Part shown: piece after piece, positions 1-64,000 of the stretch
How the letters are laid out: each line of letters begins with the position of its first letter
Position numbering within the stretch: the first letter of the stretch is position 1
Assembly: GCA_002104985.1 (NCBI GenBank)
Contig: MCGO01000022.1
Coordinates: 62,001-126,000 of the forward strand
DNA length: 64,000 nt
Source of the DNA: Rhizoclosmatium globosum
Taxonomy: Eukaryota > Chytridiomycota > Chytridiomycetes > Chytridiales > Chytriomycetaceae
Direction: 5' to 3'
Notes under the pieces: model-generated
Seen by the model: the letters and a program-made list of their open reading frames with translations, nothing else
Databases searched by the model: none
Told to the model about the DNA's origin: nothing
Translations under genes and position numbers: made by a program

Positions 1-685
1 AAATTCATCACAAAGAACACACAGCTGTCCGACATCTCTGGATTCATAGCTTTTACAATACAAGTGCAGCAGTTGTTGGCTTCGTCATGGCAAGCGTAGC
101 TGTACTGGCTCCTTTCACTTCTGGTTTCTTTGGCAAAAACGCTTCAACAGTTCAATGGACATCGCACCACTTTCTGTATTGGGGTGCATGGCTTCCGCGC
201 TTATTATGTCTCATATTTGGCTCAAAAAACGGACTGCTGTATCAGTCCATAATAATTTGGCTCTTTCGATTTCTGGCCTGATTATTGGCTCAGTTGTTTC
301 AGTTGGCTTCATAATTGGAAACTTACCTATGATGTACTTGGTCGGCGCCATCGGTGTTGCCAGGGTTTTGGTTTTCTCTGTGTATGGAGGATTCCACGAA
401 TATCTTACTCCAACGCAGAATGAGATTGTTAGATGCGCAATCATTGTTGCACTTTCCGTATATCCTACTGTTCTTTTGTTGGATATTATTCTGGATATTG
501 CCAGAGCAACGCTGGGAATGGTTATGGCAGTTATGGCACCAGCTTTGATTGCGTACACAGGGGCAATTATTTTGCCAATATTTGTTGGAATCGAAAGCAT
601 GAATGGTCGACGCATTCTTGTGATTGGTTTGACTATAGCTGCTATATGTTTGTCTATCTTCTCATTGATTCGCGCTTCAGTTTAA
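1..685 (+). CDS. M28-type vacuolar membrane protease, C-terminal membrane part (partial, frame break)
   Basis: Only the C-terminal transmembrane half of a Pff1-like M28 metalloprotease lies in the window; the catalytic domain would be upstream. The last 70 residues align with the C-termini of the two complete M28 genes at 16-20 kb (YPTVLLLD versus YPLLMLTD, then NGRRILVIG versus QGRRIILLG). The frame starting at base 3 carries AAVVGFVMASVAVLAP and the NAST motif seen as NAS in the paralogues. Near base 154 the match jumps to the frame starting at base 2 and runs to the TAA/TTTAA stop at 683-685. One missing base there explains the jump. At least four hydrophobic segments are visible. Alternative: a true pseudogene. 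Confidence 0.8.
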
Positions 686-772
686 AGTTAAACTGGAATC
701 ATTCAGATGTGGAATATGAGGCAATTTTCTGATTCTAGTCAAAACGTTGCATATATTCTATTTTCGAGATGT

Positions 773-2172
773 TTAATTTAAATTCCAATCGACTTTCTGC
801 ATAACCACAAAAGATTCATAAGGTGCGGCTTTCCCTGTTCCCGCAGCACCAACTCTCGGTGAATCAGAATCTGTCCTGACAAGATTCAAAGATGCTTTAA
901 AGTTCATGACAGATGCATATTCATTGATTAGATGCCGCCAATAACAAGCTGTCGCAGAAGGAGTTAAGTATCGATTCCTCAACAATGTCCACGAGTTATC
1001 CCGAACAAGTTTTTGAAGTGTCACATTCTTAAGCAAGGATTCCATAGTCGTTGGAAGATTCTTCTTGAATGGCGGAGGTACTCGTATAATGTTCTGATTC
1101 GGAGATCCAGTTGTGTAATTGAGAAGGTGATGGAAATGCTGCTCCCACTCAAGTTTCCGGTCAGTACAATCGAGTTACAGGTCAAAAGATACTTAAAGCG
1201 CCCTGAATACGTATAACCTTCCGTTTGGAGGAGATACTTATAGAGACAATGATTAGGAATGGTTTTGTGGTCAGTAAGTCCTTTGCATTCTGGCTTTTCG
1301 GGAGTTGATAGACAAGACCATCGAAGCTCTTTTATATCAGCCCATGCATTGGTTGCAAGTTCCAAAGCTTCCTGTCCAAATTGTTAAAGTGAAGGTTTTT
1401 AAAAGAGGCCACAAACCTTCCGCTCAGCGAAATGCATTGGCGCGCCTCTCCAAAACAATTTATCTTCTTTCGTTACAGATCCTGCTTTTACACGAGCCTC
1501 GATATCCTCAACTTGGTCCCGTAACACGTCATACGACAAGACTCCAACTTCCGGCCACGCATTGAAGCCAAAGTCAGGCATCAACCACGCAACATTATTT
1601 CCAACTTCTCTCGCGAGAGAAAACACGGGGCCAGCAAGCTCTTCACCACCCTGATCGCTAATGTTGATGACAAACTCAACATCTGACAGAGGCTGGGGAG
1701 ACACACTGATTATTCGATTTAAATGATCGAGGATGAGCAAGGCGCGGTTTATGTTTGGATGTGACGGGCGGTATTCTTTGATGTACAACTTATTTGCGAT
1801 AATTGCAACATGGACTTGAAAAGCAGGGTGATTTGAAGGGCCGCGAAGGAGGGAGTATATTCTCGTTATATCAGTATAGTCAACTCCGCCGTGGGTTTTG
1901 TAGAATTGGGTGGTTTTTGTAATTGGGGCGAAGAGGGATGGGAAATGGTGAAGGCATTCAGAGTGTGTTAAGCGAAGGTTCTTTGGGTCAAGTTTAGAGG
2001 TATTGTTCAATGGTTGTTGGGCTTGGATTTGGTTGACCTTTGATTTGGTTTGCGGGATATTGGCACTGTGGTTGGATCCAAGTTCTGATGATTTGGCTGA
2101 AAGCAACAACCAGAGCAACAATCCGAGAGAAGCTAGCAATACAGTCAGTCTGGTTCTTCCGCCCGAAAGCAT
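773..2172 (-). CDS. GT90 (CAP10/POGLUT-like) glycosyltransferase
   Basis: Type II membrane glycosyltransferase of the GT90 (CAP10) family, expected in the Golgi/ER lumen; sugar and acceptor cannot be told from sequence. The ATG at 2172 is followed by a hydrophobic signal anchor (residues 8-25). Family motifs in order: PDFGFNAWPE, FWRGA, HKTIPNHCLYKYLLQTEGYTYSGRFKYLL split over the segment 1371-1160, and WEQHFHHLL. A 45-nt GT-AG intron lies at 1372-1416. Around 1155-1165 the frame shifts by one base between CNSIV and RKLEWEQ; exons sum to 1355 nt, one short of a multiple of three, so one base is missing. Predicted length about 451 aa, normal for the family. Stop codon at 773-775. Confidence 0.85.
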
Positions 2173-2288
2173 TGTTGAATCTTCAAGTCAAAGTTGTGCC
2201 AAAATTGGAAAAATGAAGAAGACCAAGCGTGAGAACAAATAACCCTCTTAATTGCATCTGAAAACTTTATTAAATAAACGCGACATCC

Positions 2289-5200
2289 TCATTTTCGTCT
2301 ATAAATGTTCTTCCCCGCTGAAGTCGAAACGTAAAAGTTTGCATCCACAACAAGAGGAGGCGGTCTTTCAATCCTTGAGCTCGACTGATTCGACGAAGGA
2401 ATGCTTGTTCTCAGCACAATTGTTGGACGGCCGTTAGAATTTGATCCTGAACTTGGTTGAATACGAACTCGTTTTGGCGATGGCTGTACAAGATCAGAAA
2501 AAAATATATGGTTTAATGTCTTACCTTCTCTTCAGATCCTGATGACCGTTTCTCTTTATTCGAACTGGCTCCATCCAACATCGGAAGTCGAAGCTTTATC
2601 TTTGGACGTCGGCTTGATTCCTTTTCCTCGCATCCAGGGCATTTATACGTCTCCTCTGCTCAACTTCCTCAGGTTTGACACCAACGCAAGAGAAGTGGAA
2701 CCATTCATCGCAAACGTCACATCCAATCATGTCGGAAACACCAAGCTGTCGACAAGTGCCACAAGGTGTTGGAGACTCGTTGTCTATCTCTGAAGGTACA
2801 GTACTTTGCACAGACACCTCTCGAACTTCCCGTCGGAATTCACACAGCTTGTCGTACAAAGCGTCAGCTACAGTGTTGCTGATTTCAAACGCAAACCCTT
2901 CCAAAGCCCGTAATTCGTCCTTGATTTCGTCATATCGGCTTTTGTCGCAGTCTCATTCAGTTGACTCACGCGATTCCTCCAAGGGTCAACTTGTTCACCA
3001 ATAACTTCAATATTTCTGAATCCGGAAGTACCAATGCTGAAGAATCCCTTTGAGACAATAATTCAATCAATTGATCCAATGATAAACGATTCGGTTTGAT
3101 GCGTTTGAAAACCGTTTCGGTATCGCATATGGGACAGACGTAATCCTGTAGTCCCTTCAACACATCATCTTCAATCCAAGACACTTTGAGTGATATACAA
3201 CATTACAGTCCTGCAAGTAACATGTTCGTGCCTTTAACATTGGTTCCGCTTGCTCTACAGAAGCAATGATACCCGTTATGATCATGAATGGAGACTCCAC
3301 TAATAATATTTTAGCATCCTCCACTTCCTTCGGCGTTTCTGGGCCATTTGATAGAGCCTTAGAAATGGCATCACGTAACGTTTCTGTTCTTCTCACGGCG
3401 TCGGACAAAACTCCAATCTCATGACAATCGAATGGAAGCTCTTCAACCTTATTCAGCCATTCCTTCGCAGATTCGAGTGTCCGTTTCTCTACTTTTCTAT
3501 TCTTGACTTAATTTGACTAGATGGCGAGTCCAATTTCGTGGTGCTGCCTAATTCAAAGAACGCATCTCCGAAATACTGTCTCACGCCAGAAACCCACTTC
3601 TCCGCTTCATGGACAACCCTTTTAAAGCAACACACTCCTCCATAACAAATCCACACACGTCCTTCTCACCACTTGTCACAAGAGTTTGCATATCGTGTAA
3701 TGGTGGGCGGTGATGACCCGCGATAAGGGACGTGTATCGTTTAATCCACTCCTCCGGCGCTCTGGCAGACTCTGCGACACGGGATTGAAGTGCTCGAAGT
3801 GATTCGTCCGTGTACCGGATCCGCATGATAATAGCTTTTGTGGGACATTCGCAATGGGATTGGAGTTGTTCCACGTGGCGGTAACAGACGACTTTTGGTG
3901 CGTCAGTTGTAGCTGTGTTCTCAGCGGCGCAGGCGAGGCCAATTGAAGTGCAGAAGCAGTAGGCGCGACAGACTTCACAGAATATGTCACGAGATTGGGA
4001 GGTGAGGGATTCGGTTTCGATGATTTCTGTCATATGGGCGGCATGGGCAGAACGGATTTTGGCGCGCGCGGTAAGCTCGCGGTCACAGAGAATATCGATT
4101 TCGGGCTTCAACCTGTTCAACATCTATCAGTTGTTGAAGGGAAAACAACGATTGCTGATTTTTACCATACACTCGTCTTGACACTTGAATCCTTCAACGC
4201 AGTTGCAATCACAAGTTCCTCATGTGAAAATACAGGCTGCTTATGAAACTTGATATATCTGTCAACACAACTCAATCCGTACGGCAGCCAACTTGGAATC
4301 GCAAAGTTAACGGCCTCCGCAAAGTTAAGCTTCAAATAATAATCAGTGTGATTCAGTTATAAACTTCTCAAAGACAACCTACCCCTTGATTAAAGCCAGC
4401 ATGATAAGCCCTCGGAAAAGTAATCACAAACTCCCCAGCCCTCTGATCAACACTAAAACACTGTACACCGCCCTCCGCAAGATGCTTCGGCCCCATAATC
4501 GTTGTCAAATGAAACAACAAATCAGGGTTCGCCACAAACAACTCTGGACATTTCTTCTTCATCAACACTTCGAATCGGACCGCGTCTGAAGCAGGGATCC
4601 CATACCACGTCTTCGTGTCGCCAAAATGATTATAGTTGATGGAATATGTGTAATGATCTTCCGTATGCCAGCAAAACGCTGAGAAAGCCATTCCTACGTA
4701 TAACCAGGGAACCATCATGCCGGAGATGTCGTTACGAATATTCGTGAAAAGGGAAGATTGAAGGATTGGAAGGTTGTTGAGGTTCCAAGGACAGTGGGAG
4801 TATGGATTTGATGGATCACGTTCGGCACTTGGGAATCCACTAAAGAGAATCGTAAGTAAAAAATAGTTCACATTTTCGTCCGACAAAACTATTCCTCCCT
4901 CGCTGAGTAAAATCCTCGCTCTCGTTTCATGGGGAAAAAAACCATACCTTCCATGCACGGAGGAATGCAAATCAGCACCATACTGTACTCAACACCATCC
5001 TCATTAAACCGATCCTCTTCAACAAGTTTCCAAAACTCTTCCTCCATCTCTTCTTCGCCCACATAGACCTTCCCATCCAAACTCCCTGTCCCCTCCTGTT
5101 CCCTCTTCCGCCTGAAATACGATTCCTTGAACCCGTCAGCAACTTTCTGGAATTGCGCGAGAGATTGGAGAGAGCCTTCTTGGAGGAACCCGAAATCGTC

Positions 5201-6460
5201 GCCGTGGGTTTTAAGGCAGAGTGCACAGTACCATTCGTGGGGTGGGAGGGTTGTTATGGTGGGGTAAGGCAGGTTGTGTGGAATCGCATTTTGCATTCAT
5301 CGCATTTGAGAAGTTTGACGGGGTGGGTTGTAGTTGCTGAAAATGATGTTGGTGGGTCAATGTGTTTGCCTTTGTTGCATATTTGACAGTTCTGTAGAGT
5401 GGGGATATGTTAGGTCATTTGACATGTATGTATTCTGGATGACTTAACTGATGAAACGGGGATAGGTGCTTTGTCGACATCCTTTTCGTTGTGTTCTGCT
5501 ATTCTCTTCATCATTCTTCCTTGGGATGTCATCATTCTACCCATGCCCATTGATTTTGGAGCTCCGTTGTTATTTTCGTTTCCAGAAAGAGAAAGTGAGA
5601 GATTTGCAGCCACGAATCGTTCATATGGGTGTATTGAGTTGACATATGTATCCCAATCAAGTTGACTGAAGAGGCGTCACCGAGGGACGTGGCTATTTCC
5701 AGCCACTTATCTTCTTTAGAAACCTATCATTGGGAGGCAGGGTGAGTGAGTCAGTAGTAGACAAGATCTGAATGAATGTTTGTTTGGTGTCATTCCATGT
5801 TCACTATCCAACTGTCTTCATCGAATAGTCACCAAACTGCGTCCGCTGAGCGCTGATTTCAACTGCACTGGCTGAAGGTAATAAGCTTTACTCGTGTGCT
5901 CTCACTCCGCTAACTACTGACAAGATTCGAGTACGTACTTGAGCGAATCCGCCCTCTTTTCAACCTTCTTTTTCAAGATCCAGAGATCCAGAGGTTTGTT
6001 ATTTGAGAGATGGGCACTCGTTGGAAGCGGTTGTTTCTAGACTGTTGGTGAAAGAGTTCCAGCTGGTCAAGGTAGTTTACAGTGGACCTCGAAGCGCCGT
6101 CGATTGAGTTTAGTTTCTGGATTCTAGTTTCGAATCGAAAGAGCTGTTGGTTGGAATTGGCAGAAAGAGGCAGGTTATTAGGCTGAAACACAAGTAAAAG
6201 CCCAGACAAACACACGTTCTGGTCCACGTGAAAGCCCGGCGTCCACGACTTTGGCGGAACTACTTTGACGATTCCGGCTCGTTCGCCTTGGCCCGGATCG
6301 ATTCGATGAACTCGAGTGGATTTGCCCATTCTTTTAACGTTGGATGGAACACGGGCGCCGACTGGGCGCCAAAGACACGGCGACGGTTGTTTGAAGGTGG
6401 TGGTGCGTGTGGTGGTTGCCACTTGGAGGCGGTCGTGGTGGCGAGGTTGAGGTGGTCCAT
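2289..6460 (-). CDS. KDM5-like histone H3K4 demethylase (JmjN-ARID-PHD-JmjC-C5HC2-PLU1-PHD-PHD), many frame breaks
   Basis: Nuclear Fe(II)/2-oxoglutarate histone lysine demethylase of the KDM5/JARID1 family. Domains in order on the minus strand: JmjN (6360-6210, APVFHPTLKEW then GIVKVVPPKSW), ARID (about 6090-5620, ending YVNSIHPYERF), PHD1 (5395-5200, CQIC..CDEC..H..C..CALC), JmjC (4840-4280, FCWHTEDH with the H-x-E pair and the distal His in FPRAYHAGFNQG), C5HC2 zinc finger (3990-3800, CEVC to CYRHVEQL), PLU-1-like helices (3750-3250), PHD2 (3230-3110) and a C-terminal PHD (2780-2610, CGTC to CPGC). Introns are short (for example 2484-2524); the ARID is split by a longer intron (about 5725-5940). 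At least ten single-base losses interrupt the frame, yet all domain residues persist. Start ATG at 6460, stop at 2289. Confidence 0.88.
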
Positions 6461-6712
6461 TGGGATTCGAACTGTCAAATGGAAGACTTCTTTTTACTCA
6501 ACAATTTATAGCACAAATGTATACACGCTAGAATCACTACTCAACGATTCAAGCTCGCTTCTTATCCCACTGAAGGCGCTCACGGGCTTGAGCTGCTTGG
6601 TATTTGAACTATCCCGCACACAAATAAACCTCGAATCATGCTTCCATCCTGACCAAGGGATACAAGCACAACCTCGGTATCGGCCAACACAAGCAAACTC
6701 TTGCAGGGTGCG

Positions 6713-9225
6713 TTATTGTGATGGAATCGGGGTTTCCTGTCTGCTGAATTTCAATCTGTAACTGGGCAACATGGTTTCTCGCACGCGGTTTCCAACAAAG
6801 AGGCATGCACAGAGCCATTCCAGCTTTCCAGGCAGTTTCGGCGATTGTTTTTCAACCAATTGAGGGAACGATGTTGTCAGAAACGTGAGAGCGCTTTCAT
6901 GGTTTGTGACAGAGCGGGTATCTTGCGGTGGCAACTGCTGAACATCGACAATAGAGCCGAGAATCGTTTTCTTGATACTCCATTGGTTATTGACATGAGT
7001 GAATCGTTTGGTGGCGTACTTTAAGTCCAGCCCATATGCAATTTCTGGTTCCTCTGACACACCCAGGCAAACAGACTGATCCTCTTGGAACGCGCTCTGT
7101 CGAGTCAAGAAAACTGACAAGTCTCCTGCCTTTTCCGCTGCCTCCGCGCAAAGTCGTTTCCACACAGTTTCCAAATTTTCCTTGTAATCTGCCACAATCT
7201 CACTTTGATATGGCAGAAGTCCCAGCATTCCATAAGCTCGATCTTGCTCAACGTACATCGCCGCCCCTTCATCAAGTCACATATCTGTGCCAAACTCAAC
7301 TTGCGCTCACCCAGACAACTACCCATAGCGGCTGCCCCAAGTTGCCCAATATCCTCAACGCATGTTGTCCACCCTCACTATCCAACCCATCACGATACGC
7401 TCTCCACGCCCAGAACAACCTTTCCTCATCCAAACTCAACCACCGCCCTCGATGAAACACAATTCTCCTCGCAACAACATCTCCTGTAAAGTACATACCC
7501 GCTCATACCACTCAGTCCTGCCTCCCTGAATCTCATCATCCACATACGCAGCAACAACCTCTGCCCTTCCAAAACATCCCCCATTCGTCCATACATCTTT
7601 ACCCTCTCCTCCACACCTCCATCCCCTTGATGTATACAAAAAACATCAACCCAACAATATCCAACCCCAACCCTCTCACAAATCGCAACCAAAGCCCTAA
7701 TCACTTCTCCGCCACCCTCGCCTCCCAAACTCCACCACCCGCTTCCCCATCCCTCACCTTCACCGTCACAAACCCATCACCTCTCCCCCCTTCCACCCGC
7801 CACCACCATAACTCAAAGCAACATACCCACCCCCACTCGCATCCCACCGCGACAAAACCTCTCCCCTCCCACCACTCTCCAAAACCTCCAAAACCTCACG
7901 CACAGAGACAACTCGAACGGGCCCAACCTCTTGCACAGGCGTCTCACTTATAGTTCCGATCGTGTTTGTAGAGCTGTTGAGTTTCCGCGTGGAGAGTAAG
8001 GAGGTTCTTGACGCGGATGCTGATTTCGCGCGGATTGTTGATGTGGTTGAGGTGGAGGGAGGGAGGTGGGGGAGGGGGTGTTTTGGACCTGCGCCTAGTT
8101 TTGATTTGTTAATCGGAGGTTCGGGAGGTTTAAAAATGGTTACTTCGTGCGCGAGCGTAGGATTGGGTCGGGAGCTGTTGGTTGGGTATAGGAGCTAAGG
8201 ATTCTTTTGAGGTTGATTTTATGCTTTTTGAGGAGCCACGGTTGAAGGGTTGAGGTTGTTGGATTGGAGGTGCAGTTATTGAATCTGTTTTGAAGAGAGA
8301 CTATATAAAGATGGTGCAAGTTTGATAAGGAAAAGTACCTCGTGAAGAACGGATGTTTTGATGTTGTTGCTGCTGCTGTGTTTGTTGAGGTAGGTTTATG
8401 GGAGCAAGTGATTCCTTGGATCCCACTATAAAAACGTATTTCAGCTCCAAATGATACACAAAAATCAAACTCACTTCTCGAAGCTCGCTTTACCAACATA
8501 GTACTACCCCCCGTTCCCTGCGTATACTTGCGATCCAGTGCAGGCGCCAACGATTCTTTCGATCCCACTGAAGCAACATATTTAAAACAAATCCTGAATT
8601 AACAAACGAACTAACTCCTTGAACTTTTCTTGGCATCGCACTGCTCTGTCCGTGGGTATACTTTCGATCCAACGCAGGTGCAAGACTCTCGTTCGAATCC
8701 TTCTGCGCCACAGTTGTTGTTATTCGTCGAGCCAATCCAACTACACCGAACCCAGGTGTAGCTGATTGTTGCTGAATACTAGGCGCCAGGGATTCCTTTG
8801 ATGAAGCTGGGAAATGGTTAAGGCTTGAAAATGCCTTGACTGAAAACTACTCAACTCTTACGACTCTTTGTAGGAAATCGATTCAAAGTAGCTGTGGAAG
8901 ATGTATTGGGGTTGTTGGGTAATCGAGGGAATGAGTCTTTTGTGGAAGCTATTACAAAAAAGCTCCGAATCAGCTTCATATTACGCTTGAATAAACAAAT
9001 TACATAACGTGGTACGAGAAGCTGTTCTTGACTTCAGCGCTGTTCTAGATCCATCTACCATGCTCATTGTATCAGCGCCACACTCAAAAGTAAAAACTCA
9101 CAATTGGACTGCATTTTAGTTCCGTCTGCACCACTACTGGGAACTGTAGATTCGTTTCGTAGAGAAGGAAGGGCGGGAACGTTCGAGTCTGAAGGGTCGT
9201 CGTCATGTGGGTTGTATGGTTCCAT
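6713..9225 (-). CDS. HET-domain protein with exon-borne SKESLAP repeats
   Basis: Heterokaryon-incompatibility (HET) domain protein, a family tied to non-self recognition and cell death in filamentous fungi. The HET core is read across frames: YVALSYGGGGW (about 7820), YCWVDVFCIHQ (about 7650), VVAAYVDDEIQ and WYERVCTLQEMLLRGELCFI (7560-7445), and AMYVEQDRAYGMLGLLPYQ (7265-7200). At least four single-base losses lie inside it (near 7570, 7460, 7330, 7265). The N-terminal half is Ser/Pro/Gln-rich and split by several short introns. It repeats an SKESLAP motif four or five times: near 8795, 8690, 8550, 8410 and 8200. Two copies extend to ESLAPALDRKYT. The ATG at 9225 begins MEPYNPHDDDPSDS; stop at 6713. 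Exact exon joins are uncertain. Confidence 0.75.
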
Positions 9226-9505
9226 TTTTGGAAAGACTCTGAATACCTATGGCAAGATGAATTCGGAATAAGTTAATTTATCAGAAAAAGATCAGAACAT
9301 CATCTTATATTGAGTGATGAGATAATACAATGGCTTTATAGCAAGTGGAGATCTGTTAAACGTAGTGTGTACACTTTAACACTTCGATAGGCCGCTACTT
9401 ACGACACCATTCACATTTTTCGTATCTAATTTGTCACAATTACAAATTCATTTCTTTTAAATGTTTAGATTTCTGGCTTGTTCAATCAATCATTTAAATT
9501 GAGTC
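9226..9505. promoter_or_regulatory. Divergent promoter region between HET gene and M28 gene
   Basis: This 280-nt AT-rich gap separates the start of the HET gene (9225, minus) from the ATG at 9506 that I assign to the interrupted M28 gene (plus). It would serve both promoters. No specific factor site is recognised. Confidence 0.4.
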
Positions 9506-9507
9506 AT

Positions 9508-9516
9508 GGAATTGGG
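9508..9516. repeat. Target-site duplication, left copy
   Basis: GGAATTGGG here recurs at 15952-15960. It lies directly after the AT of an ATG that restores the M28 reading frame. The duplication may be 8 bp (GGAATTGG) or 9 bp. Confidence 0.75.
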
Positions 9517-9545
9517 GGAGTAGTGGGAGGAGGTGAGGTGGAAAA
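9517..9545 (+). repeat. Left terminal inverted repeat of the transposon
   Basis: Contains TGGGA then GGTGAGGTGG, matching the complement of 15923-15951 with the same spacing from the duplicated target site. Confidence 0.65.
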
Positions 9546-9607
9546 AATCTGTTTTGTGAGAGATGGTGAGAGATGGGAGAGATGGGAGAGATGAAACAGA
9601 TTTTTCC
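9540..9607. other. Long hairpin in the left end of the transposon
   Basis: GGAAAAAATCTGTTT (9540-9554) is complementary to AAACAGATTTTTCC (9594-9607), with a one-base bulge. The loop is made of GAGAGATGG-type repeats. It may be a transposase binding structure or a promoter element just ahead of the ATG at 9666. Confidence 0.6.
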
Positions 9608-9665
9608 AGAGAACAGATGCTGATTGGCCAGCTTCATCCCCGAATAAGAAGAGCCGCCAACCGCA

Positions 9666-12600
9666 ATGGCACCACCACCAACACGGCTTCGGACACCCGA
9701 CGAAGAAGCCATCGCAGATAGGACCGTATTTGACGAAACCGACGAGGCACTCGAAGCAGAGAGTGCCGACATTGACCGCCTCAACGGCTACGCAGTCGCC
9801 GGCGTCGAACTGGCATCGGGTTCAGGCGCCACCCCCACTCCAGCCACGACGAAGAAGGGCAACAACGCCTTCTTCAATCCAAACCCGGGCTACGTTCCGA
9901 ATACCTCACAGGCAAAACTGTCTTGGGCATCACCAGAACAGCTCGCGTTTGCTGAGTCCGTCGCCCTCCGAGTCACTGGCAATAAAAAGACTAAGCTTGA
10001 ACCATTGAAGCGTCCAAAGGTTCGTGTCAAAGTGTTTTGTAACTGTGTTGTAATCTTCAAACTTATAGCGCGACTGGACATGGGAAGTTGATGGCACGTA
10101 TCCAACAACATCAAAAGGAGAGAAGATTCCAAACTTTAAGGCTCCTCAGCTCGCTGACTATTGCTACAAGAAGATTGTCGTTTTCTCGCCTCTGGAGCAG
10201 TTTCCCGAAGTATGTTCGACGTGTCTCGTTAATCCACTCTGATTTGACCTAATACGAACATAGGACTGTGCTAATGTAAAATGTCCTTCTTGTGGCAAAG
10301 CCAATACTTGGAATAAGGCGGGTTTATCGAATAACTTTCGAAATGCATTTGGTGTCTCCGATCGTGAGATGGTTATTGGCCGGAAGTACAAATGCGAACG
10401 CAATAATGGCTGCAATAAAGTTTTTAACGCGTGGAATCCGAGTTTCTTTGCCGCATTGCCAGACATTGCTCAAAATGGTTTGTCTCGTTCTTGACACGAT
10501 TTAGCTAACTTTCTATGATATAGATTTCCCATATCTCACCAATTTGGATGAGAATAATACAGCTATGTTCATTCATAAAGACCTTGTTGACAAAATTCTG
10601 TCGGAGCACCATCAAATCGGATATGCTGGTCTTTATAAATCTATCCGGCGACCCTATTTCCACTCCTTTCTTCAGAAAATGGTTTCGTTTACCGCTGCGC
10701 TGAAAGCATTTAAAGATCGTGGATTTGTACCAGTACCTGGAAGGCTGACACAACCAACAATATCTTCATTTGCTGCCGCGAAATCACCCGGAGAACCCCT
10801 TGCAGGCCGGCCAATACTTGACGAAAATATTCCCACTCTTCGGGATTACTGTATTAATCCCCACTGCTATAATGGTGGATGGCCAACGTATTCCTTTTTG
10901 AGGGATTTTGTCATCAAGCAACATCAAAAAATCATTCAACCGATTTGTGATCGCGTTCAGCGGAATGTGACCGGAAAGACTCTTGCATATGACGTGCACA
11001 AAAAGATGACCAAGTATGCCCAGGTGGAGGGAAACCAGCCGTTCGCTGGTTTGGGAGCCACGATGACGGAAACGAAAGAAGTACCTGTGTGGGGACTATT
11101 GGCCCGTGAAGCTGAAGAGGATGTCAAAGAAATGGTCGGAGACTATCCACAAAGATTAGAGGCAAAGGACATACGTCTCTCTGCCATGTTTCTTGATAAC
11201 TGCTGTTCCTTTGCTCGGATATTTAGAGATATTTTTGGCGACCAGTCTCTTGGAGTGTTTTTAGACCGAGCACACATTATGTTTCGATATTCAGACCTCG
11301 TTTCGACCGATCATCCACAGCGAGAAACCTTCCTCAAAGAACTGTCACATTGCTTCGCATTCAAGGTTGCCCTTTTGGTTATTATGTTGTGTTAGCAGCT
11401 TACCGTCTTGTTTAGGAACAAGTGCCAGCAGATATGCGCTTTCCAGTCCGTACAAATAAGGATCGAAACTTTGTCACTCGCTCGTATGAAGCTGCGGAAG
11501 TGGAGCAGAAGTTATCGCATATGATTGAAACTCTATCCACCAATGTGCCACCTTTCTTTGACCACAGCGCAATGCTAGCCATGCATGAAAACCAGCTGAT
11601 TCATGTCACAAAAGGTTGTGTTCTATTTGGAGCCAAGAGTCGAAATGATGAGTATTGCATTCGTCGTGAAGGAAGTGTCGGGTTCCTCACGCCTCAAGGC
11701 ACTTCGTCGCTTGAAAATATGTTTCGGTGGATTATGGCTGGGAATTCAAAAGTTCCTGTCGGACCTGGAACTACTATCATGCGGCTGGAACTGGCGTTTC
11801 TCAATGTCAATGTCACTTCTGGGTCACAAATTCGAGGCGATAAGTTTCTTCAACAATCTGGAGGCGCATCAATCCGCTTCGACTTTATCGATTATATTCT
11901 GAATGAACAACGCTCGATGTTTCCTCTCCTTGCGGCAAACTTTCCTCTCTGGCCTGGCGAATTCGGGAAACCAATTCCTAAAGTTTCAGCTTCGCTGGAT
12001 CCAAAAAAAATAGAGTTGATTGGAACGGGAGTGATTCCGGAAGTTGTTCGAGCATTGGCTCCAAAATCAGCACTCCCTCGTGCAGTACCCAAGGCTTCTC
12101 AGGTTACAGAGTTTACAAGTTCAGACTTGCTTTATGAAGGTGTGGTTGAGTGTTGAGTTTGCCTTTTTCTCAACTTTTCTTTCAGAGCGAGCAGTTAGTA
12201 TCTCGGCAGAGAGTACCCAAGCCCAATTTGGAGACCGGGATCGGCCATTGCTGTGTCATCGCACATCTGCCACGGAATTTCTCAGCGACAATAACATCGA
12301 ACATGTTCTGCTGAGTGGGCTGACTGACAACGAAAAGGTGCTGGCTGACACACTGTTAAGCCTAACAAAACTATCTTCGAAATCGAATGACACTGCATTT
12401 CAACGTATGTTCCTTCTTTGGAATGCAAACAGCGATGTCATCGATTCTGTTGATATCCGAATCCTGTCACATTGGACAATACTGAAGACCATAGTTAAGA
12501 ATCGTGAAAAGGCAGCTACATATCGTGCGGCTATAGCATCTCGTCCCGTGGTGCCTATGCAATACACCCCACCCTTGAGCAACACTGGTCCTCCGATTCC

Positions 12601-13100
12601 ATCTCATTCCCCTATGTTGCACAATTCTCATTCTGGTGGTCAATTTATTCAACATCCTCTTCTGCGGCCGCCAATGTTTTCAAATAGCAATTTTAATCAG
12701 TATCCGCACGACTTTTCAAACCCGTTATTGGATCCGCCAAGGACAGTCTTCACTCGTATTATTCCTTCTCAACCTGTCAATGCACGAAAGAAACCAACTT
12801 GCAGCCGTTGCTCAAAGTTAACATCAGGACATAATATATCCTTTTGTGCTGATGGTGTTCGAGCGGTTGATTCCGCGAAACATTTGTTCGGAGTTGTATA
12901 TGATTCACAGTGGTTTGGTAAGTAGTGAAAACTTTCATATCATCCCTAACTAGACTGTAGAAACTGTTTACTTTCCGTACCTTGCTGGAAAAGGTAAAGA
13001 GGCTCAGCTTGTTCAGCAATGTTTGAAAGTACTCAAGGAAAAACAACCCGATATCTACTCATCTCTTGAAAATAACCCCGCAGTCAATGTTTTTCTTTAA
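9666..13100 (+). CDS. DUF6729-like transposase with C-terminal zinc knuckle
   Basis: Seven exons (9666-10019, 10069-10209, 10264-10477, 10524-11365, 11416-12139, 12186-12917, 12961-13100) sum to 3147 nt, an exact 1048 codons plus stop, with no frame break. After a Pro/Thr-rich N-terminus there is a cysteine-rich module with CPSCGK and CERNNGC flanking NAWNP, as I recall for DUF6729-type proteins. A likely RNase H-like core follows, with acidic residues in MFLDNCCSFARIF and GVFLDRAHIMFRY. The last exons hold a proline-rich linker and a CSRCSKLTSGHNISFC zinc knuckle like that in Mutator-type transposases. It presumably cuts and joins the element ends and would explain the 8-9 bp target duplication. 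Family name from memory; the catalytic triad is inferred. Alternative: an accessory DNA-binding protein. Confidence 0.7.
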
Positions 13101-13925
13101 AATAATTGAATAAAATTGATTTATAGCTGTAAATGTTGAAGAATAGAAGCTCTTTTGAATTCCGAAGAAGATTCGGATATCAACGATGCCAATTGACGGT
13201 GTATATTGGATTATTCTCTCTCGGATTTTTGTTAATACGCATTAAAAGATGACGTTCGTAAAGTTTCATGTGGATTCCATTTCCTTTCATTGAGTAGTAT
13301 GAGTTGGTGCAAATCGGTGTCCCAAAAGGTCTTTCCATCGAAATTCTCAGAGCACAAGTAAGTTGTTCGAAATCCTTCAATTAGTGTATACAAGAAAGGA
13401 TTTGGCGTTATGACGTTTCCTTCCAGTTCTAGAGAGCATGTAAGATCGACCTAGAACACATTTTTCATTGTACACTGCAACAAACAAACTCAACAAGCCT
13501 CAAACTCCAGGTACACACTTTTTAATCAATTTACTATGAAATCGCGGTGGTCCCAGTCTGTATATCTTTGAGATATGATGTGAACTATTTTCGAGCCCTT
13601 CCGCGTTCAAAGGCCATAAAAGCGCGGTATGAAAATAAACCCCAGCGCGAAACAATTTTAACAGTTATAAACGTGTGCTCTGGAAGTTTGGATTTGTTTC
13701 ACGAAGATTCGCGTTCTGTGGAGCGCTGTGGACCTTTCATGACGTAAAACATGATACAAGCTTTGACTTTGCCAATACATGCCCGCGTAAATTACCTAAA
13801 GCGTAACTAACTCAATTCTTTTGACATTTGCTGATGTTTGATGCGTCAAATCATTCGGATTACATCGGTTTGGTAGTTGGTTTCGGGTTCAGTTGAATCC
13901 GTCGTAGCCACGGCGTTCTACCAGT

Positions 13926-13939
13926 TGCAGTATACTGCA
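13926..13939. other. Perfect 14-bp palindrome, candidate recombinase site
   Basis: TGCAGTATACTGCA is its own reverse complement, and CTGCAGTATA repeats directly after it. Its centre is TA. Small serine recombinases act on short dyads with a 2-bp centre, and such sites usually lie next to the resolvase gene, which starts about 560 nt downstream. The functional link is inference. Confidence 0.35.
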
Positions 13940-14297
13940 GTATAATGATCCTAATATTTTGTTTATTCAAAATACAAACGGGAATTGAAAGTGTCGTTGC
14001 CTTAACAATGTTCGATGATTTATAAAAATTAAAATAAAAGATTCGCGATCGAAATGGAATGGTAAAACAAAGCGAAATGAACTTAACGAAATAACTTTGA
14101 TACGGAAATGAAACGTAAAGAGAGAGGTCCCGAGCCTGAAGCTAGTCAAAATAAATCATCTCCAGTCTCTTCTTCTTTGATCCACTTCTTCTTCGATATA
14201 AAGAGAACTTACTCAATCTTCACATAGAATGTGTGCTTAAAGCAAAGAAGTGGAATCGTGAGAAGTACAGAAGTAATAGCTGAAGCAATGTGAAACA

Positions 14298-14335
14298 CGC
14301 AAACTGACGGTGAGAGAACCGTCATCACCAGTTTG
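14298..14335. other. Compound inverted repeat upstream of the serine recombinase
   Basis: Arms CAAACTG...CAGTTTG enclose ACGGT...ACCGT with a GAGAGA loop. It could be a recombination site, an operator or a transcript hairpin. It lies 160 nt before the recombinase ATG. Confidence 0.45.
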
Positions 14336-14494
14336 TACTTTCATTTGTAATGTTTTCTATTAATAGATTGTTTCGATTAATATTCGACCGATGTCAGAGC
14401 GATGTAGTGAGTGATTGTTCTTTTCTGTCTTTCTTGTTCTTTTCTGAAAAACGACGCGTCTCGCTGAAGTTCCTGAGACTCACGCTGCATCGAA

Positions 14495-15739
14495 ATGAAA
14501 GCCAAGTCGAAGTACGTGTTTATTTAGTCCCATCTAAGCGCTTACTCTTTCTTACTCAACAGAGGATCTCGTGGACTGCGCAAACAACAACCTCTTTCCA
14601 TAGTTTCTGACTCCATCAATAAAACAAACTCGGAGATTGAATCAAGCGTTGCATCTGTATTTGAGTCTCTCTCTGGTCGCAATGACGCTCTTCCTGTGGT
14701 TAAGAAGTTGCGATTTTTAATTTACACGCGTCAATCTGCTCAAACTGCGCCGGACTCACTGGGAAGCTCTGTCGTACAGCAAGTTACTATGGTTAAGGAT
14801 ATTTTGGAGAAAGCAGGCTTTGATTATCATTCGGAGCATTTTAATGACATTGCGTCTGGGGCAGATCAAGAACGTCGTGGATTGAGACAAGCTATGGATA
14901 CTGTGGAAAACGACGAATCAATTGACGGATTAGTGGTTCATACACTATGTCGTCTCTCTCGAAACGCGTTGCACGCGGCGCTCATTGTTGACAATTTGGT
15001 TTCGAAAGGAAAACACTTTCTGGAAGCCATCAACATTAGCTGCCGGCTATTTGGTCCCTCTGTTCCCGTCGAAATTGCGGTATGTTCAAGTTTTGTGTTC
15101 ATATGTTTGCTAAATCCTTGTTTCAAGCAAAGTCGTTGGACTCCATTTCTAATGCATGCAGCTGCCGCTCAATTTGAGCGCCAGATCTCTCAAAGTCGAT
15201 CACGCGCGCATATTTTGAGCCGAAAACTGGAGAATAAGGTTGTTTCAAATGTATCGGCATATGGTTGGAAATTTGCGGCATGCAATCAGTTCGGTGAATG
15301 TCTCGCAAGTCATTCCATCAGTTCTTTATACTCACAGGGAGCTATTAAATCATCCATGAATCTCGTGATATGTCAAGAGGAAATTGAGCAAGCGTTATGG
15401 GCGATTGACGTGTGTCAGGAACAATACTTGGTCACAAACACCATCCCGAAGCCGGCGGCTTTATTTGATCACGCAGTGGCTCAAAACGTGTACAAAAATA
15501 CCCGCTCTGTTGTTTACGGTATGCTGCCTTGGTTTAAACAATGCCTTACTGATCGAGAAAACACAATAGAAACGCGCCCTCAACAGATTAGAAACTTCTA
15601 CCACAATGTTAAAAGCTTTATTAAGCAATCAACACTTCGAAACGAGCTACCGTCTCTGCTTGAGAGATCAATCGGAGTAATTCGGGCCAAGCTTGACGAG
15701 AGCAGATCTTGTGTTGACAATACTTTGGAATCGGGCTAG
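14495..15739 (+). CDS. Serine recombinase (resolvase-type catalytic domain)
   Basis: Three exons (14495-14511, 14563-15079, 15128-15739) sum to 1146 nt, exactly 381 codons plus stop. The first exon holds only five and two-thirds codons. The resolvase fold begins near residue 54: LRFLIYTRQSAQTAPDSLG has the nucleophile serine (about residue 64) in Y-x-R-x-S, DIASGADQERRGL matches the family turn, and TLCRLSRNA gives the catalytic arginines (about 136 and 139). The E-helix region reads AAAAQFERQISQSRSRAH. About 190 C-terminal residues are not recognised and lack an obvious large-serine-recombinase zinc ribbon. Eukaryotic serine recombinases are rare. Within a DDE-type element its likely job is resolution of cointegrates, as in Tn3; alternatively it moves the element itself. 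Confidence 0.8.
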
Positions 15740-15951
15740 TTTTTAGGATGGATGATGTGTTGTGACAGATGACGTTTGGTCAGGTTTAGTCATCAATTGG
15801 GTTTCATACATCTCTCCCAATTCTTCTTCTTATTGGACAATTAATATTATTACTCACTCTTTAGCGTTTTTGTAGGGCTCTGTTGGCGCCAGAACGTCCA
15901 CCTCACCGAACGTTTTTCGGCGATTTCACCTCACCGATTCCCAAAAAAATC
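15740..15951. repeat. Right end of the transposon with inverted terminal repeat and subterminal repeats
   Basis: CACCTCACCGA occurs at 15899-15909 and 15927-15937. Each copy is followed by a small hairpin: CCGAACGTTTTTCGG and CCGATTCCCAAAAAAATCGG. The complement of the last 28 bases matches the left end in spacing and core motif. Confidence 0.6.
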
Positions 15952-15960
15952 GGAATTGGG
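15952..15960. repeat. Target-site duplication, right copy
   Basis: GGAATTGGG, identical to 9508-9516. It is followed in frame by the body of the M28 gene. Confidence 0.75.
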
Positions 15961-17904
15961 CACACTCAACACACTCAAAGCTGCTGATCTTGAGGAAGGT
16001 GTTCCCGCACCCACCCAGGCAACCAAGGCTCTCAAACCAGGTGTTCCTGCGTCCGAAGCAATCCGTATTGCCTTCTTGTTCTTCCTGATCATCATTTTGA
16101 GTACTGCTTCACCTATCTTCCGCGAGGGACACAAGACTACGGCCCTTTCCTTTGCCGAAGCAAGAGGAACGAACGACTTTCCTGGTCTCGATGCATACGC
16201 CCAATTGACAAACATTGCCCAACAGCCACATCCATATGGATCCATTGACAACACGCGCGTGTTTGAGTACCTTCTGAACACCCTCCAAGTGTACAAGAAC
16301 TCTTCCACCGCAGACATGCAGATCATGGTCCAGGACACTCACTATTTCAAGCAGATCCTTGTCTTGTTCCCAGGAACTACAAACTCAACCGTCCTCTTCT
16401 CCGCCCACTTTGACTCAGTGCCAGGCTCTCCAGGCGCAAGTGACGACGGCGCAGCGATCACAGTCCTCCTCCAACTTGCTCGTCTCAAGTCTCTCTCTCA
16501 AACAAAGTCAAGAAACTCATTCCTACTCTTTTTCAATAACGGTGAAGAAATTGGGCTTGCTGGGTCGGAAGCCCTGCTCAACAGCAAAAACTATACTGCT
16601 CTGGTTAGCAACATTAAAGTGTTCGCGAATTTTGAAGGTGGTGGAACGGGTGGAAAGCCGATTCTGTTTCGTACAACTTCGTCTCAATTGACTCAAGCGT
16701 ATGCGGACTTGCCGTACCCACACATGTCCTCATTTGGAGGAGATTTGTTGGGGCTATTGGGTAGTTATACGGACTACCAAAATTATGTGAAGTAAGTCTC
16801 TCGATTATCATAAAACGACCACTCAGCTAACCCAAAACTTCATCACAGGGCTGGAATCCCAGGCTTCGACGTTGCATACTACGAAAACCGACGATTCTAC
16901 CACACCCCCGACGATTCCCTCAACAACATCAGCCCCTCCGACGTCCAAGCCATGGGCTCCAACGCCCTCGCCCTCTCCAAGACCCTTCTCAACGCCGAAT
17001 GGATCGACAACCTAAAGATCGAATCCAAAAACGCATTTTATGACCACTTTGGCGGATACTACCCTGTCCTCATATCCCCCACGTTCCAATGGTCCCTTGC
17101 ATGCGTTCTCATACTCTTTTTCATTGCGTCGCTCGTATACGGTTACTTTTACTTGTACGTCCCTTTCAAAATCCCAGATTCACTCGTGGATCCATCCATC
17201 AAAAGCAAGAAAACATACTTTGGCGCACACCTTCTTATTTTCGCATTGTATATTGTTATGGTCTGTTTCGCCGTTCTCACAGCTGTACTCATAGCCAGTA
17301 TTATTCCTTGGGTCGTCAGCGCTAAATCTGTGAAGTCAACTGGTGCGTCATGGTTAATGGTCTCTATCTCCCTTGTCTCGACTCTCCTTGGTGCTTGGTA
17401 TGTGAGTGGCAAATGGCAGAAACATTACACGGACAAAGGGGAAGATGGTCCATTGAGTCAAGATTTTGGGTTGTACACCTTCATAGGAGTCCTGTTTGCT
17501 TGTCTCCTCGGCATTTTGTTTACAGTGTTCAACTTCCCTATCATGTATTTACTTGCGTTTGGGGCCGTCGCGCGCGGGGTTTGTGGTGCCATTTTGAGTG
17601 TGAAGCGGAAGGGTGCGGAAGTTCCGGCTGTGTATGAGATGAATCCTGTTGTTACAAGTATTGTGTTTGGTACGGTGTTTGTGGTTGTGACGTTTTATCC
17701 GTTGTTGATGCTTACAGACTTTTTGATGGTGATGGCTCGGCTGAGTGTTGGAACGACGTACTTTGGGTTGATATTGGTTTTGATTGCGTTCCCGCTTAGT
17801 GGAGCTATTCTTTCGGTTGTTGTTCATATCAAAAGTGATTTGGGACGGAAGGTGCTGTTGTATTCTTCGTTGGGGGTTGTTACTGTTCTCACTGTTGGTT
17901 TCGT

Positions 17905-18045
17905 TGTGCTCTGCTTTATTTGAGTGTCTTTAGTGGTATAGTTGACTTCAAAAGTCAATCAATTTATTTCTCTTCTAATTATTTCCGCTTCTTCTCATCT
18001 CAACACGTGCAATCGCATCTTCATGTGCTCTGCTTTATTTGAGTG
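17905..18045 (+). repeat. 22-bp direct repeat left by tandem duplication
   Basis: TGTGCTCTGCTTTATTTGAG plus TG occurs at 17905-17926, covering the stop codon of the second M28 gene, and again at 18024-18045 in the gap before the third. It looks like the scar of the tandem duplication that made the pair. Confidence 0.6.
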
Positions 18046-18157
18046 CATTTTTTGGTTGTGGCGATGCAAATTTTTATCAAAAGGCACTCAATGCGCCAAC
18101 AGACCGAGCCAGCCTATAAAATCACAAAAAGGGGACATTGTTGATACATATCCAATA

Positions 18158-20122
18158 ATGAATCCAAAAGATCCCAATGATCTTGAAGAAGGAACTCAAG
18201 CCGTTAATGTATCCTCCCCTACACCAACACAACACTACCAAAGGCAGAAATCATCTACATTGTAGGCGTTTTCATGCTTGCACTCCTCCTCGGTGTCACG
18301 GAAGGCTTCTTCCGGATCACGCACAAAACCACAGCCCTCTCCTTCACCGACGCTCTCGCCCAAAATGATTTCCCCGGCTTCGACGCCTACACCCAACTCA
18401 CCCAAATCGCCCAAAAGCCACACCCATCCGGCTCCCCCGAAAACGACCGCATCTTCACCTACCTCCTCACAACCCTCCAAGAATACCAAAACACCTCCAA
18501 ATCCGAAATGCAAGTAATAATCCACGATAACAAAATCTACCAACCTTTCAAACAACTCCTCGTCTATTTCCCTGGAATTACAAACTCAACAGTCCTCTTT
18601 TCCGCCCACTTTGATTCTGTACCCGTATCCCCAGGCGCTTCCGACGACGGCGCCGCAATCACAGTCCTCCTCCAACTCGCCCGAATCTACTCCACGAAAA
18701 CCTCCTCCAAATCCCGAAACTCATTCCTTCTATTCTTCAACAACGCCGAAGAAGTCGGCCTAGTCGGATCCTACGCTCTCCTGAACGACCCAACACTAAC
18801 CCCATACGTCAAGAACATTAAAGTCTTCGCGAATTTCGAGGGAGGTGGGGCAGGTGGGAAACCGATTCTGTTTCGTACAACGTCGTCCCAATTGACTCAA
18901 GCGTATGCGGACTTGCCGTACCCACACATGTCGAGTTTTGGTGGGGACTTGTTGGATGTTTTGGGGAGTAGAACGGATTATCAACGTTATGTGAAGTGAG
19001 TTCTTTTAAATTTGTCTTTTGTTTTTGTTGCAGAGTTACTTAAGTTTTGAGTGGAATAGGGCTGGGATCCCAGGTTTTGATGTGGCGTATTATGAGAACA
19101 GGAGGTTTTACCATACTCCAGAGGATTCACTTGATAATATCAGTCCAGAAGATGTTCAGTATATGGGGTCTAATGCGCTTGCTCTTTCAAGAAACCTGTT
19201 GAATGCAACATGGATTGATGACCTCAAGATTGAGTCCAAGAATGCTTTTTATGATCATTTCGGTGGATATTCTCCAGTTATTATATCGAGTGCTATGCAG
19301 ATGGGATTTGTGGTTGTTATTGCTGTTGGTCTTGTTGTTTCATTGGGTGTGGGATACTTTTTCGTTTACGTTCCGTTCCAAGTTCCACCAAGCTCTACCA
19401 ACAAACCCATGTACTTTTTCACTAGGTTGGCTGTCGATGGAGGATACACAGTTGCGGCGTGTGTGGCAGGCTTTGTTGTCGCTATTGTCGTTTCTGCAAT
19501 TCCATGGGGAGTTGGTATCAAAATCTCCAAAGCCACTAATGCGTCCTGGTTAATGGTTTCACTTTGTTTTATTGGCAGTTTGATTGGGGCTTGGTTCGTC
19601 GCTGGATGGTGGCAGTCAAGGCAAACAAGTGATGACGAAAAGAAAGGTCCAGCAATTCAAGATTCGGGATTGCAAGTATATATCGGTCTTGTGGTCGCAT
19701 GTATTCTTGCGTTGGTTTTTACAGCATTGAATTTGCCGGCTTTGTACTTGTTGGCGTTGGGTGCAATTGCCCGAATGGTTGTTGTGGCAATTCTGAAAAT
19801 CAAGACGAGAGGATCCAAAGTTCCACTTGTGTATGAAATCTCTCCTGTTGGTTCTGTGGTAATGTTTGGAAGCGTTCTTGCAGTTGTGACATTCTATCCC
19901 TTACTGATGTTAACTGATTTCTTGTTGGTGATGTCAAGACACACTGTTGGCACGTACTTTTTCGCCGCAATTGTTTTGTTGACCGTCATGCCGATTGGAG
20001 GGGCGTTGCTATCAGTGTTAGTTCATGTGAAGAGTGTGCAAGGAAGAAGAATTATCCTTCTAGGTTCCATAGCACTTGTAACCGTTTTCACGCTTTTATT
20101 TGTTGTACTTTGTTATGTTTAG
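18158..20122 (+). CDS. M28-type vacuolar membrane protease, third copy
   Basis: Full-length Pff1-like zinc metalloprotease: cytosolic N-terminus (MNPKDPNDLEEGTQ), first membrane segment, M28 catalytic domain, then about eight membrane segments; expected at the vacuolar membrane. Zinc-site motifs are SAHFDS, GASDDGA, NNAEEVGL, NFEGGG and FYHTPEDS. The intron at 18996-19059 is at the same codon as in the second copy. Near 18230 the frame slips from PTPTQH to LPKAEIIYIVGVF; exons sum to 1901 nt, one short of a multiple of three, so one base is missing. It lies 234 nt behind the second copy on the same strand and is very similar to it around the active site (QLTQAYADLPYPHMSSFGGD is identical). 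Confidence 0.88.
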
Positions 20123-20198
20123 AGAATGGATAGAACCTCGGTAGAAAGTAGAAGAAAGAAGAAATAAGAAACCGTTTTTATTTTTTTCTTGACATCCA

Positions 20199-23100
20199 AT
20201 GGACACCACCAACACCAACACCAACACCGACATCAAAAAGAAGCGACGAGGAAAGCGCGGTGGAGCAGCAGTCAAGCGCAGCACCGACGCCCTTGAAGAG
20301 AAGACCGAAACACTCTTCACTCTCGATCGCAGCGGTGCTTCCCCCGAGCCAAACCAACTCGAACCAGAACAAGAACCAGAACCAGAACCACTCAATTCAG
20401 AACAACAATCATCCGAAAAAGAAAAAGAAAAAGAAAAAGAAAAGAAGAAACGACGTGGTAAACGCGGTGGCGCAGCGGCAAAAGAAAGGGAAAAGAAATC
20501 AGACGACAACGACGAGGCCTACGCTTCAATCAACGTGGTGCAAGATGACTCACCTCAATTGGAAGATGAGGTCGATGAAGGGGCCCAGGTCAGCAAGGAC
20601 GACAAGTGGGCTGCTCGAATGGAGCGGAAGAAGAAGTACGCTGAGGCTGGAATCACTGACCCAAATGCATACGATCACATTGCTGCCACACACGGAACTT
20701 ATAGAGATTCAGACAAGCTCTTGCCCCACAGAGATCCAAACTTGCCTGATCAACCTGAACTGGGCCGTGTCGATCCTGATGTCCAGGTCTATTTTATGTC
20801 GGTCGAAAAGATGCTGGATGAGCAGGAGTTTGAGACAGATGAAGGTATGGTTTCAGTCTATGAGAAAGTGGCGTGCTTAAACCATGTTGGCTTAGACCGA
20901 ATCTTGTTTGTTCAAAACGTGTACCGTGAAGTTGGTGCCAACGACGTCAAACTTGCTGCCGACAGTGAATGCTCTCGAGTCCTTGAGAAACTGATTCGAC
21001 TTTCGTCAGATGTTCAAGTTCGACGATTGATGAGAAGTTTCACGGGAATGTTAGTTTCACACAAGGTTCATTCAATCTTCCTAACTTTACGTTCGATAGG
21101 TACTCTGAACTTTTCCGTCACCGATTCGCATCTCATGTGGCTCAAACGCTTCTTTCCCTTGTTGCCGACATTGTTGAACGCGAGGTATCCTTATTCTCTT
21201 TCGCAGCTGTAGCCTTTCAAAGTCTAACTATATCACATTCAGCAAATCCATGGTCCCGCCCCGGAACCAGAAGATGAAGATCCAGTTGAAGGCGCACCAG
21301 ATCTTGGTCCCCTTCCCTCCATGGAATCCCTCTTCACATCACTCTGTGACGAACTCTCCAACCAATGGACAAGTCTGATGAGTGACCATGGGGCTCTCAC
21401 CTCGTTCGAGCAGCTCTCAACGTCGCGTCTGGCGAATCATTACTCCCTCCAAAGTCTTCCTCCCTCCGCTCCAAAAAATCTACTAAATACAACGCCAAAA
21501 ACAACAACGCCGCTCCAGCTGGTCCAGCTGCGAAAACAGCTGACAGGAAAACAGCAGCGGGAATTTCGAAGAAGCGGAAAGTTCCTCCATCGTTCCAACA
21601 AGTGCTCGAAAGTATTAGTCAGAGTGTGTTGGACAGTTTGAGCGAGTATGAGATTCGTAGCTTTGCGGGTCATGCTGTGGCGAACCCTGTCTTGCAGATT
21701 TTGGTTTCGATTAAGCCGGCGGGGCAAGGTCTCATTCGTTCGATTATGGAAATTGATTCTGACAAGGGATATGCGTTTATGGGGTCTCTCATTACTGATA
21801 CTGTTGGATCGCATTTGGTTGAAAAAATCCTTGTGGTATGTTTTCTTTCCTTTCCGATAATTGTTATTTCACTGTGTACTTATCATGTTATGTTTTCAAC
21901 ACAGAATGCGAGTCCTAAGGATTTCCACACCTTGTACACTCGTCACTTCAAAGGAAACTTGACATCTCTCGCATCCCACCCAATCGCCAACTTTGTCATC
22001 CAACACCTAATACAAAACACCCGAAACGGCCTCCAACTCCGCGTCCTCATGGACGAACTCCTCGGCCCTGACGGAACCGGGATGGAAAAGCTCTTCTTCC
22101 GCAACCGCCAAGGAGTCGTCATCAAAATCCTCGAAGCCTGTGTCCGCCACACTGCAGACTGTCAACCCCAAGTCCTCACCTCCTTCACAAACGCTTTTCA
22201 CGCCACTACCCCAGACCAACAAAAACTCCTCACCCCTCTCGTTCTCACCCAGCAAACCTACGAAGACTATAATACCGCCCCCGGAAAATTCGACTACCAC
22301 GGCGCAACAATGCTCGAACACCTCCTCAACTTCCAAGAACCCTCCGCCAAACTCTTTATAAACAGTTTCCTCTCCCTCCCCGCATCAGAAACCTTCAAAT
22401 GGCTCACAACGCCACTCGGGTCCCGCGTATACGAACAAGTCCTCCGCTCTCAGTCAACGCCACTCCCCGCCAAGAAAAAAATCTTACATGGGTTAACGGG
22501 CCACTTTGCAACCCTCGCCTGCGACAAATACGCATCTCACATCGTAGACGCTGCGTGGGCCGTGTCCGACATTGACGCCAAGGAACGTATCGCGGCTGAA
22601 CTCGCGAAATCAAAGGCACAGCTTGAATCCAGCTTTACGGGGAAATTCGTGCTCAAGAACTGCCGCGTTGAGAGCTTTAGAAGGGAAGGAAGGGATGTTT
22701 GGGCGGAGAAGGTTGCAGGTGTGGATCGAAAGAGGGCTATGTTTAAAGAGTTTGAGGATATTTTGGAGGATGAGGGTGATGAGGAGGTTGTTGTTGAGGG
22801 GGAGAAAGAGGGTAAGAAGGTTAGTAAAGCTGCGGAGAAGGCTGCGAAGGAGGAGGATTCGCTTTGGAGTACCGGCAAATATGATCAGACTATGGCTGCG
22901 CTTGGGTTCACGGCAGATTCTAAGAAGGGGAAGAAGAAGAGTGGGGACTTGGTAAGTGAATACTGTCTCAACTGTTGTATCACTTCCGCTGAACTTAACG
23001 TAATCGTAGCTCTTGGACGACGAAGATGAAACACCCAAGAAAAAGAAGGACTCTAAACGTGCCAGAGAGGATGATGAAGTTGATGGTAAAGAGGCAAAGA

Positions 23101-23201
23101 AGGTTGCTGCTGCTGAAGATGATATGGAAGATGTGTTTGCTGCTTTGGCCGCGACAACAAAAGGAGGTGATTCTAAGAAGAAAGTGAAGAAGAGTAAATA
23201 A
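20199..23201 (+). CDS. NOP9: Nop9-like Pumilio-repeat nucleolar protein
   Basis: Nucleolar RNA-binding protein needed for 18S rRNA maturation in yeast. Five exons (20199-21049, 21100-21184, 21243-21835, 21905-22951, 23010-23201). The N-terminus holds two copies of KKRRGKRGGAA; Puf-type helical repeats run from SECSRVLEKL through RFASHVAQTLL, GHAVANPVLQILV, GSHLVEKIL, HPIANFVIQHLI, GATMLEHLLNFQ, GSRVYEQVL, YASHIVDAAW to GKFVLKNCRVE. The C-terminus is acidic and lysine-rich (KKKKDSKRAREDDE). Near 21388 the frame slips one base, from SLMSD to WGSHLVRAALNVASGE; the exon sum of 2768 nt is one short of a multiple of three. About 922 aa when corrected. Puf-family assignment is firm, Nop9 in particular is likely. 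Confidence 0.82.
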
Positions 23202-23273
23202 ATATGCTCATGCCCGTTGTTATTTCCGAGCCGCCGCTGATATATATGGAAGTAAATGATGGAGTAACAACAT

Positions 23274-24484
23274 TTAATAAATACTGTCCTTATAATAACC
23301 ATTCTCCATTAGCCAAACGACAACTTTATGATGTCCGGCTTGATTCAGAGTGTACAATCCATCTGTTGACCACCTACGCCCCAATTTTATGACCAACCCA
23401 CTTCTTTTCCACCATTTTAACACCTCCAAATGCCCATTCTCAACCGCTCCAAGCATAGCGCGTTCTGTATAAACCATTTTCAACCCACTCTGAACCCACC
23501 ACTCCAAAACCCTAACGTTCCGTTCGTGCTTGCCTTGTCCATCGAATCAGCCGTATACTTGAGTGGAAGTGCACTCGCAACCCACCAATCCAATACATTT
23601 ACATATCCATTCGCGCTTGCCATATCCAAAGCTTGTGTCGACCACCGAAACTCATGTTTACTTTCTCCCGTACACCATTCAAGCACATCAACATGCCCAT
23701 TCGCACTCGCAACATCAATTTCGATATCAGAAACATTGAATTCCAAGCCGCTTCCACTCCAAACTTTCATCACATCGACATGCCCACCTTCCGCAGCTGC
23801 CACCATAACCCCATCAACACCAAGCCAATCTTTATACTTTATCGGCAAACCCGAATCCAACCACCACTGTATAACGTCAACATGCCCGTTCCGACACGCT
23901 TCCAAAACGGATTTTTCAGTGTATTCAAGAGAGAGATTGCTTTCCTTCCACCATTGCAGCAACTCCACTTGTCCCTTCGCACTTGCATTGTCGATGGAAG
24001 CTTCTGGGATGAATGGGATTGATTTCCGGCGTAACCGGTCGATTCGGAGTGCTGTGGCGATTTGAAACAGTTGTTTTGGAGGGATGATGAGGTATGAGAT
24101 TATGTCTTCGATGAGTTCGACTGGGAGGTGTGGAATTGGTGTGTTTGAGAAGTGTTGTTGTGATTGTGGTGTGGATATGGATATGGTGGAAGGGGTTGGG
24201 GGATCTGTTGGCTGGAAGAGTGACCATTGAGATGGCTTAGTTTCTGTTGCTGGTGTGTTGGCATCTCGAAGGTGCATTTGTATCAGTGAGTATTGAACGG
24301 ATACGGTGTTGTTGAAATCCAGAAAGTATGAGTTCCAAGGCGATGTGGGGGATGTTTGAGGCATTATGACATTATGAGCTTGGGGTGACTTCCAGCTTAG
24401 TATGGACCATCTTGATCGCAAGAGTGTGTGAGATTCGGTTGTATTTGAATGTTGCCCATATGGCATGTGGGATGTTTGTGTCAT
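23274..24484 (-). CDS. F-box-like ankyrin-repeat protein
   Basis: The N-terminal 110 residues are Ser/Thr/Pro-rich, followed by an F-box-like segment LPVELIEDIISYLIIPPKQ and then about seven degenerate ankyrin units of the type NGHVDVLEWW (34-36 aa each). Near 23510 the frame slips one base between STNG and NVRVLEWWVQSGLK. The ATG is at 24484; a later Met (MHLRDANTP) could be the true start. Function unknown; F-box plus repeats suggests a substrate receptor of an SCF ubiquitin ligase. Confidence 0.7.
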
Positions 24485-24930
24485 CAAATGTTTCAGATTG
24501 CAATTTCGAAGGGTGGCTCACCAAGTCAATAACCTGCCATTATTTCAAAGATGTTAAATAACTGCAGGTAATCGGACCTTAATTTTTAACTGATATTAGG
24601 ATGTAAGGAAGCTCTTTAAGTCTCTACTAATTATGTCAATAGTATCCTCTATGAAAGAGTTTATGAAAACAAGTCTCATTCTTTGCTATATAAATAATAT
24701 GGAATTGAAGAGGTATGTAGAACTATTTGGTCATTTTCTCTTTTCGAACCAACAACGGTCAGCCCACAACACCCCAACACACTACAGCGATCCTCCATCG
24801 TCACCATCTCAACTATAACTGCAAAATAATCTCGTATGACCGTCAGCAACCTTAAACACACGACTGGAGCCTCCTCAGACCTCCTTCATCAAACCACCCT
24901 CAAAACCATCAAACTAAACCATTCAAACAG
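24485..24930. promoter_or_regulatory. Divergent intergenic region, ankyrin gene / NDUFB2-like gene
   Basis: AT-rich gap between divergent genes; it should contain both promoters and the 5' UTR of the complex I subunit. No gene is seen. Confidence 0.35.
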
Positions 24931-25337
24931 ATGGGAGGACACCACGGCGAGCCATTCAAAACGCACGGCCCCTTCGTTGCACCACGAGTCAGCGGAACTC
25001 TCTCGACAAAGGTCCTGATGGCTGGCGTCTGGTTCTTCCTCTTCTACAGAATGAAGGTCGACGGTCCTCACCACTTTGTGAGTATTTAACTTGTTGCGAA
25101 ATATGCGCACACTGTGGATTAGTACTCGAATGAAGTGGATAGAATGACTGGAGGAGACGTAAAAATTAGGACTCCATAACGACAAACTATGAACTGCCAT
25201 GGAAGTAACAATATCTGATCGTCTTTATTCAATAGTTGAAGCACCACTCATGGGAGGACCCCAAGATGCTTGCCTACTTGGAAAAGGTGGACAAGAAGTA
25301 CGGAACCCACTATGCAACTGACAACATGCACCACTAA
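24931..25337 (+). CDS. NDUFB2-like (AGGG) subunit of mitochondrial complex I
   Basis: Small single-pass accessory subunit of NADH:ubiquinone oxidoreductase in the inner mitochondrial membrane. Exons 24931-25077 and 25236-25337 give exactly 82 codons plus stop. The protein starts MGGHHGEPFKTHGPF, has a membrane segment VLMAGVWFFLFYRMK, then DGPHHF and KHHSWEDP. This matches the pattern I recall for plant and fungal NDUFB2 (WFW-LYR-K-DGP...HPWE). The start was chosen on this match; an ATG at 24837 is in another frame. The intron is 158 nt, long for this window. Confidence 0.72.
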
Positions 25338-25524
25338 ATACCGAAAGAGTCGTCTGCCTTCGTTTGAATGTTCTTTTGTTGAGACTTAATTGTGATGGTT
25401 TTGGGGGAGTCTGGGGCAACTTGGTCTATTTCCTGCAACACTGTGAAGTCGAGTGGAAGAGTATGCGCGAATAAAGGCTCTATTTACCCCGATACTTAAC
25501 GTGTAAGAAACGTGTACAAAAAGA

Positions 25525-26502
25525 ATGTCAGAATCGGTGTTACAAACAAGATGGCCACGCGAGCTGATTCACCACGTCTTTCGCTACATCCACCCTGGAA
25601 GTGTCCTGAAATACTCTCGGCTGTGTCGCTGGATGCGTATATGTCTCTCTGATCCACACTTTGCCAGTTTGAACCTACAGTGTTTCGATGAGACATCGAT
25701 TGACTTTGATCAACTGTGGCTCCACTGGCCTCCCGCCTACCAAGAAGGATACGCACGAAAGAGACAGAAGCATTTGCAGGAGGAAGCCCTGCGTAACATG
25801 GGCTGTTCGTTCAACTTTGACGTGCGATGGACAGTGCAAACAATTGATTCGGTGCCAATTCCACCGGCAATCGGTTTCTTTGAAGACCTGACGCATTTGA
25901 CACTCGAAAATACGTTTGGATTTATTGGTGTGATTCCCGATGGAGTCGCAGCTCTGCAATCACTTCGACTCCTTTCAATCACCAAGATGTTGGACCCGCA
26001 GCCCTTCCCAATTGGCATCTGCCAACTCACAAATCTCACACATCTGTCGCTTGTACATTGCAGTTTGATGGGCACCCTTCCCGTCGAAATCACAAAGCTG
26101 ACATCTCTTGTTTCGCTCAATATTGGTCACAATGCCCTTTATGGAACATTGCCATCAGATATTGGACAATTACTACGGCTTCATAATTTATCACTGGAAG
26201 ATAATCAGTTTTCTGGCCCTTTGCCTGCTTCTCTTTTTGATCTTGCAGAGTTGGAAGTCCTTATCCTTGATTCCAACAAGTTCACAGGCTCGTTATCACC
26301 GGATATTCAGAAATTAAGCTCCTTAGAATTCCTATTTATTCGAAACAACTCATTCTCTGGTTCATTTCCTCGCGAGATCTTGAATTTGACCGAACTTCGT
26401 GAAGTATGCTGGTGCGATAGCGGGCTGAATGCCGCGATCCCAGTCTCAGAAGTGAATCCAAGACTCGCAGTCATTTTAATTGACGGCCAGTACAATAAAT
26501 AG
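25525..26502 (+). CDS. F-box-like leucine-rich-repeat protein (copy 1)
   Basis: Intronless, 325 aa. An F-box-like N-terminus (WPRELIHHVFRYIHPGSVLKYSRLC) precedes about seven plant-type LRRs, for example LTSLVSLNIGHNALYGTLPSDI and LAELEVLILDSNKFTGSLSPDI (consensus LxxLxxLxLxxNxFxGxLPxxI). No signal peptide or membrane segment. It is a paralogue of the gene at 30355; the two flank the TIR-NACHT gene on the same strand. Role unknown: SCF-type receptor or partner of the neighbouring NLR-like protein are both possible. Confidence 0.82.
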   Translation: MSESVLQTRWPRELIHHVFRYIHPGSVLKYSRLCRWMRICLSDPHFASLNLQCFDETSIDFDQLWLHWPPAYQEGYARKRQKHLQEEALRNMGCSFNFDVRWTVQTIDSVPIPPAIGFFEDLTHLTLENTFGFIGVIPDGVAALQSLRLLSITKMLDPQPFPIGICQLTNLTHLSLVHCSLMGTLPVEITKLTSLVSLNIGHNALYGTLPSDIGQLLRLHNLSLEDNQFSGPLPASLFDLAELEVLILDSNKFTGSLSPDIQKLSSLEFLFIRNNSFSGSFPREILNLTELREVCWCDSGLNAAIPVSEVNPRLAVILIDGQYNK

Positions 26503-26770
26503 TTTATCAAATATAACTTTGTACAAATTGGTTTTGGTGAGTATGCCTTATGCAACCCTCTTCTCGACCTCGCCGAAACTTTGCATAAACGGTTAAACGA
26601 GGATGGGCGATCACAACACTTGCGCGCGTGAAGGCCTCCATAGGGGCGTATGAATCTGCGTTAAACTTACACTCAAAAACAAGGACTCACTTCCGATCCT
26701 GGATTCCTGAGTACGGTCAACCTTACCATTTTCCTTGCATAGATACTTTGAGTTATCCGATCTTGTCAAT

Positions 26771-29700
26771 ATGATGGCGTCAAGCGGAGTCAAGTCTTAC
26801 AATCACACCTACCCAACGAATGTTAAAGTTGAAAGCTACACAAACTCTGATGAATTTGAATTAATTGAATGTGAAAAAGATATGAGGGGACGCGACCTCA
26901 AAGAGAAGGTTGGTTGTTGCCGTTAGATATCACTTTAGACCTTACACTAAAGACTCCCTGAAGATAATTGAATCCTTTGACATCGACACAACATACAATG
27001 TTCTTGTTCTATATCTGAAAGAAAACCCATCTGGAACTCGGTACTATCGGTTACTCTCGGATGCAGTTCGAATCAACAGTGTTTTAAAATGGGTCCGTGA
27101 GGCCTGCAATATAGCACCGTTTAGCTTTTCAGATTTTGTCCCTTTCGTGGTTGTTTTGAGAGGTGCTCTTGAACCAAGTGTGAAAATTCGTGTCTTTGAG
27201 TTTAGCCTCGAGCATTTGCAGCAAAAGGTATTTTTTAATTTTACGTTTCTCATTTAATTAAATTTATGCTTGCAGATTAAGAAAACTCTTGATCTTAGTG
27301 GCAATTATAAAATATACGCTGTGGAGATTCAAAATTCCACTTCGGCATCCGTTGAGCTCATCGATGAAGATAATGTGAAGGATATCTGCCGCAATTTCAG
27401 TAACTATCGTCTCGAGATATCCAGAGATCTGCTCGTCGCTTCGAAACTGAAAACCTCTGTGGATTCAAAACCCGATAAACAGCAAGTTATAATTGGATCA
27501 CAAAACGACGATGAATATGACGTTATGATTTCGTATTCATGGCACACAAAGGACCAAGTCGATGATTTGTACAATGCCTTATTGGAAGCCTTTCCAGGTA
27601 TCAAAATTTGGATTGATCGGGAACGAATGAAAACAGATATCTTTGACGGTATGACGGAAGGCATTGTGTGCAGCAACGCCATCATTGTCTGTTTATCAGC
27701 GCCTTACTTGGTAACACGTTTTCATGATAAAATCGGTGCAACGTTAACCTTGAATTTATTCAGAAATCTGTAAACTGTCAGCGTGAAATCAAATTCGCAG
27801 GGGACCTTAATCGCCCTCTGATTCCTGCTTATATGTTTGGCCCAAACGACAAGGTTACCGAATTCAGAGAGGACAAGAAACTTGGAGTTCCTTTCCTTTT
27901 GACGGCGGGCGCTCTTTATGCCGACTTTAAATCACAAAGAGCAGGATCGCCTGAATGGAACCGCGCTTTTCAAGTAATTACTGGGCAAATTCAGGCAAAA
28001 GTTCCAAGACTCAGACGTATAGCAACTGAGCTGTCTCAAGAACTACCAAATATTGCAAATGAAACCGTAGAGGCTCATTCTTTCAAGCCATCAGTTGTAA
28101 ATTCGCTTGAGGTATGGCTGAATCCCGTGGATTTCCGATCTACTGTGGAATACTTCCATGGAGCCTTTGTGGACGGCACGTGTAAACAACTATTTGATAT
28201 TGTTCTCGAATGGGCTCTATCAGACGATGAATCCTTGATTATGTGGGTGAATAGTGGTCACGGGACTGGTAAATCGTTTTTCGCGTGGTATTTGAGTTAC
28301 CATCTTCCCGATCATTTATTCATTCGAGGAATCTACTTCTTTTGTTCCCACGACGATTATCGGCGTAACGAACCGGCATCTATTGTTCGCACACTGGCAT
28401 GGATGCTGTCTGAACAGTTGCCAGCCATTAAAAATCACATCGAAACTGAAATGAAAACTGATACCGCCCAGCTTGGAGCCGGAAACTCTTCAATACTGGT
28501 TAACGCATACAAATCATTCGAAGTTCTCATCGTTGAGGGATTCAAAACATGCGAAGACCCGAACAGAATTGTTCTCATTGTAATTGATGGACTTGACGAA
28601 TGTAATCCCAAGACTCGTAATATTCTACTCCAAGTATTCGGGGATTTGATTCCAATGTTGCCCAAATTCGTCAAATTCGTCATCACAAGCAGACCAGAGA
28701 AAGATATTTTTGACGCGCTTGAAAACACAGAAATGTTCGAACTTCCTCCCAACCGTCGTTCTGAATCTGCGACACCGATTGCTTTGACGACATCCGTTTT
28801 TGATTATGCAAGGGATACAGTCATGAATGTCAAGATCTTTCTTGAAAAACAATGTCTAGATCTTTGGGGTGAGGGTGGGACACTTGTTGTTGATACACTG
28901 GAAACTAAGATGTCCGAGAAGGGGGGTTCTGGGTTTTTAGTATTGCAGGTTCTTTTTAATCACTTGTCGAACCAAAATGTGACAGTCGACAAAGCTCGAG
29001 AAATTCTCGAATCGTCAGCCTTTCACATAGACGATATTTATACCATGCTTCTCGTTGTGGCTGATGTTGAAACGAATGTCTTAAAACGTGTGTTGGGAGT
29101 CCTTTTTTTTGCCTATCAACCTGTTGACATCAAGACTTTATACCATTTATCTGATTTACCGTTGAGAGATGTCCTTTGCTGTCTTGAAAAGGTGGGCCTG
29201 TGATAGCCCTTGAATCAAAGCTCACGAATGAAATACAGATACGATCGCTTCTTGTCTTCAAGGATGGCAAAGTCTTGATAATGCACAAGAGCTTCAAAGA
29301 ATACTGTACAAACCCTGAGCGCTGTCCATCAGCTTATTACATTTCTCAATCTGAAGTAACAAGGTTGCTGTCTCAGTCATGCTTTAACGTTTTGGCTACT
29401 TCCTACGATACACACAAAAAGATCGATCTTTGCTCACCAGCTGTAACTTATGCTGCGCTCCACTGGAGCCAGCACGTTACATTTAATAATCTGCCGCCAA
29501 ATTTCGAGGATTTCACGTTCAAATATGGACAAATCCTTATTCTTCTGGCAAAGCAAGGCGATGTCAACGCACAACAACGTCTGGGGTCCATGTATCTCAA
29601 TGGTGTTGGGATGAAGAAAAACCTTGCGACTGCAATGCATTATTTTCGTCTCGCCGCAAATCAAGGCCTTGCTGCTGCCCAATTCAAGGTTGGAGCCATG

Positions 29701-30276
29701 TATCATTACGGAATTGGTGCTCCAAAGCTGAAAGTTACGGCTTTTGAGTGGTACAAAAAGGCTGCCGCGCAAGGAGATTTATCTGCACAGAGCATTGTGG
29801 CCTCACAGGTTCCAACTGAACTTCCAGAAATCCCTGTTCCAGCAGTTGCATTAGAAGAAGAATCACTTGCGATTATTAAGCCTGAAAAGGGCCCAGAGAG
29901 TCAAATTCCATGGTTTGGAAGAAAATTACTAGACACTAATTCATCTCAGTCCAGTAAGAAGGATTTGTTCAACACAAGCGATAAGATAAGGGTGCCTTAT
30001 TACATGTCTGGCATTGGCGCAGCAAGTGGCTCTGATGCAGGATCGAGATATGAAACTTCAGTGGAAGTTAGTAATTGGTCAGTAGACGAAGTTGCTCTGT
30101 GGGCGGACAGGACTGTAAGGGCTCCTCGCCATGCTATAGACAAATTCATTGAGTACGAAATTGACGGGGGAGTCCTTTTGACTCTAAGTACTGATGATTT
30201 GTACGAAATGGAGATTAAGGAGGAAGCATTGCGAAAGTGGATAATTGGTCATATTGATATGCTCCGGGCATTGTGA
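26771..30276 (+). CDS. TIR-NACHT-Sel1-SAM protein (NLR-like STAND ATPase)
   Basis: About 1134 aa in three exons (26771-27227, 27276-27710, 27764-30276). Order: unrecognised N-terminal domain (residues 1-160); TIR domain starting DEYDVMISYSWHTKDQVDDL, with the Glu of the putative NADase site in NCQREI just after the second intron; NACHT-type ATPase with Walker A SGHGTGKSFF and Walker B IVLIVIDGLDEC, and a sensor-like ITSRPE; helical region; Sel1 repeats (RLGSMYLNGVGMKKNLATAM, KVGAMYHYGIGAPKLKVTAF); C-terminal SAM domain (WSVDEVALWADRTVRA to IDGGVLLTLSTDDL). Two frame slips: one extra base near 26910 and one missing base at 29199 (KVGL to VIALES). It resembles intracellular immune receptors, but with Sel1 and SAM in place of LRRs. 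Confidence 0.85.
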
Positions 30277-30354
30277 CCCACATTCTTTTTGGAATATTCT
30301 TTGATAAGATGACTTTCATTTCATATTTTGGCTATCGATTCACATCTAATAAAA

Positions 30355-31365
30355 ATGACTTCAAGATCACCATTCCAGAAACGCCTCCCCCGCGAACTAA
30401 TTCAGGAGATATTTTCGCATCTCCACCCAAAATACGTCTTACAGTATTCACGACTATGTTGTTGGATTCACAACTGCCTACGCGACCCTCGCTTCCCGTT
30501 CCTCAACCTCTCAAAGTTTCCACAAACAACGCATGACTTTGACCGCCTATACTTCCAATGGCCTAAATCATATCAGATCGTATATGCGCGAACGAAGCAA
30601 GAATCGCTACGGCGGTTACAAAATGTCGTAGGAGAAGGTGGCACTTTACAACTCGCAACCGACCCATACACTTGTCACTGGGTCCTCCTCTGGTCCGAAG
30701 CCGTACCCCTCTCACCAACAATCAATTTATGGACACAATTGACGCATCTGCAGCTCCAAAATCCACGCTTTCTCGGAAGTATACCCGAGACACTTGGAAC
30801 AATGACGAATCTCCTAAGTCTCTCGTTGACAGGCTTCACAATACTCGCACCTTTCCCAGTTTTCGTATGTAATTTGAAAAACTTGAAGTCGTTGAGTCTT
30901 CCGAAATGCTCCCTCACAGGCGCGATACCACCCGAAATTGGGGATCTTGGGCATCTCACTATATTGAATCTCGCGAATAACTTGATGGCGGGGAAACTGC
31001 CTGAATCCGTGAGTCAGTGTCGAGCACTTAAGCATGTGGATTTGCATCGAAACCGGTTTTATGGACCTGTCGCGCCGTTGCTTTCCTTGACGCATTTAAA
31101 TCATTTGGATGTCTCGACGAATCGGTTTTCGGGCGAGATTTCAGGGGAGATTGGAAGAATGAGGTGGTTGGAAGTATTACAGATTCAGAGCAATCGATTT
31201 TCGGGTCCATGGCCTGCGGAAATCGAGCAATGTACTGGGTTGTTGCAAATCTATTGGAAGGGAAGCAGGGTGGAGGAAGATATACCATCCACAATCGCGA
31301 GGAACAGTCGAATTTTTAGTGCTTTGGAGGCAGATATGTATTCAACCGATGAAGTTAACTATTGA
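30355..31365 (+). CDS. F-box-like leucine-rich-repeat protein (copy 2)
   Basis: Intronless, 336 aa. The N-terminus LPRELIQEIFSHLHPKYVLQYSRLCCW is clearly related to the gene at 25525, followed by about seven LRRs such as LGHLTILNLANNLMAGKLPESV and LNHLDVSTNRFSGEISGEI. The ATG at 30355 is chosen; an upstream TTG in frame is ignored. It begins 79 nt after the TIR-NACHT stop, so the promoter must be very short or lie within that gene's 3' end. Confidence 0.82.
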   Translation: MTSRSPFQKRLPRELIQEIFSHLHPKYVLQYSRLCCWIHNCLRDPRFPFLNLSKFPQTTHDFDRLYFQWPKSYQIVYARTKQESLRRLQNVVGEGGTLQLATDPYTCHWVLLWSEAVPLSPTINLWTQLTHLQLQNPRFLGSIPETLGTMTNLLSLSLTGFTILAPFPVFVCNLKNLKSLSLPKCSLTGAIPPEIGDLGHLTILNLANNLMAGKLPESVSQCRALKHVDLHRNRFYGPVAPLLSLTHLNHLDVSTNRFSGEISGEIGRMRWLEVLQIQSNRFSGPWPAEIEQCTGLLQIYWKGSRVEEDIPSTIARNSRIFSALEADMYSTDEVNY

Positions 31366-31576
31366 TATGTTCAAGTAAATTGAAGTGCAACCTTACTAAT
31401 GATTCCAACCACTTTGCTTGTCACCAATCACAAACCGAAAATTTTCCAAACGTCATGTCCAGTCACAACTTGTACAAAATGAGAAATGCCATATATTATA
31501 TGAATACATAACTTGAAAACCCCAAAAATAATAATATAAAAGAAAGAAATGAATTGCAGAAACGAAAAAAAGAAAA

Positions 31577-32420
31577 TCAACCCTTATGTATAACCGGCGT
31601 GAACTCAACCGCCGAATCATTCATCCCGACACCATTCTCCACCTCCACAACATGCCTCAACAATTTCGGGATATAATACTCCCCACTCCACGGAATCATT
31701 CCACTCTTCTTCATCCCCTTCATAACCGCCTCATCCAATTCATCTTTCCGATTTCCCCGTTGCATCCTCAACACCGCGTTCACACTAACAACCAGAAAAT
31801 CAAGCCCCTCGCGTCCTTTTAAACTCCAATATGTGTTGAACGGTTCAGTGACCATGTACGTGAGGAGGTGTGACGTGGTGGTGCCATTGAAGGACAGGTA
31901 TCCTGGCCGAGATTTTGAGCCGCCAAAGGGGAGGATTGTTGGGTTACTGAAGAGGAGTCCTGCGAGGGCGTAGATGAGTCGGTCTTGGTGCGCGCGAGTG
32001 GATGAGAGTAGGGTGGCAACGGTTGAAATGCTTTCGGTAAGGATTTGGGTGGTGGAGAGGGGTATTGTGGGTTGGCCTTGGTGGAGCTGATGTAAGGCGA
32101 GCGTCGGGGTGGAAGTTGTAGGGTCGAGACGTAAGATGAGTGGTATGAGTTGCATTGGGTTCGGTTGGTATTTTGCCAAAAGTCTTTTCGCCGGTCCTGA
32201 GCTGCAAAAAAAGTCTTGGACACAAAATTTTACCTGACGATTTGTGACTCACACTTGCAGCTTTGTTTACTTCAAGAATGATCCAGAACCACATGGCTTG
32301 TACCAAATTTCGCTTTCCAAGTTCGGTAAGCTTACCAATCAAATGTGGTAAAGTATGACTAAGCCCGTTACCAGAAAAAACAATGTATTCCAAAGTCACA
32401 CACAAACGCTGAACCAAAAT
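31577..32420 (-). CDS. Unrecognised protein with a hydrophobic N-terminal half
   Basis: Two coding parts joined by a short intron at about 32180-32225: an upstream part with LTELGKRNLVQAMWFWIILEVNKAA and a downstream part starting PAKRLLAKYQPNPMQLIPLILRLDP and ending TPVIHKG. No ATG opens the first part; the start may be lost to a frame slip or overlap the end of the neighbouring gene at 32422. The WFWII..NKAA..R.L pattern vaguely recalls peroxin Pex16, but I could not support that. Function unknown. Confidence 0.45.
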
Positions 32421-32421
32421 T

Positions 32422-33233
32422 TCAAACTTTCATTTTCTTGTTATCTTCTCCCCCATCTCCCGCAGCAACACTTCTCTTTTTCTTTTTCACCAATCCCACA
32501 CCCAACTGATGCACAACAGGTGGCGAAACCACAACCTCCTCTCCAACAATCCCAGGCGGCACAACCACACCAGCCGCCGGAGCAATACCTTCCACAACGG
32601 CACTCCCACTTTCCTCCGTCTGCATCAACTCAATCTCAACAACATCAACCCCCTTCAACCCTTTCACAACCTCCAAAACCCGCTTCGACGCCTCCAAAAC
32701 CTCCTGCCGCGTGGAAAATCTCAGTCCAGCAAGAGCCTTCTCAAACCGCTCCATCTCCTTCTTTTGCGCCTCCCAATTTTCAGACACGGCCACTGAAGTG
32801 CTTGAGGACGGAGGTGTGCTCGGTGGAGGAAAGTAAACACCGAAAAACGCGGCGACTCGACCTCCAGAGCATTCGCCTGTCGCTTCCAGCATGTTCATTA
32901 GGTCTGTGACAGTCGCGTTTGAGTCCAGGAGGGCCAGGGCTTTTTGTTTCGCGTCGTCGGGGAATCGGGGGACGAGCGTTCCGAGGAGTGGTGGGGACGA
33001 AGTTTGGAAGGGTGTTATGGATGATGATGGGGCAGACATTTCTGGTACACCAAGGGAGACTGAGTCGGAAGGGGTTGGGAAGAGGCCGGCGGTTGCAGAC
33101 TGTGGTTTCTCTTTTTTCTTTTCTTTTGGGTCTGTTGCATCGACGGGAGGAGGGGAGGGGAGGGTGGGAGGTGTTTGAAGCCAAAGCCAAAACCGAATTT
33201 GAAGTCGGACCCGCATCGACGCGCGATAGACAT
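32422..33233 (-). CDS. Unrecognised protein with FG-rich start and KKKKR tail
   Basis: The ATG at 33233 opens MSIARRCGSDFKFGFGFGF, then after a one-base slip near 33177 the frame continues as TPPTLPSPPPVDATDPKEKKKEK. The body is Ser/Pro-rich with a helical segment (AQKKEMERFEKALAGLRFS) and ends with KKKKRSVAAGDGGEDNKKMKV, probably a nuclear targeting sequence. Function unknown. Confidence 0.55.
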
Positions 33234-33771
33234 GGCATCTTCGCCGGGAATGAAGGCAAAAAACGCTGTTGAGTGCTGGTGTGTTGTTTCACTGGTATCA
33301 GGCCTGGTGGTGGTGGGTTTGGGTTGTGTGGGAACAACACAGAGGAGGGTTTTGGCCCACCAGGAAATAAGTTCGGAATCTGAAAGGGCACGTTTTGAGA
33401 GATTTGATGCTGAGTGAGGGAATAGGTATTGTGGCTGAGCACGAGCGAAGATGTGAAGGGAGATCTGAGTTCGGCCTTATTAGTATTGTGAGTTTAAGGG
33501 GACAAAAGAACGAAGAAGGAAGAGCATGATAATGAATGCCGTCAAATTCGCAAGGAAGTGCGTGAGAAATTTGATGAAAGAGCCGTTAATGCGGAGCAGG
33601 TATCGGGATATCGACTCATCGTGGGAATTGTCGCACACAGAGATTCTAGGACGACACCACTATCATATTCAATGACATAATGTATGGCACTAATATCCCG
33701 CGTTGTGTCTTATTGGTATGCTTCAAACCTGTACTGTGCTTGGAACGCCACATAGGGTTTTCAAAGGCAAT
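33234..33771. other. Intergenic, nothing recognised
   Basis: Open frames here are shadows or lack any recognisable motif; likely the promoter of the gene at 33233 and the terminator of the next one. Confidence 0.35.
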
Positions 33772-34326
33772 CTACTCAGCCGAGTCTACCTCATGGACCT
33801 CCTTCCCCTTCTTTCAAATCACTTCCGCCTCTACACCTCAAACGCAAGACGCTCTTACTTCTCGACTCGCCGCTTTGTCTTCGCATGTCCGACTCGCACG
33901 CAACGCACTCTTCATCACATCACTACAGCAACTCACCTGGTCAAACTCCTGATGTTCACGCATCAGCTGATCCACATATACTTTCACGAGGTCCCTGGCA
34001 CGGCTCCGTCGCTGTGTTGAATCAATCTTTTCAATGTAGCAAAAGAGGGCTCGGCCAACGCAGAACTCGCGGACAACAAGCGCCGACGTCAGGGCGTCTT
34101 CGTTGGGCGGTTGAGTTGTTGGCAGAGACGTGCACAGGAGCCAGACGGTGCGCGTGCGGGTTGGTGGCGGGTCGTTCGCTTTTGTGGCGGACTTGACTTT
34201 GATTGGGACACTGAATAAAGGCGCGGCGGATGGATGGAAGGACGTTGTGATTCGGTGGACGCGGTGGCTTTGGACAGGTGGTGGTTGAGTTGTTGGTGGT
34301 GGTGGTGGTGGGACGAGCGTGGCCAT
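33772..34326 (-). CDS. Unrecognised 168-aa protein
   Basis: Exons 34326-33859 and 33810-33772 around a 48-nt intron sum to 507 nt, exactly 168 codons plus stop. The N-terminus is MATLVPPPPPPTTQPPP; the C-terminal half is helical and charged (RRSRARDLVKVYVDQLMREH, ending KGKEVHEVDSAE). No known domain is recognised. The clean intron and frame support a real gene. Confidence 0.55.
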
Positions 34327-34536
34327 TTTGTTTTTGGTTGAGTAAAACACGTGTTGCTTTCTTGTTTTCCTAATTGCCTTCTTTCGGATTCGGACACATT
34401 TATAAAAACATGACCCAACGTGAATTTCAAATACTGCGGCACAGTCAAGATAAAAATACGGGTAGACGCCAATGTGTTACTTTTAAGATTCCCTCTGCGT
34501 CATTACTCAAAGTGTGCCGGCTTGCAACTTGGATTC

Positions 34537-34689
34537 TTATGGCACCGAAAACGCACAGCAGATGTGAAGGCCACAAACAATCACTAGGAAGACAACAAGG
34601 ATGCCTGCTCCAAGTCCATAAAAGGCACTGCTGTAGAAGTTGATGTAGCGGCGATGAAGGTGAGTGAGGATAGTGGGTGTTATAGTCAT
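34537..34689 (-). CDS. Stray, truncated RCR-like one-pass membrane protein
   Basis: 50 aa: MTITPTILTHLHRRYINFYS, a membrane segment and then an early stop after CCAFSVP. It matches the N-terminus and membrane segment of the gene at 59951 (LTHLHRRYIYYYGYGFYGGL), but the proline/tyrosine-rich tail is missing. It lies 20 kb from the main array on the opposite strand. Probably a dispersed, truncated copy. Confidence 0.6.
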   Translation of the reverse strand: MTITPTILTHLHRRYINFYSSAFYGLGAGILVVFLVIVCGLHICCAFSVP

Positions 34690-34786
34690 TCTTGTTTGAG
34701 CTGTGCTATGCTTTTTGTTTTGAGTTTTGATTGTATTGAGTGGAAAGTGGATGCCAAGAGTCATAACATCTGTTAGGTATTATTTT

Positions 34787-34834
34787 CAAAATACTAATCA
34801 AAATACTAATCAAAATACTAATCAAAATACTAAT
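34787..34834 (+). repeat. 12-bp minisatellite (CAAAATACTAAT x4)
   Basis: Four near-perfect tandem copies of CAAAATACTAAT in the gap between the stray RCR-like copy and the first kinase gene. Confidence 0.9.
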
Positions 34835-35050
34835 CAATAATCTAGAACTATCTCTTAATGCTGGTTTTATAGTTGCTGGCAAGGATAGTATGAGCAGGAG
34901 AGCCATGGACGTTGCAGTCGTGTTGCAATGAGCAAAGAATACTGCAGCGCTTTATGATCCCGAAATATGCTTCATATCCAGAGCTTTGTAGATTGGCGTT
35001 TCTGCAATTAATTGATTTCATGATTGAATTCCTTTCAAGAATCCAACAAA

Positions 35051-36844
35051 ATGAGTCACGAAGACGACACGGTGCCGCACTCACCGCCCAACACCACCCA
35101 CCACCACCACCACCACCACGCGCACCTTTCCCTCGCGTCGCTTCTTCGGCCGTTCAAAGGAGGATTCGCGCTCCGAGCCAAGGCGCCGCCCCGCCGAGCC
35201 AGCCAGAGCACCGACTCGCTCGACCAGACGCACCTCGACCACCTCGACAACAACCCACACGCGCCACACGAGCCACACAGACACGATGAAGTGCATCCAG
35301 AGTCGCGGCCAGAAAAGACGGCATTCGAGCTGGTGCTTCCAACGAAACCAGACAGTCCGACAAATCCTAGCACTTCCGATCCCACCGATCCCACGGTGGA
35401 ACCTACTACTACTACGAAGGCTCTCCCTAGGCGCCACAGCAAGGTCCTCGACGCCTTCTTCAAACTCTCAACTGATGTCAAGTCAGTCCTCTCGTCTAAA
35501 CGCCGCTCGTCTCTTTCAAGCCCTGACCACCCCGATCCTGCCGCTTCACCAATCCAAAACCACCAACAACATCTCTACCCAACTCCAAACTACCCACCCC
35601 CTTCCTCATCATCTCTCAACGACCCATCCTTCTCTTCTTCCTCAATTGCTACAAACGCGACTCTCGCGTCTCGTTTACAGCATCTTCCCCTTCTCATCCT
35701 CATCATCCTCCTCCTCCACATCTCTCTTTGGATGGCAAGAATTTGGAGAAAAATAACGCGTTGTTGGATGAAGTTGATTTGGAGGCTCAAGTCGAAATTG
35801 ATGCTATTGAGAATTTGAGTTATTTGAAGTTGCAGGAGTACAAGTTTATCAAGATTCTTGGTGCAGGTCCGTATTTTTCGTTTTGTTGAGATCATCGAGT
35901 GAGATCATGACTGAGAAAGGAATGAGCTATGGAGGAATACGAGGCCGGACTCGCTTTATTTTTTTAATAACTTGAGGCGAGTTGATTGAAGAGTTGAGCG
36001 TTGTGAACAATCTCAAACTTTGAACATTCAAGAAATACTAACTACAAATATAGGAGCTCAAGGAACTGTCTCGCTCCGCCTCCACATTCCAACGTCTTCC
36101 CTCCGAGCCTTAAAATCAATTCCTACTGCCCCTTCTCTCGTAGATTGCCACGTCCGCGACTCCTTCCGCCGCGAGGTTGAAATCCTCCAGGCCTGCCGGA
36201 AACACCCAAGCGTAATCCGTCTCCTGGATGCATGGGAATCGCTCAACACGGTATACCAAGTATTCGACGTAATGAACGGCGGTGATGCATCCGTAGAAGG
36301 CGTCTTCACCGGAATCGGCGAAGAAAAGGGAATCCGCCTAATTGCCCCCATCGCCGACGCCTTACAATACCTCCACCGCCTCCAAATCCTTCACCGCGAC
36401 GTTCGACCCGCCAACATTTTCCTGCGCAGGAGTATCACAGGCCACGAAACCCTCCGCGAGCTCGAACACATTCCCGTTCTTGCTGATTTCGGGATCGCGA
36501 ATTATATGCGGAATTCGGGGCGTCTTGCGGCGCCGTTTCCGGAAACGCCGGCACATATCGCGCCTGAGATTTTGACGGGGTCGCGATTTAGTTCGGCGAG
36601 TGATTGTTATGGGTTGGGGTATTATGCGTTGCATTTGTTGTTGCAGCGGCAGCCGACTGTGGAGGATGTGAGGCATAGTGGGGAGATTGCGGATGTGCAG
36701 TGGGGATTCATGAGCGATATTGGAAGGCGTGCTTTGAAGGGGTTGTTGGAAGTTGATCCGCTGTTACGGACTACTGCGGCAGAGTTTTGTGTTGGGGAGT
36801 GGGTGGAGTTTTATGATGTTGATTGTGTGAAACATGCCGTGTGA
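35051..36844 (+). CDS. Protein kinase with low-complexity N-terminus (copy 1)
   Basis: Exons 35051-35866 and 36054-36844. The N-terminal 250 residues are low complexity, with a run of seven histidines (residues 17-23) and Ser/Pro tracts. Kinase domain: glycine loop ILGAGAQGTVSL split by the intron, RALKS lysine, catalytic loop LHRDVRPANIFL, LADFGIANY and TPAHIAPEIL. The catalytic loop has Arg where Ser/Thr kinases have Lys (HRDLK), as in Src-type HRDLRAAN. Near 35727 one base is missing (frame passes to DGKNLEKNNALLDE); exon sum is 1607, one short of a multiple of three. Paralogue of the next gene. Substrate unknown. Confidence 0.8.
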
Positions 36845-37202
36845 TGTACTTGGTGGACTATATTCTTGGGGTTATTCATTTTTTTGTGATCAATACATTA
36901 TACCTTTTGTCTTGAGTTTGATTTTAAGCCGGCTGGAATTCCTTGAGTTTTCATGAGTCACTCAAAAAGAGTTGACTCCTAAAGTCGTTTAAATTGCTGA
37001 GGTCACGCAGAAACACAAGGGTTGTAGGAAACTGTTCAATTGCTGTTTTGAATTTGAACCCTTTCTATGGTTGATTCTATGCTTGTTCCACGGAATTCCC
37101 CGAAGGTTCGAGTGTGAGTGAGTCACACCGCATGTTCCTCTTCAAATTGGCTGAAATTTGAAAGGGCCACAGCATCAAAAACTCAGCACGAAACAACTTC
37201 AA
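36845..37202. promoter_or_regulatory. Intergenic region between the two kinase genes
   Basis: 358 nt without a gene; contains the terminator of the first and the promoter of the second kinase gene. Several GAGTC/GACTC pairs around 36950-37000 form small dyads. Confidence 0.3.
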
Positions 37203-38705
37203 ATGACCGTAGAAAACGACAAATCTTCGCCAGAGCCCCAACCTCAGGCCTTCCCGCCTTCGCCACCAGTCAGCCCTACTATCCAGTCAATTCCAACCAA
37301 AGACTCAACTGTTCCAGTCCTTCGGGCAGTTCGAGCCAGTGGCACTCCAGCCACCTACTCTGCCAATGAAAATGTAGATTCCGCTAAACACAACGACCCT
37401 CATTTGGAGCATGACCCACATAACCACGACGTCATTCATGCAAGCCACCGTCCTGAGCGAGACTTGTTCACGCTCATGAAGAAGGTGTTACATAAAGACT
37501 CTGAACATACTCAGGAGATTGAATCCAGTCAGGGAGGAAAAGTGACAGAGGAGCCTCGTGCGCCTCCTCTAGATTGGTACCTCAAATTGAAGGAAAATGT
37601 AAGTTATTTAAAAACTTTCCATGAACGAGTTGTTAATAGTCTGTTTAAATAGTTCAAGGAAAAGAAACGGGCAAAGGAGGAACGCAGAAAGAGCCAAGCA
37701 CTTCAAGCTCAATTGGATCTTGATAATAACGATCCAGAAACTCAAAACTTTCTTCGGCGTCTCTCGATTGCCAGTTTCCATTCTCAAGAGGATGAAACTG
37801 ATGAAGTTATTGCGTTGGAAGCTCAAAGTGTCGCCAACCTTAAGCAATACAAGTTTGTCAAGATCCTTGGGGCGGGTGCACAAGGAACTGTTTCACTACG
37901 TATCTACAAACCAACGAACTCAAAGGTCGCTCTCAAGTCGATTCCAACTACGAAATCTTCAGTTGACTCTCACGTTCGCGACTCCTTTTTCCGGGAAGTT
38001 GAAATCCTTAATACGTGCAAGGGGCACCCCCACATCATCCAGCTTCTCAACAGCTGGGAGAGCAAATTCACCGTGTACCAAGTATTCGACGTCATGACAG
38101 GCGGCGACGCAAGCATGCCCGACGCCTTCTCCAAAATCACAAAAGAATCACAAATCGTCCGCCTCATCGCTCCCATCGCTGACGCCCTCCGATTCCTTCA
38201 CCTCCGAAACATTATCCACCGAGACGTCCGTTCCGCCAACGTATTCCTCCGAACCCCGATCACAGGAACCGAGTCCCTCAAAGACTTGGAACAAACCCCT
38301 GTCCTCGCAGACTTTGGAATCGCGAATTACTCGTTCAATTCAGGACGCCTTGCTGAACCCTTCTTTTTTACTCCAGCCCACATCGCGCCGGAAATTCTGG
38401 ACCAAAGCGCGCGGTTCACAAGTGTAAGTGATTGTTATGGGTTAGGTTATTACGCGATGCAAGTTGTGATTCGTCGTGCGCCAAGTCTTGCGGAGGTGCG
38501 GAATTCCGGGGATGTTATTATGGGTGCAAATTGGGATAAGTTGAGCGAAATTGGGAAGACGAGTGTGATGCAGCTTTTGTGCACGGATCCGTTTGCGAGA
38601 ATGACTGCCGATGGGTTCTGTGAGGGTGCATGGGTGAAGGAAATGGATGTTGAGTGTGTGAAGCGGAAGAAGGTTATTAAGGATGGTGTTGTTGTGGAGG
38701 TGTAG
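37203..38705 (+). CDS. Protein kinase (copy 2, intact)
   Basis: Exons 37203-37598 and 37653-38705 give exactly 482 codons plus stop. The N-terminus is Pro/Ser/His-rich, followed by a basic helical stretch (KEKKRAKEERRKSQ) before the kinase domain: ILGAGAQGTVSL, VALKS, GHPHIIQLL, IIHRDVRSANVFL, VLADFGIANYS, TPAHIAPEIL. As in copy 1 the catalytic loop is HRDVR-x-AN. Copies 1 and 2 share the order of motifs and the ending VDCVK/VECVK, so they are tandem duplicates; intron positions differ. Confidence 0.85.
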
Positions 38706-38879
38706 TGTAACGGTGTAGAGCCATAATTGGCGTTGTACATTTCTTAATAAATCATCTATTTTATTTGATTAATTTATAGGAGTTGATCAAATTAGCCTTT
38801 TCGCTTCACAGGACCGACTAAATATACTTCACTCGATAGAAACTATAGTGACTAACATTTATTGATATGAGGATCAATA

Positions 38880-40731
38880 TTATTCTGAATAAGTAGGTGG
38901 TGCAAGAGTCAACGCCTCCATGGCACGCTTGAACTTTACTCTATCTCCGACAGTTGAAATCTTCAAGGTCGCATAAAGTTCATCCATTGTGAGTGCCATA
39001 AGCGCGACACCATCAATTCTTTGATCAAACACAGGATCCCGGGTACCTCCATTCTTGGAAACCCAATCAGCGACTTGCGCAATTGACCAGTCTTCTGGGT
39101 TTGAGGATCGGGCAACAGTTTGGCCCCGTTCCAATGTATCCTTATCTTTCTCTTTTTCATCTTTGGAAAAAGTGTTGTATGTTCGTGTTGGAGGAGTTGC
39201 GGCAGCTGCAGTAACAATAGAGCCAGCCAAGTTTGCGAAAAGCGGATTCGTCTTTTCTTTTTCAGCGACTGGGTCAGAGGGCAGAGATGTACCCATGTAC
39301 ATAACATGAATGGTGTCTTGTCGTGATCCAACCACTTGGTTTGTTGTGTCCGTGCGTGTTGCAGCTGAGGCTTCACTGAGTTCAGTTTCGCTTCGAAGAG
39401 GAGTGTCGGAAATTTTGTATCCTGTATTCGTTGAAAGAGTAGATCCTGGACGAGTGTAGTTGAGAGATGGGGCTGATTCAGGAGCTTGTGCAGGCGCAGG
39501 TGCAGAAGTGGTGGTTTCAGGAGTGTATCGCTTGGTTTTGCGGTAATAGTAAACGCTCCCAATTATGAGAAGGATCACAACAACGACGCCTCCCACAATT
39601 CCTCCAATGAGTCCCGCATTTGAAGAAGAGGAAGACCCAGTAGCTTGACTATATGCGGCTGCATCCACTCCTCTGATGCTCACGACTGTATTCGAAATCC
39701 CCAAATTTAGACTGCATTTTCCATCAGTCGTAAATAGAGAGTTTTTTCTGCGACTTTACAATCTCCATCTGAGTAGACAGTGTAAATGATGTTGCTACCA
39801 GTTATATTCGCTCTGTAAGCTTGTCCTTGAAAAGCCGTCTGAGGAAGAGTAAGTACAAATTTCTACAGAATACAAGAACTCACTGGGTTATTGGTCGCAG
39901 AAAACGTAATTGGCTGGCAAATGTCAAGTCGAATCGATTCCGAATAATCAAAGACGGAACACTTGCTGTCCACGAATGTAGTAAGGGTTACATAATTATT
40001 ATCGTTTGAAAAGAGGGCCTTGGATTCAGTAACAAGACTATTTGTTGGAGGACAAAAGACTTGTCCCAAAACATTAGTATCACAACCCGTTGGTGTGCAA
40101 GTTTCTCGTCCAAACGAATATCTAACTAATGATGGATTTGTGCATCCTGGGCCCTTATACAAGATGCGTTCAGTGAACGATGGCTGTGATATTGGCACAG
40201 CCTTCATTTTTGAAACACAAGAAGTGGAGTCATTAAACTTGATGGAAGTAAACAACTGCGAGCAGGAATCGTCTGAGTAGTAGTTTCTCCATATTGTCCC
40301 ATCAAACCCAAGTGAGACCTTTTCAGCTACATAGATGCTCCCGAAGGATCCGCCAGCCCCTGCACATTCATCACGCAAACAGCCACAGCAGAGTTGATTT
40401 CGCTAATGCTCGATGGAGCTCCAGAGCAGTCGGCCGTATCGTAAGACCAGAACTGCACCCGTGAGAAGAAGGAGGGTGACAACGACCCGAAGATATCCTT
40501 CCCGAGGGTGGTGACATCAGCAGACGAAAGGCATCCAGTTTGCACTGTCCAGTTGCCCGGTGATACAACTGAGCTCTTTGGCAGGAAGGAGCAGGTACTG
40601 TTCAAGGATGATGTTGTTGGCACAGTACACTTGGCAGCCTTCAAGTCAATGCGCTCGATCCAGTCTTGTTGGCAAGGCTTTCCTCCGTCCGAGTAACCGT
40701 AGATGGCAGAGTACGTGAAGGTGCTCGTCAT
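38880..40731 (-). CDS. Cysteine-rich one-pass membrane protein with cytosolic SAM domain
   Basis: The ATG at 40731 opens an extracellular Cys-rich region of about 350 residues (KAAKCTVPTTSS, TCSFLP, CSGAPSS, GPGCTN, CTPTGCDTN). After a Ser-rich hinge comes a membrane segment AGLIGGIVGGVVVVILLIIG, then YYYRKTKRY, a disordered tail, and a C-terminal SAM domain (WSIAQVADWVSKNGG to VKFKRAMEALTL) ending APPTYSE. A short intron lies at about 39850-39893. One-base slips occur near 40370 and 39745. No clear signal peptide is seen at the chosen start. Likely a surface sensor or scaffold; the end carries a PPxY motif. Confidence 0.68.
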
Positions 40732-41010
40732 TTTTGATTGAGTTTCTATCTTTGACCAGAAAGGTGTCTCTCAAAAAGTCCGCTATGCCTTTTGCGGAAA
40801 TGACGGATTACTCTATCAGAAGCATAGTTGAAATAGGAGGACAACTTGTCGACTGTTGGCAGCCACCAGAGTTGTTGGAGTCCGTCATACCAGTTTCTTA
40901 ACACTGCACCGATCTCCAACCCATTACAGTGTGGCAGTGCATCCAAAATCACCTCATAAATTAGATATTCATTCTTGTGCATTTATTCATCGTTTCCACA
41001 TCTATTCTCC

Positions 41011-42995
41011 TTACTTCAAAGTCCACGTTCTTCTACCGACACTGTTGCTCATGCTTCTTGTTTCCATATTCGCTCCAGCCGAAGACTTGATCAACGTCTT
41101 CAAGAAGGCAATTTCAGCGTTCAACTGCAAAATAACTTGCTCTAATCTCTCCAACGTCGTCTTCCAACTCTTTAGCTCGTGACTTTTTGTACTTGTCATG
41201 CGCCTTGATCAATGCTGATTCAGGGATTGGACGTTAGCATCCATTTCCACCCATGTTTGATAGTAATATGCAGTTTGGGTCTGTGCCTCCACCATTTTCT
41301 GTAAGGCTGCATCACGCTCCGTCGTGGTTGTCTCCAAATCCGTCTTGAGCTTTTCAATGACGCCTTCATAGTAAAACTTGCGGTTCTCGATTTCTTTTTG
41401 GGCTGATTCATGGCGTTGCACCATATCCGTTGAGAATTCTTTCAAATCAGAGTGGGACGATTGGAGTTCAGAGTGTTGAGCTGTAAGGTCGCTGTGTTCG
41501 TTGATGAGAGTGTTGAAATCGTTCTGGTGCGCTGTGTTTTCATCGAGAAGGACTTGAAGCTCGGCTGCATGAGTTTCTCTGGTGTCAATGAGAGCTCTCT
41601 TTGCAAAATTCGATTCGATAGAAAGAAGTCGGATTCTTTCAGCTTGTTCGGCAGTCTCTTTAGTTAAAGATTCGACTTGACTGCGGAGAAGGTCGACTTC
41701 CTTTGTTTCTTGCTGTTTTTGGAAGATATGAATGATTCCTGCTCCTTCTTCTTTTTCCTGCTGTAACGACATTAAATCGTAAAGTTGTTGCTCAAGACGA
41801 GTAATGTGTTTGGACTGTTCTTGCTGTGCCTGGAAAAACTCCAGACACTTTGCAACGAGAGCCTCAGATTGAAGTTTCGCTTCGCCAAGCCGAACAAGAG
41901 ATAAGTTATAATCTTTTGCAAGCTGGCTAGAAAGCATATTGGCCTCGGCAGGAAATGATCCACTGCCTATTAAAGTTTATTGAACAGAGTTAGTCAGATT
42001 GAAGTGACCAAGCAGTCAAAAGACACTCACCAATTGAAACAACGATATTTTGGTCTCGATTAAAGATACCTGCCGCAAACAACTTTGACCAGGCCTCTTG
42101 ATAAGCTGATTCTTCGTCCCCATTGCCTTGAATGGGAATAACCCTGGCACCAAAGTGCTTCACGACGGTCTTTCAACAGGTTGTAATTCATCTGTGATTC
42201 CCAGCAGTCTTCGCTTAATGGCTGCCACAGAGTTGTTTGTAATAAATGAGGCATTGAAGTTCAAAACAGCTGATACAGGTCCGACAGCCTCTTCCAAGGC
42301 TTTCGCCTCTGCACCAGAGTTTGGAAATCCATCAATCAGGATTCCCGTGTGTTGGCTGATCAGCAACGGTTTTGAAATCAATGAAAGTGTAGTCTCGTTG
42401 TCAGTGGATCCAGATTGGAGTGTAGTGGCGTTAATGATCCAACCCAAATTCTTTAGCGAGCTTTGCGGAGTGAGTATCTTTGCCTGTTGTATTAAATGTG
42501 TCGATTGTTAAGATTTGATTTAAGGCTACAGGTTTGAGATGAAGGAACCCTCACCAAGAGACACAATGATCTTTGGTCTATGCATAGTGAGCATTTCTTT
42601 CGCCAAACGAGAAGATGTAGTTTCATAACGCAGCATAGTTTGAGAACGTGGGGACGTTCAACGTTTTGGATTGAGTTGCCACAGAGACAGCGTACACAGA
42701 CGGTGAAAACATGGTACCAGGGTATGAACATAGAACATGGGAAGTATTTGTTGAGGCCAGAAGCGGATTGGATGGATCCACGATCTCTGTAAACATGACA
42801 TCAGATCAGACACAAGGAGCATCAACACATTACCAATCAGAATGCCATCAAACTTATCAGTCTCCTCGCCGAGACTCAAATGAGCTTTAATTACTCCCAC
42901 AACCTCATCGCTGAGGGCGGGGGCTCCTGGCCAGTCACTGTGTCTTGTGTCATAAGGCTTGTCAGCTTTTCGATTTGGAAGAAAGAAAAGCGGGA
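41011..42995 (-). CDS. Degenerate adenylate-kinase-like repeats with long coiled coil
   Basis: Read across introns and several one-base slips. N-terminal part: DKFDGILIG, then IIVSLG-GKDTHSAKLAKEFG and GILIDGFPNSGAEAKALEEA, which is the adenylate-kinase order (nucleotide loop, then ILIDGFP). A second loop-like unit follows: NIVVSIGSGSFPAEANMLSSQLAKDYN. The canonical GxPGxGKGT loop is missing in both, so catalysis is doubtful. From 41880 to 41011 the protein is coiled coil (heptads in LKSWKTTLERLEQVILQLNAEIAFLKTLI). The 5' end is unclear: ATG near 42995 in a shifted frame, or an upstream exon not found. Confidence 0.55.
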
Positions 42996-43252
42996 CATGT
43001 GCTGGTATTCTGGTTTGAAAGATGGGTATTTACGAAAGAAAAGTTAAAGGTGGTTTGAATTGCGTGATGAGGGTCGGCCAGACGGCTGCCTCGGAGATAT
43101 TCGCTTCAAGCTTTCACTGGCTGTGATTCTAACCTCAAGTGTTATTGTATCATTTCTTACTTATATAAAGTGTATTTATACCACGTCTATACTACTCCTG
43201 CTTTCCCTTCTGAGTAAATATTCAATCTTTTCTCCTCCGACAAAGCAAACCA

Positions 43253-44678
43253 ATGCTCTTCTTCAACGCCGACAACGGATACCTCGAAGGCATCGCGCGT
43301 GGATACAAGGCCGGGATCCTGACGACGTCGCAGTACCTGAACTTGTCGCAGTGTGAAACACTTGATGGTTTGTCGTTGTCGTTGTTGCGGTTCGTGGTTC
43401 AACGGTGGTTTTATTCGCCCAATCCAGATTTGAAGCTGCAGCTCTCGTCAACCGACTACGGCGGCTTCCTCCAAAACGAGCCCTCGCCCTTGGCCACAAC
43501 GACAATCGCGGAGAAGGCGAGAGAGAAGCTCGTCCACGAATTTGCCTATTTGCGCTCCCAGGCTTCGCGCCCGCTGGCCACCTTCCTGGACTATATCACG
43601 TAAATATTAATAAGTTGTTTTAGATGAAGTGCATAGGAGGGGGGTGTTCGAGTGCGATGGGGCGAAACGCTGGTGCACGACAATCCCTCCAAATTCAACC
43701 TGCACCTCACAAAACCCGTCTCTGTTTTATCTGACCATCTATATCATTAGTTACGGATACATGATTGATAACGTGATCCTGTTAATCACCGGAACCCTCC
43801 ACGAACGCGATACCCACGAATTACTTGAAAGATGTCATCCTCTCGGAATGTTTGATACCATTGCCGCTTTATGTGTGGCCACCAATGTGGCGGAATTGTT
43901 CAACACAGTTATGGTCGAAACTCCTTTGGGTACAGCATTCTTTTTCTCTTTCGCTAAAACTAACGCAACTTGATTATAAGCCCCTTACTTCGAGCAATGT
44001 CTTTCAGCAAACGACTTGGACGAGTTGAATATTGAAATCATCAGAAACACATTGTACAAGGCGTACCTGAAGATTTCCATGCCTACTGTCAGAGTTTGGA
44101 TCCTGTGACGGCGGAAGTTATGGGAGAGATTTTACAGGTGAACAATCACATTGTTATGGTCGTCATGCTAATGAACCATAGTTTGAAGCTGACCGCCGTG
44201 TCATCAACATCACCATCAACTCCTTCAATACCGAACTATCCAAAGATGACCGCTTGAAACTCTTCCCAACAACTGGAAAGCTTTTCCCGAAGGGTGTTCC
44301 GTCTTGCCCGAGCTGATGAGTGGACCAAGTTCGTGCAGCTGTGGATTACTATGCTGTGAGTGCAAATCCAATAACTGTCCGTTTCTAAACGGTGTTTCTA
44401 GGAATACAGAGACTTCTTTGACGGGATCGCAGGAGAACGATCTTTGGAGGACCGATTTTTCGAATACGAAGTGAAGCTCAACAAAGGCGCTTTCTTGCAA
44501 CAATTTCAGTATGGAGTCTTCTATGCCTACCTGAAATTGAAAGAGCAAGAGGTTTGTGTGATTTGGCACTGTTGCAAAATTCTGACGTCGAAACCAGATC
44601 AGAAACATTGTTTGGATCGCCGAATGCATCGCTCAACAGCAAAAGGACCGCATCAACTCCTATATTCCCATTTTTTGA
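43253..44678 (+). CDS. VMA6: V-type proton ATPase subunit d (Vma6)
   Basis: Stalk subunit of the V0 sector of the vacuolar proton pump. Exons at 43253-43367, 43428-43599, 43751-43929, 43981 to about 44139, a fifth ending near 44356, 44402-44551 and 44598-44678. Highly conserved stretches: [108 protein letters not shown] and the end [14 protein letters not shown]. At least four one-base losses (near 44072 and three between 44285 and 44325) break the frame although every conserved residue is present, so errors in the assembly are more likely than gene decay. Confidence 0.93.
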
Positions 44679-44703
44679 TTTTTATTAGGTTTTTCATACG
44701 CTT

Positions 44704-45830
44704 TTAAGTTTTTTCAATGAAATCTTTGCGAGAAAGTTCACTCAATTCTCGATCGTTGACGGCTACAGTGAATGGGCGATTTAACGTCCCCTTCAGACTT
44801 CGCGGAACTGGCGTCGCTGTGATATGCTGACCCCAAGTTGCTTCGGGTATATTTCTTGGACTTAAAGCCGACTCTCGAGTAGCAACAGTTTTTTGACTTG
44901 AACAGATGTGGCAACTGAAACACGACCCAAAGATCCCAACGATTTACTTGGAGCCATACCCTCAAAACTCATCGGCCGACCGCTGCTGTTGTGTTTTCCC
45001 GCCTCTTCCAACTCATTCAAAGCATTTAGACTCATTCGTTTGAAGTCTTCATCACTTGGTTTACTACCATCGGCAAACTTGACAACGGCAGGTAAAATCA
45101 AACTTACAACCATAACACTTATTTTCAATGTATCAATGAAATGTTGAAATCCAAGGTTTCCCTCCAAAAGAATTCCTGTCTCATGCAATAAATCGAAAGC
45201 CGTCGCTGCCTTATATGAGTCGATTAGAAACACGACAAAGAATTTTACTGCATCACTGGATAGAATTAGCTTGTACCGGCCGACATTGACCCAAGAACCT
45301 GACTAGCATCTTTCAAGATTGTCAGCGAAGCGTAAGTTGTCGCAACCATAATCATAGTTGCAATTATCAAATCGAACGCATATACCGTGACTTTGATTTC
45401 ATGATTGAATGGGCCGACAGAAATATAAACCCAGTTTTCGTGTAATCACTATGAAGTACATATATTGCGATTTTAACAACGACTGCGGTTGAATATAGTC
45501 CCATGAATATCTTCATGATCCAATTGAAAAGTTTTGATAACGGGCGATCCAGAAGCAACATAAACGGTCTTTGTAGCAGTGATACAAAAGGAGACATGGC
45601 AAATTAAGACATAAGTAAACTACCAAGTAGCGGAACTGTACGTTCAGCCAGGGAACATTGTAGTATATTATCACCGTTATAACCTTAACCAAGTATATCA
45701 ACGATGCTAAAAGCAGCAGAATCGGTGTTTTTGTTCGCGAAATCCAGCAGCGGTGAGCCGTAACAAAGAAGCACACGCCAGCAATCGCAATTGATGTGAT
45801 AAAGAACCAGTTGTTGGAATCAACTCTCAT
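44704..45830 (-). CDS. 7TM receptor-like protein (array copy 1, frame breaks)
   Basis: Member of the local seven-membrane-segment family. Shared landmarks: start [52 protein letters not shown] after the second segment, [18 protein letters not shown] in the sixth, and [13 protein letters not shown] in the seventh. A polar tail follows. At least four one-base slips (near 45545, 45435, 45270 and 44890). No DRY or NPxxY motif, so class and G-protein coupling are unknown. Confidence 0.62.
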
Positions 45831-45916
45831 TTTGTGGGCAAAAAATGAAACAATGGCCTTGTTTTTGCATCGTATCCTTGCAATGTTTATTTGACTAAAA
45901 AGCAAAAACTTTATAT

Positions 45917-47085
45917 TCAAGTAGGAGACTTTTCGTCGACGATGGCCATCATACTTGCAGGACGACTTGAGGTACGGCTATCTATACGACTGATGGGGCG
46001 ATGAAGACTGATTGGCCGACCTCCCACGATACCCGAACGACTTTTCGGAAGAAGTGGTGGAGGTTGTGGAGAAGTAACGCTTTCAGTACCTGGTTGCATA
46101 AACGTTGTGCAAACACTCTTATCCAACGAAGTCATGGATTTGCTGGATTGTTTTCCTTTCACCAATCCTTCGTCCACATCTGTAGAGCTCTCACAACTCT
46201 CTCCTCTAACACTTATACTACTTTTCTCAGCTTCTTGCAGCGAATTGAGGGCATGTGTACTCATTCTTTTGAAATCCTCATCGGTAAAGTTTGTGACGCC
46301 GCCATTCTTGTTTCGGCTACTTTTCTCAAACTTCATCATCGCTGGAATTACTAAACTCAACACCATTGAGCAGATTTTGATAGTATCGAACAGGTGATGA
46401 AAACCAAGGTTTGCCCCTGGCCAAATACCATTCGTTGCATGATTTAACGCATTTGAAGTTTCATATGAGTCAATAAGAAACACAAGGAAAAACTTTGTAG
46501 CGTCGCAAATGAGTATGACCTTGTATCGTTTTGTACTGAGGCCATCGACGCCTTTAGCTCCATGCAGAATCACTCGCGTTGCAACAATTGTTCCAAATAT
46601 GATCAAAAACGAAATTAAAATTTCAGTTAAAGCATAACGATTCGAATTTCATGTTTAATAGGTGTCCTTGAGACGTACTGGCCTGTTTCGGTGTGATCCG
46701 CATAAAATACGGCACTTCCTATCTGTGCTACGCTTATAACTCCATAGAATATTATTGAAATCTGCATAGCCGTAAGAAGAATTTTCTTCCATGCGGCATT
46801 GCGCATTATGAGTCGCAACCGTTCTTGATAACAGAAGTATAGAATCAAGCAAGGCAAATGGAAACAAAATTGGATAAGCAAATAACGAAGTTGGACGTTA
46901 AGCCATCTGATGTTGTAGTAAACTAACACTGTGCCGAGTTTGATAATATATATCAAAGACGCGAGGAACAATAACATTGACGTCCTGTTGGAAGCAGCCC
47001 AAAATCGGCGGCCCGTAATAATAACCGCAATACTTGATATAGATAGTGAAGCAATAAAGAGCTGATTGTTGGGGTCCACTTCCAT
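45917..47085 (-). CDS. 7TM receptor-like protein (array copy 2)
   Basis: The ATG at 47085 opens MEVDPNNQLFIASLSIS. Same seven segments as its neighbours: VLVYYNIRWLNVQLRYLLIQFCFHLPCL, CDATKFFLVFLIDSYE, NLGFHHLFDTIKI. The cytosolic tail of about 110 residues is Ser-rich. A single base is missing near 46640 inside segment five (IVM to ALTEILISFLIIFG). Otherwise complete; end 45917. It overlaps no neighbour; copy 1 starts 86 nt downstream. Confidence 0.7.
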
Positions 47086-47539
47086 GATGTAATCGGGGCG
47101 TTGATTAATATGGGTTGATGTTTTGAGACAATGGAAACCATAAACACAATGACAACACTATTATTAACTATCACCATTGTTTCTTTCGGGCAATATATGA
47201 TGTTATTTATATCATATAGGTTTAAATCTTTGTAACTCCTTCTATTTGTACGACGTACTCTGGCTTTATCTGTCGTTCAGATATTTGAGGTGTCATTGAA
47301 CTCTCTCGTCGGGCATCACCATACTCGTGGGCCGTTTTACACTCATTGAACGAGTTCGAGAAATACTTCTTCCAATCAAATCTTTTGCCTCTGTGTTATT
47401 TGTGGTTGATTGATCTGCCAATGACGATGAGACCCATCAACTCCCCCACTCGTCACTCTCATGCTATTACTGCCTCCGCCACTCACTTTTGAGCTCCATT
47501 CTTAATATTATTAGATTCTTGCATATCGCTGAAGGCTTT

Positions 47540-48330
47540 GCGACTCAGGTTTTCAAGTCTGAATCAAGAGTTCCCTCACTGAACTTGATACTAGCCGGGA
47601 TAATCAACTGAACACCATCAACAATTTTGAGCGTGTCTAGAAAGTGTTGGAACCCGAGGTTACCAGTCGGTAATATCCTGTCTGGGCGTTAGGATCAAAG
47701 ATGTCACGGCTTTGTAAACGTCAATAAGAAAACACAAGAAATTTTGCAGCATCGCTTGAGAGTAAAACAACGTAAAATCTTTGGTTCATTCCATGGATTC
47801 CGTTCATCCCTCGAATCTTCCATATTGCTGCAATCGAAGTTGAAGTCATTATAAAGAAGCAATAAAATATCTGCTGCATATATTGCAACTTTCGATTCGT
47901 ATTGACCTGGTCCAGAGGTTACGTATTTCCCTTGAGGGTGTGCGAGCTCCCATCATAAACAACTGTCACACAACACTAAGACGCCATATACACCAATAAT
48001 ATGACATAATCCAACGAAAGTCTTTGCCTTGTTCCGCTCTAACAGCAGACACAAGCTTCCACGTACAATGTAAAGAAGCAGACATGGTAAGTTGAGGAAG
48101 AAGTACACAGAAAGTAGCGAGAAAACGCGTTAACCAGTCAACATTAAAATACAGAACGCTGCAATGATTTTATGGAGTATAACAGGGGACAAGCAAAAGT
48201 ATCGAGGTCCTGGTATATGATTCCAACACTTTCTTGCACAAACAGCAACAGTGAAAGCTGTCAAAAGATCGAGCAGCAAAGAACCAGTTATCCCTTCAAT
48301 CATCCCACTGGGATGAGGTGGTCAGAAAAC
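47540..48330 (-). pseudogene. 7TM family relic (array copy 3)
   Basis: Fragments of the family in scattered frames: the first-segment region near 48300-48200 (cf. AFTVAVCARKCW), the sequence for NLGFQHFLDTLKI near 47650, and a tail like IPASIKFSEGTL near 47600. Stops and shifts throughout. It is nucleotide-similar to 48745-49425 along its length. Confidence 0.6.
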
Positions 48331-48744
48331 AAAGAAATACAGAGGGCATTGTTTGAAATTTAAGGTTACAACTTTTTTAGGATTGTTTAAAGCTATTTAT
48401 ATCACATAATTATAATTTGAATCATTGGCTATGGTATGGCATACTCAGGCGTTATCTGTCTCAGATATGTCTTCAGATGTCAATGAGCTCTCCCGTTGTC
48501 TCATCATTGTACTCGCGGCCTGTCGCACTCAAAGAACGATTTGGGATAAAGTTTTTCCAACCACATATTTAGCTTGTGTTATTTGTGAGTGTTACACCTT
48601 GATCAGGCCACGATGAAATGGAACTTTCGACTCCTCCGTTCATCCTCGATACTATTACTCCTCCACTACTCATTTGTTATTTCCAATATTTTCAGATTTT
48701 TCATATCAATGAAGGCTGTACGTCTCAGTTTCCTTAGGCTGTGC

Positions 48745-49425
48745 AGTAGTTCCGTGTTTGAATTGAAATAGCCGGAATAATAAACTGAACACCATCAAGC
48801 AGATTTTAAGCGTGTCTATAAAGTGTTGAAACCCAAGATTACCGCTCGGTAATATTCCCGCCTGAGCGTTGGGGTCAAACGATGTCACAGCTTTGTAAAT
48901 GTCAAAGAAATCCGTCACTTGGTAATTTCATTCCGACGACTCCATCAGACCCTTGAATCTTCCGTATCGTCGCTATCGATGTGGCATCATTAATGCAATA
49001 CGAATCGCCATATTCAACTCATTATCCTGGTCCAGGTACATATTTTCGGTATGTCGGTCCATCGTATTGTACAGCAACACTTAAGACACCATATATGGCT
49101 AATAATATGAACATAATCCAACGAAAATTTGCCTTGTTCCGATCTAGCAGCAGACACAAACGTTCCACATAACAATAGTAAAGAAGGAGACAGGGTAAGT
49201 TGAGGAAGAAGTACACGAGAAAGTAGCGAGTAAACGCGTTTAGCCGCTTAACATTAAAATACAGAGTCACTGCAATGATTTTGATGGAGTACATCAGGAG
49301 ACCAGCAAAAGTAGTCGAGGGCCCTGAGTGCTAGACGTCCAACACTTTCTTGCACAAACAGCAACTGTGAAAGCTGTCAAAAGGATCGAGGCGGCAAAGA
49401 ACCAGTTGTCCGCTTCAATCATCAT
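48745..49425 (-). pseudogene. 7TM family member, damaged (array copy 4)
   Basis: The ATG at 49425 opens MMIEADNWFFAASILLTAFT; then [38 protein letters not shown] in another frame, and [20 protein letters not shown] near 48830. Segment five is missing or strongly shortened (about 48920-49050). No long cytosolic tail. Recent pseudogene or badly assembled gene. Confidence 0.6.
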
Positions 49426-49506
49426 GGGCGTTCGTTGATATAAAACAAAGGAATAGTGTTTGTTCAAGATTTCATCCTCCAAAAATAAAAAAAACCTAGA
49501 GATTTT

Positions 49507-50799
49507 TTACAGTAATCGACTATGTCTTCTTTCGATTTCGGTTCTAACACGCGTGTGAGTTTGTGACGCATTTTCACTTGACTCCAGCTGAGAAACACAC
49601 CTTGTCGAATTAATAGCACTTAGGTTCTGAGCGGATCGATTTTGCTGCAACGACATCAAATTAGGCGCTGACCGATTCTGCATTGACGTTCGGAGGGTTG
49701 GTGTTGAAGTTGATGGTGACGTTGTTTCAATACTTGGTGTTTTTCGGGTCACTGAATCACCCTTCACGGTGTCATCTTTTTTGTTGCTTGTGGACGAAAC
49801 GCGACGCAAGCCAGTGCTCACATACGAGTAGAGTTTCAACATACTCCCGTGAAGCATTCCAACTGACGCGGATATTTCACTTTCACTCTTTGATCTTCTT
49901 CTCAGGCCGTTATGGCTTGTTTGTTGCTGATTCTGGTTATGGTTATGGTGTTGGTTCTGACGTTGCTGTTGGTTCTCCAAAGAGCTCCTTTCCAAATCCA
50001 TCTTGACTGCTGAAACACTTCTTTGAATCGTATCCGCAGCTCCTTCTTTCTTGACGAGCGTAGGTGCAATGAGACTGATAATCATGAGCGCAATTTTGAT
50101 TGTGTCCATCAAATGCTGGTATCCAAGGTTTCCTTGCACAAATCCCTGCTGTCCAGAGGGATCTGTTAAAGTCGTGATGATTTTGTAAATGTTGATGGCA
50201 ACAACGAGGAAGAACTTGACTGCATCAGAAGTCAGCATGACGTAATACATTTTCATACTTGCACCAACGTATTGGTTGTTCTGGACGATATTAAGTACGG
50301 ATATGGAAGTGAAAATTGTGATTACAAGTGCAATAATCATGTCAATTGAATGAACAAGAACTTTCGTTTCAAGTATGCCAGGACCGTTTGAAATGTAACC
50401 CCCAGATTTGGTGTATTTCGCAAGCAAAGTGAACAGGGTGATTTGAGCTATGGATGCCAGTGAAAATAGAACCAACAACGACTTCACGAAGATTTTGAAC
50501 CAGCACAAGTGCTTTTTGCGAATGAGAAGGTATAATCGTTCAGCTATCAAATGATAAAGGAGAAGAATGGCCAAATTCAAGGTCAGGAACACCAATACAT
50601 AGCGCGTGTGGACCTCGAGCCAGTTTACGTTATAGTACGTTATTGCAATAATAGGTCTTAAGAGAAATAAGAAGGCTGCAAAGGAAAGAATAGCAGACGA
50701 CTTCGTGAATCGTCGGACACAGTAGAAACCGCATACTGTAGCCATAACAGCAGATATTGCAATGGAAGCAATGAGAAATATGTTGTTATAATCTCTCAT
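49507..50799 (-). CDS. 7TM receptor-like protein (array copy 5, intact)
   Basis: Single open frame of 430 aa from the ATG at 50799 (MRDYNNIFLIASIAIS, matching the starts of its paralogues; an upstream TTG is ignored). Seven hydrophobic segments within residues 5-270, including IAITYYNVNWLEVHTRYVLV, TSDAVKFFLVVAINIY and NLGYQHLMDTIKIALM. The 160-residue cytosolic tail is rich in Ser, Asn and Gln (NQHHNHNQNQQQ) with two NRSA-NL repeats. Plasma-membrane receptor-like topology; ligand unknown. This is the best reference for the damaged copies. Confidence 0.78.
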   Translation of the reverse strand: MRDYNNIFLIASIAISAVMATVCGFYCVRRFTKSSAILSFAAFLFLLRPIIAITYYNVNWLEVHTRYVLVFLTLNLAILLLYHLIAERLYLLIRKKHLCWFKIFVKSLLVLFSLASIAQITLFTLLAKYTKSGGYISNGPGILETKVLVHSIDMIIALVITIFTSISVLNIVQNNQYVGASMKMYYVMLTSDAVKFFLVVAINIYKIITTLTDPSGQQGFVQGNLGYQHLMDTIKIALMIISLIAPTLVKKEGAADTIQRSVSAVKMDLERSSLENQQQRQNQHHNHNQNQQQTSHNGLRRRSKSESEISASVGMLHGSMLKLYSYVSTGLRRVSSTSNKKDDTVKGDSVTRKTPSIETTSPSTSTPTLRTSMQNRSAPNLMSLQQNRSAQNLSAINSTRCVSQLESSENASQTHTRVRTEIERRHSRLL

Positions 50800-51064
50800 C
50801 GTCGCTCGAATAAGGTCACGGTTTAGTGGAACAATGGAGAACGGATGACTCAAAAAACAATGAACAATGCAACTACAGAAAATGATTATTTAACTCATGA
50901 CATGGTGGTATATATACTGATTGTAAATTAAATAGATTCTTCCTTGTTCATCCCTTTGTACCCTCCCATAACTTGAATTTTAACGCTGCAACAAAATGAC
51001 ACGCACACCCTTGATAGCCCCTAAATGCCTGAAAGATGAATGTTATTAGTATCGCAGAAACGTG

Positions 51065-52994
51065 TTAGTTTAAACAACTCAACTTGCTGTTCCTCCACGG
51101 CCTCGAAACCAAACACATGTTCTTCTCAACGCCCAACCTTTTCGCAATCACACTCACGATTGCATCATTGAACGGATGCTCCGTCTTAACCAACACGAGA
51201 TCAAGTCGCAAATCCGGGTATACGTGGTCCAAGATTCTACAGTTTGCTTCAAGACTTTGGGGAATCAGTTCTGGCTCTTGGTAGCAGTGAACAACAATCA
51301 ATCGCTTTGTGGGTTCGTTGTGATGGACGTATGTGATGACGTGGTTGAGATGGTGCAAGGATTCGCCGTTCGTGAAGTAAGCACTGTTTCAAACATTAGA
51401 CCCAATAAACTACCCGTGAATCCATCGGAAAAAAAAAGAATACGTACACAGGCTTCTCTCGACTCTCCCTCACCCAATCAAACAAAATCTGCTTCACCCC
51501 TCTACCCCTTTTCCTTCTCCTTCCCTCCCTTCCTCTTCAAATACTTCACCTACAACAACTCCCCGCTATTCAACACAACCATTTCCTCCTCTCTATCAGT
51601 TTGCCCATGCGGCCCAAACACAAGCAACACAAGAACCCGCATAATCTCAACTCTCATCAAGAACCCCCACACAATAACCAACACTCCACCAAAAAACGCC
51701 AAAAAAGTTCCCACCATACCCGGGTTATTCACCGCGTTCCCCGCCACAGACGCAGAGACCAACAAACACAATTGGAACAATACAAAGAGCCAAGAGTGAG
51801 ACAACTGGGTTTAAGGTCAAGACCACTGAAGGAGTGCTAGTTAGCGGAGCCCAAAACAAAACCACCCAAGTTCTTCCTTTTGATTGATATGCTCTCGCTC
51901 ATCAAATAGATTGACTCTCTCACTCCATTTATAATAGGATACTCACACCAACACATGTTTCGCAATGTTTTGGGGAAAACGCCTTCAGCCTGTTCCTCAA
52001 TGTAATTCGACGAAGTCTCAAACCCGGTGACACCAAGCATTCCAACACAATAGCCCAAAAACAAATCATAGACGAAGCCGTTTTGAGAGACGGGAGCAGA
52101 ATTAAAGTTTGCAATCGCGACACCCGTTCCTGATTTGGCCAGTTGAACGATGGAAGCAATGACAACAAGAAGCATTGTGAGAAGATGTATGATCAAGATT
52201 GCAAGAGAGACGAAGGAAGATTCTCGAACACCCTTTTAGGTAATATTAGAGTGAGGCGAGATGAAGGAAATCAAGAAGTCTTACAAGCATAGTGAGCAGG
52301 CCAAAGACAGCAAGGACACCCAGCGTGGCCCAATAAACGCTTCCTATCTGAAATTCAGCATAAAAGTAGGCTGATGCGGAGGCAGCCGAAACAACTGCTG
52401 TCGCAACATAGTCAAGAATAGAACACACTGCGGCACAAGCAGCAAGACCCTACGCATAGAATTAGAAACTGATTGATAGATCAGTCGATTGTAGAAGAAT
52501 TACCTTTGAAGCAGCAAGGAGAAGGGCCGAATACGCCCCACCGTTCAAGGGCACGCGACGACCGACATCTGCAATGATACCTCTGAATGGCACAAAGAGA
52601 GACAGGGCGACGAGGAGGAGGGACAGCGGGGCAGCCTAGGAGTGAAGCAAGTAGTTTCAGGGAGCATAAAACAAACCAACTGTTAGTAGTCGTATCCAAC
52701 CTTCCCCGCCACGGCAACCGACACGCCAACCGAGTACAAAACAGAGCCAACAACGTCGTTCGCCGCAATCGCAGTGGCCGCTGCCTCGCCCAGAAGAGCC
52801 TTTGACGCCGCTGAATCTGATGCCGTCGTTGATGCCTTCCCCTTCACGTTGACCACGTTGACGTTGACGTTGACGTTGAAGCCCTCGAGGTCCGCGTACG
52901 AGACACTGCCCCAGCCACTGAACTCGCCCTCAATTGGAACGGCCGATGTCGGTGATGCGAGGATGCTGATGGTGTCGCCTTCGCGTTCGGACAT
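51065..52994 (-). CDS. APC-superfamily amino-acid transporter, internally shortened
   Basis: The ATG at 52994 opens a polar cytosolic N-terminus (MSEREGDTISIL). APC features: ANDVVGSVLYSVGV (segment 1), PLNGGAYSALLLAASK-like sequence near 52540 in a shifted frame, and GVTGFETSSNYIEEQAEGVFPKTLRN near 51990. The C-terminus has membrane segments (AFFGGVLVIVWGFLM) and a soluble domain TKRLIVVHCYQEPELIPQSL. Between FPKTLRN and the late segments only about 150 nt remain, where relatives have roughly 150-200 residues. So part of the membrane core is missing. Several short introns and one-base slips. Real deletion or collapsed assembly. Confidence 0.65.
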
Positions 52995-53971
52995 TGCTTT
53001 GTGGCGAACTTGTTTGTTGCTAAATTGGGAATCACACTACCGCTTATAAACACTTGTTCCAAGCCGTGAAACGAATTCGTTCAAAATGGCTTGTTTGCTC
53101 TCCCTTACTTAACCACACATGCCTTTGTGTCGCGTATTTACTAATCTTACTAAAGAGTGAATATGTTGATGTTTCTAACCACCATATTCTGTAAAGCACC
53201 GCAGTGGCTCCAACCCCAACATACAGATTCTATAGAGTGATAGTCGACTTCTGTTCCAATGACATGTTTCCAAATCAAGGCTTTGAAGTCGCCTTGTTTG
53301 CTGGTCAGTTGAGTCACAGGAACTTTCTGCAATGCTTTAACCTAGACATTCCCCCTTTCAACTCAAATTCTGTAAACGTGTGCCACACGCTTCTGATTGA
53401 ATGATCTTTTTTGCCAAATTCTTATTGACGACAACGACTGTGTGTCATTACCAGCTTCGGAATCAACGGCATCATGTGGGCTGCTTGCGCACTTAAGTCC
53501 GAAGATGAATTGGACCTCTAGCTCTTGGATTGACTTAATTCTTTTTTGAAGCAGAGTTCCACATTGACCTTATTTGTCTTTGTTGACAGGAATAAAATAA
53601 ACTTCGCCTTTCCCCTTCTTTTGGTATTTTCCCACAACATAAACCAAGTACATACAATCTTGAATAAATAATAAGGAAAAAGACACGAGTTCTTATCATA
53701 AAAACGTGTTTTCTCAATTTCACCTGCCCCATCTCTTGGCATTAGTGCGATGGAGACACCTACACCTATACGTCAGCAAATCCCTGATTCAGTGAGGGAT
53801 CCAATTCCAATTACTCTCTGTATAAACCAATAATAAAGCGGGACAAACACTGAACAGAACATCATTCGAAAAACAACAAAATCTAATTCGCCAAGTTCGA
53901 CTTGTCACAATTTTTCGAGTGCACCACAACGGCCTCGACGAACACCAAAACCCTCTTCAAAAACCAGTCAA
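52995..53971. other. Intergenic, nothing recognised
   Basis: About 980 nt between divergent genes. Small open frames show no recognisable motif. AT-rich, likely two promoters plus a spacer. Confidence 0.4.
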
Positions 53972-54691
53972 ATGCAGCCATTCCCCGCACAAACCACCGC
54001 GCTCCAATCAGAGAATCCATTTCAAATGCCACGTCCAATCACAAGGCCCCGTCCTCCACCTCCAAAGCGCACGACTACTTTGCTGCCAATGACTCCATCA
54101 CCACCATCATCAACTTCTGACAACCTGAACCCATTCACTGCATTCCACCCATACGCCCGTGCATCAGCCCAACAACCACCTCTAGTCCTCCGAAAGCTCG
54201 CTGCTCCAACCAGCATCCTCCTCCTCCTCGACGAAACCTGCAACGCATCAGCCGCAATCTCTTCAGCCCTCGCACACCAATCACCCTCCACAGCCTCATC
54301 AACAACCCTCACAATCCTGACGATCGCAAACGAAGGAACAGACCAATCGACACTTCTCGCGGAGACAACGTGTCTGCTGCGAAGCTTTCGTGGGACGCTT
54401 CACCCACAGACACAGTTCCGGATATACGTTGTGCCGCGGGAATCGCCGGACTTGGAGTCGACTATTTCAAAGATGTTGATGCGGTGTGACCCGGATCATG
54501 TTGTCTTTGCGCTTACTGTCTGCGATTCTGTGACTGTCACGAATTATGGGTTCAAGCAGCGGGAGAAGGGACGGTGTGTTTTGATTACGTATATGAAAGT
54601 GGAGGAAGAGAATGTATGTTTGAGTGATGAGGAGAGTGGGTGGACTATCAAAGCAGGGCAGAGATGTTCAAGTCCGGTTGGTTGGGATTGA
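53972..54691 (+). CDS. Universal-stress-protein-like domain protein
   Basis: Single exon, 239 aa. The N-terminal 70 residues are Pro-rich with two NPF motifs (ENPFQ, LNPFT). The rest has an alternating beta-alpha pattern like USP folds: TSILLLLDETCNASAAISSAL, TLTILTIANEG, FRIYVVPRESPDLESTISKML, DPDHVVFALTVCDSVTV, GRCVLITYMK. The nucleotide-binding G-2x-G-9x-G motif is not obvious. NPF motifs suggest binding to EH-domain endocytic proteins (inference). Confidence 0.55.
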   Translation: MQPFPAQTTALQSENPFQMPRPITRPRPPPPKRTTTLLPMTPSPPSSTSDNLNPFTAFHPYARASAQQPPLVLRKLAAPTSILLLLDETCNASAAISSALAHQSPSTASSTTLTILTIANEGTDQSTLLAETTCLLRSFRGTLHPQTQFRIYVVPRESPDLESTISKMLMRCDPDHVVFALTVCDSVTVTNYGFKQREKGRCVLITYMKVEEENVCLSDEESGWTIKAGQRCSSPVGWD

Positions 54692-55094
54692 ACTCTTTGC
54701 ATGTATTCGTAATCTTGATTCTCGCACATTTGGACTCTTGTGTACATACAATCTGTCTCTTTCTCTCTGCCTTTCTTCCTATAGTATTGATGATGAGAAA
54801 GTAAATCTTGGTATTTATTTTGCACATTTGGCGTGCCAAGGCCACTATCGATGAGCCACTCCCCGCTCATCTACCATTAAATATAGAAAAGATATAGATG
54901 AATCAACATCTGCACAAACGCCATCAATATAATTCAAACTATGAATGACAGAGAGAACTCTCATTTTTTTCAGAGTGAATAAATGAAGTTCAAAAGCCAG
55001 AGTTCGAAAATATCAATCGACTCCAAACACTGTTCTTAAAGAACGTTCTTTCGTAAACCAAGAACCGATTGCACTTTGAACCCAAAAAAAAAGA

Positions 55095-55520
55095 ATGCCC
55101 CCGTACACCGCGGTACACCACGACCGCCGATGGGTCTCATATGCAAACCACACAGTTCTTTGGGTTGGCGTTGCAGTCACACTAGTCGTTGTTCTAGTGA
55201 TTTCCGTCATTATATGCCGATATAGGAAGAAAGCGGAAGAGATTGTATGTGGGAATGAGGAGATACCGATACAACGTGTTGTCTATGTTCAGTCTGGTCC
55301 TTCAGGAACGAATCAGTATATCGTAGCGGGTACAGCGCCAAATGGGGTGTTCCAGCCGCAATCGTTACAGCAAGGTTCTGTTTATCCGGTAATACCTGGC
55401 CAGGTATATTCAGTGAACGGAACCTCTGGCCAACAGTTCTATTCTACTCAACAGCAAACACACTGGCGTGAACCTACGGTTCCACCGCCCCACTTCACCA
55501 ATCGTCTCAATACGATGTGA
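55095..55520 (+). CDS. RCR-like one-pass membrane protein (member A)
   Basis: 141 aa: short lumenal N-terminus with MPPYTAVHHDRR, membrane segment VLWVGVAVTLVVVLVISVIICRY, basic stop RYRKKAE, then a Gln/Tyr/Pro-rich tail. It heads an array of similar genes with the same topology. The RCR family (yeast Rcr1/Rcr2) are Rsp5-binding membrane proteins that affect chitin deposition; assignment is by overall pattern. Confidence 0.65.
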   Translation: MPPYTAVHHDRRWVSYANHTVLWVGVAVTLVVVLVISVIICRYRKKAEEIVCGNEEIPIQRVVYVQSGPSGTNQYIVAGTAPNGVFQPQSLQQGSVYPVIPGQVYSVNGTSGQQFYSTQQQTHWREPTVPPPHFTNRLNTM

Positions 55521-56567
55521 CACGGAAATAGTCTTTTTCTTTCCGTCTTACACTTTCTTGTAATCTATAAAATTTCATTCTTGTCGTTTGTTTGTCACTT
55601 CTCTGAGAAGAGTTCGATAATTACAGAATCGAACATCTGCAAAAAAATGTTACTTTTATTCTGATTGGCTGTTCGCAACAATTTCCAAACACTCAAAGTT
55701 GTATTGGGCAAACGCTAAACTGAAAAATCTCGACCATTCAACATAGCCACTCCTTTGGAGTCTTCAACGCGGGAGCATCACATCCCCAACTACGCTCATT
55801 ACATTGGAATAGGTATCGGCGTCCTCGTATCTGCCTGCGAGAGCCAAACAAAGAACCATGGCATGTATACCTTGCGCCAACTGGTTGATTCACCCTTGAC
55901 ACTCTGAATGTGCTGACTAGTCCTACTACGTATTTGAAGCATGTGTATGGGCATCTCTAGGTTCAGTTTGGTATGAAGGCGAGTCTCAGGTTTGTCAGAA
56001 CATTCACTCGGCATGGACAGAATGAGAATCAGTAGTATCAGCAATCTGATTACAATCGATGAGCGACTTGAAGAAGATGGAAAACGATCGCGTGTCATAT
56101 CTGTCAACTTACAATCGCGATGTTGAAACAAGAATCTTATGCAGGTTTGGATGTCAAGTTGTAAGGATCCAAAGTGAATTCAATAGGTACCGGTAACCGG
56201 GTTGGTTGTAAAATAAATCGATATGTATTGATCTATCGACTTGTACCAATCAAAACTCAACCAAGCCACAGCTAATAGTCTAACCTGACAACTCCTCGAT
56301 ACCTTTAACACTTCTTAGGAGCAGAATTGAATATATTTAGCACTTGAATTGCATACTGTGGCTTTGAAGGTAGTCGTAAATCCGTCCCAATCCTCACTCC
56401 GCAAGCTGCAAACACATCGGCTTTAGAAACATATCATGAAGATCTTACGAGAAATCGCATTCGAAATTGTATAATATCAAATGCTTTGAGTTTGACGACA
56501 AGTTCAACTATCCATCAATCCAATTCACAGCCTCCCAACCTTCCCAAAAAAAATCCATCCATCAATC
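55521..56567. pseudogene. Spacer with an RCR-like relic near 55745-55850
   Basis: IPNYAHYIGIGIGVLVSACESQ is readable around 55780-55850 and resembles APNYGLYIGLSIGFILLL of the next gene, without a start or tail. The rest of the 1 kb shows no gene. Confidence 0.5.
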
Positions 56568-57005
56568 ATGGCTGATACCCAGCTCACTGACCTCCACCGT
56601 CGCTACGTTTACTACTATGCACCAAACTACGGCCTCTACATCGGTCTCTCGATTGGATTCATCCTCCTCCTCATCATGATCATCGTCCTCGTCCAAAGGT
56701 CAAGACGCAACCAGCCAGACGAAGTATACGTCTACGATGAACCCGTTGTCTACACAACGACAACAACTACGTATGCGCAGCCAGCGTACGGGCAGCAACA
56801 GGTTGTCTATGCGCAGCCAGGGCAACAGGTTGTTTATGGAGCGCAGCCTCAGTATGGACAGGCTATTCCTATGCAACAGAATGTGTATGGACAACCGGTT
56901 CAGCACCAGCAGCAGGTGTACCCGCAACAGCCTGTTGCTGCGAACGATGGCCGCTTGGGTACTTACGGTGCTCCTGCTTATTCGCCGGCACAACCTGGAA
57001 AGTAA
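56568..57005 (+). CDS. RCR-like one-pass membrane protein (member B)
   Basis: 145 aa: MADTQLTDLHRRYVYYYAPN, membrane segment LYIGLSIGFILLLIMIIVLV, QRSRR stop, then a tail built of VVYxQP repeats and the shared ending RLGTYGAPAYSPAQPGK. The tail is of low complexity, with ten or more tyrosines. Reference member for the array. Confidence 0.75.
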   Translation: MADTQLTDLHRRYVYYYAPNYGLYIGLSIGFILLLIMIIVLVQRSRRNQPDEVYVYDEPVVYTTTTTTYAQPAYGQQQVVYAQPGQQVVYGAQPQYGQAIPMQQNVYGQPVQHQQQVYPQQPVAANDGRLGTYGAPAYSPAQPGK

Positions 57006-57309
57006 AGAACTTTAGTGGCCTCTTTTCTTGATTGGTAGTACCAATAAATAGATTTGTATAGCTGTGTTTATCAGTTGATGTTATTGTGAGGAGCCAAGTT
57101 CAACTTAATCCAGAATACCATCAAAAACTATTATCTTAACGTCGCTTGAGCCACCAGCTCTTCAAACTTGCTGAGAGAAGGCTTGCAATTAGTCCGCTAA
57201 TTGCAATCACATCCCAAACGATGCATAAGCTCAATCGTCCCACTTTCTTAACTAACTGTTTAAATAAATAATTCAAATATGCTTGTTTCTGTCGGACTTA
57301 ATCAATCAA

Positions 57310-57747
57310 ATGCCTTTGCCGCTGTTGGCGGCTGAGGAGGAGAGGAGGACCAAAACGGAAGCAAACCCCACGCAACCAATAATGACACCAGCTCTCGCGT
57401 CCACTCTCGCCGCTCATCTTGAAAAGAGATACCGCAGTTATGGGGGAAACTTCAATAACGCCGTTTACGTAGCTCTCCCACTTCTCGGTGTCGCCATGTT
57501 GCTCCTCCTGGTCTATGCTTGTGCGAAGCGTCAAATGGAAGAGCTAGATGCTGAAGCTGGTGCAACCCCACCGGCTTACCGATCTGATCCGAATGAAAGT
57601 ATTGCCATGACACAAGGACAGGCTGTGTACGTCGAGCAACCTAATGTGTACGGGCAACCACAACAACAGTATTCACAACAACCGATTGGCGCAAATGATG
57701 AGCCATTTGGTCTTCCAGCCTATAATCCTTCTCAACCCGGAAAGTAA
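57310..57747 (+). CDS. RCR-like one-pass membrane protein (member C)
   Basis: Starts at ATG 57310 or, by comparison with members B and G, at ATG 57382 (MTPALASTLAAHLEKRY). Membrane segment VALPLLGVAMLLLLVYACA, KRQMEELDAEAG, then TPPAYRSD (PPxY) and the ending LPAYNPSQPGK shared with B. Confidence 0.72.
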   Translation: MPLPLLAAEEERRTKTEANPTQPIMTPALASTLAAHLEKRYRSYGGNFNNAVYVALPLLGVAMLLLLVYACAKRQMEELDAEAGATPPAYRSDPNESIAMTQGQAVYVEQPNVYGQPQQQYSQQPIGANDEPFGLPAYNPSQPGK

Positions 57748-57839
57748 CAAGCAAATACCATAAGCCAACCCCATTATTACTTATAAGACGTTATGCTTAA
57801 TCCATTCAAATAAATAAACCTTTATCCTGTTTTGCTACA

Positions 57840-58219
57840 CCCAAAAGCCTTTTTGATAAGCCAATTTGTTAACCACAATCAGCCCGCCCCCACCTCCAAC
57901 CATAATGGCCCAGCATTTTATCCGTGGCCGTGTCGCAACTGGAGAGGAGGTACTACGACGGCAGTACCAACATGTCTGTCCTCCCGATCGGTATCCTCGC
58001 TCTCCTATTAATGGTGCTTGCATCAGGGTATGGAAGAAATAGAGGTTGAAGCCAACGCAGCACCGCCAACGTATCGAGCCGATCAAGGAAATAAGTTGCT
58101 TCAACACAAGGCAACCTATGTATTTGAGGCTTGAGCCCAACTTTGCTTGGTCAAGGATCACAACCTGTTGCGCAACGATGTACCTCCGCCTTATACTCCT
58201 CTCCATCTGAACAATGAAT
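57840..58219 (+). pseudogene. Degenerate RCR-like relic after member C
   Basis: In mixed frames: QLERRYYDGSTNMSVLPIG and a membrane segment, then MEEIEVEANAAPPTYRADQG, clearly related to member C's MEELDAEAGATPPAYRSD, and finally VPPPYTPLHLNNE. Several shifts and stops; no intact frame. The PPxY motifs persist. Confidence 0.65.
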
Positions 58220-58326
58220 GAATTCGAATATATGCGTAATTTTCCGTGATTTATGGATTAATTTTGTTCTATCGGACTAGATAATGCTTCGTCATCAAAT
58301 TAATCACCAAAACCACTCGCTGCACA

Positions 58327-58792
58327 ATGGCTGATACCTTCGCATCTGCTACCATCTCGCACTTGGACAAGAGATACTATACTACTACTACCCTAACTAC
58401 GGCCTCTACATTGGTCTCCCAATCGCCATCCTCATCTTGATCATTATGGTAGTCATTTGCGTGCAACGATCCAGAAGGGCTCAAGTAGTCGACCAAACCG
58501 TTGTTTATGGTCAGCCAGTCGTCGTTGAGACTCTGCCAATGTATACTGTTGGTGGACCAGGCCAGTACTACGAGACTACCACGACCACAACAACCTATGG
58601 ACAGCCAGGATATGTGCAGCAACAGGTTGTGTATGGACAGCCACCACAGCAACAGCAAGTCGTGTATGGTCAGCCTGTTCCTCAGCAGCAACAGGTCGTG
58701 TACTCTCTCCTCAACAAGCTCCGCCACCTGATGGTCGCTTGGGCACTTACACTGCCCCTTCGTACTCTCCTCCTGCTCAAGCTCCCCCCTAA
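58327..58792 (+). CDS. RCR-like one-pass membrane protein (member D, frame slips)
   Basis: The ATG at 58327 opens MADTFASATISHLDKRYY. One base is missing near 58385, after which YPNYGLYIGLPIAILILIIM matches member B. The tail has VVYGQP repeats and LPMYTVGG. A second one-base loss near 58700 restores the shared ending DGRLGTYTAPSYSPPAQAPP, stop at 58790-58792. Confidence 0.68.
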
Positions 58793-58910
58793 CCAGTACG
58801 GAAGATAAAACTCCACATGCCTCATTCAGTTTAGTGATCTGTACAGCCTCAGTCTGTCTATGAAATAAATGCATTTATATTGTCTAATGTATTCGTGTGC
58901 ATATCAGGGC

Positions 58911-59315
58911 ATGCTTCTGATTCCTTGGGTGATATTAAAGTCCGCTAAATCCTCCCTGAACTCTGCCTTGCATCTGCCCCTTAACCGTCGATACGAGACT
59001 GAAATCAACGAAAAAACGCTACCCGGAATTCTCGGTGCAGTTGCAATCGTTGTCGTTGTTGGAATATGCGCCATGTTCCGACGACGGCTCTGTCGGCAAC
59101 GGCGCATGGCCATACAACAGGCCCTGATCTTACCTCGTGGAATAAACGGATCGGCAGTTGGATCTCTCGCGTATATTCCTATGACGCTTCAGACGCAGCC
59201 GCTTCTTGCCCTTTGGGCAACTAGAGTACCGGCTTCAGGAACGCTCTCAGTGGTTCAAGTGAATTCCGCTGTCAAAAGTCCACGTAACGACGCAGAAGCC
59301 CCTCCAAGATATTAA
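58911..59315 (+). CDS. RCR-like one-pass membrane protein (member E)
   Basis: 134 aa: LPLNRRYETEINEK, membrane segment TLPGILGAVAIVVVVGICAMF, RRRLCRQRR stop-transfer. The tail is divergent but ends exactly in EAPPRY, a C-terminal PPxY. Confidence 0.62.
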   Translation: MLLIPWVILKSAKSSLNSALHLPLNRRYETEINEKTLPGILGAVAIVVVVGICAMFRRRLCRQRRMAIQQALILPRGINGSAVGSLAYIPMTLQTQPLLALWATRVPASGTLSVVQVNSAVKSPRNDAEAPPRY

Positions 59316-59401
59316 TTTTTTGACATAATATTAATATAAGAGAAAATGGTTGAAGTGTTTGCCTTTGAAACCACAAATCGGAAACAAATTGGGGAAAACA
59401 T

Positions 59402-59842
59402 ATGGCGACTACATCAACACATCTTCACCGCCGCTTTGAGTTCGCAGGAGCAACCATTCCAGGTGTCGTGGCTGCCGCGCTTATTGTTGTCTTCTTCGGA
59501 GCTTGTGCCTTGATCCGAAGATCGAGCAAAAGCAACACGAGCAACGCAGATAATTTCTTCAAGCACATCCAGTCCCTCCTGGCGTTCCTGTTGGGCCAGG
59601 CGAGATTCCAATGTATGGTGACTCCGATCTATAGTGCTCGACCTGTTCCGGTTTTACAACACGATCTTGTCGGGAGTTACCCCATTCCGGCTTATATGCG
59701 CCGTGCGGAAGGTCCTGCAACTGATCAAAATGCACCGCACTATTTACAACCTAATGGTGCAGCGGCAGCGGCGTCCACTGCTGTTCATAATGTCCCTGTC
59801 AGCAGCCACAACAACCATTCAGACGCTCCTCCGGATTATTGA
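59402..59842 (+). CDS. RCR-like one-pass membrane protein (member F)
   Basis: 146 aa: MATTSTHLHRRFEFAGATIP, membrane segment GVVAAALIVVFFGACALI, RRSSKS. The tail holds IPAYMR and ends SDAPPDY, a C-terminal PPxY as in member E. Confidence 0.68.
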   Translation: MATTSTHLHRRFEFAGATIPGVVAAALIVVFFGACALIRRSSKSNTSNADNFFKHIQSLLAFLLGQARFQCMVTPIYSARPVPVLQHDLVGSYPIPAYMRRAEGPATDQNAPHYLQPNGAAAAASTAVHNVPVSSHNNHSDAPPDY

Positions 59843-59950
59843 ATGAATTTAAATGGAGAAATAAAGTAGTATCGCACTTTGATTTAATCTTGGCATCCAC
59901 TTTCCCATCAATCAATTCAAGTCTCAAACAGGCACAGCCCCCAAGCAACA

Positions 59951-60502
59951 ATGACTGATGCATCCACCGTCCTCACTCATCTTCATCGTCGCTACATTTA
60001 CTACTATGGATATGGCTTCTACGGAGGACTTGGATTCGGTATCTTTGTTCTCTTCCTCTTGATTGTTTGGGGCTTCCGAGCCTACGCAGCGTCCGCAAGA
60101 CGGCAGCAAGTAATCGTCACCACAGTCCCAACCCAGCAAGTTGTATACATGGATCCAGGGCAGGGAGAGTCGCTGCCAATGTACTCGCCACAGCCCAATT
60201 TAAATGGGTACGGGGCACCAACTGGGCAACAACAGCCAAAGCAGCCAATGCCAGTGTACTCTCCTCCTCCGCAAGCGCCGGGCGGAGAACGCCTTGGAAC
60301 GTATGCTACTCCGACGTACACTCCGTCAACTGCCAGCCAACCTCAAACAACTGCGAATCAATACGCACCTCCCTCACAGCCTCCACCAGCAAGTCACAAT
60401 GCAAATGCGTTTCCAGTGATCGAGTCTCAAGGACAACGTCAAGGAGGAAACGCAAGCCATGAAGCTGCTGTGGCCGCACAAGACCCGTTGTACAAGTATT
60501 AG
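59951..60502 (+). CDS. RCR-like one-pass membrane protein (member G)
   Basis: 183 aa: MTDASTVLTHLHRRYIYYYG, membrane segment GFGIFVLFLLIVWGFRAYA, basic stop SARR. Long tail with VVYMDPGQGESLPMYSP (LPxY), MPVYSP and ERLGTYATPTYTP. It is the closest match to the stray copy at 34537-34689. Confidence 0.75.
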   Translation: MTDASTVLTHLHRRYIYYYGYGFYGGLGFGIFVLFLLIVWGFRAYAASARRQQVIVTTVPTQQVVYMDPGQGESLPMYSPQPNLNGYGAPTGQQQPKQPMPVYSPPPQAPGGERLGTYATPTYTPSTASQPQTTANQYAPPSQPPPASHNANAFPVIESQGQRQGGNASHEAAVAAQDPLYKY

Positions 60503-60760
60503 AACTCAAGATCCTTTAATGACTATAAATAAAGGACATTTATTAGGCTTAAGTTTACTTTTGTAAGTTTTGAGCTTTATTCGCATCTTTCAATTCAATT
60601 TTCGATGCGTTTTCCCAAGCAGAGAACAGCGTAACGTCGAATGTCATCTGTGAGCTTTCACACTAACAATCTCTTATTGATTTTATTCCGAATTCGAAAG
60701 CACTGGAACTTCGTTGATTTGAAAAGTTCAAACCAATTCGAAACAAACCCCCAACAATCA

Positions 60761-61159
60761 ATGCCAGCTATTCAGATCGCTCAAAGAGACTATTACTATG
60801 ACGACTACTACTACTACAGAGTGACTGGTTTCGTCATTGGCACGTTGTTCCTTGTGCTTCTGTTTCTGTGGTGTTGGAGAATGCGGCGAACGAATCTTGC
60901 ACAACGATCAGCGAATGAGAACATGCCTGCGACAGTCGTGTACTTGGTTCCGCCACCACGCGAGGATTTGCTGCCTGCATACACTCCAGCTAGCTACTCG
61001 TACCCACCTGCTCCGCCTCCGAGTCAGCAAGGAAAGGGTGACTCACGCACGGATGTCTATCCACTTGCTCCACAGCTTCAACCTCAAAACTACTCTCAGC
61101 AACAGCAACAGCAACAGCAACAAGCGTCAACATCAGCGAACCACTATTACACCCACTGA
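60761..61159 (+). CDS. RCR-like one-pass membrane protein (member H)
   Basis: 132 aa from ATG 60761: MPAIQIAQRDYYYDDYYYYR, membrane segment VTGFVIGTLFLVLLFLWCW, RMRRT. The tail has LLPAYTPASYSYPPAPPP and a glutamine run (nine Q) near the end. The tyrosine-rich start is typical of RCR proteins. An upstream in-frame ATG (60641) would add unrelated residues. Confidence 0.7.
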   Translation: MPAIQIAQRDYYYDDYYYYRVTGFVIGTLFLVLLFLWCWRMRRTNLAQRSANENMPATVVYLVPPPREDLLPAYTPASYSYPPAPPPSQQGKGDSRTDVYPLAPQLQPQNYSQQQQQQQQQASTSANHYYTH

Positions 61160-61315
61160 GTTTTAGTTTACCACAGCTCAATCATCTCTCAGCCTTGCGT
61201 CTTTATCTTTTCACAACTATTGGTAAATAAACGAGTTCATTTTGAACACTAAAAAGGACGTGACGGAGTAGTTGCAAGCTGTCAAAACAGATTCCCACCA
61301 AAAAACTCACCACCA

Positions 61316-61756
61316 ATGTCATCCGAATTCGACCCGTCCAACGACTACGACTTCACGGGCTACAATCCCTCAGCTGGAACAACGCTCTTCATTCTCCTCT
61401 CGCTCGGAACTCTTGTCATTCTTGCACTCTGGTGGCTGCGGCGAAAAGGATTCCTCTCCTTGAAGCCGGAATCCACAGTCAACTACCCTCAACAACCAAA
61501 TGTCGTTTATGTTTACGCGATTGCTCCGCCACAGGCTCAAGATGGCGGCTTTGTTCAACCGCCTCCTGCATACCGGTACCCTCCTGTCAATATTCCTGAG
61601 ACGGCAAAAACGAAAGACGAAGATGTCGGTGTACCATTCTTGTTTGGGTCTTCTTCTGCAAGAGAATGTGACCTTGAGCAGGGACGAACAATCGTTCAAG
61701 TACCGCCGCCTCTTGCTCAAAATCAGAAGGAAATATTTCATTCAAATCAGTCATGA
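61316..61756 (+). CDS. RCR-like one-pass membrane protein (member I)
   Basis: 146 aa: acidic/Tyr-rich N-terminus MSSEFDPSNDYDFTGYNPSA, membrane segment TTLFILLSLGTLVILALWWL, RRKG. The tail has NVVYVYAIAPP and QPPPAYRYPP (PPxY). Confidence 0.68.
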   Translation: MSSEFDPSNDYDFTGYNPSAGTTLFILLSLGTLVILALWWLRRKGFLSLKPESTVNYPQQPNVVYVYAIAPPQAQDGGFVQPPPAYRYPPVNIPETAKTKDEDVGVPFLFGSSSARECDLEQGRTIVQVPPPLAQNQKEIFHSNQS

Positions 61757-61919
61757 ATTGTATCAATAAACCAAAATCTTTGCTTCTGTTTATCTTGATG
61801 GGTATTTTTTCGTGCCGTTTGAGTGTTAGAGATCATTTGAGTGCCTCATGGATTAAATCAGAACGACAATATAAGGCTGCGCTTTGCCTCTCATATGCTC
61901 TCACAATTAGTATCTCCAA

Positions 61920-62465
61920 ATGTCGAGTGTCAATTGTACACAGATTCAACAACAGAACGTAAGGGTTGCGGCACACCCAAGTCATGAAGGCTAACAAAAC
62001 AATCAGGTGGACAATGCCAACCTAATTGGCCCAGGTCTCCATCAAACCGACAACTACACTGTCTACTACAACTCATTCGTTCAGATGTGTAACGACTCGA
62101 CGGTGCAATCCATTCAGCAATGTGACACAGTCTGTAGTTCCAGCTGCATTAGTCCATTGGGAAATATCACGTACATTGAATACTTGTGCAAATGGCAGTT
62201 TCCTACCCGTCCCGATTACAATCCTGCAGCAAATTATGGGTACCTCATTACTGCCATCGTCTTTATTTCATTTATCGTTGGAGGAATCAGCGTTCTGATT
62301 TATAAACGATGGAAAAGAGCGAAGGATCCAGAGGCCTATGAACTTGCGATACAGCAAAAGGAACTGCGAAGATTAGAGCCAAAGAGAGAGCGCAAAAACA
62401 ATTATCTTTCTTGCCACAATAAATGTTCCACAATCTTTCTATGTTGTTTTCGAATAAACTGCTGA
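61920..62465 (+). CDS. One-pass membrane protein with Cys-rich lumenal part (member J)
   Basis: Exons 61920-61958 and 62007-62465 give exactly 165 codons plus stop. Lumenal part with six cysteines (QCDTVCSSSCIS) and N-glycosylation sites; membrane segment GYLITAIVFISFIVGGISVLIY, then KRWKRAKDPEAY and a basic tail. It lacks the proline/tyrosine tail of its neighbours, so it is only loosely a member of the array. Confidence 0.6.
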
Positions 62466-62517
62466 TAAATGGCGATGATTTTGAATTGTTCGCAAAACAC
62501 CAAAACACCAAATCAAC

Positions 62518-62943
62518 ATGCCTGCCGTTCCATTCTCGACCGCAGCATCTCTCAAAAGACGAGAGTGTCATCCATATGACTCTAGCTGCATGGATAATAG
62601 CATGACCTTTGGAACCGTTACGAGTAAGTTCAACCAAGGCTGGGGCTTTGAAGGTCTCTCTAATTCAAACGCAGCTTTAGTTATTGCCATTGTTCTCATC
62701 ATAACTGTTATATGCTGTTATTACACGTCATTTCGTCGACGGTCGCGCCAAATGCAGATTTCGGAAGTACCACAACCAGTTCGACCGGGTCCGGAATATG
62801 AACCTTTGGAACCGTTACCAGCGTATTCTTCAAGCCTTCCAAGACTTCCTACTTATACGTCGCAGATAAGACTACCAACCGATGGTCAGGAAAACACACA
62901 AATGATTGAGCTTCCGTTGCAAATTTCACGCACTATTGGTTGA
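62518..62943 (+). CDS. RCR-like one-pass membrane protein (member K)
   Basis: 141 aa: MPAVPFSTAASLKRRECHPY, membrane segment NAALVIAIVLIITVICCYY, FRRRSRQ. The tail reads RPGPEYEPLEPLPAYSSSLP and LPTYTSQ, two LPxY motifs. Confidence 0.68.
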   Translation: MPAVPFSTAASLKRRECHPYDSSCMDNSMTFGTVTSKFNQGWGFEGLSNSNAALVIAIVLIITVICCYYTSFRRRSRQMQISEVPQPVRPGPEYEPLEPLPAYSSSLPRLPTYTSQIRLPTDGQENTQMIELPLQISRTIG

Positions 62944-63157
62944 TTGTTAAATCTCTTTTTTAATAAATGCATCATATTCAGTTTGAAATAACATAATATT
63001 CTGATATGATGGTTGTCAGCATTTCCCACTTTTGATACTATTACTATAGGGCTCAACTATGACTTGAATTCTGCATCAAAGGGTTCTTCCAAGCGGCGGA
63101 CGGCCAGTTTTTGGCGGACTGGACAAGTTCGACGACCGAAAAAGTCTCATCAAATTC

Positions 63158-63624
63158 ATGCCTGCCATCGTTCTCAACCACGCCGCCACTCTTGCAAAGC
63201 GATATACTTATGCCTGTAGGTCATACAGTGGATACTGTTACAGTGCCCTGTCTCCCGCTGGATACGCCGGTGAGTGTCTCCCAATCAATACACTATTTGT
63301 ACTCAACTTGAGTGTGCAGGTATCGGGATCGGCTGTTTCTTCCTTCTCCTTTGTCTCTGTGTTCTTCTTTCGAAGCGTAATCGACCTGTGGCCACTGTGA
63401 CAACAATTCAGACTGTACAGGTCCCACCTCCTGGTCCTGCCTACGAGCCACTCCCAGCCTACAACCAACCGCTCCCTCAATACAGCAATTATGCTCCACA
63501 GCCACAGTATGGGCAGCCAGTACAGGTTGCCCCGCCAAACCAACGATTGGGTGTTTACAATTCAGCCCCTATGGCAGAACCACCAAAGCCCAACAACAAC
63601 AATAGCAACTACTATGGTTATTAA
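63158..63624 (+). CDS. RCR-like one-pass membrane protein (member L)
   Basis: Exons 63158-63269 and 63320-63624 give exactly 138 codons plus stop. KRYTYACRSYSGYCY before the membrane segment (IGIGCFFLLLCLCVLLSKR) is the Cys/Tyr pattern I associate with the RCR family. Tail: VPPPGPAYEPLPAYNQPLPQ, YGQPVQVAPPNQRLGVYNS. It shares PGPxYEPL-PLPAY with member K. Confidence 0.75.
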
Positions 63625-64000
63625 TGGAAACATTGTTTCATTCTTTAGTTATTGCATAATGAATGTGGTTGTTTTCACATATATCTTGAAATCGTCCTCC
63701 AGCTACTACAGCAATTCAAACTAATGAGATTATAATTAGAGGCCTTACATTGATCCACCCCCAGCCTACTTCCCCCTCTCCCCCAATATAGTAATTAGAC
63801 TCCACAGCAGGCTGAGCAGCCGCAACATCGTCAGACAGTGCAGAATGCTCTCCACAAACTATGATTGAGGAATCACAATGTAATTAAGTCATCAAAACCA
63901 CCAAACCCATCTAAATATCATAATGAGATGAAAATACTTTTTTTCTTTATTTTACAATTTTCAATGTCAACAGGTCTCAAAGCAGACAAGAGCCAAGGCT
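63625..64000. repeat. Downstream spacer with decayed copy of the member L tail
   Basis: 63757-63830 resembles 63457-63525 base by base (CAGCCTAC...CTC.CCCAATA.AG.AATTA..CTCCACAGC), with stops in all likely frames. The remainder is AT-rich with no gene. Confidence 0.5.

Follow-up and report, generated by a model that had tools for sequence, protein, structure and literature searches.

Insertion site and target duplication

Which kind of element has separated an M28 peptidase gene of Rhizoclosmatium globosum from its start codon, and how might it move? The window, the whole stretch of DNA that was analysed (64,000 nucleotides of contig MCGO01000022.1), contained the following features at this locus:

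9506..9515, + strand, first 10 nt of the M28 peptidase gene (ATG GAA TTG G)
9508..9515, no strand, left target-site duplication GGAATTGG, length set by other copies
9516..15951, + strand, whole element, 6,436 bp
9516..9540, + strand, left imperfect terminal inverted repeat, with GGTGAGGTG at element positions 17-25
15899..15951, - strand, right end, with inverted repeat and two GGTGAGGTG copies
15952..15959, no strand, right target-site duplication GGAATTGG, repeat observed in the window
15960..16791, + strand, remainder of exon 1 of the M28 gene
16849..17923, + strand, exon 2 of the M28 gene

The element sits 10 nt into the gene. The preliminary description had taken the two flanks for halves of one gene start, and when they were joined they gave a frame of 1,917 nt, stop codon counted, which encodes 638 aa and is matched by a whole orthologue. 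This orthologue, P0004 of Rhizoclosmatium sp. JEL0117, is uninterrupted and identical at 633 of 638 residues, including the first 26; it begins MELGTLNTLK, and the different orthologue N-terminus that the preliminary description had named as counting against its reading was not seen. The first ATG of the interrupted gene now encodes MELGE followed by a stop, and beyond a stop in the same frame at 15842 the right end of the element offers no in-frame ATG. By landing behind the M28 start codon, the window copy severs the gene from its start. An empty allele of the window's own insertion site was sought in this genome and not found.

The sequence GGAATTGGG is present twice (9508-9516 and 15952-15960), for which a duplication of 8 or 9 bp had been proposed. 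The duplication is real, and its length is 8 bp (GGAATTGG) and not 9, because the copy on C17 has GAATTTTT and the dimer on C151 has AGCAAAAT. The element therefore extends from 9516 to 15951, and its 6,436 bp agree with the size given earlier. The inverted ends of the window copy, also described before, were imperfect, with 18 of the first 30 positions matching, TGGGA at 9-13 and GGTGAGGTG at 17-25; an equal end match occurred in 3 of 20,000 random window pairs. The window element showed no long direct repeats at its termini.

Other copies in the genome

Three further insertions were found in the same genome (C17, C151, and C388). The search for other copies with 8-9 bp duplications, which the preliminary description had put forward as a check, returned two (C17 and C151) with 8-bp duplications, so that the three insertion places with both ends (window, C17, and C151) all carry one; the C388 copy has no left end. 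Unoccupied counterpart sites for the C17 and C151 copies were found in the genome. The idea of a transposon insertion was borne out by the uninterrupted orthologue, by further copies whose ends are related and which carry 8-bp duplications, and by the two unoccupied counterpart sites. An 8-9 nt repeat by itself is weak and might be put down to chance or to an assembly artefact, an explanation with practically no probability left, refuted by ends common to independent copies, the M28 orthologue, and the unoccupied sites.

The C151 insertion is a relative of the window element, with ORF1 65% identical. Its ends matched each other at 16 of 30 inverted positions (the comparison with random pairs given above is for the window copy), and exact GGTGAGGTG occurs in it once, 45-53 from the right end. 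It is a perfect head-to-tail dimer: the two units show no difference over 6,470 nt, CAAA separates them, and a single AGCAAAAT duplication encloses the whole pair; multimers of the element do arise, as this dimer demonstrates. The CAAA spacer equals the middle four bases of the duplication, and no mechanism was found that predicts this. ORF2, whole or for the most part, is present in the window, C151, C17, and C388 copies.

Coding content of the element

The coding content, which the preliminary description did not cover, is the unusual part of the element. Two genes were annotated:

9666..13100, + strand, ORF1, probable transposase, 1,048 aa, 7 exons (9666-10019, 10069-10209, 10264-10477, 10524-11365, 11416-12139, 12186-12917, 12961-13100), with a DUF6729-like zinc domain
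14495..15739, + strand, ORF2, serine recombinase (PF00239), 381 aa, 3 exons (14495-14511, 14563-15079, 15128-15739), with YTRQS at residues 60-64

ORF1 is probably a transposase. At E up to 1, Pfam assigned the whole protein to no family, Tn3 transposase included, while its zinc region scanned alone matched DUF6729 (PF20499) at E 2e-5 in both ORF1 lineages. The DUF6729 scores (24.7 and 24.5 bits for the domain alone, 21.5 for whole P0003) were all below the Pfam gathering threshold of 27, and the corresponding E-values span 2e-5 to 1.9e-4. A second cysteine-rich motif lies near the C-terminus. By resemblance alone, we propose that the catalytic residues may lie in LAYDVHKK, FLDNCC, FLDRAH, and TSSLEN, and the acidic residues of these motifs are invariant across the two lineages. 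A two-sequence profile of ORF1 found nothing among solved PDB structures at E up to 10, and the structure predicted for P0003 with P0002 was unusable (mean pLDDT 30.0).

Among 7,996 candidates scored (proteins sharing exact words), ORF1 was found in at least two Rhizoclosmatium proteins. The public partial protein P0002 of R. hyalinum agrees with it at 807 of 809 residues, only 2 being different, whereas comparison of R. hyalinum P0009 with the neighbouring genes at C135:80274-85198 gave seven stretches of at least 60 residues, six of them 91-99% and one 68% identical. These identities are suggestive of horizontal transfer to or from R. hyalinum.

Judged by its sequence, ORF2 is a bacterial-type serine recombinase. 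It matched PF00239 over residues 58-215 (E 2.7e-15, 57.2 bits, cut-off 23.3), and its Y-T-R-x-S and R-L-S-R align with TP901-1 integrase (3bvp), the catalytic motifs being intact. The protein search (2,747 candidates, proteins sharing exact words) matched ORF2 to itself only and found no public protein for the C151 ORF2. The latter contains stops and a frame change, which we tentatively read as introns. Pfam found no TnpB-like domain in ORF1 or ORF2, a scan of viral contigs for a few peptide patterns turned up no relative, and the structure predicted for P0001 alone was unusable (mean pLDDT 38.4).

Values of dN/dS were 0.100 for ORF1 (window-C151, over 519 of 1,048 codons) and, for ORF2, 0.129 (window-C151), 0.152 (C151-C388), and 0.112 (window-C388), each over 250 of 381 codons. 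With ratios of 0.10 for ORF1 and 0.11-0.15 for ORF2, the compared stretches of both genes are under purifying selection of about equal strength.

Intergenic blocks and palindromes

Two conserved noncoding blocks, both with palindromes, lie between ORF1 and ORF2:

13360..13461, + strand, block 1, 76% identical over 102 nt to C151, candidate res-like site
13370..13403, + strand, block 1 palindrome AAATCCTT-18-AAGGATTT, with a palindrome at the aligned place in C151 (18960-18997)
13426..13457, + strand, second block 1 palindrome GTTCTAG-18-CTAGAAC, not kept in C151
14281..14354, + strand, block 2, some 140 bp upstream of ORF2, with C151 agreeing in 56 of 74 aligned columns
14300-14335, + strand, block 2 palindrome CAAACTG-22-CAGTTTG, not listed for C151

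Although the intergenic DNA of the window element and C151 aligns only in parts, a palindrome falls at one corresponding place in both, which speaks for an internal site. The search for a res-like site of three parts yielded this single palindrome common to the two lineages. Palindromes of such size are not rare, which counts against the res-like reading: 5 were listed (4 distinct) in the window region against a shuffle mean of 2.3, and 3 in C151 against a shuffle mean of 1.9.

Proposed working and rival explanations

Our analysis favours, with some confidence, a low-copy two-enzyme chytrid DNA transposon in which ORF1 would be a DDE-type transposase and ORF2 would resolve at an internal site, as TnpR does at res. 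The DUF6729-like zinc protein of ORF1 would bind the element ends and join them to staggered target DNA. ORF2 would act within the element, most likely at one or other of the conserved palindromic blocks that lie between the genes, and turn joint or dimeric products into single copies, like TnpR at res in Tn3/Tn21. Two observations count against the resolvase reading: C151 shows that an unresolved dimer is able to persist, and the internally deleted C17 copy has lost ORF1 and block 1 while retaining block 2 and ORF2. A full eukaryotic counterpart of Tn3 is doubtful: such an element would move replicatively through joint molecules, have its serine resolvase act at a res-like palindrome inside it, and prefer the centres of small inverted repeats as targets.

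ORF2 may instead make or use circles, recombining an excised circle with a resident copy and so building tandem dimers rather than resolving them. The C151 head-to-tail pair, with CAAA between and a single AGCAAAAT duplication around it, would fit this, as a 4-nt spacer different from the full 8-bp duplication does not look like the product of plain unequal crossing-over between duplications. The spacer resembles the excised-circle junctions of IS3-type elements. For the multimers of KolobokP, too, PMC9587614 discusses the integration of circles. We nevertheless hold this explanation unlikely: C151 is a single case, and replication slippage, homologous recombination with a circle, or end joining would account for it without ORF2.

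Quite unlikely, too, is the passenger reading, by which ORF2 would be a serine recombinase that was captured, works for the cell or in regulation, and takes no part in the element's movement. At least 8 DUF6729 matches lie in the genome on contigs other than those of the at least 10 PF00239 matches, and related transposons may therefore do without a recombinase; ORF1 itself was not among the matches of that search. Against a passenger stand the selection on the compared ORF2 stretches, about as strong as on ORF1, and the presence of ORF2 or most of it in all four copies. In the distant family C143/C105, too, pieces that look transposase-like to us by their motifs are followed downstream, on the same strand, by a recombinase relative. 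Seven C143 pieces (5 on the transposase side, 2 of the recombinase) were aligned to ORF1 in search of a distant homologue; the best alignment was a C-terminal zinc knuckle (hhalign P 0.0018, probability 15%), the next had P 0.044, and homology is not claimed. That the serine recombinase is itself the transposase, as in IS607, with ORF1 as an accessory, is very improbable. In IS607 elements a serine recombinase does serve as the transposase, and recombinases of this kind are found in elements of eukaryotes and giant viruses, but PMC3627910 gives these elements as having neither inverted ends nor duplications, whereas 8-bp duplications were present at all three both-ended insertions and inverted ends in the window and C151 copies.

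Comparison with known systems

In the usual view, a single enzyme suffices for a eukaryotic DDE transposon, which moves by cut and paste. Among the literature matches listed there was no eukaryotic DDE transposon with a serine recombinase. The 8-bp duplication is typical of hAT, P, and Zisupton transposons; unlike these, the whole ORF1 has no Pfam family at E up to 1. With the DUF6729 (PF20499) proteins of unknown function the element shares the zinc domain (E 2e-5, below the curated cut-off), but the serine-recombinase matches lie on contigs apart from the at least 8 genomic DUF6729 matches. Like the IS607-like/Fanzor2 elements of eukaryotes, it places a serine recombinase within a eukaryotic mobile element; it differs in having no TnpB-like Pfam domain and in its inverted ends and duplications, which those elements lack according to the excerpt of PMC3627910. 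KolobokP, as PMC9587614 describes it, is a DDD/E transposon, the type proposed for the window element, and it too has a second enzyme that cuts DNA and forms multimers, arranged head to tail, with duplications at their outer ends. Its second enzyme is a His-Me finger nuclease and its units share long direct repeats, whereas the window element has a serine recombinase, and long direct repeats were not found at its termini.

As in Tn3/Tn21 (TnpA, TnpR, and res), a large gene, here for a probable transposase, and a serine recombinase gene are combined in one element. As in Tn501, whose layout was taken from PMC7157771, the genes are colinear, and candidate sites with palindromes lie upstream of the gene for the recombinase. 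Unlike Tn3/Tn21, the window element has an ORF1 that Pfam does not match to the Tn3 transposase, inverted ends that are weak, fungal genes with introns, and candidate palindromic blocks, no three-part res being found. The Tn3 duplication is 5 bp, in contrast to the 8 bp of this family. The element is read as working like the Tn3/Tn21 units (transposase, resolvase, and res site) and not as a Tn3 member, and a serine recombinase kept under selection beside a transposase suggests that a Tn3-like two-step route, or the handling of circles or dimers, arose in eukaryotes.

Boundaries of the element and the interrupted gene

The element lies on contig C135 (595,267 bp) of the 56.9 Mb genome. Direct search of the window sequence placed the target duplication as follows:

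9508-9515: target duplication GGAATTGG, left copy
15952-15959: target duplication GGAATTGG, right copy

The length between both copies was 6,436 bp, as the preliminary description had claimed. The ends were imperfect inverted repeats with 18 of 30 positions matching, a score equalled by 3 of 20,000 random pairs. The proposed inverted-end motif GGTGAGGTG was present at 17-25 from each end of the window copy, with an extra copy 45-53 from the right end, but the relative on contig C151 keeps exactly only the 45-53 right-end copy.

Joining of the flanks gave the expected in-frame sequence of 1,917 nt. An M28 orthologue with another N-terminus had been named as the point on which this start could fail; P0004 (Rhizoclosmatium sp. 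JEL0117, 638 aa) was identical to the joined protein at 633 residues, including all of the first 26, and the gene was thus intact before insertion and started at this ATG. The start codon in the window copy now gives MELGE followed by a stop, and from the in-frame stop at 15842 to the right end of the element there is no ATG in frame with the remaining M28 gene. Further M28 matches were found close by on C135, so the loss of the gene may be buffered. No empty allele of the insertion site was found in the genome. Elsewhere in the window, positions 7001-8000 showed an extreme GC skew (-0.525 over 1 kb).

Other copies in the genome

The two ends of the window copy and those of the C151 copy served as genome queries, and the counts are lower bounds. 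Insertions were found in at least four places, on C135 (the window), C151, C17 and C388. The anticipated duplications around other copies were recovered on C17 (GAATTTTT) and around the C151 pair (AGCAAAAT). The C17 copy (21,707-23,661; 1,955 bp) was internally deleted, with its first 8 nt joined to the equivalent of 14005-15951, and it keeps ORF2, the serine recombinase gene. It differed from the window copy by 5 substitutions and 2 single-base indels over 1,947 nt, and the unoccupied counterpart of its site (C1:300518-301112) showed 95% identity across all 600 joined bases, with one GAATTTTT. C388 contained the right part of the element only, and a search for its left end found none; its right flank recurs in inverted orientation on the other side of the copy. 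Degraded ORF2 pieces were present on both C118 and C279; these contigs share about 97% identity in long stretches, as if they were two assembled haplotypes.

C151 contained two 6,470-nt copies (15086-21555 and 21560-28029), identical at every base and arranged head to tail, with CAAA as spacer and a single AGCAAAAT duplication enclosing the pair. They belong to a relative of the window element (ORF1 65% identical). In a C268 repeat matching about 80 bases surrounding the point of insertion, the site was unoccupied, with one AGCAAATT. An assembler that merely duplicated a copy would not be expected to produce the CAAA junction. The dimer shows that multimers do form and does not indicate the enzyme responsible. 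CAAA is also the middle of AGCAAAAT.

At the three insertions with both ends (window, C17 and C151), the flanks made short inverted repeats whose centre fell close to the duplication (TTGAGT/ACTCAA, ATTTTCCCT/AGGGAAAAT and TGGGG/CCCCA). The p values were 0.057, 0.0017 and 0.057 against 6,000 random positions, and 0.048, 0/1,027 and 0.042 against 1,027 local positions, while the summed score gave 0.0003 (local) and 0.0005 (global) for this pattern, noticed post hoc at three sites.

Coding content and selection

ORF1, the probable transposase gene, encodes 1,048 aa in seven exons. A Pfam scan of the whole protein (E up to 1) matched no family; the zinc region scanned alone matched DUF6729 (E 2e-5; 24.7 bits, below the cut-off of 27). 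The relatives found were P0003 (C151, 65%) and P0002 (R. hyalinum, 807/809 residues), and the candidate residues that we take to be catalytic were invariant across two ORF1 lineages. The P0002 contig is 6,264 bp, and its ORF1 departs from that of R. globosum at 2 of 809 residues. For neighbouring host genes, seven stretches were compared between the two species; six were 91-99% identical and one 68%. The element may have spread recently between the two species.

ORF2 (381 aa, identical to public protein P0001) matched PF00239 (E 2.7e-15), and its nearest solved chains by sequence were TP901-1 integrase (E 1.2e-4) and TnpX (E 0.0069). Nei-Gojobori dN/dS for the 250 of 381 ORF2 codons in frame in all three copies was 0.129 (window-C151), 0.112 (window-C388) and 0.152 (C151-C388); for ORF1 it was 0.100 (window-C151; 519 of 1,048 codons). 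The C151-C388 value (dS 0.17) is the firmer, since dS in the window comparisons was near saturation (1.6-2.1). Ratios this low would not be expected if ORF2 were a useless passenger. C151 ORF2 has stops in the part that matches the second intron of the window copy, and its frame changes close to the C-terminus; we read both features as putative introns.

Other recombinase loci were observed. C143:24463-30747 and C105:1-5390 carried a distant serine-recombinase relative (~30%), downstream of and on the same strand as pieces that we take to be transposase-like and that end in a C-terminal zinc knuckle. These may represent another family built to the same design. C46:25538-26449 carried a relative with an ORF2-like C-terminus amid leucine-rich-repeat reading frames; C151 ORF1 gave no more than a chance-level match to this locus (E 0.63).

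Candidate recombination sites

Two conserved noncoding stretches lay between the genes:

13360-13461: block 1, 76% over 102 nt with C151, within a 63% match over 298 columns
14281-14354: block 2, 56 of 74 columns identical with C151, about 140 bp before ORF2

Block 1 contained the palindrome AAATCCTT-18-AAGGATTT, with CGAAATC-24-GATTTCG at the aligned place in C151. Block 2 of the window contained CAAACTG-22-CAGTTTG, whose C151 equivalent was absent from the palindromes listed. With arms of at least 7, the window region gave 5 palindromes (4 distinct), where 30 shuffles averaged 2.3; C151 gave 3 against 1.9. The argument is therefore the common position and not the number.

Proposed working and comparison with known systems

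DDE transposases characteristically produce target duplications of fixed length, and serine recombinases produce none. ORF1 is therefore most likely the enzyme that would cut the element ends and join them to the target. ORF2 would most likely recombine an internal site, by which joint or dimeric products would be resolved or circles handled.

Among the literature matches listed, covering titles, abstract openings and few subscription papers, none showed a eukaryotic DDE transposon that carries a serine recombinase. The terms "recombinase", "resolvase" and "chytrid" had 0 occurrences in a 2025 study of fungal transposons that carry TET/JBP genes (PMC12730594). KolobokP, in the available part of its description, combines a DDD/E transposase with a second enzyme of another kind than serine recombinase (PMC9587614). 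The IS607-like elements of eukaryotes carry a serine recombinase and, as far as their available description goes, neither inverted ends nor duplications (PMC3627910), whereas the window element has both. In Tn501, according to the part of the source available, res lies upstream of tnpR, which is colinear with tnpA (PMC7157771), and the candidate sites here likewise lie upstream of a colinear recombinase gene.
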